From: a virus
Direction: 5' to 3' (one strand)
Length of the DNA: 31,639 bases
IMG/VR virus record: IMGVR_UViG_3300035670_000891
Span: 1-31,639 of that record
In this document: positions 1-31,639 of the stretch, piece by piece
Position numbering within the stretch: position 1 is the first letter of the stretch
How the letters are laid out: each line of letters begins with the position of its first letter
The notes under the pieces: model-generated
Seen by the model: only the letters and a program-made list of their open reading frames with translations
Databases searched by the model: none
What the model was told of the DNA's origin: nothing
Made by a program: the position numbers and the translations under genes

Positions 1-119
1 TGTTTGCCTATTGAAGCGCAGTCAGGGCGGTTGCAGGTGCATCTCTTATCTATCGGCTTATGTACTGGGATGAGGGAAAAGCCATACGCCAATAGCGGTA
101 ACGTTTCATGTGCTTGCAT
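1..119 (-). CDS. Bifunctional DNA primase/polymerase, N-terminal fragment
   Basis: Only the first 39 codons are in the window; the gene continues past the left edge. The peptide starts MQAHETLPLLAYGFSLIPVH and continues with KPIDKRCTCNRPDCASIGK. An early aromatic-Gly-Phe-x-hydrophobic-Ile-Pro-Val strand followed by a C-x-C...C cluster ending in S-x-GK is characteristic of the N-terminus of the primase-polymerase (Prim-Pol) family that phages and plasmids use to prime and extend DNA. The ATG at 119 is the only start available, because the upstream reading frame has no alternative, but its ribosome-binding site is weak. It is the last visible gene of the leftward replication operon that begins with the helicase. 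It shows that the small genes at 181-1569 lie inside a phage replication block rather than in a host flank. The catalytic residues lie outside the window, so the call rests on the N-terminal signature alone. Confidence 0.65.
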   Translation of the reverse strand, partial: MQAHETLPLLAYGFSLIPVHKPIDKRCTCNRPDCASIGK

Positions 120-200
120 ATTATGCTGCTTTCTGTGTGTAGTTATGCCTTCGTTTGGTGTTATGCACCGTTTTGTGTGTTCACTTTGCGTTAGAGCGCA
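120..200 (+). other. Left boundary of cassette array: attI-like or half attC site
   Basis: This stretch ends in GCGTTAGAGCGCA (188-200), the same core and flank that closes the complete attC at 464-540. Two further GTTATGC motifs precede it at 142-148 and 160-166, so three GTTA motifs occur within 60 bases. No convincing partner core of the form RYYYAAC lies upstream; the only TAAC, at 99-102, is inside the primase start. The site could therefore be an attI-like receptor, which carries repeated GTT boxes instead of a palindrome, or the 3' half of an attC. The crossover would fall between G190 and T191. The strand given is the canonical attC reading direction. Confidence 0.5.
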
Positions 201-441
201 AATCCTCCACAAACTCTGTCGCATTCGGAACGTCAGCCCATGCCTTTGTCCAGCGCTCAAGAGCAATCTCCAGTTCGACGGCATTCTTGGCAACTGCTTC
301 TGCATCTTTGCGTCCCTGCCGCTCTCCGGCTTTGTAAGCCGCTTGGCAAGCTGTTTCAATTGCGCCAAGGTGCGATTTCCCAAACCTGCCGTACAGGTCA
401 GTGAATTGCTTGCTGCGTTTCTTCCAGTCTGCAAATCCCAT
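181..441 (-). CDS. Cassette ORF 1, hypothetical protein of 86 aa
   Basis: The protein is small, charged and mostly helical, without a signal peptide or membrane segment. The segment QGRKDAEAVAKNAVELEIAL (residues about 43-62) looks amphipathic and may form a coiled coil. I do not recognise the family. The start at 441 is supported by GGAGAAAGACAT just upstream. The ORF fills the cassette between crossover points 190 and 530 and is transcribed in the phage operon direction, opposite to usual cassette polarity. Its last codons, RSNAK, come from the recombination core: CGC-TCT-AAC-GCA-AAG-TGA crosses the junction at 190/191, so the stop codon lies in sequence outside the cassette. A role as a phage accessory or defence-related protein is possible but has no support in the sequence. 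Confidence 0.7.
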   Translation of the reverse strand: MGFADWKKRSKQFTDLYGRFGKSHLGAIETACQAAYKAGERQGRKDAEAVAKNAVELEIALERWTKAWADVPNATEFVEDLRSNAK

Positions 442-463
442 ATGTCTTTCTCCGCAGTAAAAA

Positions 464-540
464 TGCGCTCTAACCCGTCGCTCAACACGGACGCAGGCGA
501 TAAAGCTGCCTGCGCCGGTTAGCTCAGGCGTTAGAGCGCA
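464..540 (+). other. attC: attC recombination site (cassette 1/2 junction)
   Basis: This is the best preserved site. A perfect 11-base inverted repeat, TGCGCTCTAAC (464-474) and GTTAGAGCGCA (530-540), forms the outer arms and contains the consensus cores RYYYAAC and GTTRRRY. A central stem, CGCAGGC (492-498) with GCCTGCG (508-514), closes on a 9-base loop. Between them, CGGACGC on the 5' side faces GCGCCG on the 3' side, leaving one unpaired A at the position of the extrahelical base of classical attC sites. The 3' half, GGTTAGCTCAGGCGTTAG, follows the usual layout CTTAACTCAAGCGTTAG, which fixes the orientation as + strand. The crossover is expected between G530 and T531. Confidence 0.88.
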
Positions 541-724
541 TGGCCATCCTGCACCCTTTGCACGTCACATCCTCTGGGTCAAGACCGGCATTCGACTCAA
601 GGAACCACATCTCGTTAAGTTCCTTTCCGCAGAATGTCGAGTTGTTGTCTGCTGCGTGTAGCGTTTCGTGCCGCTCGTAGCCTGTTTTCTTCTTGCATCT
701 CCGTGCGTAATGCAAAAGTTTCAT
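524..724 (-). CDS. Cassette ORF 2, small zinc-binding-type protein of 66 aa
   Basis: The protein has a putative metal-binding arrangement: H19 and H23 in the segment RHETLH, C32 in TFCGKEL, and the pair C55-x2-C58 in VTCKGC. Short proteins with a histidine, a CG turn and a C-terminal VTC-x2-C pair are common among phage and mobile-element hypotheticals and are usually described only as zinc-finger-like. The start at 724 is preceded by AAAGGAGAGACTGAC, a strong ribosome-binding site. The ORF occupies the cassette between crossovers 530 and 837. It ends in MRSNA encoded across the junction (TCT-AAC-GCC-TGA), with the stop at 524-526 supplied by the adjacent attC. Function is unknown; DNA or RNA binding is an inference from the metal ligands only. 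Confidence 0.75.
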   Translation of the reverse strand: MKLLHYARRCKKKTGYERHETLHAADNNSTFCGKELNEMWFLESNAGLDPEDVTCKGCRMAMRSNA

Positions 725-770
725 GTCAGTCTCTCCTTTATCTATTTGCCGGCGTCGGCAAAGTGATCCA

Positions 771-843
771 GCATCTAACTCTCCGTTCCAGGCGCGACCT
801 CGCGCATAAGGCCGCTCACGGCCGCTTACCTTCGGCGTTAGAC
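771..843 (+). other. attC: attC recombination site (cassette 2/3 junction)
   Basis: The 5' core ATCTAAC (773-779) and the 3' core GTTAGAC (837-843) both match RYYYAAC and GTTRRRY. The 3' half, GCTTACCTTCGGCGTTAGAC, follows the canonical CTTAACTCAAGCGTTAG arrangement on the + strand. The interior holds two short perfect hairpins, GCGCGA-CC-TCGCGC and GGCCG-CTCA-CGGCC, instead of one long stem, so its folding differs from that of the 464-540 site. The crossover is expected between G837 and T838. The 3' end of the next leftward ORF (stop at 816-818) lies inside it. Confidence 0.8.
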
Positions 844-1193
844 ATTGCCGCGTCGATTGCGCCGTCCATGTCTCTTCCGTCTCTCGCCACGGTCTTGAAC
901 CGGATCACTCCACTCCACGGCGATTCGTCTGAAATTCCGAAGCCGCATTCACGGCGCAGCCAGCGGTATCGTTCGGCGTCTTTTCGGAGAGCGTCAGCTT
1001 CGCCGCCCCTCAAAGCGGCGTTGGGCATCATGTCAGTCTCATTGGTCGTGTACGCTATGGTTCCTTCGCTCAGTTCGGCGCTGGTCGTCTCGATCACCAC
1101 CGTAACGTGCGGGTGGCAATTCGCGTTCAGCCACTCGATCACCGGGCGGGTGATGGATTCAAATTCTTTGCGCTGCTGTTCTGTCATCGTCAT
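816..1193 (-). CDS. Cassette ORF 3, phage accessory protein with DAERYRWLRR motif, 125 aa
   Basis: The start at 1193 (MTMTEQQRKEF) is chosen because CAGGAGAAATGAA precedes it; an in-frame extension to 1325 would run back through an attC site. The protein has an N-terminal part resembling early-region phage proteins (FESITRPVIEWLNANCHPHV) and then the widespread phage motif DAERYRWLRR at about residues 72-81. It closes with GRDMDGAIDAAM, the usual end of this family. Its molecular function is unknown. The final residues SNAEGKRP and the stop are encoded by the attC site, so the natural protein probably ended near the AIDAAM segment before the gene became a cassette. A relative of the central motif is encoded at 9890-10168 in the rightward block of the same phage. 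Confidence 0.78.
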   Translation of the reverse strand: MTMTEQQRKEFESITRPVIEWLNANCHPHVTVVIETTSAELSEGTIAYTTNETDMMPNAALRGGEADALRKDAERYRWLRRECGFGISDESPWSGVIRFKTVARDGRDMDGAIDAAMSNAEGKRP

Positions 1194-1226
1194 TTCATTT
1201 CTCCTGTTGCCGCTGTCGTGGGTCGC

Positions 1227-1294
1227 GGCCCAACCCATCATTCCACCTGACCTGCGCATAAAGCCGCGCAGGCCGCTGAATTCATGCGTTATGG
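1227..1294 (+). other. attC: attC recombination site (cassette 3/4 junction)
   Basis: The 5' core GCCCAAC (1228-1234) is followed by CCATCATTCC. The 3' part reads GAATTCATGCGTTATGG, again the canonical + strand attC order. The central stem CCTGCGC (1251-1257) pairs perfectly with GCGCAGG (1266-1272) across an 8-base loop, ATAAAGCC, like the stem and loop of the 464-540 site. The outer arms pair imperfectly, as expected when the bases after the crossover G (1288) come from the neighbouring cassette. The stop codon of cassette ORF 4 (1282-1284) lies within it. Confidence 0.8.
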
Positions 1295-1569
1295 GTCTTC
1301 GGCAACATGCGCCACCGAATTCCAAGTGCGAACCGTTGCGCTACCCGGTGCAAAACGTTCGGCCCAGTTGGCAGCGAAAACCTCAAATCCTCATACGACG
1401 ATAGCGTCATTTCCCACAGAGGTTCGGGTGGCCCTGAAATAGTCAAACTGCCCACACGAGGTATCGGCAACGCCGGAGCCATAAGATCGCGTCCCGTCGC
1501 CCACAGAACCGCCCTGCGAAACCAGACCCCTAACCTTGGTGTTTCCAGTTTGTCGGTTACGTTTTCCAT
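1282..1569 (-). CDS. Cassette ORF 4, hypothetical protein of 95 aa
   Basis: I do not recognise this protein. The start at 1569 (MENVTDKLE) is preceded by AAAGGAGAATGCG; the reading frame is open further to 1626, but no better ribosome-binding site is seen there. It has a hydrophobic, basic N-terminal third (WFRRAVLWATGRDLMAPALP) that may be membrane-associated, though no clean transmembrane helix is obvious. The C-terminus, MLPKTHNA, is encoded through the recombination core (CAT-AAC-GCA-TGA), again placing the stop in the neighbouring attC. It is the cassette closest to the helicase and would be the first of the four transcribed. Confidence 0.62.
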   Translation of the reverse strand: MENVTDKLETPRLGVWFRRAVLWATGRDLMAPALPIPRVGSLTISGPPEPLWEMTLSSYEDLRFSLPTGPNVLHRVAQRFALGIRWRMLPKTHNA

Positions 1570-1616
1570 CGCATTCTCCTTTTTCGCACCGTCATGCCAG
1601 CGCCGACTTTTCAAAA

Positions 1617-1652
1617 CCCCTAACACGTCGCTCGTGCGGGACGGCGCTGGAT
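1617..1652 (+). other. Half attC at right end of cassette array
   Basis: CCCCTAAC (1617-1624) followed by ACGTCGCTCGTGCGGGACGG matches the 5' half of the 464-540 site (TAACCCGTCGCTCAACACGG) with the same spacing and the same GGACG step. No matching 3' half with GCGTTRRRY follows: the sequence passes directly into the helicase stop codon at 1675. A 9-base inverted repeat, CCAGCGCCG near 1597-1605 and CGGCGCTGG at 1642-1650, also spans this end. The site is probably a truncated last attC. Confidence 0.65.
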
Positions 1653-1674
1653 GCCAATCGTACAGAAATGTCCA

Positions 1675-4161
1675 TCATGAGGCTTTCTTCAAAAAGTTGG
1701 ATTGAGACTTGGCCCACTTGATATTTTCATGGGTTATCCAGTCCTTCACTGATTCAATCATAGGGCCAGCAACCTTGTCCAATTGATTTGATGGATAGCA
1801 ACCAACCATATTTTTATACTTGTGATACGCGGCACCATCCTTCATGCCTTTGGATCGAGTCCAACTCAGGAGTGCGCTGTAAATGGCCTGCTTATCCTCC
1901 AAGCTGTATTTCCTAGCCTTCCTCGATAGCTGTACAAGTTCCTCGTCTTCAACCTCTTGCGGCTTTGCAACTGGCTTAGGCTCAAAGGAACAGACGGGAC
2001 ACTTGCGTAATGACGGCTTATAAACTGCAAAGCACGATGGACAGACTCGCGGCAACCGTTCATTCTTCTTTTCCTCCTGTTTAGGCTTCCCATCATCAAG
2101 CTCGTAGGGTATCTCTTCTGTCGGCCATCCCAATCTGCGGACTACTCCGGCATGGTCGAGAATTAAGGCTCTTTCCTTGCCATCATGGGGACGAAGCACC
2201 CGGCCACACATTTGAATGAATCGAATCAATGACTTAGTAGGTCTAGCCAGGATGCAGCATGAGGTAGCAGGTACATCGAACCCCTCGGCAAGCATCGAGC
2301 AGTTGCTCAGAATAGTGAATTCCCCGCGTCTAAAGCCATCTATGAGCGGTTTTCGTTCCTCTTCTGGCATGTACCCATCAACGTGTCGAGCATCTATGCC
2401 CTGGGCGCGAAATTCTTCAACGATGTGCTTTGAGTGCATGACATTGACCGCGAACACGACAGTCTGCTCTCCCTGGGCCAACTTAATCCAGTGCTTGACG
2501 ATATCCCCAACCAGTTTGCCCTTATCCACTGCCTTACCTAGCTGAGTCTTGTCATAGTCCCCGTTGGTGATTTTGATCTTGTCGAGTTCTGGTTCTGATG
2601 GGGCGTATATATCGACATCAACCAAGAACCCTTGTTCAATCAGCATAGGGATTGAGGCTCCTGTCACCAAGTCCTGCCAGAGCGGCTCGCCTCCGAGCCA
2701 TGAGTGCTTCGCAGCCATCGCCTTTGCCCACGGTGTAGCCGTCAGGCCGATGATGATGCAGTTGCTATGGAGTTCTATCAACTTGTGGAATGCCTTGCTT
2801 GCCGGGGTCGTGTGGCACTCGTCCAGGATCAAAATTTCGAACATGTTGTACTTGCGCCGAGCCATTGTCTGAACCGAGCAGACGACGATCTGTGAATTGG
2901 CTTCCCATGTGTTCATCCCTTGCATGATGCCAACCTTCATACCGAGCTTTTCAAATGCTGCAACGGATTGCTTGATGAGTTCGATTCGGTTGCAGACAAA
3001 AGCCACACGCTTACCGTTGGCTACTGCCTTCTGGATTATGTCTGCTGCCACGCGGGTTTTTCCTGAATTATGCGTAACAGTGAAGTCTCCCATAAGATAC
3101 CTATGATTACCATCCACTTCCCACCCGTAGTAGTCATCCTCGACAAGAATCTCAACTTTGAACCCTGTGCGAAGTACAGACTTCTTTTGCAGCCTATTGA
3201 ATGCCTTATGCTTGACCGTTAGCATATTTGAAAAATCGCCAGAGATTGAGACTCGATAGTAAATCCCTCCAGCCCCTGTCTGACAATACTTTTCAGATTC
3301 GCTTTTGTACGCAGAAAAACCAAGCGACCTAGCCACAAAACAAACATCATCAGCCAATCGTTCAGACTTGCTTATCCAGTCGTAATGACCATTGCCAAGA
3401 TGACAATCAGTATCCAGCAATCCTGCAAGCACCTCATACCGCGCCTCAACAGATGCCGTTTTATATTGATGTGGGATAAACTTTTCTCCAGCAGTTGTAC
3501 CCATCAATCCAAGATTTCTTAGCTTAACAGTTAGCGGATTACCTACGCCTCTTGGATTGGTCAAATTCACTAGATCACATTTATCAGACTTGGATACCCA
3601 TCCTTGAACATCTGTAGCCAATTCTATGATTCGATCTTGGATTGCTCTTTCTGGATTTGATATTGTCGGTGAGCCACCACCTAAACATCCATCACCAATC
3701 AATGCGCCTAGAAGCCAAGGATGAATTGGCAAGTCATCATTTCCACCATCAAAATTTTGAACACAAACACGATAGAGTTTGTGGCAATGCTTCCTCCACT
3801 GAGACCACCCTAGCCATTCATTCACCGATACATCAACAACCTCGCCAGTCTCGGTATGCACTAATGACAAGATATGCCCTAGATTGACAACGAATGACTC
3901 GCCTTTTACCGGGATTACCATAGCCATCTGCTGACGACCACGATGAAGATTTAGCACCGTCCTGAATGATCCATCATCGCCAATCAATTTGTCACCGATT
4001 CCAACATCCTCGGCAACCTTCATTGATCCATCGGCCATCAGTATTTTCTGGCCTTTGGCATGGCATCCAGTTGGCATCACCATGACAACCCGCTTCTTTC
4101 CTTCCCGAATCTTCTCCCGCAACTTCTCGATACCAGACTGCTGATACCAACGCAGTTCCAT
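1675..4161 (-). CDS. SF2 DNA helicase interrupted by an intein
   Basis: The translated precursor has 828 aa; the spliced enzyme would have 495. Helicase landmarks, in precursor numbering, are: Walker A split as MPTG (29-32) and SGKT (366-369), DECH box 447-450, TATP 474-477, motif VI QMCGRVLRP 650-658, and a C-terminal zinc ribbon with C707-x2-C710 and C721-x2-C724. This layout fits phage DEXH helicases of the RecQ/UvsW/D10-like type that unwind replication or recombination intermediates. The start at 4161 (MELRWYQQSG) is preferred because AAGGAGAGGCAA precedes it; the frame is open to 4275 but without support. It is the first long gene of the leftward replication operon, with the cassettes and primase downstream. 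Activity should depend on intein removal, because the ATP-binding loop is interrupted. Confidence 0.9.
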   Translation of the reverse strand: MELRWYQQSGIEKLREKIREGKKRVVMVMPTGCHAKGQKILMADGSMKVAEDVGIGDKLIGDDGSFRTVLNLHRGRQQMAMVIPVKGESFVVNLGHILSLVHTETGEVVDVSVNEWLGWSQWRKHCHKLYRVCVQNFDGGNDDLPIHPWLLGALIGDGCLGGGSPTISNPERAIQDRIIELATDVQGWVSKSDKCDLVNLTNPRGVGNPLTVKLRNLGLMGTTAGEKFIPHQYKTASVEARYEVLAGLLDTDCHLGNGHYDWISKSERLADDVCFVARSLGFSAYKSESEKYCQTGAGGIYYRVSISGDFSNMLTVKHKAFNRLQKKSVLRTGFKVEILVEDDYYGWEVDGNHRYLMGDFTVTHNSGKTRVAADIIQKAVANGKRVAFVCNRIELIKQSVAAFEKLGMKVGIMQGMNTWEANSQIVVCSVQTMARRKYNMFEILILDECHTTPASKAFHKLIELHSNCIIIGLTATPWAKAMAAKHSWLGGEPLWQDLVTGASIPMLIEQGFLVDVDIYAPSEPELDKIKITNGDYDKTQLGKAVDKGKLVGDIVKHWIKLAQGEQTVVFAVNVMHSKHIVEEFRAQGIDARHVDGYMPEEERKPLIDGFRRGEFTILSNCSMLAEGFDVPATSCCILARPTKSLIRFIQMCGRVLRPHDGKERALILDHAGVVRRLGWPTEEIPYELDDGKPKQEEKKNERLPRVCPSCFAVYKPSLRKCPVCSFEPKPVAKPQEVEDEELVQLSRKARKYSLEDKQAIYSALLSWTRSKGMKDGAAYHKYKNMVGCYPSNQLDKVAGPMIESVKDWITHENIKWAKSQSNFLKKAS
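3067..4065 (-). mobile_element. LAGLIDADG-type intein in helicase Walker A loop
   Basis: The insertion spans 333 residues (helicase precursor 33-365). It starts with the splice cysteine in CHAKGQKILMADGSMKVAED (blocks A-like) and has a block B-like segment VVNLGHILSL. It ends in YLMGDFTVTHN, with the penultimate His and terminal Asn needed for Asn cyclisation; the next extein residue is Ser. Two dodecapeptide-like segments, LLGALIGDGCL (intein residues about 118-128) and LAGLLDTDCHL (213-223), mark a LAGLIDADG homing-endonuclease domain. The second has Cys where Gly is usual. The insertion point, between MPTG and SGKT, is a favoured intein site in P-loop ATPases. Confidence 0.9.
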
Positions 4162-4274
4162 TTGCCTCTCCTTATGCCTCCTTGTGAGCGCCGAATTTCT
4201 TTCTGCGCTTGAGTGTTGATTTGGATTTTTGCCGACAATTCTCAGCAAAACCTTGCCATGAGCACGTTGAATCA

Positions 4275-4310
4275 AAAGTCAAAGGCAAAGTCAAAGGCAA
4301 AGTCAAAGGC
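4275..4310. repeat. Three perfect copies of a 12-base repeat
   Basis: AAAGTCAAAGGC occurs three times head to tail at 4275-4286, 4287-4298 and 4299-4310, about 110 bases upstream of the helicase start. It may be an iteron-like binding site, or simple slippage. Confidence 0.85.
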
Positions 4311-4390
4311 AAGAGCAATTCCTATCTCACCTGAGTAACTTCCAATACTCTACCCCCACTTTTCGCCGAAACTGCAAAATACTTTCAAAT

Positions 4391-4406
4391 GTTAGTGGTC
4401 ACTATC
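4391..4406. promoter_or_regulatory. Operator-like palindrome, copy 1
   Basis: GTTAGTGGTCACTATC: 7-base arms GTTAGTG and CACTATC with one mismatch. It is one of three related 16-base palindromes between the helicase and the 53-aa gene. Confidence 0.5.
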
Positions 4407-4493
4407 GCCTCTAGCCCATGACTGGCTTGAAAATAAAGTTTAGTGAAAAACGCTGAAACTACTTGACAAGCAATTGTGCGGCTTTCGGCATAA

Positions 4494-4509
4494 GTGAGTG
4501 CTTACTAAC
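4494..4509. promoter_or_regulatory. Operator-like palindrome, copy 2
   Basis: GTGAGTGCTTACTAAC: 6-base arms with one mismatch around a 4-base centre. It lies just downstream of the TTGACA at 4463-4468, where a repressor would cover a transcription start. Confidence 0.5.
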
Positions 4510-4544
4510 CCAGGAACCCTTGCCATTAATGGGCTTGCCAAAGT

Positions 4545-4556
4545 GGTTATCCGCAC
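4545..4556 (+). repeat. GTTATCCGC motif, copy 1
   Basis: GGTTATCCGCAC is repeated exactly, in inverted orientation, at 5002-5013, and its 9-base core recurs at 5069-5077. Here it is followed by GTATCCACA. Confidence 0.6.
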
Positions 4557-4579
4557 AAAGGTATCCACAAGAAATTCAA

Positions 4580-4595
4580 GTTAGTACTCACTAAC
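4580..4595. promoter_or_regulatory. Operator-like palindrome, copy 3
   Basis: GTTAGTACTCACTAAC: perfect 6-base arms GTTAGT and ACTAAC around a 4-base centre. It is the best copy of the three and lies 20 bases beyond the stop of the 53-aa gene. Confidence 0.55.
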
Positions 4596-4614
4596 ATCTC
4601 AAGCCTTGCCATTG

Positions 4615-4776
4615 CTAGGAATTCCGAACACGCTTACCTGGCCTGCCACGCTTCTTGTGAAAGCAAGACCTGCAAGTTGCCCTGCGTCCCATCGTCCCAT
4701 CCCTATTCCGTCTTTTGTGAAACTCGTCCTCGTACTTCTCCTCGCCGCATGTGAGGCAGGTCTTGAGCTTTGGCAT
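4615..4776 (-). CDS. Small zinc-knuckle protein with basic tail, 53 aa
   Basis: The sequence begins MPKLKTCLTCGEEKYEDEFH and has a second pair, C35-x2-C38, in TCRSC. C7-x2-C10 with C35-x2-C38 forms a four-cysteine zinc site of a type common in small phage proteins. The tail, KKRGRPGKRVRNS, is basic and contains the RGRP core of an AT-hook, so DNA binding is plausible. The start at 4776 is chosen for the GGGGATCACTC upstream; an in-frame ATG at 4791 overlaps the upstream stop as TGATG and would add five residues, so translational coupling is possible. It is the second gene of the leftward transcript that starts at the divergent control region. Confidence 0.65.
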   Translation of the reverse strand: MPKLKTCLTCGEEKYEDEFHKRRNRDGTMGRRATCRSCFHKKRGRPGKRVRNS

Positions 4777-4790
4777 GAGTGATCCCCACA

Positions 4791-4967
4791 TCACTTGATC
4801 ATCCGCTTACACTGGTTACAAATCTTGGATGTCTCGGTGGTGAATTGGGCTACACTTCTCAGCTTCTTGCAGCCAACGCACATCCTTGTCTTCATGTTCT
4901 GATAGAGAGGCTGATCCTTGTTGGTGTTGTGCCGGTAAGCCTCAGTATCCTTTGGGTCAAATCTCAT
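4791..4967 (-). CDS. Small four-cysteine protein, 58 aa
   Basis: The sequence begins MRFDPKDTEAYRHNTNKDQP and carries C30-x2-C33 (MCVGCKK) and C50-x2-C53 (ICNQCKR), a probable single zinc ribbon. A strong ribosome-binding site, CACAGGAGGATTT, precedes the ATG at 4967. It is the first gene of the leftward early transcript, 18 bases from the expected start of the candidate promoter at 4992-5021. The stop overlaps the possible start of the next gene. Position and size suggest an early regulator or host-interaction protein, but nothing in the sequence identifies the target. Confidence 0.68.
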   Translation of the reverse strand: MRFDPKDTEAYRHNTNKDQPLYQNMKTRMCVGCKKLRSVAQFTTETSKICNQCKRMIK

Positions 4968-4991
4968 AAATCCTCCTGTGAATGAGCCACC

Positions 4992-5021
4992 ATCCTAGCA
5001 AGTGCGGATAACCTTAACCAA
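4992..5021 (-). promoter_or_regulatory. Candidate leftward early promoter with embedded motif
   Basis: On the minus strand, TTGGTT (5021-5016) and TAGGAT (4997-4992) are separated by 18 bases. The spacer contains GTTATCCGC. The predicted start gives a short leader with the AGGAGG site of the 58-aa gene. Confidence 0.45.
5002..5013 (-). repeat. GTTATCCGC motif, copy 2
   Basis: This is the exact inverted copy of GGTTATCCGCAC at 4545-4556. It sits between the -35 and -10 elements of the leftward promoter candidate. Confidence 0.6.
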
Positions 5022-5060
5022 TTGATTTTTGCTATCACTAGGGCCGATAGAAAAATTCAA

Positions 5061-5090
5061 TTGGATTCGCGGATAACTGACCACCATAAT
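5061..5090 (+). promoter_or_regulatory. Candidate rightward early promoter with embedded motif
   Basis: TTGGAT (5061-5066) and CATAAT (5085-5090, five of six consensus bases) are separated by 18 bases. The spacer contains GCGGATAAC (5069-5077), the same 9-base motif as in the leftward promoter. The gene at 5125 would follow after a leader of about 28 bases. Confidence 0.5.
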
Positions 5091-5124
5091 TCGTTTCATC
5101 AGATAAACAACACGGGAGCAAAGC

Positions 5125-5307
5125 ATGATTACCGACGCAGACCGGATCAAGTGGATTGCAGAGAACATCAACTACATGGAACATGGCTCAGGCAAGTACA
5201 ACTTCTGGCCTCATGAGGATTCAGACCCGCACCTTCTGTTTGATGAGAAGTGCGTGGGAATGTCTTTGATCGAATACATCGACTACCGCATTGGAGAACA
5301 GAAATGA
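5125..5307 (+). CDS. Early phage hypothetical protein, 60 aa
   Basis: This is the first gene of the rightward early operon. Its start is supported by ACGGGAGCAAAGC upstream. The sequence MITDADRIKWIAENINYMEH followed by a C-terminal GMSLIEYIDYRI resembles the large group of short phage proteins built around a D-A-x-R-(I/Y)-x-W motif and a C-terminal helix of the type LR-x-AIDAAM, also seen at 816-1193 and 9890-10168. No function is known for the group. The gene overlaps the next start as ATGA, suggesting coupled translation. Confidence 0.72.
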   Translation: MITDADRIKWIAENINYMEHGSGKYNFWPHEDSDPHLLFDEKCVGMSLIEYIDYRIGEQK

Positions 5308-5525
5308 AATCTCCAGTATCGCCAAGGATCGTGGCAGAGGTAGCCAGAATCCAATTCAATTCAGAGTGCAATAGAAAGACGTTCAAGTGCTTCCGTACAG
5401 AGACTCTAGGCCGTCTTCGCGCTGTTGCATCAATAATCCCTGACGACATCGAAGTGATGGGGTGGATTAATGAGGCCAAATTCACTGCTTACGACTATGC
5501 ACCACGTCACAATCTGGAGTGGTAA
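5304..5525 (+). CDS. Early phage hypothetical protein, 73 aa
   Basis: The start at 5304 (MKSPVSPRIVAEVARIQFNS) overlaps the upstream stop as ATGA; a longer in-frame start at 5250 would lie deep inside the preceding gene and is disfavoured. The protein is basic in its N-terminal half (FNSECNRKTFKCFRTETLGR) and more acidic after that. It has no membrane segment or recognisable domain. The tight packing with its neighbours supports translation. Confidence 0.65.
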   Translation: MKSPVSPRIVAEVARIQFNSECNRKTFKCFRTETLGRLRAVASIIPDDIEVMGWINEAKFTAYDYAPRHNLEW

Positions 5526-5527
5526 TC

Positions 5528-5752
5528 ATGAAAGTCAAAGAACACTACTGGGATGCTCACATGGAACAAGAACGGCAGCAACAAGAGATGGAAGAACACA
5601 TGTACGCTTTGACCATGGAAGCCCTGATTGAAGCGGCAAAGCACCTGAAGCAAGAGCAAATGGATGTACTTATGTATCACTGTGGTTTCACTGACAACGA
5701 CCTAAAAGGAGCAGCAAAAAATGAAATTCGCCTCAACTTCCGGCACTTTTGA
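5528..5752 (+). CDS. Early phage hypothetical protein, glutamine/glutamate-rich, 74 aa
   Basis: The sequence begins MKVKEHYWDAHMEQERQQQE and is followed by a predicted helical region rich in Glu, Gln and Met. The ATG at 5528 is preferred over the one at 5519 because GGAG (5516-5519) then lies 8 bases upstream. The 3' end overlaps the next gene by 32 bases, which is long but common in this compact block. It may be an oligomerising helical protein. It is not assigned to a known family. Confidence 0.62.
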   Translation: MKVKEHYWDAHMEQERQQQEMEEHMYALTMEALIEAAKHLKQEQMDVLMYHCGFTDNDLKGAAKNEIRLNFRHF

Positions 5753-6305
5753 AAACCCGCCCGCTGGAGCGCACCCAGCCGTCTGTACCAAGATGATCGA
5801 CATGGGTACGCAAGAAACCACATGGCAGGGTACAACCAAGTTCGCACACAAGGTAAAGATCGTCTTTGAACTGGCTGAGAAGATGAAGGATGGTCGGCCA
5901 TTCCTTACCATGCGAGACTTCACTGTTTCCCTGCACGAGAACGCTGCATTGCGGGCATTCCTTGCGTCATGGCGTGGTCGTGACTTCACCGATGAAGAAC
6001 TGGCAGGTTTCGACCCAAAAGTGCTTATCGGCAAGGGATGCTTGCTGTCCCTGATCGAGAAAGGGGAGTACATCAATATTGACTCCTGTATGCGCCTTCC
6101 GAAAGGCATGGAAGCTCCTGTCCCGGTTGGTGATACGGTGTTCTTCTCACTGTCAGAGTTCGACCAGGCTGAATTCGACAAGCTCTCCGACAGAATCAGG
6201 GAGAAGATCATGAAGTCCCCAGAGTATCAATCACTGAAAGGGGGCACTTCTACCAATCATGGGATGATTAGTAGCACCAATACTGAAGAAGACTGCGTGT
6301 TCTGA
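5721..6305 (+). CDS. Replication-associated protein, probable ssDNA-binding
   Basis: This 194-aa protein starts MKFASTSGTFENPPAGAHPA with an AAGGAG site upstream. Its pattern is a short N-terminal PPAGxHxAxC segment, a beta-rich core with conserved HKVKIVFEL, an LHENAALRAFLASWRGRxF helix, and a KGCLL strand. It matches a group of phage proteins regularly encoded beside PD-(D/E)XK nucleases and helicases, and usually presumed to bind single-stranded DNA. That role is inferred from context; no OB-fold motif is definitive by eye. It sits directly before the nuclease gene with a 2-base gap, so the two are almost certainly co-expressed. Confidence 0.6.
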   Translation: MKFASTSGTFENPPAGAHPAVCTKMIDMGTQETTWQGTTKFAHKVKIVFELAEKMKDGRPFLTMRDFTVSLHENAALRAFLASWRGRDFTDEELAGFDPKVLIGKGCLLSLIEKGEYINIDSCMRLPKGMEAPVPVGDTVFFSLSEFDQAEFDKLSDRIREKIMKSPEYQSLKGGTSTNHGMISSTNTEEDCVF

Positions 6306-6307
6306 CC

Positions 6308-7102
6308 ATGATGCTATCCAAACAACAAGGCTCGGCCTACGCATCACAAGCATGTCACTGGTACGACAAAGACGGCAATCCTGCATATACCGTCAAGAGC
6401 GCAAAGGGTGAAGATCGCCCGACTACTCTACGGGATGCGCGGAAACTCAATCTTTTCCCATCGGTTACTACTATTCTCAAGGTAGCTGCAAACGAAGGAT
6501 TGAACCGCTGGATCAAGTCAAACCTCTTGATGGCTGCGGCAACACTTCCTCGCATCGAGGGTGAATCTGCCGACGAGTGGATCAAGCGTGTTGAAGAAGA
6601 TGCCAAGCAACAGTCTAAGGATGCAGCAGCCCTCGGAACATCAATTCATGCCAGCCTTGAACTCGCATACGAAGGCAAGGATTGGCCTGCTGAACATGAT
6701 CCGCATGTACTTGCGACACGAGATGCTGTAGCAAAGCACTTTGGGCAGCAGGAATGGGCGTCTGAACGGTCTTTTTCCCATGATCTAGGGTTCGGTGGCA
6801 AGATTGATCTGGCAAGCCCAGAAGTCGTTTTAGACTTCAAGACCTCAGCCTTCGATGAGACCAAGAAAGACTCAGAGTTTGGCTACGACGAACATCTGAT
6901 GCAGTTGTCAGCCTATGCAACAGGACTTGGGACACCAAATGCCAGACTAGCCAACGTCTATATCTCCACTACCATCCCTGGCCTTGTAAAGATCAAGGAA
7001 TGGACAAGCGAGGAGTCAGAAAAGGGGATCAAGATGTTTGCTTGCCTGCTGAAGTATTGGCAGGTGAAAAACAAGTACGTCGGAGGTGCAAATGTCACTT
7101 GA
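6308..7102 (+). CDS. PD-(D/E)XK exonuclease (RecB/Cas4-like)
   Basis: The 264-aa protein contains the nuclease core in order: GTSIHASLEL with H114, GKIDL with D167, LDFKTS with D176 and K178, and QLSAYA with Q199 and Y203. This is the arrangement of RecB-family and Cas4-like phage nucleases, which resect DNA ends during recombination-dependent replication or degrade host DNA. An N-terminal segment, LFPSVTTILKVAANEGLNRW, is typical of the phage branch. The start may be 6308 or 6311; neither has a strong ribosome-binding site, so translation is probably coupled to the gene ending at 6305. The nearby helicase, primase and putative ssDNA-binding protein point to a phage replication/recombination module. 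Confidence 0.88.
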   Translation: MMLSKQQGSAYASQACHWYDKDGNPAYTVKSAKGEDRPTTLRDARKLNLFPSVTTILKVAANEGLNRWIKSNLLMAAATLPRIEGESADEWIKRVEEDAKQQSKDAAALGTSIHASLELAYEGKDWPAEHDPHVLATRDAVAKHFGQQEWASERSFSHDLGFGGKIDLASPEVVLDFKTSAFDETKKDSEFGYDEHLMQLSAYATGLGTPNARLANVYISTTIPGLVKIKEWTSEESEKGIKMFACLLKYWQVKNKYVGGANVT

Positions 7103-7304
7103 AATCTACTACGGGGAAAAGTTCATCATCGAGCTTGTCCGATGGTTCGAAGTCAAGGACGGGCATCTTGACACTACGACTATGACCGACAAGTACGCCA
7201 TCCACGGGCGAACCACGGCAACTGAGCCTCAGATTATGAAGTGGGCCAATGATATGGGGTACAAAGTGGTTGCAGTGTGTGACATGGATGCTATCTACAA
7301 TTGA
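7092..7304 (+). CDS. Early phage hypothetical protein, 70 aa
   Basis: The sequence begins MSLEIYYGEKFIIELVRWFE. The ATG at 7092 follows GGAGG at 7082-7086, which favours it over an upstream GTG. The C-terminal part, EPQIMKWANDMGYKVVAVCD, looks like a helix followed by a buried strand. There is no family assignment. It overlaps the end of the nuclease gene by 11 bases. Confidence 0.65.
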   Translation: MSLEIYYGEKFIIELVRWFEVKDGHLDTTTMTDKYAIHGRTTATEPQIMKWANDMGYKVVAVCDMDAIYN

Positions 7305-7312
7305 GTTTTGAT

Positions 7313-7357
7313 AGAAAAATACCATCGCAAAAAGCATCCTGCGGTGGATATTTTTCT
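7313..7357. terminator. Long AT-rich stem-loop, possible terminator or processing site
   Basis: AGAAAAATACCATCGC (7313-7328) pairs with GCGGTGGATATTTTTCT (7341-7357) around a 12-base loop, with one bulge and one mismatch. On the + strand the right arm contains five T residues. It lies just after the stop of the 70-aa gene and before the next probable start, so it could attenuate the operon or act as an RNA processing site. Confidence 0.5.
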
Positions 7358-7384
7358 GATCTAATCTTGAGATGGTGGCTCGAA

Positions 7385-7552
7385 ATGCGTAACTGGCTCT
7401 GGAAACTCTGGTATTCGTACAACTACAGGCTGTGCATGGTTAATGCTTATCTTGCCGACAATCGCTGCGACCACTTGGCTAGGGCTGAGTGTCTTACCAA
7501 GGCTATGGTATGGCAGCGCGAGTATGTCATGTGCGGGAGGAAATTGGTATGA
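7385..7552 (+). CDS. Early phage hypothetical protein, Trp-rich start, 55 aa
   Basis: The sequence begins MRNWLWKLWYSYNYRLCMVN, with a strongly aromatic N-terminus that may contact membrane or nucleic acid, and then a helical, Ala- and Cys-containing part. The first ATG is at 7385. A TTG at 7301 would overlap the preceding stop and add 28 residues, but that extension would be translated through the stem-loop at 7313-7357. The 3' end overlaps the next gene as ATGA. The start is uncertain and the family unknown. Confidence 0.5.
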   Translation: MRNWLWKLWYSYNYRLCMVNAYLADNRCDHLARAECLTKAMVWQREYVMCGRKLV

Positions 7553-7752
7553 AAAACCGTATCGAAGAATCCTTGGAACTCGCCAAGGCGAACATCAGCA
7601 TCGCACTGCAACACATGGACGACACCACCATGATGTACAACCATACGAGCAGGGCTATTCGAACGCTGAAAGAAGTCGAGTACTTGCTATGGCGAGAGAG
7701 CCATACAAGTGGAGGCATGAACACTGAGATTGCCGGGATCACCGACACGTAA
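7549..7752 (+). CDS. Early phage hypothetical protein, helical, 67 aa
   Basis: The sequence begins MKNRIEESLELAKANISIAL, an amphipathic helix that probably continues through HMDDTTMMYNHTSRAIRTLK. The ATG at 7549 follows GGAGGAAATTGGT. It overlaps the previous stop by 4 bases. No domain is recognised. Confidence 0.62.
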   Translation: MKNRIEESLELAKANISIALQHMDDTTMMYNHTSRAIRTLKEVEYLLWRESHTSGGMNTEIAGITDT

Positions 7753-7778
7753 ACTAGTCTAAAACTAAGGAGAAACAA

Positions 7779-8108
7779 ATGAACATTCAAGCAGAAAAAG
7801 TGACCATCAACGGCGTCGATTACATCCGTGCCGACCAAGTGCAAGAAGCGAAGCCAAATGGCAACCGTTACGTTGTGGTTGTAGACAGAGGATGGATTTT
7901 CGCTGGAGACATGAGTATTGTAGAAGTGTTCGGCGAAAAGCACATTCGCCTTGACCGTGCACTACACGTGTTCAAGTGGGAATCTGTTGGCTTTGCCGGG
8001 ATGATTAAAAATACCGAGAAAGCCGATTTACGGCCAATAGACCCCGTGGAAATCCCCTTTGACGCAAAAATCTACCATGTGCAAGTGAGCGATTCATGGG
8101 GGCTCTGA
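7779..8108 (+). CDS. Phage hypothetical protein, 109 aa, upstream of Gly-Tyr repeat
   Basis: A good ribosome-binding site (AAGGAGAAACAA) precedes the ATG. The sequence begins MNIQAEKVTINGVDYIRADQ, then has a beta-rich core with YVVVVDRGWIFAGD and ends in VQVSDSWGL. The first half (a VTINGVxYIR strand followed by VVVVDRGWIFAGD) is a recurring phage module of unknown function. In related phage proteins, as I recall them, this module runs directly into a Gly-rich repeat in a single reading frame. Here the stop at 8106-8108 separates it from the repeat ORF that begins inside it at 8096. The repeat lies in the -1 frame, so either coupled reinitiation or a frameshift at the run of five G (8098-8102) would join them. 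Confidence 0.7.
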   Translation: MNIQAEKVTINGVDYIRADQVQEAKPNGNRYVVVVDRGWIFAGDMSIVEVFGEKHIRLDRALHVFKWESVGFAGMIKNTEKADLRPIDPVEIPFDAKIYHVQVSDSWGL

Positions 8109-8395
8109 CTAGACCAGTCGGCTACGGCAACGGTTACGGCTGCGGCCACGGCTACGGCAACGGCAACGGTTACGGCTACGGCTACGGCTACGGCAACGGC
8201 AACGGCAACGGCTACGGCTACGGCTACGGCAACGTTGACGGCTACGGTGACGGCTACGGTGACGGCAGCGGCAACGGCTACGGCAACGGCAACGGCTACG
8301 GCTACGGCAACGGTTACGGCTACGGCAACGGTGACGGCAGCGGTTACGGCAGCGGTTACGGCACGATCAGGTCAAGCAAGCGCCGCCGACCATAA
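8096..8395 (+). CDS. Gly-Tyr/Gly-Asn dipeptide repeat ORF, 99 aa
   Basis: After MGALTRPV, the ORF is a nearly pure run of about 40 dipeptides, each Gly followed by Tyr, Asn, Asp or Ser, ending in a basic tail (RSSKRRRP). The ATG at 8096 overlaps the upstream gene by 13 bases, with no separate ribosome-binding site. Low-complexity G-Y-G sequence suggests a flexible, self-associating or surface-sticky segment. It may be the C-terminal domain of the 109-aa protein read by a -1 shift rather than an independent protein. Because all repeats are six bases, expansion or contraction would keep the frame. Confidence 0.55.
   Translation: MGALTRPVGYGNGYGCGHGYGNGNGYGYGYGYGNGNGNGYGYGYGNVDGYGDGYGDGSGNGYGNGNGYGYGNGYGYGNGDGSGYGSGYGTIRSSKRRRP
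8120..8362 (+). repeat. Hexanucleotide repeat tract (GGC-NAC type)
   Basis: About 40 imperfect six-base units of the form GGC/T followed by TAC, AAC, GAC or AGC. The third position of the Gly codon is C or T only, and the variable codon always ends in C. Higher-order blocks such as GGCTACGGCAACGGC recur, which suggests growth by slippage or unequal recombination. Confidence 0.92.
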
Positions 8396-8555
8396 GAGCA
8401 ACACCCACCCACGCCAACGTGCTGGCGCGAACACCAGTTTAACAACTGTTACAGAAAGGACTGAAAAGTTGGTCGCAAATCTGAACGGGATAGGCCACCG
8501 TGGGAATAAGGTCGGCGTGGTGTGGGAACCGTGCCGCCTAGATAAGGAGAAGGAA

Positions 8556-8600
8556 ATGAAAACATACTTTGTTGATGAGGAGAAAGAGGAATGGAGATAG
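8556..8600 (+). CDS. Possible 14-aa leader peptide
   Basis: The ORF encodes MKTYFVDEEKEEWR and has an excellent ribosome-binding site (AAGGAGAAGGAA). It ends 10 bases inside the next gene, and its codons for EEKEE form the Shine-Dalgarno sequence of that gene. It may serve only to bring ribosomes to the start at 8591, or be a remnant of a longer gene. Confidence 0.35.
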   Translation: MKTYFVDEEKEEWR

Positions 8601-8761
8601 CGCTTTCGACATACCGTACAGAAAGTAACACCCCAGTCATGTACCGGCTGTTGCAGAAGAAAGACGGTACGATAGTTTTACAAGGGGCGTATCAGTTTTG
8701 GGACAGCGATGGTTGCTGCGGCCACGAATGGCGGGACATTATGACAGAGGTTGAGGAATGA
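8591..8761 (+). CDS. Small phage hypothetical protein, 56 aa
   Basis: The sequence begins MEIALSTYRTESNTPVMYRL and continues with a beta-rich part, DGTIVLQGAYQFWDSDGCCG, ending in HEWRDIMTEVEE. A purine-rich GAGGAGAAAGAGGA precedes the ATG. The WxD...CC...HEW pattern resembles small phage proteins of unknown role. It partly overlaps the possible leader peptide at 8556-8600. Confidence 0.6.
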   Translation: MEIALSTYRTESNTPVMYRLLQKKDGTIVLQGAYQFWDSDGCCGHEWRDIMTEVEE

Positions 8762-8815
8762 TCCTCGATGCGTCCGTCTTAATCCCTTTTTTTTCAGGGC
8801 ATATTCAGAACGGAA

Positions 8816-9157
8816 ATGAATCCAACTGATAAAGAACTACTGGAACTTGCAGCAAAAGCTGGTGATGTTGATGCCGTGTGGATGCCAGAGTTGGAACAGT
8901 TTGCCGCTAATGGCACATCAAATCCTGTGTGGAATCCACTTACTGACGACGGCGATGCACTGCGCTTGGCTGCAAAGCTGGAGATTGACATCGTATATGC
9001 CGACGACGACGTAACAGCGTGGTTTATTGTTGCAAGGCCAGGGTGGGATAACGGTTGCGTGACAACAGCGGAAGAGCCGTATGGTCACGACAAAGTTATG
9101 GCGACTCGACGCGTAGTAGTTCGCGCTGCTGCTGAAATTGGAAAGTGCATGAAATGA
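8816..9157 (+). CDS. Phage hypothetical protein with NPLxDDGDALRLA motif, 113 aa
   Basis: The sequence begins MNPTDKELLELAAKAGDVDA and has a central WNPLTDDGDALRLAAKLEID segment, a signature of a widespread group of phage and prophage early proteins without known function. The start at 8816 is preceded by GAACGGAA. A short hairpin, CCCT-T-run-AGGG (about 8787-8802), lies just upstream. It overlaps the next gene as ATGA. Confidence 0.7.
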   Translation: MNPTDKELLELAAKAGDVDAVWMPELEQFAANGTSNPVWNPLTDDGDALRLAAKLEIDIVYADDDVTAWFIVARPGWDNGCVTTAEEPYGHDKVMATRRVVVRAAAEIGKCMK

Positions 9158-9483
9158 CCGCTATATTTGTTCCCGCAAAAAATCCTTGGGGCGGCAATCC
9201 ACAGGAGGAAGTTGAATCTCTACGTCAGAAAGTGAGAGAGTTGGAAGAGGGGGCTAAGTTCTTCCATGAAATCGAGAACCTAAAGGAGCAGATTGCGGAA
9301 GAAAAGCAACTCCGCCGAGATATCGAGGAGTTCTATGCCGGTGCTGCCATAGATGCCAAGCGGTATCGCAGGTTTGTGGCATACATGATCGGCCCGAGGA
9401 CTGATCTAGATGACGCATTTGTCGCTTCCACAACCAAGGAAGAATATGATGTAATCATAGACGAGGAGACGGAAAATGACTGA
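9154..9483 (+). CDS. Coiled-coil phage protein with DAKRYRRF motif, 109 aa
   Basis: The start at 9154 overlaps the preceding stop. The sequence begins MTAIFVPAKNPWGGNPQEEV and is followed by a heptad-rich coiled coil (VESLRQKVRELEEG...NLKEQIAEEKQL, residues about 20-58). It then has the module DAKRYRRFVAYMIGPRTDLD, a divergent form of the DAERYRWLRR module found in neighbours. The combination of a variable coiled coil with this module is repeated several times in this part of the genome. Confidence 0.65.
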   Translation: MTAIFVPAKNPWGGNPQEEVESLRQKVRELEEGAKFFHEIENLKEQIAEEKQLRRDIEEFYAGAAIDAKRYRRFVAYMIGPRTDLDDAFVASTTKEEYDVIIDEETEND

Positions 9484-9583
9484 CATAGTTGAACGTCTGC
9501 TAGACAAAGGCATGGGGTTGCACCCTGACCAAGTATAAGCAGCTGAGGAAATCAAGAGGCTGCGTAAGACCAGCATCGTATAA
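9476..9583 (+). pseudogene. Broken small phage gene with in-frame stop
   Basis: Translation from 9476 gives MTDIVERLLDKGMGLHPDQV and then TAA at 9536-9538. The same frame continues with AAEEIKRLRKTSIV to a second stop at 9581-9583. Phage proteins of this type usually read LHPDxVxxEAAxEIxRLR without interruption, so the first stop looks like a nonsense mutation. The remaining 20-aa peptide could still be translated. Confidence 0.5.
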
Positions 9584-9599
9584 CGGAGGTTGTAAACAG

Positions 9600-9893
9600 A
9601 TGAGCGAACTACAGGAAGAATATATTTCCAAGTTGGAAGGCACGGTGCGGGAATTGCGCCAGCGGGTAGCGGAGTTGGAGGCGAACGAACGTGCTTATGA
9701 GCGCATCGTCGGAAAGAAATCGTATCAAGAGATTGCGGATGAACTCGCCGCCAGCCAAGCACGAGAGCAACAGTTGCGGGAAGGTCTTGAACAAATTGTT
9801 AGCACCAAATGCACCGTCGGTGATTCTGTGAACATGTTCGCCAGAAGTCTGTTAGCTGTCCAAAACGACAAGTACAAGGAGCCTGAAAAGTGA
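9600..9893 (+). CDS. Coiled-coil phage protein, MSELQEEY paralogue A, 97 aa
   Basis: The sequence begins [20 protein letters not shown] and is mostly coiled coil (KLEGTVRELRQRVAELEANE, then further helices). An ACGGAGG site precedes the start. The first 27 codons are nearly identical in DNA to the start of the gene at 10173, so the two are recent duplicates or share a recombined module. Function is unknown; structural or regulatory oligomerisation is possible. Confidence 0.66.
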   Translation: MSELQEEYISKLEGTVRELRQRVAELEANERAYERIVGKKSYQEIADELAASQAREQQLREGLEQIVSTKCTVGDSVNMFARSLLAVQNDKYKEPEK

Positions 9894-10168
9894 TAGACCT
9901 TGAAGACCAGAAAAGTCGGATCAATAAAGCCTACGCACACACCGTTGGCACAGAGTCGTATGAGCGCCGCTTGTGCGTTGAGGAAATCGAATCCATGCGC
10001 CAACTTGTGAATGAGTTGAAGGATGATGCAGAACGGTATCGGTGGTTGCGTAGAAACTGCACATTCGATTTGAGCGGTGCACCAGGATGTCAGGCATGGT
10101 TCGATTTCCACTGGTTTAGCAGGATTCGCGCAACATGGACGAAGCCATCGCCAAGTACAAGGAGATGA
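9890..10168 (+). CDS. DAERYRWLRR-motif phage protein, 92 aa, C-terminus probably frameshifted
   Basis: A GTG start at 9890 overlaps the previous stop. The protein begins MIDLEDQKSRINKAYAHTVG and has the DDAERYRWLRRNC module at about residues 45-57. Beyond residue 78 it reads RIRATWTKPSPSTRR, unlike relatives. The -1 frame at 10120-10175 instead encodes [18 protein letters not shown], which matches the usual AIDAAM-type ending and lines up with GRDMDGAIDAAM of the gene at 816-1193. A one-base deletion, or a sequence error, near 10117-10128 would explain this. Confidence 0.6.
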   Translation: MIDLEDQKSRINKAYAHTVGTESYERRLCVEEIESMRQLVNELKDDAERYRWLRRNCTFDLSGAPGCQAWFDFHWFSRIRATWTKPSPSTRR

Positions 10169-10172
10169 TGCA

Positions 10173-10556
10173 ATGAGCGAACTACAGGAAGAATATATTT
10201 CTAAGCTGGAAGGCATGGTGCGAGAACTGCGTCAGCAGGTAGCAGCGCTTGAAGATCGCTTGATTACGGATGCTGGAGTAATCGGGGATTTGCAAAGACA
10301 ACTCGCTGCATGTGAGAAGGAGCGGGAGTATAACGTCCAACTTGAATGTGCTGTGGTCAATCTGCGCCAGCAAGTAGTAGAGTTGGAATCTACTTGGCTG
10401 TCGCCGGAAACTTACGAGAAGCTGATGCAGGAAAGGCAAGAGACTTTGCAACAACTCGCCGCCTGCCAAGCCGAGTGCGAAGAAGAAGCCCGACTCAACG
10501 GCATGGGTAGTGAACGCGAAGCTGCGCTCATGGCGAAGCCATCGACGCGGCGATGA
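10173..10556 (+). CDS. Coiled-coil phage protein, MSELQEEY paralogue B, 127 aa
   Basis: The ribosome-binding site AAGGAGATGATGCA lies inside the displaced end of the previous gene. The sequence begins [20 protein letters not shown]. Long heptad stretches follow, including [20 protein letters not shown] and [20 protein letters not shown]. It ends in [13 protein letters not shown], but the -1 frame encodes [14 protein letters not shown] up to 10573, again the typical family ending read out of frame. Paralogue A at 9600 shares only the N-terminal module. Confidence 0.62.
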
Positions 10557-10569
10557 AAGGAGAAAAAGA

Positions 10570-10758
10570 ATGAACCAGAAATTCCAACTAGGCGAGCGGG
10601 TCAAGAAGATCAAGGGTAGTTGGTGGCACGGCACGGTGGTCGGGACATACTCGACCCAATTGACGCCGGAAGGCTACTGCGTTGAATCATGGTACGAAGC
10701 GGGCAGTGTGCAGATTTATCCAGCCGCTGCGCTAGAGAAGTGGGAGCCGTGGAAATGA
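10570..10758 (+). CDS. dfrB-like: R67/DfrB-type dihydrofolate reductase homologue, 62 aa
   Basis: The protein aligns along its length with the SH3-like core of type B (R67) dihydrofolate reductase. [20 protein letters not shown] corresponds to [20 protein letters not shown] of R67, and the second half contains [10 protein letters not shown] and GSVQIYP. The active-site residues known for R67 (Lys32, Gln67, Ile68, Tyr69) correspond to K13, Q48, I49 and Y50, all present. R67-type enzymes are homotetramers that reduce dihydrofolate with NADPH and are intrinsically insensitive to trimethoprim. The gene lacks the roughly 20-residue disordered N-terminus of R67, which is dispensable. A GGAGAAAAAG site precedes the ATG. 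It sits among phage early genes and overlaps the next as ATGA. Activity is untested; a different role for this SH3-like fold in phage is possible. Confidence 0.82.
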
Positions 10759-10976
10759 GTAACTACGAAGAACGAGCCGCACTGTACTACGCTGTGCTTC
10801 GTAGGTTTCCGCCGAAAGACAAACTCACAGGTAAGGATTTAGACCACTACTGCCACACTGTACTGCAGAACGAAGAATTTAATCGCCGCATCTGTAAGTA
10901 CTTGGACAAGATGTGCAGCAGTACATCGCCGGAAACTTATGGGTTTGGCTACGACCAGATGGAGATGCAGGAATGA
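10755..10976 (+). CDS. Early phage hypothetical protein, 73 aa
   Basis: The start at 10755 overlaps the dfrB-like stop. The sequence begins [20 protein letters not shown] and has two cysteine-containing helices ([20 protein letters not shown]). The ending, [16 protein letters not shown], is acidic. It contains no known domain. Its short overlap with the gene on each side indicates that it belongs to the same translated series. Confidence 0.62.
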
Positions 10977-11320
10977 GTCCATTCTTGATGAACCTCGGTC
11001 TAGCGCCGATCCCGCCAACACCAAATGTTAGCAAGCCAGCAAAACAGAAGACGCCAAAAGCAAATAAATCTCGCGGGCCACGCAACGCCGGGATTATCGC
11101 CATGAGACTGCGTAATCTAGAACGGCGTGAGAATGATCTGATATCTGCTATCGACTACATACGTGAGAACAAGCAAGTGACAGTCAAGGCTCTCGGCTGG
11201 CGGTTTGAGTGGAGCCACGCAAAAGCAGAAGATATCATGTCTGTGCTGTATAAGCGCGAGAAGGTTACGAAGTGTGGGCCTAAGAATCAGACATGGTGGG
11301 AACCAGTATGCCTGGGCTAG
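10973..11320 (+). CDS. Basic protein with possible winged-helix C-terminus, 115 aa
   Basis: The first 45 residues are Pro/Lys-rich and probably disordered (PKANKSRGPRNAG). The rest has helices RLRNLERRENDLISAIDYIR and VTVKALGWRFEWSHAKAEDI followed by SVLYKREKVTKCG. This spacing of an R-E-N helix, a recognition-like helix and a K/R strand resembles a winged helix-turn-helix, so nucleic-acid binding and early regulation are plausible but unproven. The start at 10973 overlaps the previous stop by 4 bases. Confidence 0.6.
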   Translation: MSPFLMNLGLAPIPPTPNVSKPAKQKTPKANKSRGPRNAGIIAMRLRNLERRENDLISAIDYIRENKQVTVKALGWRFEWSHAKAEDIMSVLYKREKVTKCGPKNQTWWEPVCLG

Positions 11321-11583
11321 AACACGCAGTAAGCGACATGACCAAGCGCACCGATGCTGATCCGTATGGGTGTGCGAATCTACCGCGTAAGGATGGGTTC
11401 TACGCAACCGAACGTGTGTACCACCCAACCGGGTCGTACAACCTGGCGATGGTATGGGTGCCGGACGTGATGAGTAAGGAATGCAGGTACGACAATAGCC
11501 TAACCGATAGTCGATGCGCTACATGCGATAAACGTGGTAGCGGTGAGCAGTATGACAAGATGATAAGAAGGAGTGGAAAATGA
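11308..11583 (+). CDS. Cysteine-containing phage hypothetical protein, 91 aa
   Basis: The start is ambiguous among 11293, 11308 and 11338; GGTGGGA lies at a sensible distance from 11308. The body has an YHPTGSYNLAMVWVPDVMSK strand region and a C-terminal metal-site candidate, C-R-Y-D...C-A-T-C (residues about 66-79). It ends just inside the start of the DUF3310 gene. I do not recognise the family. Confidence 0.58.
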   Translation: MPGLEHAVSDMTKRTDADPYGCANLPRKDGFYATERVYHPTGSYNLAMVWVPDVMSKECRYDNSLTDSRCATCDKRGSGEQYDKMIRRSGK

Positions 11584-11801
11584 GCGCGAACGAACGAGAA
11601 GTGGGCGGCAAGCATTACCAGACGGACATACAGCCCTGGGCCGCAATGGAGTCATGGATGCCGCCTGAACAGTTCGAGGGCTTTCTGAGGGCCAATGCTA
11701 TCAAGTACCTAGCAAGGGCTGGCAGGAAGGGGCCAGCGTTGCAGGACTACAAGAAAGCGCACCACTACCTTGAGAAACTGATCGAGACTATGGGAGGCTA
11801 A
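11580..11801 (+). CDS. DUF3310 family protein, 73 aa
   Basis: The sequence begins MSANEREVGGKHYQTDIQPW and continues with FLRANAIKYLARAGRKG and a DYKKAHHYLEKLIE helix. HYQ...QPW, the N-x-I-KYL(A/V)R core and the KKAxHYLxxL helix are the defining features of DUF3310, sometimes called nucleotide-kinase-like in phage annotations although no kinase motif is present. A strong AAGGAG site precedes it. It is the last gene of the rightward block, and its stop overlaps the stop of the convergent gene at 11798. Confidence 0.82.
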   Translation: MSANEREVGGKHYQTDIQPWAAMESWMPPEQFEGFLRANAIKYLARAGRKGPALQDYKKAHHYLEKLIETMGG

Positions 11802-12283
11802 CCTACTGGCCCCTTTAGGAACGCAGCCCATGTTGCAATCGCAACAAACGAAACAACCGCCAGCGCAGCGCCAGCGAAGATGACTTTCTTCGTGTAGTTC
11901 AGTAGCTCAGCGGAATTTTTATCTTCCTGCATCTGCTTTCGGACGTACTCCATGACTTCCTTCTCGTCCTTGGCGTTGCTGATCCATGACAAGTGCGCCT
12001 TCTTGTGACCGTCGTAGTCTGGCTTGCCTTCTTCGTCCTTTGGGAACGCACGTTGAATGGTCGTTATGAACCCGCCATGCGCCTCCATGAAGGCGTGAAT
12101 GCTTTGATTCATGGCGATCTGCGTCTGATTGATCCTGCCGAGGTTTGTCTCAGTTTGATCCAGACGATCTATGATTTCGTCGTAGCGTTCCATTTCGCCT
12201 TTCGTGTGCTCTTCAAGAAGTTGGTGAAATGTCTTACGATCTTTCCACAGTTCTGTGAGGTCTTCCAAGGTTGGGTCGCTCAT
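11798..12283 (-). CDS. Membrane-anchored coiled-coil protein, lysis region, 161 aa
   Basis: The sequence begins MSDPTLEDLTELWKDRKTFH. Long helical and heptad segments fill residues about 10-60, and one C-terminal transmembrane helix (VIFAGAALAVVSFVAIATWA, about 134-153) is followed by a short tail. A cytoplasmic coiled coil with a single C-terminal anchor, last in the lysis cluster, suggests an accessory holin or a holin regulator; many phages place such a protein next to their spanins. It starts in overlap with the 33-aa membrane peptide gene. Confidence 0.62.
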   Translation of the reverse strand: MSDPTLEDLTELWKDRKTFHQLLEEHTKGEMERYDEIIDRLDQTETNLGRINQTQIAMNQSIHAFMEAHGGFITTIQRAFPKDEEGKPDYDGHKKAHLSWISNAKDEKEVMEYVRKQMQEDKNSAELLNYTKKVIFAGAALAVVSFVAIATWAAFLKGPVG

Positions 12284-12381
12284 GCATCCCCCCAGAAGTC
12301 GTCATCATCCTTGAAAAGCATCAGCCACACGCCGACGACAACAACTACGATCATCGTGACATAAAAGGTGTTCCACATCAT
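12280..12381 (-). CDS. Single-span membrane peptide, 33 aa
   Basis: Starting at 12381, it reads MMWNTFYVTMIVVVVVGVWL and then MLFKDDDDFWGDA. One hydrophobic helix with an acidic tail is predicted. GAGGCGGGC lies upstream, the start overlaps the Rz-like stop and the stop overlaps the next start as ATGA. The gene is thus embedded in a coupled series, which supports its being real despite its length. A role in lysis timing or the membrane is an inference. Confidence 0.55.
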   Translation of the reverse strand: MMWNTFYVTMIVVVVVGVWLMLFKDDDDFWGDA

Positions 12382-12944
12382 CTGCCCGCCTCATGCTGTT
12401 GTGTTATCCAATGCTGCAACCAGATCAGTTGCTGCGCGTCTTGGATTCCGTCATTGGCAATGGCTTCGCACTGCTCGGTACTAACGGTGCCAACCTCGGT
12501 GGTTGCATCAAGTCCTTCGACGGCAACGGGTACGGTTGGCAGGATTCCCGTATCACTACAGGTTTCCCGCTGCACCCGAACAACAGGCTTACGAGCAGCA
12601 AGAGCAGCCCGAGCTTTAGCGTAGTCATCTGCAACCTGTCGATTTGCATCAACGAGCGCCTGAAGTTTTCGCTCATTCTCAAGTCGCAGGGCTTCGCTTT
12701 CCGCCTCCACGGCGGACTTGAAATGACTGTATTCATTGACTGTGCTCCGGTACAAATAGACGAATACGGCGTTACTCATCGCAAGCGCAGTGACAACAGC
12801 AAACAGCACCATGTAGCCTGTAGTAAAGCCGCGTTGGTGTAGAAAACACCGCTGGGTGCGCATCGCCCTATCGGGCCAGCAACCGGAGAACCCACCAGTT
12901 TCTAGGCGTGCGAGGTGTTGTTCATTTAGGCTCAAATTTTCCAC
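12378..12944 (-). CDS. Rz-like: Rz-like inner-membrane spanin, 188 aa
   Basis: A transmembrane helix (YMVLFAVVTALAMSNAVFVY, residues about 44-63) is followed by a periplasmic coiled coil (EYSHFKSAVEAESEALRLEN, then ERKLQALVDANRQVADDYAK). This is the topology of i-spanins, which link the inner membrane to the Rz1 lipoprotein and fuse the membranes in the last step of lysis. The GTG at 12944 is the furthest start; ATG codons at 12863 or 12812 would give a shorter cytoplasmic part closer to normal for Rz. The Rz1 gene is nested in another frame, as is typical. Confidence 0.75.
   Translation of the reverse strand: MENLSLNEQHLARLETGGFSGCWPDRAMRTQRCFLHQRGFTTGYMVLFAVVTALAMSNAVFVYLYRSTVNEYSHFKSAVEAESEALRLENERKLQALVDANRQVADDYAKARAALAARKPVVRVQRETCSDTGILPTVPVAVEGLDATTEVGTVSTEQCEAIANDGIQDAQQLIWLQHWITQQHEAGR
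12425..12628 (-). CDS. Rz1-like: Rz1-like outer-membrane spanin lipoprotein, nested
   Basis: The start at 12628 gives a lipoprotein signal, MTTLKLGLLLLLVSLLFGC, with Cys19 in a lipobox. A proline-rich mature part follows (SCQPYPLPSKDLMQPPRLAP, then LVPSSAKPLP), matching the o-spanin pattern. The gene lies entirely inside the Rz-like gene in a different frame. After lipidation it should sit in the outer membrane and bind the Rz coiled coil. The frame is open further upstream, but the signal sequence sets the start. Confidence 0.8.
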   Translation of the reverse strand: MTTLKLGLLLLLVSLLFGCSGKPVVIRESCQPYPLPSKDLMQPPRLAPLVPSSAKPLPMTESKTRSN

Positions 12945-12945
12945 C

Positions 12946-13149
12946 TTATTCGTGCGCTCCTGCCATACGGGTCAGTTTTTCAACCAGATCGTCATGCGGT
13001 ATCGGACGGCGCTTGTCGCGTGCCGAGTAGTGGTGGCAGTGCTCGCCAACAGAACCGGGATCGAAGTACCCGTTGCGAGGGTGTGCGACACCATGCTCGC
13101 AGGAAGATTGAAGCTCGCAGTTGAGAAAAGTGAAACATCGCTTATTCAC
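12946..13149 (-). CDS. Hypothetical Cys/His-rich protein in lysis cluster, 67 aa
   Basis: GTG start at 13149 with GGAGACGAAGA upstream. The sequence has C11, C17 and H19 (CELQSSCEHGVAHPRNGYFD) and then EHCHHYSARDKRRPIPHDDL, giving several potential metal ligands. It overlaps the holin-like stop by 8 bases and is followed after one base by the GTG of the Rz-like gene. I do not know its function; the ligand pattern suggests a small zinc protein. Confidence 0.52.
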   Translation of the reverse strand: MNKRCFTFLNCELQSSCEHGVAHPRNGYFDPGSVGEHCHHYSARDKRRPIPHDDLVEKLTRMAGAHE

Positions 13150-13378
13150 TCTTCGTCTCCTTCGTCGCCCAGCGGTTCATCCCGTAATTCAGTCCGGCCA
13201 GCCCCGCCAAAGAAGGGCCGAATGCCGTGAGGGTTGGGAGCATTTCTGGATGAAAGAAACTGCCTACTGTCAGCAATGACGTGCTGATGGAAAGAGCGGA
13301 GCCTGCCATTAAGGCGATAGCCCGACTCGACGACAGATGACCGTTCTTGTCTGACGAAAGTTCGCGTAGCCATGTCAC
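13142..13378 (-). CDS. Probable holin, 78 aa
   Basis: Two hydrophobic helices are visible: AIALMAGSALSISTSLLTVG (residues about 20-39) and LPTLTAFGPSLAGLAGLNYG (about 47-66). They are separated by a short loop with HPEM, preceded by a charged N-terminus (VTWLRELSSDKNGHL) and followed by a charged tail. This fits small two-span holins that release the endolysin. The GTG at 13378 overlaps the endopeptidase stop as GTGA and follows GGGAAAAG; a TTG at 13393 is the alternative. It sits directly downstream of the endolysin gene. Confidence 0.7.
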   Translation of the reverse strand: MTWLRELSSDKNGHLSSSRAIALMAGSALSISTSLLTVGSFFHPEMLPTLTAFGPSLAGLAGLNYGMNRWATKETKSE

Positions 13379-13755
13379 GGGTACTTTTCCCAAGGAAGTT
13401 GAAAGTGCGGGCCATCTCTGAACCCACCAGTCCAGTCACCCCCCCATTCTATCGGAAACCCCTCAATGTTCGCTGCCTCTTTGAACGTGTCAGCCAGCTT
13501 GTAATACAGTGGCCACGACCAATCAATCTTGCCGTCTAGAATCGCAGCGATATCGAACGCATGGCCTGTCAGGTGACGGGACTTCATCGTCTTGCTTGCA
13601 CCTTTTGCCACCATCAACTTCTGACGCTCAATGGTGCGGAGTCCTTCGGTCACTACGAAATCGAGGGCGGTTATCTCGGCAGCGCGATGGATGACGAGTT
13701 GGAGGTCAGGATGCAGACCTTCCATGTTCTTCAGACTTCGTTCCGACAGTTTCAT
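13375..13755 (-). CDS. M15 family L-Ala-D-Glu endopeptidase (endolysin), 126 aa
   Basis: The protein contains the zinc site of VanY/M15 peptidases: SRHLTGHAFD with H61 and D68, and GPHFQL with H117. E103 in IEWGGDW is at the catalytic glutamate position. Length and motif order match phage endolysins of the T5 Lys type, which cut the L-Ala-D-Glu bond in peptidoglycan stem peptides. There is no signal peptide, so export depends on the adjacent holin. The start at 13755 overlaps the stop of the HEQTH protein as ATGA. Confidence 0.9.
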   Translation of the reverse strand: MKLSERSLKNMEGLHPDLQLVIHRAAEITALDFVVTEGLRTIERQKLMVAKGASKTMKSRHLTGHAFDIAAILDGKIDWSWPLYYKLADTFKEAANIEGFPIEWGGDWTGGFRDGPHFQLPWEKYP

Positions 13756-14090
13756 TTCAAAATCTCCATTGCTTCTGCTTGTGTGATATCTAAGCCGTAC
13801 TTCTCGGCAATGAACTTGGCGAACATGGCTTCGTTTCCGGGGTTGTACTTGAGTTGGACGCGGTATGCCTCAACTTCGCACTTCAAGCGGTAGCCTTTGT
13901 CGAACGTGTAGCGCAGGGCAAAGATCGGCGGGAAGATGTTTCGCCATGCTTGACGGACGTGGGTTTGCTCGTGCGCGAGAAGGCCATCATCCCCCTTAGC
14001 ATCAGGGTGGATAAAGATGAACGGGATCAGGAACACCTTGACGGTGCCGGCATGGCCGTTCAGGAAGCGGGTTGTGTAGATCGGTTTCAT
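13752..14090 (-). CDS. Small HExxH metallopeptidase-like protein, 112 aa
   Basis: The segment LLAHEQTHVRQAW carries an HExxH zinc motif (H40, E41, H44), and a third ligand candidate, E74, lies in CEVEAYRVQ. A compact domain with HExxH and a downstream E-x-x-A-Y helix resembles a minimal gluzincin. A hydrophobic strand, VKVFLIPFIFIHPDA, precedes the motif. It is encoded between the tail fibre and the endolysin, overlapping both by 4 bases. It could process a virion protein or contribute to cell-wall or envelope damage, but no substrate can be read from the sequence. Confidence 0.65.
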   Translation of the reverse strand: MKPIYTTRFLNGHAGTVKVFLIPFIFIHPDAKGDDGLLAHEQTHVRQAWRNIFPPIFALRYTFDKGYRLKCEVEAYRVQLKYNPGNEAMFAKFIAEKYGLDITQAEAMEILK

Positions 14091-16447
14091 TTGGCTTCGA
14101 GGGCGGTGAGGCGAGCCTCAAGTGATTCAATCGCCTTCTTCTGACGCTGAACGACATCAATCAGCAGAACCGTCAGTCGCTCATACTGCATACCTTCTGC
14201 AACCTTGTCTGCATCTGTGTCAGGCACTTGCTTTGTCGTGGCCTCACGCGCAGGGATCGCTGCTTCAACTACATTCCCTTCATCATCCAGCACGGCTGGG
14301 ACTTCATCGGTGGCGGGTTGATCCTCGACGATTTTTGTTGGGTAGGCCCAATGCACCAAACGCGGGTCGAGTTCAGCAACCTCCTCCGCGATAAGGCCGT
14401 ACCAAGACCACCCCTTATTGTCCCCCTCACACTTGCTGCGATACCAGACGGGGCGCATCTGGTGAATCAAATCCGCATATGCCGAATCAAGAGGCTCAAT
14501 ATCAGTCTTGTATTTGAGAGAAGAGGTTGATCGCTTGAACTGTCCTGTGGTTTCAACGAAGCAGTTTGCTGCTGATGCTGTGGTAACACTGTATGCAGCA
14601 GGGACAATCAAATTCCCCGATGCGTCGAGGGTCATTGCGGCATTCCAAGTGATATCACTATCCGCTGCCCCCGTATCGGCTTGGTTGAATACTATTTTTC
14701 CATCACTGCCGCGCACATCAATAGCTGCTGCATAATGGTTCCCGCCTTCGGCTTGAATGCGCTTCCAAGCAGACCCGTTGTAATAAGCGTTGGCTGTCAA
14801 ATATACATCAGGTGACGTACCTAAAGTATTCCCGCCAAGAGCGCCGCCACTAGCTATCTGGAACCCGCGAACAATACTCCAAGCGCTCGGCGTCACCCCC
14901 AAGCCCAAATTCCCCGATGCGTCGATGGTCATTTTGTTCGATAATGCTGACCCGTTCCACGTACCCCAAGTAAACCCTCCGCCACTCCCAGCGCCTTTCG
15001 CGTTTATGAATGCCGTTTCACCGCCTCCGCTAGAGGCGTTCCAGCACATGATCGACGCGCCGGCAGTTGTCGCATCGCCTGCGAATCCACTGGACTTGTT
15101 GCCGTACAGATACGTCAACCCATCAGAACTAAGCCCACCTGATGTTTGAAGCGCCCCGTAGAATAGGGCGTTCGTTCCTGCGTCGTAGAACTCAAGTAGT
15201 TTTTGTCCTGTTTTGCTAATACCTGCGGATGTATTAGCCTCAGTACCAAAGTTGCCAAAATAGTAGGACGATCCTGCGGTTTTAGACCCGTACTGGTAGG
15301 TAGATGCGGCTGCGCTACCAAGCGTCAGCGCCCCCGTCACCGAGAGGCCGGTGGAGGAGAAGGTGGCTCTATCGCCGCCGCCAGCGTATATCCCCATCGA
15401 ATCTGCGGCGTGGTTGTAGGTAATCTGACCTGGGATTGAGGTTGAATTGGCTTTATTGAAGCCTAGCCAGCCTTTGCCTGTGGCATTGGTAACAACAACT
15501 AAACCAGAGTTGTCTCCAGTTGTTGCATCTGCTGTACCGATAACGACATCGAACACCGAATTTTGGCTTGATGCGTTTCCAAACGTACCAACACCACTAA
15601 ACGTCCCGCTCCCCGCCGTAAGTGCGCCTGTGCCGATGTTGAGCGATGGGTTGCCCGATGATGTGATGTTGCCACTCAAGGTCAAAGCGGGTAGCGTCAA
15701 GCCTGTCGTGGTGACTGTGCCGTTGATGGCGGGGGAGGTGATGGTCTTGTTGGTGAGCGTGTCAGTCGTCGTACGTCCTACATAGGTGTCCGTACCTTGG
15801 AACGTCAGCGTAGTCGAATCAGTACCGGCTAGTGTCAGGCTGTTGTTCGCCGTCAGCGTCTTGCCATCGGCCACCGTCAGCGTAGCACCTGTAGCCGGCG
15901 CTGTGATCGCTACCTTGTTGATACTTGTTGCAGTCGCCACACCAAGAACAGGCGTGGTGAGGGTGGGGCTGGTTCCAAACACCAAAGCACCTGAACCTGT
16001 CTCGTCGCTAATCACCCCAGCCAATTCAGCAGAAGTCGTAGCGGCGAAGTCACTCAGTTTGTTTCCAAGAAGTGCCACCGTTCCATCTGCATCCGGCACA
16101 GTAAGGATTGAAGTCTGCCCCCCTGTAATCGAGGCGAGCTGGAACTGCATCTGCTTTGTTGGGTCAGTATTATCCTGAAATGTTGTGCTGGCATCCAGCG
16201 ATGTAATCGACACCCCGGCAATTGAGCCGCCTGTGATCGCCACGTTGTTACTGTCTTGAGTGGCAAGCGTACCAAGGCCAAGATTGGTGCGTGCGCCTGC
16301 TGCGCTGTTAGACCCTGTACCCCCGTTGGCTACATCAACTGTGCCGATAACTGCATGGTCATCATTCCAGTTTGAAGGCTGGATCAGAGAAGTATCTTCA
16401 CCATCGGGTTTTGAGCTTACAAAAGGATGGGTGATCGTGATAGCCAT
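14087..16447 (-). CDS. Tail fibre with C-terminal S74 self-cleaving chaperone, 786 aa
   Basis: The N-terminus (MAITITHPFVSSKPDGEDTS) and the VANGGTGSNSAAGARTNLGL repeat are typical of phage fibres. The centre is a long low-complexity beta region rich in Thr, Gly, Ser and Ala. From about residue 640 the protein has the peptidase S74 intramolecular chaperone: STSSLKYKTDIEPL with the expected catalytic pair S642 and K647, then WYGLIAEEVAELDP, and a C-terminal coiled coil (IESLEARLTALEAK). The chaperone drives trimerisation and then cuts itself off just before the serine. It probably binds the host surface. Its start overlaps the stop of the upstream gene as TAATG. Confidence 0.88.
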   Translation of the reverse strand: MAITITHPFVSSKPDGEDTSLIQPSNWNDDHAVIGTVDVANGGTGSNSAAGARTNLGLGTLATQDSNNVAITGGSIAGVSITSLDASTTFQDNTDPTKQMQFQLASITGGQTSILTVPDADGTVALLGNKLSDFAATTSAELAGVISDETGSGALVFGTSPTLTTPVLGVATATSINKVAITAPATGATLTVADGKTLTANNSLTLAGTDSTTLTFQGTDTYVGRTTTDTLTNKTITSPAINGTVTTTGLTLPALTLSGNITSSGNPSLNIGTGALTAGSGTFSGVGTFGNASSQNSVFDVVIGTADATTGDNSGLVVVTNATGKGWLGFNKANSTSIPGQITYNHAADSMGIYAGGGDRATFSSTGLSVTGALTLGSAAASTYQYGSKTAGSSYYFGNFGTEANTSAGISKTGQKLLEFYDAGTNALFYGALQTSGGLSSDGLTYLYGNKSSGFAGDATTAGASIMCWNASSGGGETAFINAKGAGSGGGFTWGTWNGSALSNKMTIDASGNLGLGVTPSAWSIVRGFQIASGGALGGNTLGTSPDVYLTANAYYNGSAWKRIQAEGGNHYAAAIDVRGSDGKIVFNQADTGAADSDITWNAAMTLDASGNLIVPAAYSVTTASAANCFVETTGQFKRSTSSLKYKTDIEPLDSAYADLIHQMRPVWYRSKCEGDNKGWSWYGLIAEEVAELDPRLVHWAYPTKIVEDQPATDEVPAVLDDEGNVVEAAIPAREATTKQVPDTDADKVAEGMQYERLTVLLIDVVQRQKKAIESLEARLTALEAK

Positions 16448-17682
16448 TAGATGTACCTTTCAAACCAGTTAAGTGCTGCTGCTACTTTCGATGTTGCGTT
16501 CAGCGAGGTAGCGGCCAATGTAAGCGTATTCTGCGTAGTTGCACCACCATCAATTTTACTGATTGTAAGCGGATTCCTCACGCTTGTAATCCCCCCTCCG
16601 CTACCAAATGACTTTGCCCCAGCAGTTGCGTAACCAGAAGCGAGTACCAATCCACCTGTAATCGTTGTGCCTGCAACGTCAAACTCAACAATACTTTCAT
16701 CGTTGGCTGAAGTCCATGACGGCGTTCCACCAAGCGTTGCGTTATAGATCAACTCCCAGTAACAAGGATTGTCCTCTGCGATAACGTCAAGACCACGCAT
16801 TTCAACGTGACCCCTATTCACAAAAGTCTTGAAAGTCGCCTTACATCTGATTGAAGCCACAGCCCTTCGAGTGGTTACTGATATGTCGTTAATGCCATTT
16901 CCTGCTGATCCGGGAATGCCCAAGTCCTGCGTCCCACCTTCAGACTGAACTGAACAGCAGATGAACTTTACCGCAGTTGCACCAGCAGTCACCCCCGTAT
17001 TTCGAGACTCCAGGCGAATTGGTAAGTTGAACGATTGCGTATATGGGACGATCAAGTGATTCGCGTGCATAAACTGATGCGCCGGATAGATCAACCCATC
17101 AACGTCGAATCCTACTACCACTCGCCCAACACCTAACCATTGCGCTTGAATGAACATGATCTGCGTCTTCGTCAGATCAATTGTCACTCCTGATGGGCCT
17201 GTACCGTCGAACTTGTCGATATTCCAGTTGGCCTGTGTAACTGTCGACGTGTCATCAACTGACCCGCTTGTGGACGTCCTGATCGTAAATGCGGCAGTGC
17301 CATTAGATACCGAAAGGAACACCCCGTTTGCAGAATCGAAGTACCCAACTCTCGTCACGTTGTTCGCTACAGCGCCGGGAGAGAATACCCCAGTTATCAG
17401 AATGAAGTGACCTTTCCCTGGGATGTATCTGATGTACTGATGCGACTGAAGTAGCGCATAGTCTGTCGCGCCTGTACCTGCGAGAATGGACGTAACCTTG
17501 GAGTCAGCATCTGTCGAAACAGAAGACCCTGCACCAGACACCGCATTCCCCCAATACATAGGGGAGATGCCATACTCCTGCTGCGCTTCAAACAAACTTG
17601 TAGGCTGCGATATTCTGAGCCGCGAGAACGCATCCAGATTCGGCCCATCCTTGATAGATACTGCGCTTCCAAAATAGCTCAT
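16447..17682 (-). CDS. Virion appendage protein with DAFSRLRIS motif, 411 aa
   Basis: The start at 17682 overlaps the previous stop as ATGA; in-frame starts further upstream lack support. The sequence begins MSYFGSAVSIKDGPNLDAFS and continues with RLRISQPTSLFEAQQEYG. The DAFSRLR-x-S-x-P-x-x-LF-(D/E) motif marks a broad family of phage structural proteins found with tail fibres and baseplate-like parts. The rest is beta-rich with a jelly-roll-like character (FILITGVFSPGAVANNVTRV, AQWLGVGRVVVGFDVDGLIY). It lies between two fibre-type genes, so an adaptor or spike role is likely. Confidence 0.68.
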   Translation of the reverse strand: MSYFGSAVSIKDGPNLDAFSRLRISQPTSLFEAQQEYGISPMYWGNAVSGAGSSVSTDADSKVTSILAGTGATDYALLQSHQYIRYIPGKGHFILITGVFSPGAVANNVTRVGYFDSANGVFLSVSNGTAAFTIRTSTSGSVDDTSTVTQANWNIDKFDGTGPSGVTIDLTKTQIMFIQAQWLGVGRVVVGFDVDGLIYPAHQFMHANHLIVPYTQSFNLPIRLESRNTGVTAGATAVKFICCSVQSEGGTQDLGIPGSAGNGINDISVTTRRAVASIRCKATFKTFVNRGHVEMRGLDVIAEDNPCYWELIYNATLGGTPSWTSANDESIVEFDVAGTTITGGLVLASGYATAGAKSFGSGGGITSVRNPLTISKIDGGATTQNTLTLAATSLNATSKVAAALNWFERYI

Positions 17683-19205
17683 ACGATCACCCATTGAGTT
17701 GCAGATACGCACCGCAACGATACGTTAGAACCGATCTGATCCAGCCTGATTGTGTCGCTACCACCGGGAAGAATAATCTCGTCCCCAACTCCCGGCTCGA
17801 CATCAACATATCCAGCACAGTTCTGAATCACCGTCCATGTCCTTCCAAATCTGGATGCTTGAGCATTAGGCAGGGTTATTGTCTTTGCTGAAGCAGTAAC
17901 GACAACGTTGTACGACTCATCATCCAGCGTTGCATCTATCGCAGTTGAAAGGATAGCCTGCTGGTTGATGATCGCCTCATAGTCAGGCTCGGTCAGATGG
18001 TAAAACTGCACAACCCCATGTTGTAATGCAGTCGGCTCGAAGGCTGTCGTCTCAAACACACCGCTGTTGATACCACCTTCTAGATTAATAAGCGAATTGT
18101 GATCTGATACTGCCAACGTGCGCCACAAGCCATCAGCGGAGAGGTATTTGCGTTCGGCACCGTCCCCCGCAGCTGGAGCAGGTACAGCCCCGATCATTCC
18201 GCCAGAACCACTGTCACCAACAAAAGGTACTAGCGAGGTAACAACATCGCTACCACTATCAACCTGAGTCAGCCCAATGCCTAAAGATTGAGTGCGCTGT
18301 TCCCACCGTAGGCTATCAATGTCATACATCAGGTAGCCTCTATCGACAGGGTCTGGTACGTATACCCCCTGCAAATCGTTCAGTGTGCCGTAGAACGTTG
18401 GGCGGACGAAGATCGACCCGTTAGATGCTGCATTGATGACGATAGCCATTAGCAGTTTCTGCTGCGGGGCTGAAGGCTCAGCGTTGGTAAGGTAGCCTGG
18501 CGTTGTTGGACTGACGTACAGCAGATCACCATCTGCCCACGTCTCACCGAACGACGCCCCTGTTGTGTTGATATTGCGAACAAGCCCGAAAGAGGTGACG
18601 TAGCCATCGCCGCCATTGGCGATATCCATTGTCAGAATGCCGATGTTGTACCGTGTGGCAATCGTGCCATCGGCAATCGCATACCCAGCTTTCAGTTGTC
18701 CAGAGTTACCAACTGTCCCTACTGCGCGGGCTGCATAGCCGTTTGACAGCGTAGAACCTGTCTGATTCTTGACGTGATAGAACTGCTCAAGGCCGACCTG
18801 CTGAACAACTTCGTCGTACCCCATACCTAGATTCAGCGTGCCGTCAGCCGCATTCCACGTCAGTCGCCCCTTCGCATTGGCGACAGTCTCATCCTGATCG
18901 AAGTCGATGTAATCAACTGTCTGCCCGAGAATAGACGGCGACTGCTGGCGAACAAACGTCCCCGTTCCAGTCCCAGTGTATTCAGCAGAGGTCAGATGGT
19001 GATACTGATCCGTCGTACCGCCTTGCAGGTCTTGCAGATCACGATGCCGACGAGTGGCTAGGTCAGTGATGTTTGAGCCTGAGAAGTCCAGCGAACTCCA
19101 CAGAATCTGCCCTGCTTGGGTGAGACGCCGCCACAGCAGATACATCCATCTGTCAAACCCGCTGTTACCACTAGGCGGGGGAGGGGCTAGGGGATTCTGA
19201 GCCAC
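17679..19205 (-). CDS. Tail fibre/adaptor protein, 508 aa
   Basis: A GTG start directly follows the upstream stop (TAA-GTG). The N-terminus is Pro-rich (MAQNPLAPPPPSGNSGFDRW) and is followed by RHRDLQDLQGGTTDQYHHLT. The middle has SDHNSLINLEGG and FYHLTEPDYEAI, recurrent in phage neck and fibre proteins. The C-terminal 100 residues form a beta domain with TITLPNAQASRFGRTWTVIQ and ending WVIV, similar to the terminal domain of many fibres. It is probably the virion-proximal part of the fibre complex built with the next two gene products. Confidence 0.72.
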   Translation of the reverse strand: MAQNPLAPPPPSGNSGFDRWMYLLWRRLTQAGQILWSSLDFSGSNITDLATRRHRDLQDLQGGTTDQYHHLTSAEYTGTGTGTFVRQQSPSILGQTVDYIDFDQDETVANAKGRLTWNAADGTLNLGMGYDEVVQQVGLEQFYHVKNQTGSTLSNGYAARAVGTVGNSGQLKAGYAIADGTIATRYNIGILTMDIANGGDGYVTSFGLVRNINTTGASFGETWADGDLLYVSPTTPGYLTNAEPSAPQQKLLMAIVINAASNGSIFVRPTFYGTLNDLQGVYVPDPVDRGYLMYDIDSLRWEQRTQSLGIGLTQVDSGSDVVTSLVPFVGDSGSGGMIGAVPAPAAGDGAERKYLSADGLWRTLAVSDHNSLINLEGGINSGVFETTAFEPTALQHGVVQFYHLTEPDYEAIINQQAILSTAIDATLDDESYNVVVTASAKTITLPNAQASRFGRTWTVIQNCAGYVDVEPGVGDEIILPGGSDTIRLDQIGSNVSLRCVSATQWVIV

Positions 19206-21176
19206 TTACTCATCACCAACTGCTGCACCTAAAGCGCCAGATGCAGGTTTGATCTTTGATATATATCCGATCATCTGACTACGCTGTTCTGGCGGAAGCA
19301 TCTCGATCAAATCTGCAAATGCTTTAGGATTGCGCATAGCCTGATCTATCTTCTGATACATCGCTGCGTTAATCTTCAAATTACCCTGCTTCATTGCCGT
19401 GTTTGCAATCTGCACATAACGGTTTAGAAGGTTTGGAATGTACCGTTCGATACCTTCTACGTTTAACGCAGATTTGATTGCAGTTCGCCCTTCAACAGAC
19501 TTGCCAAACTCTTTCAGCCGAAGATCACGCGCACGTTCAGCAGCAACACCTTTCAGCCTATCCATTGTTGCAGATGAAACGGCGTCTTCAATTCCAGCTT
19601 TCCCAGACATGATGTCGCTGACCACCTTTGGATTATTCCCTTTGATAACATCCATGAATTGCTTTGGACTATTCTTCTGAAGATCACGCAATGTTGCCAT
19701 CAAAGCGGTTCTATCAATCTGTTCTAATCCAGTAGCGTACTTTCCGATATACTCCTTCCAGCCGACTGCACCAGAACCTTCAATAACGTCGTCAATGTAC
19801 GGTTTGAGTTCTGCCGATACCTTTGCAGTTAGGCGCTTTGACGCAGCAGGATCAGCACCAGCAAGTAGCTTCGATACGGCCTCATTGACGCCTTCTTTGC
19901 GCTTCATGTACAACGCATCAGGGTCAATCCTACCGCCACCCTTTTTCACCCACTCGGCAATCTGACTACCTATGTCCTGAAGTGTGCGTGATACATTTTC
20001 GCTTGACCCAAGTTTAGGGTCATCAAGTACAGATGAGATTCTGGAAGATACTTGTCCAACATCAATCGGCGTATACCCCCAATCACCTATCGTTTGAGCA
20101 TTCTTCCTAAGTTGTGCCGCCTTTGCACTCGTGCCGCCAAATTGAAGGGCTTGCTGATCCAACTCATCGGCTTGCTTCAGCATATCATCTGCAACACCAC
20201 CAATACGCGCCTCGCCAAGTCTCGCTTCACGGATTGGCCCCTGAGTTGCCTCAAGACGCTTACGCATGATGTTACGGGCAGCATTACTCTGCTCAGTAGT
20301 TCCGCCCATTGCCATGCGGTTCATTATCAACTCGCGGGCGGCATCTTGCTTTGCTTTCAGATTTACGTAATAGGCTTGCGCTGCAATAGGGTCTGCTGAC
20401 TCCTGAATCCCCTCTTTCCTCATTACCCTGTCAAGAGCAGCAACACGTTGAGCAGCAGGGTCGGATAACCCCATCAGTGATTGTGCAGATGTCTGGTCTC
20501 CTGCACCGCGCAATGCAGCAGCAGCATCATCAATCTCACCGCGCCCAATAATCTTCTGCAAGGCTTCGCGTGACTTATCAAGACTCCCGTAGTATCTATC
20601 TTGAGTGCCAAGCCCCAACTTCTCTTTCGCACGATTGACTATGTTCATGCCACGTCCAGCGATATGCGGCAAAGCACGACCAGCCAATAAACCTACCCCA
20701 GATAAAGCCCCTTCCTTGATAGCAGCACCTGCCCTATCGCCAGAAGTATCGTATGCAGCGCCTAATCCAGCGCCAGCCGCCATCTGAATCGGCAGAGTGG
20801 CAGGTAATGCCATCATTGGAGCGTACTTGGCAACATCACCAACAACAGAACCAACACTGGACGCAGCGCCAGTCTCATCAACGAATGCCTCGCCCTGCTT
20901 CAGTAACTCGCGGTCTTCAGGAGTAAGCTCTGCGAATAGGCTCTTTAGACCCATTGCACCTTTATCCCAAGATGCCTTTACCCCGCCAAGAAACTGCTGA
21001 ACAACACCAGGGTCTTCTGTCAAGGCGTATTGAGAAGCAAGTTGCTTTCTTGTGGATGGCTGAACAGTTCCCGTTCCTACCGGCATAGCAGATGCGAGAT
21101 CGAATCCAGAATTGGCAGAGGAAAGATCGAACTCTGCGTCTTTGACTGGCCTAGCAGATGCGAGATCGAATTCCAT
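19206..21176 (-). CDS. Large ejection/internal virion protein, 656 aa
   Basis: Two short N-terminal repeats (EFDLASARPVKDAEFDLSSA, then GFDLASAMPVG) are followed by a Gly/Ala-rich hydrophobic region with membrane-active character (YAPMMALPATLPIQMAAGAG). A long helical body with coiled-coil stretches follows. This composition, and its place after the gp10-like and gp7-like genes, match the P22 ejection proteins (gp7, gp16, gp20), which leave the capsid with the DNA and form a conduit through the envelope. It overlaps the preceding gene as TAATG. Which P22 protein it corresponds to cannot be decided by eye. Confidence 0.72.
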   Translation of the reverse strand: MEFDLASARPVKDAEFDLSSANSGFDLASAMPVGTGTVQPSTRKQLASQYALTEDPGVVQQFLGGVKASWDKGAMGLKSLFAELTPEDRELLKQGEAFVDETGAASSVGSVVGDVAKYAPMMALPATLPIQMAAGAGLGAAYDTSGDRAGAAIKEGALSGVGLLAGRALPHIAGRGMNIVNRAKEKLGLGTQDRYYGSLDKSREALQKIIGRGEIDDAAAALRGAGDQTSAQSLMGLSDPAAQRVAALDRVMRKEGIQESADPIAAQAYYVNLKAKQDAARELIMNRMAMGGTTEQSNAARNIMRKRLEATQGPIREARLGEARIGGVADDMLKQADELDQQALQFGGTSAKAAQLRKNAQTIGDWGYTPIDVGQVSSRISSVLDDPKLGSSENVSRTLQDIGSQIAEWVKKGGGRIDPDALYMKRKEGVNEAVSKLLAGADPAASKRLTAKVSAELKPYIDDVIEGSGAVGWKEYIGKYATGLEQIDRTALMATLRDLQKNSPKQFMDVIKGNNPKVVSDIMSGKAGIEDAVSSATMDRLKGVAAERARDLRLKEFGKSVEGRTAIKSALNVEGIERYIPNLLNRYVQIANTAMKQGNLKINAAMYQKIDQAMRNPKAFADLIEMLPPEQRSQMIGYISKIKPASGALGAAVGDE

Positions 21177-22573
21177 TATCGTACCTTTCTAAATTGCGAC
21201 CCATCAGGACTGACATACGCTTGATTTCCGTACTTATCAGTCATGAGCCGCCACCCATCTACACTAGCCGGGAGTTGCATTTTATTACCTTGTGTCGCGC
21301 CGCCACCTTCAGCCTGCAATTCAATATCAGATTGAGATTGAACACCTTGAGATTTTGCTTGCTGAACTGTTTTCTCCCAGTTCTGCAAGTGCGTTCTTAC
21401 TTGAGCCATGTTCTTCCGCAACTGATCTTGAGACTGTTCCTTCTTCAAAGAACGAATCGCACCTTGCAGCATCTCCAATTCTTTTATCGCAATCTGCCCC
21501 AATCCGGTTGCTCCGGTAGGGGATTGCTTCTTCATCTCGTTGATTGTCTCAACAGTCAAATTTGATCTGATAGGCTCAAGCGCCTGTTCCAAGTCGTAAG
21601 CGTCTGTACCACCAGCAAGTCCAAGCACTTGTCCGGTCAGCCCAGTCGAGAAGAATCCAATTTTATTCATTGCATCATCAAATGCCCCGCCAGCCCTTTT
21701 ACCGTCTTCTCCAACAGGCCCAAGCAGATTATCTAGCTTGCTATTAATGGATACCTTTCTATTTTCATTTGCTGCTAATACCGATTCTTTTTGAGCATTT
21801 TCTTTTTGCACTCTGGAGTACTCAGGAGTGCCGGGAATTGAAGCACGACGAGCCAACGCAGCATCACGCGCCATCAGCTTTGCCGCTTCTTCCTGCCCAA
21901 TCATCTCAGGTGTCTTTTCCACTTTTGACTGACCCATTGCTTCACGCTTGGCTTTCTCAAACTTCAATTGGGCCATTTGACCTTCATATTGAGCTTTCTC
22001 TTTGTTTTCAAAAATCTGCTTTTGAACTCCAGCACTCTCAATGTATGGCCGCACTGCCTCAAGATCGTACTTATTCCTACGCAATAGATCAAACACCCCG
22101 GCACCGGAATCTAGCTGTGCCAATTGAATCGCTTGCTGCGGTTGCAGCCTGCCAGCCTCAACAAGTGCCGACAGCTTCCCCTCAGGCTCCGAATACCGCG
22201 CTGCGATCCCGGGGTTTAGCTTAGAAAACGCTTCAGGATTTGCAAGGAACATCTCGGCGGGATTCGTGTATTGCCCGCCAGTGTTGAACCCGTAAGTCGC
22301 ATCCATTGCCCGCTTATAGAAATTTGGGTCTTCCCCCATAGCGGTAGCTTCCGCTGCCAATACTTGTCGCGGCATAGGGTATGCGGATTGTTGCATCTTT
22401 TTGCGGTTCTCTTCCTCTTGCCGCTTCAACTCTTCTTGGCGCTTCTTCTCCTCGTTCTCACGATTGATTCGATCTACCTCTGCCTGCATCATGTACTGCT
22501 GGAATGCAGGATCACGTTGCATGTTGTTGGCAAGGTCGCTTAAAGTCCCACCAGATTGAGTTTGATAGCTCAT
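21176..22573 (-). CDS. Ejection/internal virion protein, 465 aa
   Basis: The N-terminus MSYQTQSGGTLSDLANNMQR precedes a very charged coiled coil (RINRENEEKKRQEELKRQEE, residues about 33-52). Further helices and a Gly-containing segment at about 285-320 (VGEDGKRAGGAFDDAMNKIG) follow. The C-terminal domain (WRLMTDKYGNQAYVSPDGSQ) is a short motif common in phage DNA-transfer proteins. A GGGGAAATC site precedes the ATG. It lies between two other ejection-type genes and probably forms part of the DNA-delivery channel. Confidence 0.7.
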   Translation of the reverse strand: MSYQTQSGGTLSDLANNMQRDPAFQQYMMQAEVDRINRENEEKKRQEELKRQEEENRKKMQQSAYPMPRQVLAAEATAMGEDPNFYKRAMDATYGFNTGGQYTNPAEMFLANPEAFSKLNPGIAARYSEPEGKLSALVEAGRLQPQQAIQLAQLDSGAGVFDLLRRNKYDLEAVRPYIESAGVQKQIFENKEKAQYEGQMAQLKFEKAKREAMGQSKVEKTPEMIGQEEAAKLMARDAALARRASIPGTPEYSRVQKENAQKESVLAANENRKVSINSKLDNLLGPVGEDGKRAGGAFDDAMNKIGFFSTGLTGQVLGLAGGTDAYDLEQALEPIRSNLTVETINEMKKQSPTGATGLGQIAIKELEMLQGAIRSLKKEQSQDQLRKNMAQVRTHLQNWEKTVQQAKSQGVQSQSDIELQAEGGGATQGNKMQLPASVDGWRLMTDKYGNQAYVSPDGSQFRKVR

Positions 22574-22585
22574 GATTTCCCCTTA

Positions 22586-23392
22586 TCACCACCCGCGTAA
22601 TCCACTGGTATAACCAGTTCCACCAGACACTATCTGCCCTGTGTCCTTATTGAAAGCCCCTGCACCACTAGCGAACGACCAAGGATTAGCCTTTGCAGCA
22701 TCAACACTACGATCTGACCCATACCGAGAGGATGCTGCACTTTGCTCAGACCCGTACATACTACCTAGCAGACTGGCAAGCGTACTACCCTTCTGTGAAT
22801 GCGCCTGCATATTAGTCCCGTAGATATTCGCAGCAGACTGTAGGTTCGCCCCTTGAGCTTGATTCCAATTCGTAGAGTAGTTATTCAATAATCCAGATAG
22901 TCGAGTGGCCTGATTGTCGTACTCCTGCGAAGCCATATCCTGGCCATACTTCGTTAGCTCCATCAGTCTGTTTCCAGACCCAAGCATCCCCTTAGCAGCT
23001 TGTTGGCGCTGTAGTGCCTGTTCACCTTGCCCAAGCCGGAACTTATACGCAGCAGATTGTTGGATGCTAGAAGGGTCATCCAACAAACTACTCATTCGGC
23101 TTTGGGCATCCGAAAGACCAGTCTCGAATCTATTCTGCTCATTGGTTGGCGCGGTATAAGTAGGTGCGGCAGACGAGTTCCAATCATTGAATTGTGTCTG
23201 AGCACCCGTGCTTGCTGTGCCTATCGCTGGTTGAGCTGGCTGATTTGGAGATGAAGCGATTGATGGCGACCCAACCCCACCAGCGCGGGAAGATTCGCTA
23301 TATCCAGAGCCAACAGGGGCTGCCAGCCACGAGTCGAGCATAGCTGCTCCTGGAGTCATTGCAATGCTAGGTGCGTTCCATCTAAGCGCCAT
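22586..23392 (-). CDS. DNA-transfer/ejection protein, 268 aa
   Basis: After a flexible, Ser/Pro-rich N-terminus, the conserved core reads AAYKFRLGQGEQALQRQQAA, then KGMLGSGNRLMELTKYGQDM and ASQEYDNQATRLSGLL. This is a strong signature of a phage family usually annotated as DNA transfer or gp7-like ejection protein, in which A-x-KGMLGSG and ASQEY are nearly invariant. The C-terminus is Gly/Ser-rich. It is the first of three ejection-type genes downstream of the gp10-like genes. A GGGGTAGATT site precedes the ATG. Confidence 0.78.
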   Translation of the reverse strand: MALRWNAPSIAMTPGAAMLDSWLAAPVGSGYSESSRAGGVGSPSIASSPNQPAQPAIGTASTGAQTQFNDWNSSAAPTYTAPTNEQNRFETGLSDAQSRMSSLLDDPSSIQQSAAYKFRLGQGEQALQRQQAAKGMLGSGNRLMELTKYGQDMASQEYDNQATRLSGLLNNYSTNWNQAQGANLQSAANIYGTNMQAHSQKGSTLASLLGSMYGSEQSAASSRYGSDRSVDAAKANPWSFASGAGAFNKDTGQIVSGGTGYTSGLRGW

Positions 23393-23402
23393 AATCTACC
23401 CC

Positions 23403-25100
23403 TTAATCATTAATTTCGAGACCTTCAAGTCTCAAGTTCGCGTCTTTAACGTGCAACAACTCAAAAGCCCTGCGGTTGTAATTGCCCAACCTTCTAATCC
23501 TTGACCTATTTGCACTTAGGTCTATCGGCCTAAACGTTGAGTATGTTACATAATCATCATCCGTATATCTAGCCAACAGTGTTGATTCAATCTTGTCACC
23601 AACCACTTCAGCGTAGGCCATGAATTTAGGGGGAATGCTACCATTGTCTAACTTTGGTGTTCTGACCCTTGCTGCGATAGCGCCAATCGCATCAGCGTAT
23701 TCGCTTGAGGTGAATTCATACAGTACCCCGTTAGACCTTCCTTGCATGTACTGAACTCCCCCAACATCAGCAGAGGACACAACAGGGAAGTACGTTTCAA
23801 GGTATACCGCAGCAGCACCAGCCCCGCTGAAAGCCGTACCAGTCGCTTGTATTTGGAAAGTATTTGCAGTCACAGCGGTAGCAACATGCCATCCATCAAA
23901 GTCAGCACCTGTGTCAGCCACCTTCACTATCGCCCCGTCAAGCAATCCGTGGGCCGAGGATGTAACGACACCTTCCGCAGTTATCGCGCTAATCGTCTTG
24001 ACGCTTCCAGAGTAATTTAGGTAGCTGAATAATGACCATTGCTGCGTAGTCAAATCATACACCAAAGTTTTTTCTGTGGTAACAAGCGTGATTCCATACA
24101 GCGCATGTGACCCAACTTGAGAAAACCATGAATGTACCTCAGACAATCCATCTTGCCCGATGTACTTTTCTATTGCTGGCGTTGAGATTTTCTGAGGTGA
24201 CGTACCAGTTAGTGTGAATACAGAATATCCTGACCCATTCTGCGCCTTCCCGATAAATACAACTGAGCCTCCCCCTATGTCCTGTATTGCACCATCCGTA
24301 GCACATCCTATCTGCACGTTAGCATTTTGCACAGGAGAAAGAACTGATCCAACCGGATTACCGGCGTTGTAGAAGAACTCAATCGAACGCTCCTTGAACG
24401 CTACGATATATGACCCACTCTTTGCGATTGCGACCCCCCTGCTTGGGTCGTATTGAGACTGTATGAAATCAAGCGAACTCCATGTAAGCGGGTCTTCCAG
24501 CGCCGATTGATTTATCTCGCCCTTCGGTGTCATCACGAAGAAGAACCCGTCAAGGAATACAACGCCGCGAACAGTATTGATCGGGTAATCTACATCTGTA
24601 ATTTGCGTGATAGCGTATAGATTAGAGCCTGTTTCAGCGTAATCCGTAGGTGTTTCTCCATCCTCAGCTTGTGCAAAGGCAACATAGACTTCATCACCAG
24701 AAACCGCAATCTTCACTCCGATATTTAGGTTCCCAGAAACTACACCTGGAAGGTCATACCTAACCCACGAGGCTGTGATGGACTTTGCTACCCATGCAAC
24801 ACCATCAATCATGATACTTACTGCACCAGCACCCGTCTTCCGCTTCAGGTATATGCTGAATACTCTGTTGAGGTTTGATCCAGCGAAATTAATCACTTGC
24901 TGAAGCGTAGCGCCTGCCCCGGTAGCAGTTGCTGTGTACGCCTCTGTACCGCCGTCTGGATCAGTCTGCCCTGCTGTAACCGAGAGCTTATACTTAATCC
25001 ACGAATCGGCAGAGAAATCTGAAGAATTAACGACGCGATTTACGCTCTCGGTCAGTACCCAAGCAGCAGTCGCAGATTTAATAAGAAGTTTCTTGCTCAT
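23403..25100 (-). CDS. gp10-like packaged-DNA stabilisation protein, C-terminal partner, 565 aa
   Basis: Residues about 160-365 carry the core of P22 gp10-like neck proteins: YAITQITDVDYPINTVRGVV, FLDGFFFVMTPKGEI, WSSLDFIQSQYDPSRGVAIA, AFKERSIEFFYNAGNP and SPQKISTPAIEKYI. Residues 1-155 are a carbohydrate-binding-like beta sandwich (NSSDFSADSWIKYKLSVTAG...FAQAEDGETPTDYAET), absent from typical gp10. Residues about 370-440 are an inserted domain with SSAHGLLDGAIVKV, similar to one in the gene at 27174. The usual gp10 N-terminus is missing and is found on the gene at 25097-26470. The ATG at 25100 overlaps that gene's stop as ATGA. Confidence 0.78.
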   Translation of the reverse strand: MSKKLLIKSATAAWVLTESVNRVVNSSDFSADSWIKYKLSVTAGQTDPDGGTEAYTATATGAGATLQQVINFAGSNLNRVFSIYLKRKTGAGAVSIMIDGVAWVAKSITASWVRYDLPGVVSGNLNIGVKIAVSGDEVYVAFAQAEDGETPTDYAETGSNLYAITQITDVDYPINTVRGVVFLDGFFFVMTPKGEINQSALEDPLTWSSLDFIQSQYDPSRGVAIAKSGSYIVAFKERSIEFFYNAGNPVGSVLSPVQNANVQIGCATDGAIQDIGGGSVVFIGKAQNGSGYSVFTLTGTSPQKISTPAIEKYIGQDGLSEVHSWFSQVGSHALYGITLVTTEKTLVYDLTTQQWSLFSYLNYSGSVKTISAITAEGVVTSSAHGLLDGAIVKVADTGADFDGWHVATAVTANTFQIQATGTAFSGAGAAAVYLETYFPVVSSADVGGVQYMQGRSNGVLYEFTSSEYADAIGAIAARVRTPKLDNGSIPPKFMAYAEVVGDKIESTLLARYTDDDYVTYSTFRPIDLSANRSRIRRLGNYNRRAFELLHVKDANLRLEGLEIND

Positions 25101-26470
25101 GTCACACTCTGGGCAAAGTCGAAAAAGTCTCCCGATAGCGCCGCAAAATTGCGCGTCCCGATAAGATCGAAATACACTGCTGTAAAACCTGTGTTGTAGT
25201 AGTCTTCGAGGACGCAAAAAATGCGCTCCTTATTTACCGGGGATACTACCGACCTGACAACTTGGTCCCCTGTTAGGCGAAACGTCTTGATGACCCCTTT
25301 CCCATACTCCCAAACCATCAAGTCTTTACCTTCGGATGATGAGAAAGGGAACGCATCAGCAACCACCACAACAGTACGCCCATCTGAGCTAACCGCCAAT
25401 ACGTCGCTATTGTAGGTCAAACTCTCATGCCCTATGTCGTACACCTCTGAATCGGAATACCTTGCAAATGCTCTATATGCCCCCTCACCGCCAGCAACTT
25501 CAGCCGTCCCAAAAACTGCGCTACCATTGTCAGACAGAAAGAATGGCAATACCGTATCGTAGGAAGTTGCAGGACTGTAAAACTGAGACATAGTTAGTGC
25601 CTGTACGTCATCCTCCTCAGTCCAGATAAAAGGGCCGTTTGCTGTCGAATACCACCCAACTACCGTAGTGCCATCTCGACTGCACACGCCATACCTTGCG
25701 TCTGCTATTGACTTAAGCAATGTGTTATTTTTATATACTTCAACGCTGTATGTAGGGTGTTCAACTTTTCGCATACAGAGGGTTGAAAGGTCAGCAGACG
25801 CGCTAGTAAGATCAGGCGAAGCCGCAAGTGAGTCATACACCACAACGACTGCCGCGCCGTAAGGATACACCTCTAACTTGTGTGCGATAGCAGTTTTATA
25901 AGCAACCGCCACGCTCATCCCGTCATCTGAGCAGATTAGACCATTGCTAGTAACCCAAGATATGCTTGCAATAGACTCTTCTCCATCGTCCTCAGACCAC
26001 CGTGTTAGCGCATTTGCGCCGCCTGTGGATATGAACGCATAGGCAACTCTGCCATCATCACTGCAAGCTATGCTGCTGATAGCTCCATACCCTGAAAAGA
26101 TTGTCGAATCAGTCCAATCTGTTGTGTCCCATCTTGTAACCCCAGTTCCTGCAAGATTGATGACGAAGATATATCGCATATCCCTCGACACCGTGATTGT
26201 CTGAACGCTCGTGTCCTCAATCAATTCCGGTGCATACGCATTCTCTTGCACGAACAGGTTAGCCCCGTATACCGACAGTAGCTTACTGTTAAAACTAACA
26301 AGACCACCACCTTTAGCATCAGCAGAAACAATCTGGTTCAAGACTAGCGCCGGACGGACTGCACAGATATTCCCAGAAGCCGACTGTTCACTAAGAACAT
26401 TGACCATTGCAGAATCTTTGTTCTCGATGCCGTCTCTAGTCTCTGTTGGTGCTATCAGTGGTAGTCTCAT
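25097..26470 (-). CDS. gp10-like N-terminus fused to beta-propeller-like domain, 457 aa
   Basis: The first 75 residues (MRLPLIAPTETRDGIENKDS...VNVLSEQ...VRPALVL...GLVSFNSKLLSVYG) match the start of gp10-like packaged-DNA stabilisation proteins. Instead of the gp10 core, a propeller-like series follows, with repeated SxDG turns: VSRDMRYIFVINLAG, CSDDGRVAYAFIS, CSDDGMSVAVAYK, CSRDGTTVVGWYS, LSDNGSAVFGTAE and VSSDGRTVVVVAD. Six such blades are visible. The gp10 core continues in the overlapping downstream gene, so the two proteins probably assemble as one neck component. The start overlaps the previous stop as TAATG. Confidence 0.72.
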   Translation of the reverse strand: MRLPLIAPTETRDGIENKDSAMVNVLSEQSASGNICAVRPALVLNQIVSADAKGGGLVSFNSKLLSVYGANLFVQENAYAPELIEDTSVQTITVSRDMRYIFVINLAGTGVTRWDTTDWTDSTIFSGYGAISSIACSDDGRVAYAFISTGGANALTRWSEDDGEESIASISWVTSNGLICSDDGMSVAVAYKTAIAHKLEVYPYGAAVVVVYDSLAASPDLTSASADLSTLCMRKVEHPTYSVEVYKNNTLLKSIADARYGVCSRDGTTVVGWYSTANGPFIWTEEDDVQALTMSQFYSPATSYDTVLPFFLSDNGSAVFGTAEVAGGEGAYRAFARYSDSEVYDIGHESLTYNSDVLAVSSDGRTVVVVADAFPFSSSEGKDLMVWEYGKGVIKTFRLTGDQVVRSVVSPVNKERIFCVLEDYYNTGFTAVYFDLIGTRNFAALSGDFFDFAQSVT

Positions 26471-27165
26471 TACTGATCGCTCTCAATGTTCGACCCCATG
26501 CTCGTCAAAGGTACGAGGTCGGTGTAGCTGATAATATGACGATGGTTAGCCCGCTTGATGTTTGCTAGAGACTCAGTAGCAATATTGGCTACCTCAGGAG
26601 ATACACTCCTCTCAAACTCAGGGGCAATCTCGATAGCAAGGTTGTAGGCCAATGCCCGCTCATATCCGGGCGGGAAGGCTACAGTCGTACTCAACGAAGC
26701 AAGGGTACTTACAGGGACGGCAAAGACTACATGAAGAACATGCCCGGTACTCGGCACAGGCCAAAGGTTCAACACACCTGTCGGATAGGATGGCTCGTAG
26801 TACGCCAGTTCAGGGATGTCGCTGGATGTGGTCTTGTCAGCGATTGCAAACCACCGAGTCTGATCCACCAACTTGATTTGGTAATCAATTTCACTAGCCC
26901 GCACATAGATGTTATCTATGCTTAGTGGGCGTGTGTCGATGTTGGGCGTAGTTCCACCGAGCGTGATGGTGGAGTCACCTGCTATCAGCGTAAAGGTCTT
27001 GTCTTGTAGTGCGTAGCCGATTGGCTTGTCAGTCTGCCACGACTCGATCATGGCATTCAGCGCAACCAGCCCGTCCTGAGCGTAGGACTCGTTAAGGCTG
27101 TCTCCAGACTTCACCATCCCGATAAGTCGCTGCGCTCGTCCTACTATGTCACGGGCTGTTGCCAT
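26470..27165 (-). CDS. gp4-like head-completion/tail-accessory protein, 231 aa
   Basis: The sequence begins MATARDIVGRAQRLIGMVKS and continues with LVALNAMIESWQTDK and a C-terminal PPGYERALAYNLAIEIAPEF. These are features of P22 gp4-like proteins (packaged-DNA stabilisation, portal adaptor): an N-terminal helical pair with LN-x-MI-x-SW and a conserved PPGY-x-RAL-x-x-NLA-x-E helix. It binds the portal ring and provides the platform for gp10. A second, longer copy lies immediately upstream at 27174-28073. The GAGGTGAT ribosome-binding site overlaps that gene's stop. Confidence 0.8.
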   Translation of the reverse strand: MATARDIVGRAQRLIGMVKSGDSLNESYAQDGLVALNAMIESWQTDKPIGYALQDKTFTLIAGDSTITLGGTTPNIDTRPLSIDNIYVRASEIDYQIKLVDQTRWFAIADKTTSSDIPELAYYEPSYPTGVLNLWPVPSTGHVLHVVFAVPVSTLASLSTTVAFPPGYERALAYNLAIEIAPEFERSVSPEVANIATESLANIKRANHRHIISYTDLVPLTSMGSNIESDQ

Positions 27166-27173
27166 ACATCACC

Positions 27174-28073
27174 TCACTGTTGTTGCGGCATTTGCGGCTT
27201 AGTAATAACAGACCCAGTTAGCCTTGCACTATTCAGTTGCATGAGTGATTGCAGATTCTGCTGAAGATTACCAACAACCTCTTCTGCAATCTTGGCTTGG
27301 AACTCAGGGGCAAGCTCAAGCGCAAGCGCAAGCTCAAGCATACGACGATAGCCAGGAGGAAGAACCTGATCCGTACTCAGTGACGCATATTCCTGAATCG
27401 TCCGCATGTACTTTACATGAAACTCAGGGGTTCCTGTGGGCGGTGGATTGACGAACAGCAGACCAAACGGGCTACTAGCACGATAGAGAACTTTGGTCGG
27501 AGCCGCAGCAGTAGTGGTCTTGTCAATCAGGTTAGTCCAATACCCCTCAGTCACAATTCCGATTGGCGTATCAACACCATCAGCGCGAGAGAATGCACCC
27601 GTCAGCTTTGTCGGACGCGGCACTTTGAAGTCGCCAGAGGTAAATACAAGCGTACCTGTTGCTGGCGTTACAGGATCATTTGCCACCGCATAGGTGAAGG
27701 TTTTTGGCCCAGTTACCGTGATTGCAGCGGTCTTGTTGTAGTCAGCCTGCCCAGCCCCTGACACAGTAACCTTGCATCCAGTCTCAAGGCCATGCGGCTG
27801 TGCCGTAGTAACTGTCGCAACGAGAAGGGTTCGAGTAATGCTTGAGATAGCCATCGAATCGTCGCCAATTGCATACACTGCTTGAGATGCAGTCATGGTA
27901 ATCGACTCGTCCTGCTCACAATAGTTGAGCGGCATGGTGATTGTCCAAGAGTCAATGACTGAGTTCAGGCTATCAAGGCCATCATTCAGTTCAACACTGG
28001 TAGGAGATTCGCCGGATGCGATAACGCCTAAAATACGCATCGACTTGCTGATAATTGCTTGGGCTGTAGCCAT
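27174..28073 (-). CDS. gp4-like protein with inserted beta domain, 299 aa
   Basis: Both ends match the gp4 family: MATAQAIISKSMRILGVIAS and LDSLNSVIDSWTITM at the N-terminus, and LPPGYRRMLELALALELAPE near the C-terminus. Between residues about 76 and 148 there is an extra domain with VATVTTAQPHGLETGCKVTV...SGAGQADYNKTAAITVTG...KTFTYAVA. This is the pattern of the FCCH-like beta modules sometimes inserted into phage virion proteins. The related 231-aa protein next to it lacks the insert. One of the two may bind the portal and the other form a second ring, but which does which is unknown. GGAGTAATCATC precedes the start. Confidence 0.78.
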   Translation of the reverse strand: MATAQAIISKSMRILGVIASGESPTSVELNDGLDSLNSVIDSWTITMPLNYCEQDESITMTASQAVYAIGDDSMAISSITRTLLVATVTTAQPHGLETGCKVTVSGAGQADYNKTAAITVTGPKTFTYAVANDPVTPATGTLVFTSGDFKVPRPTKLTGAFSRADGVDTPIGIVTEGYWTNLIDKTTTAAAPTKVLYRASSPFGLLFVNPPPTGTPEFHVKYMRTIQEYASLSTDQVLPPGYRRMLELALALELAPEFQAKIAEEVVGNLQQNLQSLMQLNSARLTGSVITKPQMPQQQ

Positions 28074-28078
28074 GATGA

Positions 28079-28285
28079 TTACTCCTTATTCAAAGACGGA
28101 CGACCACGGCGCTTCGGCTCATGTACATCCAGTTTATCAGATACCTCTATAACTGCAACAGGCATCTTTTTGGAAATGATTGCAGCGCGAACAGGCTCAC
28201 CATCAACCCATCCGTTCTTCTTAGCGGTTTCAACATCAGAATCTGAAAAGTTATGGAACCCACCATCTTCTTTGTACATCAGCAT
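28079..28285 (-). CDS. Small phage protein with basic C-terminal tail, 68 aa
   Basis: The sequence begins MLMYKEDGGFHNFSDSDVET and includes KKNGWVDGEP, typical of short phage proteins encoded between coat and gp4-like genes. The tail EPKRRGRPSLNKE is basic with an RGRP core and may contact packaged DNA. TGAGGTGATGCT precedes the start. A terminator-like hairpin at 28297-28332 separates it from the gene upstream, so its expression may depend on partial readthrough. Confidence 0.65.
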   Translation of the reverse strand: MLMYKEDGGFHNFSDSDVETAKKNGWVDGEPVRAAIISKKMPVAVIEVSDKLDVHEPKRRGRPSLNKE

Positions 28286-28296
28286 AGCATCACCTC

Positions 28297-28332
28297 AAAA
28301 ATAAGGGGAGTCCTCGCAAGAAGACCCCCCTT
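28297..28332 (-). terminator. Rho-independent terminator (leftward)
   Basis: On the minus strand, AAGGGGGGTC (28332-28323) and GACTCCCCTT (28312-28303) form a 10-base GC-rich stem with one mismatch and a 10-base loop, followed by ATTTTT. Its position after the coat and 67-aa genes suggests it sets a high head-to-tail expression ratio. Confidence 0.75.
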
Positions 28333-28352
28333 TATCACTGGTTATGACTTGG

Positions 28353-28556
28353 TTAGACTACCGTAGTGACGCCGAGGTTGTTCAGCGCAGTACGCAAGGC
28401 GGTAATAGCAGCAATCGAAGTTGCCAGGTCGGTAGGGACTGCACAACCAGTTTGCTTGGCTACCGGAGTAGCACCGAAAAAGCCAATCTTGGCGGTCGCA
28501 TTACCAATCTGAGCGCCGTCATCAGAGTTGTAGGTTACTTGCTCGTAAGTTGCCAT
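28353..28556 (-). CDS. Small head-associated protein, 67 aa
   Basis: The sequence includes AKIGFFGATPVAKQTGCAVP and ITALRTALNNLGVTTVV. A KIGFFG-x-TP-V-x-KQ core followed by a C-terminal helix of the type LRTALNNLG is shared by small phage proteins encoded beside coat genes and by the ends of some head fibre proteins. It may decorate the capsid. It lies between the coat gene and a terminator, so it should be expressed at coat-like levels. Confidence 0.68.
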   Translation of the reverse strand: MATYEQVTYNSDDGAQIGNATAKIGFFGATPVAKQTGCAVPTDLATSIAAITALRTALNNLGVTTVV

Positions 28557-28579
28557 TTGAATCTCCTTAAAAGTTAGGT

Positions 28580-28606
28580 GGGGGAAGGTTGTTTATGCCA
28601 TCCCCC
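28580..28606 (-). other. GC hairpin between coat gene and head protein gene
   Basis: On the minus strand, GGGGGA and TCCCCC pair around a 15-base loop just after the coat stop codon. It is followed by AACTTTT, a weak T-run. It may be an attenuator or an mRNA-stabilising 3' structure. Confidence 0.45.
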
Positions 28607-28612
28607 GTTCGA

Positions 28613-29851
28613 TTAGCCTTCAGCGCCGATCATCTTGCAAGCCCACTCAGGACGCAGAGCAGCCATGCCGTACAGAATGTCCATACGCAGCAAGAGTTCA
28701 TCGTTACGGATGTCAGAGGCCATCCAGACACGCATCGACAGGCCATCCTGAGTGCGACGGGTGCATTTGTGTGCATCGTCCATCAGTGGGAGGTCGGCAG
28801 TCACGAACTGGAACGCATCTTTCTGGTACATCAGCGGCAGGACATACGACTTGGAAGCAGCACCTACGAAGGTAACAGCCTTGGCGTTGAAGTCAGTCGT
28901 AGCCAGAGTGCCACCAGTCGAAGAAACCACGTTCTTACGAGCGCCAGTCAGGTAAATGGCAGGGGAGATCGTAGTCGTGGTAGCGCCAACAGCGGTGATA
29001 ACGAATTGCTTCAGGTGGCTGTAAGGCTGCTTGGTTTCAGGATGGCAGTCATACACACCAGCGATGGTGAAAGACTGACCAACCGTCTGCTTGGCAACCG
29101 GAATCAACGTGTGCATGTCGATAGTCGTACCACCATCTGTAACCAGCGCATCAGCATCAGTGTCTCCAGTTACGTCATCGGAGGTACTCATGCGCCAGAC
29201 ACGTTCGTTCTCGTAGTAGTCAGCCATCGCGGTACGAGCAATCAAGCCCTCACGATACTGCTTGGAGATATCGCCGCTCGGGTTGAAGTAAGCAGCCATG
29301 CCATTGACCAGACCACCCATCGTCACCGAGTCCATCTGGATGAAGCGACTATCCTTCGGGGCGAGGTTCTGATTCAGCTTGGCACGAGCAGCGCCGGGAG
29401 TTGCCAGAGTGGTGATGGCGGTAGCAGGAGTGCCAGCGATGTTTGCAGTGGCTTTGGTTGCGAACGCAAGGAAGTCGCCTTCAATACCGGAAGCCAGAAC
29501 GCTCACAGCAGGCTCGATGTAGCGCTTCGAGAATGCAGCAACATCAGACGGGCTATCAGTGTCGAGAGTCAGCTCAGCAGAGTTGAAGCGCATATCAACA
29601 CCGTCCTGCGTAGCGAGGGTGATGTTCTGCGTGGATTCGTTCTGATCCTGAACGTCCATGACGCGGGAGCCGGTACGACGGGTGTACTGGTTGGCGTTAC
29701 GAACACGCAAGGTCGAACCGATCTTTGCTCCGGTCTTTCCGAACGAATCGTCGTATTGACGATCAACTGTGCCAATGAAGGCGCACTTTTCGTGAGCGAT
29801 AGCCAGGGCTTCCCGAGCTACCATATCAATAAATTTAAGGGTGTTGGCCAC
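28613..29851 (-). CDS. Major capsid (coat) protein, P22 gp5-like, 412 aa
   Basis: The sequence begins MANTLKFIDMVAREALAIAH and continues with VDRQYDDSFGKTGAKIGSTL, then RVRNANQYTRRTG. It has the P22 coat features of an N-terminal helix, an ITLATQDGVDMRFNSAELTL segment and a central inserted region before the HK97-fold core. P22 gp5 has 430 aa, so the length fits. It assembles with the scaffold encoded upstream (29869-30678). The start is the ATG at 29851, preceded by AGGAGATAC. Confidence 0.9.
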   Translation of the reverse strand: MANTLKFIDMVAREALAIAHEKCAFIGTVDRQYDDSFGKTGAKIGSTLRVRNANQYTRRTGSRVMDVQDQNESTQNITLATQDGVDMRFNSAELTLDTDSPSDVAAFSKRYIEPAVSVLASGIEGDFLAFATKATANIAGTPATAITTLATPGAARAKLNQNLAPKDSRFIQMDSVTMGGLVNGMAAYFNPSGDISKQYREGLIARTAMADYYENERVWRMSTSDDVTGDTDADALVTDGGTTIDMHTLIPVAKQTVGQSFTIAGVYDCHPETKQPYSHLKQFVITAVGATTTTISPAIYLTGARKNVVSSTGGTLATTDFNAKAVTFVGAASKSYVLPLMYQKDAFQFVTADLPLMDDAHKCTRRTQDGLSMRVWMASDIRNDELLLRMDILYGMAALRPEWACKMIGAEG

Positions 29852-29868
29852 GGTTTGTATCTCCTAAG

Positions 29869-30678
29869 TTAAGATTTGCCTGATTTGCGCCACTTAGCGT
29901 ACTCTGCATCTGACATGCTGTTAGGGTCTTTCTTGACCGCAGCGCGTGAGCCTACAGGTTTGATCGGCGGTGGAGCAGAAGTTGTTTTTACTGCTGGTTT
30001 TTGGCTGGAAAGCCTTTCCTCGATACGTCCGAGTGCGCGAATTGCACCGATAGGACTCATGTTTGCGATGGAAACTGCTTCGTCCTGGTTATTGGCTAGA
30101 TAATACGCCAACTTTGGGCCGATATCACTCTCCATGATCGCTTGTTGCATGGCACTTGTCATCGGTACATCTGAGGAAGCAATGACATCCTCGAAATCCG
30201 GCATTTCCGCCGTGGCCTGCATGATGCGCTTGTTCCAACTATCAACGGTCTTTGCACGCTCCGTCGCTTCGCGTTCCGCTGCCTGCCGCTTTTCACGTTC
30301 AGTAAGCGTTTGGTTGATCTTGCGTTCGGCTATCCATTCAGCCTTTGCAGCGACATATTGATCGAAGTTATCAAATTTGTCAATAGTCGGTTCAGATTCA
30401 TCAATGGCCTGTCGTGAAGGCGCAACTTGTCGAGACTCGATTGCGGCGATGCGCTCTTCAAGCATCTTGGCTCTTGCTTCGGCTTCGTACTTCTGCCGGA
30501 CAGCACGATCAATACGCTTCTGAACCCCTTTCGGGATTGGAGGTTCTTCCGGCTTCTCCTCCTTTACTTCCGGTTCAGCCGATTCATCAACTTCAGGGCG
30601 AAGATCGGTAATCGGATTTGTAGGATTCGATACTGCTGGTTCTCCTGCATCCACTACAACGTCTGCTTCAATTTCCAT
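29869..30678 (-). CDS. Scaffolding protein, 269 aa
   Basis: The start at 30678 (MEIEADVVVDAGEPAVSNPT) overlaps the portal stop and follows GGAG; the frame is open to 30738 but runs through portal sequence. The protein is acidic at the N-terminus, strongly helical in the middle (RIDRAVRQKYEAEARAKMLE, REKRQAAEREATERAKTVDS) and basic at the C-terminus (KKDPNSMSDAEYAKWRKSGK), a standard scaffold design with a coat-binding C-terminus. Its position between portal and coat is the usual P22 order. Confidence 0.82.
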   Translation of the reverse strand: MEIEADVVVDAGEPAVSNPTNPITDLRPEVDESAEPEVKEEKPEEPPIPKGVQKRIDRAVRQKYEAEARAKMLEERIAAIESRQVAPSRQAIDESEPTIDKFDNFDQYVAAKAEWIAERKINQTLTEREKRQAAEREATERAKTVDSWNKRIMQATAEMPDFEDVIASSDVPMTSAMQQAIMESDIGPKLAYYLANNQDEAVSIANMSPIGAIRALGRIEERLSSQKPAVKTTSAPPPIKPVGSRAAVKKDPNSMSDAEYAKWRKSGKS

Positions 30679-31639
30679 TTGGTTGTTGCTCCATAGGTAA
30701 TTCCATGCCTTGCGGCGGCATGTTTGCCTGTACTTCATCCTGCATGTACATCTCTTGCGGAACTTGCATTTCAGTATGCGAATACTGCTGCTCGTTATTC
30801 TGCATCATGTCCTGCAATGTCTGTATCACAATAGCCTGAATCTGCTCAGGCGTCATGGCTTGCTGCAAAGCCTGCATACGCTGAGTCTCGGCTTGATACG
30901 CCTTAATCTCGGCATCAATCGCCTTGATGGTTACTTCATCCTTCTTGGCCTCGTTATCAGTCTTGAGCGCACGCATCTCCTGCATCAGTTCCTCGATCTT
31001 GTCACTCGCAGATGCAATCATCTGATCTTTCTGCTGCATTGCCTGCTCAAACTGCTGCACCATCTGTTGCATCTCGGGCGGCATACTATCCTGCTTCTTG
31101 GCCTGTTCTGCCTGTTGAATCTCAGGAGGAAGAGTTAGCTTCAGACGCTCAGAAAACTCTTCAGCACCCGGCCAGTCTTGGTTCTTCGTAAAAAGATCGC
31201 CAGCGATTTGCCATAGACCTGGGTTTGCTTCAAACGCCCTAGACATGCTTTCTGCTGCTTCCTGGCGCAGTGTGCTGTAACTTGGCCCGGTACTGATACT
31301 TACGTCGTAGGTTCCGACACCCAAGTTGTACATCATCTTCATGCCTACCTTTTGACTTGCGGTAGGAATCATGGGGTTAATCTCAGCCTCACTAGGGGTT
31401 CCATCGTAGCCGAGAATCCGTACCACACGGTTGGAGTCGTAATACTTCGGAATCAGATCAACCAGAATACGCCCGCAGTGGCGGATAGCCCGATTCAGGT
31501 TGTCGTGGTAGTGGAAGGTTCCAACATCCCCTTCCTTCTGCCGCGCCATGATAGCCTTGCCACTGCGTTCATTAGAAGGTGCGCCAATGGATGAAGCGTA
31601 CATACCGATTGCGCCCTGAATGTCCTTCTCACTGATCTG
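30668..31639 (-). CDS. Portal protein, P22-like, C-terminal fragment
   Basis: The gene is open to the right edge; 323 residues are visible, from ISEKDIQGAIGMYASSIGAP onwards, including NERSGKAIMARQKEGDVGTF and HYHDNLNRAIRHCGRILVDL, which are characteristic of P22-like portals (about 700 aa in P22). The C-terminal third is rich in Gln and Met and strongly helical (EMQQMVQQFEQAMQQKDQMI), corresponding to the portal barrel and crown region. The portal ring drives packaging with the terminase, which must lie beyond the right edge. The stop overlaps the scaffold start by 11 bases. Confidence 0.88.
   Translation of the reverse strand, partial: QISEKDIQGAIGMYASSIGAPSNERSGKAIMARQKEGDVGTFHYHDNLNRAIRHCGRILVDLIPKYYDSNRVVRILGYDGTPSEAEINPMIPTASQKVGMKMMYNLGVGTYDVSISTGPSYSTLRQEAAESMSRAFEANPGLWQIAGDLFTKNQDWPGAEEFSERLKLTLPPEIQQAEQAKKQDSMPPEMQQMVQQFEQAMQQKDQMIASASDKIEELMQEMRALKTDNEAKKDEVTIKAIDAEIKAYQAETQRMQALQQAMTPEQIQAIVIQTLQDMMQNNEQQYSHTEMQVPQEMYMQDEVQANMPPQGMELPMEQQPNGN

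Follow-up and report, generated by a model that had tools for sequence, protein, structure and literature searches.

Integrons are familiar from bacteria, where a cassette is taken up beside the promoter and its gene is transcribed in the direction leading away from the integrase; each bacterial cassette carries its ORF on the top strand of its attC site. The viral arrays described here share with the class 1 and chromosomal integrons of Pseudomonadota the type of attC, the attC-to-intI geometry, the G|TTRRRY junctions and the one-gene cassettes. However, whereas the ORFs of those integrons stand on the top strand, those of the phage variant stand on the bottom strand and are read toward the integrase end instead of away from it, and the cassettes of the phage variant are shorter (median 422 bp, against 597 bp in bacteria).

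Clusters of attC sites in phages were already published in 2023, among them one in MW202573, a relative of the phage studied here (Fig. 2D in Qi et al. 2023, PMC9892861); like the array described below, these CALINs are attC clusters without intI in phage genomes. The arrays of TJE1 and PH101 were presented in that work as having typical bacterial structure, and the TJE1 array is forward in our polarity analysis. The main text contains neither "reverse" nor "opposite", leaves the polarity of the MW202573 array unremarked, and describes no viral integrase clade. Its phage records of Vibrio anguillarum, Shewanella M16-3 and P1 resemble the integrase-bearing viral loci in holding intI and attC within one phage record; these integrons are host chromosomal or class 1 parts (Qi et al. 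2023, PMC9892861), and their IntI proteins are 43-53% identical to our viral query and fall outside the sampling of our tree. A CALIN in a phage is thus of a kind already published; what is new is the systematic reversed polarity of the cassettes, together with a viral IntI clade. In the literature covered, which leaves out most subscription journals and every preprint, Qi et al. 2023 is the one directly relevant work on phage integrons, and no prior report of reversed polarity or of a viral IntI clade was found.

The array studied here lies at the left end of the window, by which we mean the whole stretch of 31,639 nucleotides that was analysed (IMG/VR record IMGVR_UViG_3300035670_000891). 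Its features, and those of its flanks, are as follows.

1-121, minus strand: beginning of a Prim-Pol type primase/polymerase that runs off the contig; an open minus frame that by eye resembles the Prim-Pol of the relative L001.
158-196, plus strand: attI-like left boundary, GTGTTATGC (158-166) followed by a G|TTAGAG junction (190-196); shared motif, moderate confidence.
181-441, minus strand: cassette 1 ORF, 86 aa, stop just past the left junction; RBS GGAGAAAGACATATG; coding score reverse 15.5 versus forward 4.9.
468-536 (terminal repeat 464-540), plus strand: attC 1; 33.2 bits, E 3.7e-6; profile 41.8; fold z -5.5.
524-724, minus strand: cassette 2 ORF, 66 aa, stop within attC 1; RBS AAAGGAGAGACTGACATG; reverse 10.6 versus forward 3.6.
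773-843, plus strand: attC 2; 25.4 bits, E 2.8e-4; profile 42.2.
816-1193, minus strand: cassette 3 ORF, 125 aa, stop within attC 2; RBS GGAGAAATGAAATG; reverse 25.3 versus forward 5.0.
1228-1294, plus strand: attC 3; 24.2 bits, E 5.3e-4; profile 36.6.
1282-1569, minus strand: cassette 4 ORF, 95 aa, stop within attC 3; RBS AGGAGAATGCGATG; reverse 8.6 versus forward 4.5.
1618-1645, plus strand: putative fourth attC of which only the left half (R''-L'') is present, cut short towards the helicase; left-half score 10.7.
1675-4275, minus strand: intein-bearing DNA helicase, whose start is probably near 4161; phrog_16, E 2e-98; PF05203 Hint, E 2e-17.

A preliminary description of this DNA, made from its letters alone, had placed three attC sites in a phage replication operon, the first with a perfect 11-base terminal inverted repeat, and had proposed a covariance model as the check. 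Two models bear out the three positions. The first is a profile trained on 73 attC from bacterial arrays adjoining intI, with the orientation fixed by intI; its scores for the three sites are confined to the plus strand, the second-best score in the 31.6-kb window is 15.5, and the best in 100 shuffled windows is 27.2. The second is an independent covariance model built from the arms of 32 attC, all of them bacterial. With E-values calculated over the window, it returns the three sites on the plus strand at E 4e-6 to 5e-4, while its further window matches are all at E of at least 0.67 and the minus strand gives no match at the three places. For comparison, the attC threshold of Qi et al. 2023 (PMC9892861) is 20 bits. 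Scores obtained with the filters off were far lower for the three attC, apparently because of how that mode treats the long loop, and were set aside as misleading.

All three sites, each above 24 bits and paired in the alignments, have the R''/L''/L'/R' architecture, the G|TTRRRY core and an extrahelical base on the L'' side. In attC 1 the 11-base terminal repeat is indeed perfect (464-474/530-540), and folded as DNA the site is 5.5-5.7 standard deviations better than shuffles. The folding of attC 2 and attC 3 is less striking (z -0.4 to -2.2); the R boxes of attC 3 pair at only four of seven positions, one of them being the weak R box GTTATGG. The half site that had been noted at 1617-1652 is retained as a candidate left half-attC, which ranks sixth among the plus-strand left halves of the window under the profile model and is weak on its own, its support coming mainly from its position.

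The G|TT junctions at 190, 530, 837 and 1288 delimit four one-gene cassettes, in agreement with the preliminary description. That description did not remark, however, on their polarity, which is opposite to that of bacterial cassettes. A bacterial-type cassette has its ORF between R' and R'' on the top strand of the attC; here all four ORFs lie on the bottom strand, the top strand of the sites being plus and the genes minus. Codon-usage scores favour the minus strand for all four ORFs with either codon table, the signal of cassette 4 being the weakest. A good RBS lies shortly beyond R'' for each ORF, and the stops of ORFs 2 to 4 fall in the R'-L' arm of the following site. A homologue of cassette 1, 58% identical, lies on the corresponding side of an attC in another viral array (L280:2771-2938), and named phages have no match to this cassette; cassette 3 matches the uncharacterised phage families phrog_16206, phrog_4621 and phrog_4029, and cassettes 2 and 4 have no homologue among the loci compared. 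When the array was compared as DNA with named phages and plasmids, only short matches appeared, several of them at attC sites. A separate observation is that the stretch DAERYRWLRR is common to cassette 3 (816-1193, minus) and to a non-cassette gene of the same phage (9890-10168, plus).

The window encodes a P22-type coat protein (phrog_283, E 2e-51) that is 68% identical to the coat of MW202573, a complete circular phage whose array has reversed ORFs as in the window. On the minus strand the order at the left end is helicase, four small ORFs and the primase start, so that both flanks are co-directional with the cassette ORFs, and the placement of the array in a phage replication operon stands. 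In the relative L001 the helicase (69% identical) and the Prim-Pol (PF09250, E 1.4e-36) flank one unrelated gene in the same order and orientation, with no scoring attC in the 15 kb examined; the array of the window has therefore been inserted where the replication operon varies. The helicase intein, with its Hint domain and a weak LAGLIDADG match, is also present in L001. Elsewhere in the window, the plus-strand ORF at 8096-8395 has GYGNG-like repeats and may be a low-complexity repeat protein or a non-coding repeat, and the plus-strand ORFs at 9600-9893 and 10077-10556 have a 14-residue stretch in common, likely through local duplication.

An intI gene elsewhere in the phage, which the preliminary description had suggested looking for, was not found in the 31.6 kb of this incomplete contig (tblastn with IntI1; related domain family). 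The locus has the features of a CALIN: its three attC lie within a few kb of one another, and no intI is nearby. Of the intI and adjacent attI of a complete integron it has an attI-like motif only. In the window GTGTTATGC stands 32 bp ahead of G|TTAGAG; in many integrase-bearing viral contigs a GTGTTAYGC-like sequence stands at -33 or -43 from G|TTRRRY, before cassette 1. Unlike these, the region of the window, where the preliminary description had put an attI-like or half site (142-200), has no CGAATT block, and the primase sits where intI would be. It is reasonable, but not proven, that the left boundary at 158-196 is attI-like.

The reversed polarity is not peculiar to this phage. Since the longest open frame alone gave ambiguous calls for GC-rich viral cassettes (157 of 214), it was replaced by Shine-Dalgarno (SD) and codon-usage tests. 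A search of viral contigs with one attC motif gave 79 stretches, and after addition of MW202573 and removal of near-duplicates 58 stretches with at least two attC; by coding potential, their cassettes of callable polarity are reversed versus forward at 200:0. Two further attC motifs gave 112:13, and a third set, the 43 loci found with one viral IntI, gave 38:0 for the arrays adjoining intI. In class 1 and chromosomal arrays of bacteria the direction is the opposite whichever codon table is used (3:48 with the viral-trained table, 1:51 with the bacterial-trained one). Plain ORF calling gives 159:29 in viral against 14:59 in bacterial arrays (Fisher p 2.7e-23, with cassettes treated as independent), and the SD-plus-start test 85:2 and 21:0 in viral arrays; some viral contigs are kin, so that none of these polarity counts is one of independent cases. 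Reversed polarity is general among the viral cassettes of these sets, and is found in more than 100 viral contig stretches besides the window, some with their own integron integrase.

All four array contigs that were screened for typical phage genes (terminase, coat, portal or tail) carry them: two have a P22-type coat and two have tail genes, one of the latter also having IntI and four attC; tail and virion proteins were also present among ten IntI loci examined. Forward arrays do exist in some viral records, namely TJE1 and L317. The latter (IMGVR_UViG_2834908352_000001) has intI and 14 attC and accounts for seven of the 13 forward cassettes in the two-motif set; its identifier resembles that of an isolate genome, and it is possibly a bacterial chromosomal integron inside a provirus prediction. 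Two further records are worth noting in their own right: L284 (KX853513, Virus Rctr41k) has at 4680-8813 an IntI-like gene with three weak attC-like sites in forward arrangement, and L213 carries at 3168-16360 two attC arrays of opposite orientation in one phage. An attC subtype, CGGTTAGCTCNNNCGTTAG, was considered as phage-specific and dropped: it occurs in none of 399 Pseudomonadota genomes, yet, with the sizes of the databases estimated, the difference in density is not significant.

Integrases accompany some of these arrays. In the tree, 27 viral IntI group together with support 100/96 in a single clade, whose sister clade contains IntI1. The viral clade is separate from all bacterial IntI and stays exclusive against 74 of them (SH-aLRT 93 in a quick tree). 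Many of these viral IntI adjoin reversed arrays with the canonical attC-to-intI geometry. More distant integrase-like viral proteins (L259, L262-L272; about 25-49% identical to the query) lie outside the main clade and may be further integrase lineages. A search of 48 further viral contigs with arrays and of the complete MW202573, which had no internal positive control, yielded no IntI, and most such phages would therefore need the enzyme in trans.

The preliminary description had also proposed that this phage carries, and perhaps exchanges, integron cassettes and is a vehicle for their transfer. Exchange is seen between related phages, L102 and L160, and not in the window phage, for which no close relative with different cassettes was found. 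The flanks of these two are 94-99% identical, and they have one cassette (A) and the units after it in common; L160 has an additional 430-bp cassette between cassette A and the following units, and the first cassettes of the two diverge exactly at the GTT after a common CTATTTGGC. Entire cassettes have been gained, lost or replaced in these phages. That the phage ferries ordinary bacterial cassettes, by contrast, is not supported, as the polarity is opposite, the cargo looks phage-like, and none of 33 multi-contig cassette clusters in this limited sample joins viral and bacterial arrays. Among 90 reversed viral cassette proteins, Pfam identifies four N6_N4_Mtase and two C5 DNA methyltransferases, and one each of Lar restriction alleviation, RNA ligase and exonuclease; PHROGs adds Mom-like modification, and the PADLOC matches, among those listed, are methyltransferases. 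Most of these proteins, like the four of the window, have no assigned function.

Taken together, the array is very probably a four-cassette CALIN representing a phage-adapted form of the integron, with genes on the attC bottom strand that are read with the phage operon. Its one-gene cassettes lie between helicase and primase in a phage that has a P22-type coat. Along the operon each unit consists of RBS, ORF and attC hairpin, and the ORF ends within an arm of the hairpin; in this layout cassettes could be added, lost or swapped with the operon intact. The promoterless genes would be expressed by read-through of phage transcription. As there is no integrase in the contig, the 48 other array contigs or MW202573, mobility would depend on an IntI that the host or a related phage provides in trans and that, if active in this phage, would recombine the folded bottom strand at G|TT. 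New cassettes would enter at the attI-like end, just ahead of the primase and farthest from the promoter. The bottom strand of the attC, being the non-template strand, might be aided in its folding. The array of the window may be decaying, with its last attC truncated and site 3 imperfect.

The strongest competing explanation, that an ordinary bacterial cassette block was caught once by illegitimate recombination or off-target insertion, is now inert, and has its polarity by accident, would account for the lack of intI, the truncated last attC and the degenerate site 3. It is nonetheless unlikely, since four of four reversed ORFs are improbable for such a block (reversed in bacteria: 14 of 73 by ORF calling, 1 of 52 by coding potential), the same polarity recurs in the other viral stretches, integrase-bearing ones included, and cassette 1 has its homologue in another viral array. 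Far less credible is the view that the hairpins are intergenic RNA elements of the phage operon, such as terminators or processing sites, and attC-like only: they do fold and lie between co-directional genes, but a model trained on bacterial integrons finds them with strand-specific E-values, an Rfam search of the window matched no family, related phages differ from one another in complete units bounded by G|TT, and elsewhere among phages sites of this kind lie beside intI and an attI-like site. Misassembly of an integron fragment onto a phage contig, conceivable for a single metagenomic contig, is equally improbable given that the genes on either side are arranged and oriented as in L001, every ORF runs in the direction of the operon, and the complete circular MW202573 with its related coat carries a comparable array.

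Beyond the phage-adapted CALIN of the window, we lean towards the view that phages have an integron lineage of their own, with a distinct IntI clade and a reversed cassette pool apart from the bacterial one, common to phages with intI and to those with attC only. Entry would be promoter-distal, transcription may aid folding and recombination of the bottom strand, and the arrays would be a store from which counter-restriction and other accessory genes are rapidly exchanged; the DNA methyltransferase, Mom-like and Lar-like antirestriction cargo suggests such a modular exchange of counter-defence functions. Many phages use integron sites, some together with a separate integrase clade, and have their cassette genes turned, so that cassettes would join the far end of a phage operon. 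Polarity would be a barrier between the bacterial and phage cassette pools, and a simple mark by which phage cassettes could be spotted in metagenomes.

Follow-up and report, generated by a model that had tools for sequence, protein, structure and literature searches.

A gp10-family tail hub encoded by two overlapping genes, with adhesion-type domains beside the cut

A P22-like podovirus encodes its gp10-family tail hub in two adjacent genes, one for the N-terminal half and one for the core. The gene fission is real and recurs within this known hub family, and exchangeable domains of adhesion type lie next to the cut. In P22-like tails gp10, normally a single chain, is the hub that lines the channel and retains the DNA. 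Here we describe the gene pair in a 31.6 kb IMG/VR virus record (the window, meaning the whole stretch of DNA analysed), which carries a P22-like podovirus module at its right end on the minus strand. The reading we favour, at a probability of roughly 0.78, is a two-gene podoviral hub of the gp10 family (P22 gp10/Sf6 gp8/Hc3), built from two-chain protomers that would be joined by strand exchange and bearing exchangeable adhesion-type domains that may bind glycans.

Results

Gene pair and genomic setting

The minus-strand genes run portal, scaffold, P22-type coat, two small ORFs, two tail adaptors, the 457/565-aa pair, a DNA ejection protein and more genes (Table 1). In profile searches the portal gene matches P22_portal (1.2e-59) and the coat gene is of P22 type (PF11651, 2e-18). 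The order is that of the gp10/head closure Hc3 family, namely portal, scaffold, coat, adaptor, hub and ejection proteins. The possession of two adaptor paralogues is shared with Phi-GT1-like and Bcep22 phages, for which dual adaptor (tubeA) genes are reported (PMC10386132). The first of the window's tandem paralogues has an E1_FCCH-like segment inserted.

The original prediction described two overlapping genes with products of 457 and 565 aa, and the two ORFs and these lengths were confirmed, as was an ATGA overlap of 4 nt at 25100–25097. Both genes of the pair have weak Shine-Dalgarno pairing (−2.7 kcal/mol for the 457-aa gene, −2.6 for the 565-aa gene), whereas pairing is strong (−7.8 to −8.8) for both adaptor genes and the two genes directly downstream of the pair. 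We infer from this pattern that the 565-aa gene is likely translated by reinitiation at the ATGA, and the two genes are probably translationally coupled. A single polypeptide is usual in the gp10 family and is what the window lacks; a single chain is not essential to the family, however, because 13 non-redundant relatives also do without it.

Two further minus-strand genes of the window deserve mention. That at 1675–4275 looks like an intein-bearing helicase, with a Hom_end_hint match (2e-17) at aa 71–139 ahead of the helicase part at aa 404–798; its ORF starts with TTG and the true start may be elsewhere. The gene at 14087–16447 encodes a virion protein of 786 aa with a Peptidase_S74 endosialidase chaperone domain at its C-terminal end; the protein is therefore probably a tail fibre or spike that cleaves off its own chaperone.

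Table 1. Features of the hub region and extra N-module genes of split relatives
Feature	Position	Strand	Basis or remark
Tail adaptor paralogue 1 (299 aa)	27174..28073	-	phrog_12985, 3.7e-38
Tail adaptor paralogue 2 (231 aa)	26470..27165	-	phrog_12985; 1-nt overlap with 457-aa gene
Gene for 457-aa N-half of tail-hub protein (gp10 N-terminal module, inserted propeller, one hub strand)	25097..26470	-	
gp10 N-terminal module, aa 1–75 (start of platform and hub blade 1, by homology)	26246..26470	-	single-gene N-terminal HMM
Inserted beta-propeller-like domain, about aa 88–440, SxDG repeats	25151..26209	-	motif counts, AlphaFold2, Foldseek
C-terminal strand FFDFAQSV, aa 449–456, strand a of hub blade 2, putatively donated in trans	25103..25126	-	alignment to L019 model
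ATGA stop/start overlap of both genes	25097..25100	-	weak Shine-Dalgarno (−2.6 kcal/mol)
Gene for 565-aa C-half of tail-hub protein	23403..25100	-	
Strands b and c of hub blade 2, KKLLIKSATAAWVL, aa 3–16	25053..25094	-	alignment
Head-spike fibre domain (NF048003, carbohydrate-binding-like), aa 17–158, between strands c and d	24627..25052	-	absent from sister L016
gp10 core, aa 159–565: remaining hub propeller with Ig-like insert and C-terminal platform part	23406..24626	-	phrog_578
DNA ejection protein	22586..23392	-	phrog_598, 1e-8; 10 nt downstream of hub genes
Extra N-module genes	L012 4204–4581; L016 1989–2276; L017 3205–3456		and in eight more split loci

The two halves of gp10

The gp10 N-terminal signature assigned to the 457-aa product is borne out. 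An HMM built from the first 95 residues of 23 single-gene relatives, and from no split ones, matches residues 2–84 (E 6.5e-14, 47.7 bits), against 8 bits for the best of 1000 shuffles of the protein. The N-terminal module of the family, comprising the start of the platform and blade 1, is therefore present, but on a separate polypeptide. The gp10 core lies on the 565-aa product, as had been claimed, with a match to phrog_578 (head closure Hc3) over profile positions 118–344 (E 1.6e-37) and one to PDB 9vyg, 'Stabilization protein' (1.6e-4). A profile built from relatives matches the hub chains of P22 gp10, Sf6 gp8, Pam1 and Pan3. Since phrog_578 is matched only from position 118, the beginning of the family is missing here; it is found in the 457-aa gene. 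The evidence supports a gp10 divided over two adjacent genes, with grafted domains that are both of adhesion type.

The first of these domains fills most of the 457-aa protein, where six SxDG blades had been counted. A propeller is supported at the level of blades, but the strict motif occurs only four times (137, 181, 264 and 361), with at least two degenerate copies, at 95 (SRDM) and about 315 (SDNG). A relaxed count of 5 was reached in 0 of 5000 shuffles (mean 0.44). AlphaFold2, run on the chain alone with an alignment deep only in the N-module, places blade-like strands across residues 89–447 (pLDDT 63.6, pTM 0.40). The Foldseek matches listed from the PDB are beta-propeller proteins or assemblies containing them, at TM-scores of about 0.1–0.4. 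The modelled insert is likely a beta-propeller; at a pTM of 0.40 the model supports blade-like units rather than a given number of four-stranded blades closed around a centre. In searches of phage records and IMG/VR the 457-aa protein had kin for its N-module only; nothing matched the protein as a whole, and the inserted propeller had no sequence relative. A Pfam JAB match to this protein was weak (E 0.025, below cut-off) and was dismissed.

The second grafted domain, preceding the core on the 565-aa protein, had been called carbohydrate-binding-like and can now be named as the RcGTA-type (GTA) head-spike fibre domain NF048003. The match spans residues 17–158 and is near full-length (profile 4–174 of 182), scoring 59.7 bits against a curated cut-off of 36. 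In RcGTA the domain resides on the capsid spike, whereas in the window it lies inside a tail-hub protein. The RcGTA head-spike fibre gives better binding to cells with capsular polysaccharide (PMC10218006); by analogy, the grafted domains may contact glycans.

Position of the break

The closest relative on the core tree, the sister locus L016 (support 100/99), shows how nearly continuous gp10 is across the junction. Its core gene begins MTYDFAQGEDMTTLFLKTTTNAYTF and reads YDFAQGEDMTTLFLK unbroken where the aligned window has FDFAQSVT* / MSKKLLIK. In the window FDFAQSVT ends the first protein and MSKKLLIKSATAAWVL starts the second; the YDFAQ of L016 is inside its core gene, and the start methionine of the 565-aa protein aligns with an internal methionine of L016.

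The structural context of the break comes from L019, a natural single-chain fusion of 918 aa. In its model, residues 1–75 and 416–918 form one fold at pLDDT of about 85–95. The best PDB match of the whole model is P22 gp10 (8eap, E 1.5e-18), with the Pan3, Sf6, Pam1, SU10 and T7 hubs or nozzles lower; normalised by target length, TM-scores to P22 gp10 reach about 0.6, a disordered insert bringing them down. Strands named from the secondary structure of this model, not from coordinates, are a (402–405), b (416–419), c (424–427) and d (432–434), preceded by a blade-like group at 53–74. By alignment to these strands, therefore, the propeller follows blade 1 and precedes strand a of blade 2, the genes part in the a/b turn, and the head-spike domain is inserted after strand c and before d. 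The placing of new domains at the break was inexact, since the propeller, the break and the head-spike domain are set apart by short pieces of gp10. When the 457-aa chain was folded alone by AlphaFold2, its last residues, the proposed strand a, formed a low-confidence helix. In the solved Pan3 hub (9vyg) the corresponding hairpin lies in one chain, GPVSFAAIEDELLVCAGESIWSYDG.

The same a/b hairpin is broken in L013, L048 and L057, which belong to a distant clade. In the clade of EBPR podovirus 1 the break precedes strand a of blade 2.

Split and single-gene relatives

A core-alignment scan returned 80 loci, from which near-copies were removed before tree building. The resulting core tree has 59 rows, 14 of them split (window included), 43 single-gene and two of unknown state, and requires at least five changes between split and single-gene forms, all forced by well-supported branches. 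The 13 other non-redundant split loci include L016 and EBPR podovirus 1, and their junctions range from a 4-nt overlap up to a 146-nt gap. A tree of the N-module, with few columns, places that of the 457-aa protein with those of L016. In the isolate Alcaligenes phage QDWS535 the hub position is occupied by a single gene of 491 aa, adjoining a likely adaptor gene. A pattern scan found no core relatives in GTDB genomes, and so no prophage or host, and a literature search found no paper on a split gp10.

L015 was considered as another split and rejected, its gp10 being whole and the 679-aa ORF in question having no gp10 module at its start. This ORF (590–2629, MW202573) lies between adaptor and gp10 and is annotated 'DNA repair protein'.

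The original prediction further held that the insertions had created the break. Comparison with relatives upholds the homology of the gp10 halves and speaks against insertion as the cause of fission. L016 is split without the head-spike domain and has an unrelated insert, and L048, cut at the same hairpin as the window, has a 114-aa N-gene with no insert. Conversely, four relatives have inserts at the window's insertion site in one unbroken gene: repeats that resemble propeller blades by eye in L019, a Sortilin-Vps10 match in L022 that meets its cut-off only in part (29 bits against 33), SPRY in L024 and LamG in L047. Hence, insertion neither requires nor causes fission. Inserts in split genes include SPRY in L026, L033 and L046 and a Gly-rich domain in L013.

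Some single-gene hubs (L021, L024, L025, L030 and L047) are 1023–1065 aa long, over double the size of P22 gp10; they contain several Ig-like repeats and, in those inspected, inserts of SPRY or LamG type.

Extra N-module genes

An additional gene starting with the gp10 N-module is present in 11 of the 13 other split loci and in 0 of 44 single-gene loci, 35 of which have at least 1 kb of upstream sequence. These genes encode 81–126 aa in ten loci and 241 aa in L048. The window has one N-module gene only and no second. Because gp10 sequences had contaminated the adaptor HMM, only those of its matches that covered whole adaptor genes were used.

In trees of few columns the two N-module copies group together in L016 and in L023, and in the EBPR/L017 group they tend to cluster by type; this mixed grouping makes several duplications likely. 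Six short N-module genes keep 45–72% of residues while synonymous sites are saturated, which argues that they are under constraint. Saturation of synonymous sites between split loci also meant that dN/dS was computable for few pairs only, with values of 0.07–0.23 where defined.

Discussion

We propose that a single ancestral gp10 gene was cut at the a/b hairpin of hub blade 2. Termination–reinitiation at the ATGA would yield two products in matched amounts. The 457-aa chain would begin the platform and contribute blade 1 together with strand a of blade 2, leaving everything else to the 565-aa chain. Since the halves would supply complementary parts of the hub, each protomer would be a two-chain complex held by strand exchange, with presumably six protomers beneath the adaptor ring. 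The propeller and head-spike domain would emerge from the blade-1/blade-2 region and act as exchangeable contacts with the host surface, probably with glycan. In the SU10 nozzle the channel is lined by blades 4–6, and blades 1–3 are distant from the axis (PMC9509320), so domains leaving blades 1–2 would be exposed.

The pair resembles P22 gp10 (8eap, 8u10, 8tvr), Sf6 gp8 (7sg7), Pam1 (7eeq), Pan3 (9vyg) and phrog_578 by core homology. With these hubs it shares the site between adaptor and ejection genes and, by the model of L019, the fold. P22 gp10, Sf6 gp8, Pam1 and Pan3 differ in being single chains of about 440–472 aa, with no room for a propeller or head-spike domain. The SU10 and T7 nozzle proteins are likewise propeller hubs with a platform and with domains inserted into the propeller (PMC9509320), but each is one chain, and SU10 has Ig-like domains inserted between blades 2 and 3. 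EBPR podovirus 1 (gp31-gp30-gp29, JF412294) also has gp10 as an N-module gene plus a core gene in the same gene order, and its genes are annotated only as 'stabilization protein' and hypotheticals. It differs from the window in the break before strand a of blade 2, in its inserts and in a second, short N-module gene.

Because gp10 is nearly uninterrupted across the junction, the same picture would result from a small indel located within a few codons, and a sequencing or assembly error beside the ATGA could have split a single gp10 gene. Such an error would have to hit this few-codon stretch and yet leave an ATGA whose start aligns with a methionine of L016. Moreover, L016 and 12 further non-redundant loci are also split, many with junctions not explicable by one indel. 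Judged from these 13 loci, an error joining the frames, which the original prediction named as its hazard, seems very improbable. A programmed −1 frameshift, joining the frames into a single product of about 1000 aa and leaving the two-gene form as a by-product, is rejected as scarcely credible. The second frame is indeed −1 relative to the first and open for 39 codons upstream of its ATG, but no canonical slippery heptamer is seen by eye at the junction, slippage upstream would destroy the strand-a sequence, and the device would be unusable at those junctions of split relatives that have gaps of 3–12 nt or 146 nt.

A different view of the 457-aa protein makes it a separate neck or tail accessory, for example an additional ring, that reuses the N-module as an anchor. 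The N-module is a portable unit, and eleven split relatives have two N-module genes, so that in those phages one copy or more may have no part in completing the hub. Against this, the end of the 457-aa protein can be aligned with sequence of the hub, and because the window has only one N-module gene, its 565-aa hub would be left without its blade-1 partner and part of the platform. We consider an accessory role improbable and prefer the two-chain hub. An extension of that hub, in which fission made the N-module a freely duplicable adaptor, is doubtful; phages of these lineages would then assemble mixed hubs, with paralogous N-modules bearing different adhesion domains at equivalent ring positions, and so obtain a receptor platform at the tail hub that is both combinatorial and exchangeable.

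That one-gene and two-gene forms have changed over at least five times, and that SPRY, LamG, Gly-rich or propeller-like domains are exchanged at a site next to the cut, suggests a hub that itself serves as a host-contact platform and a gp10 N-terminal module that is a building block in its own right. Extra N-module genes recur in split loci alone and pose a testable question of hub stoichiometry.
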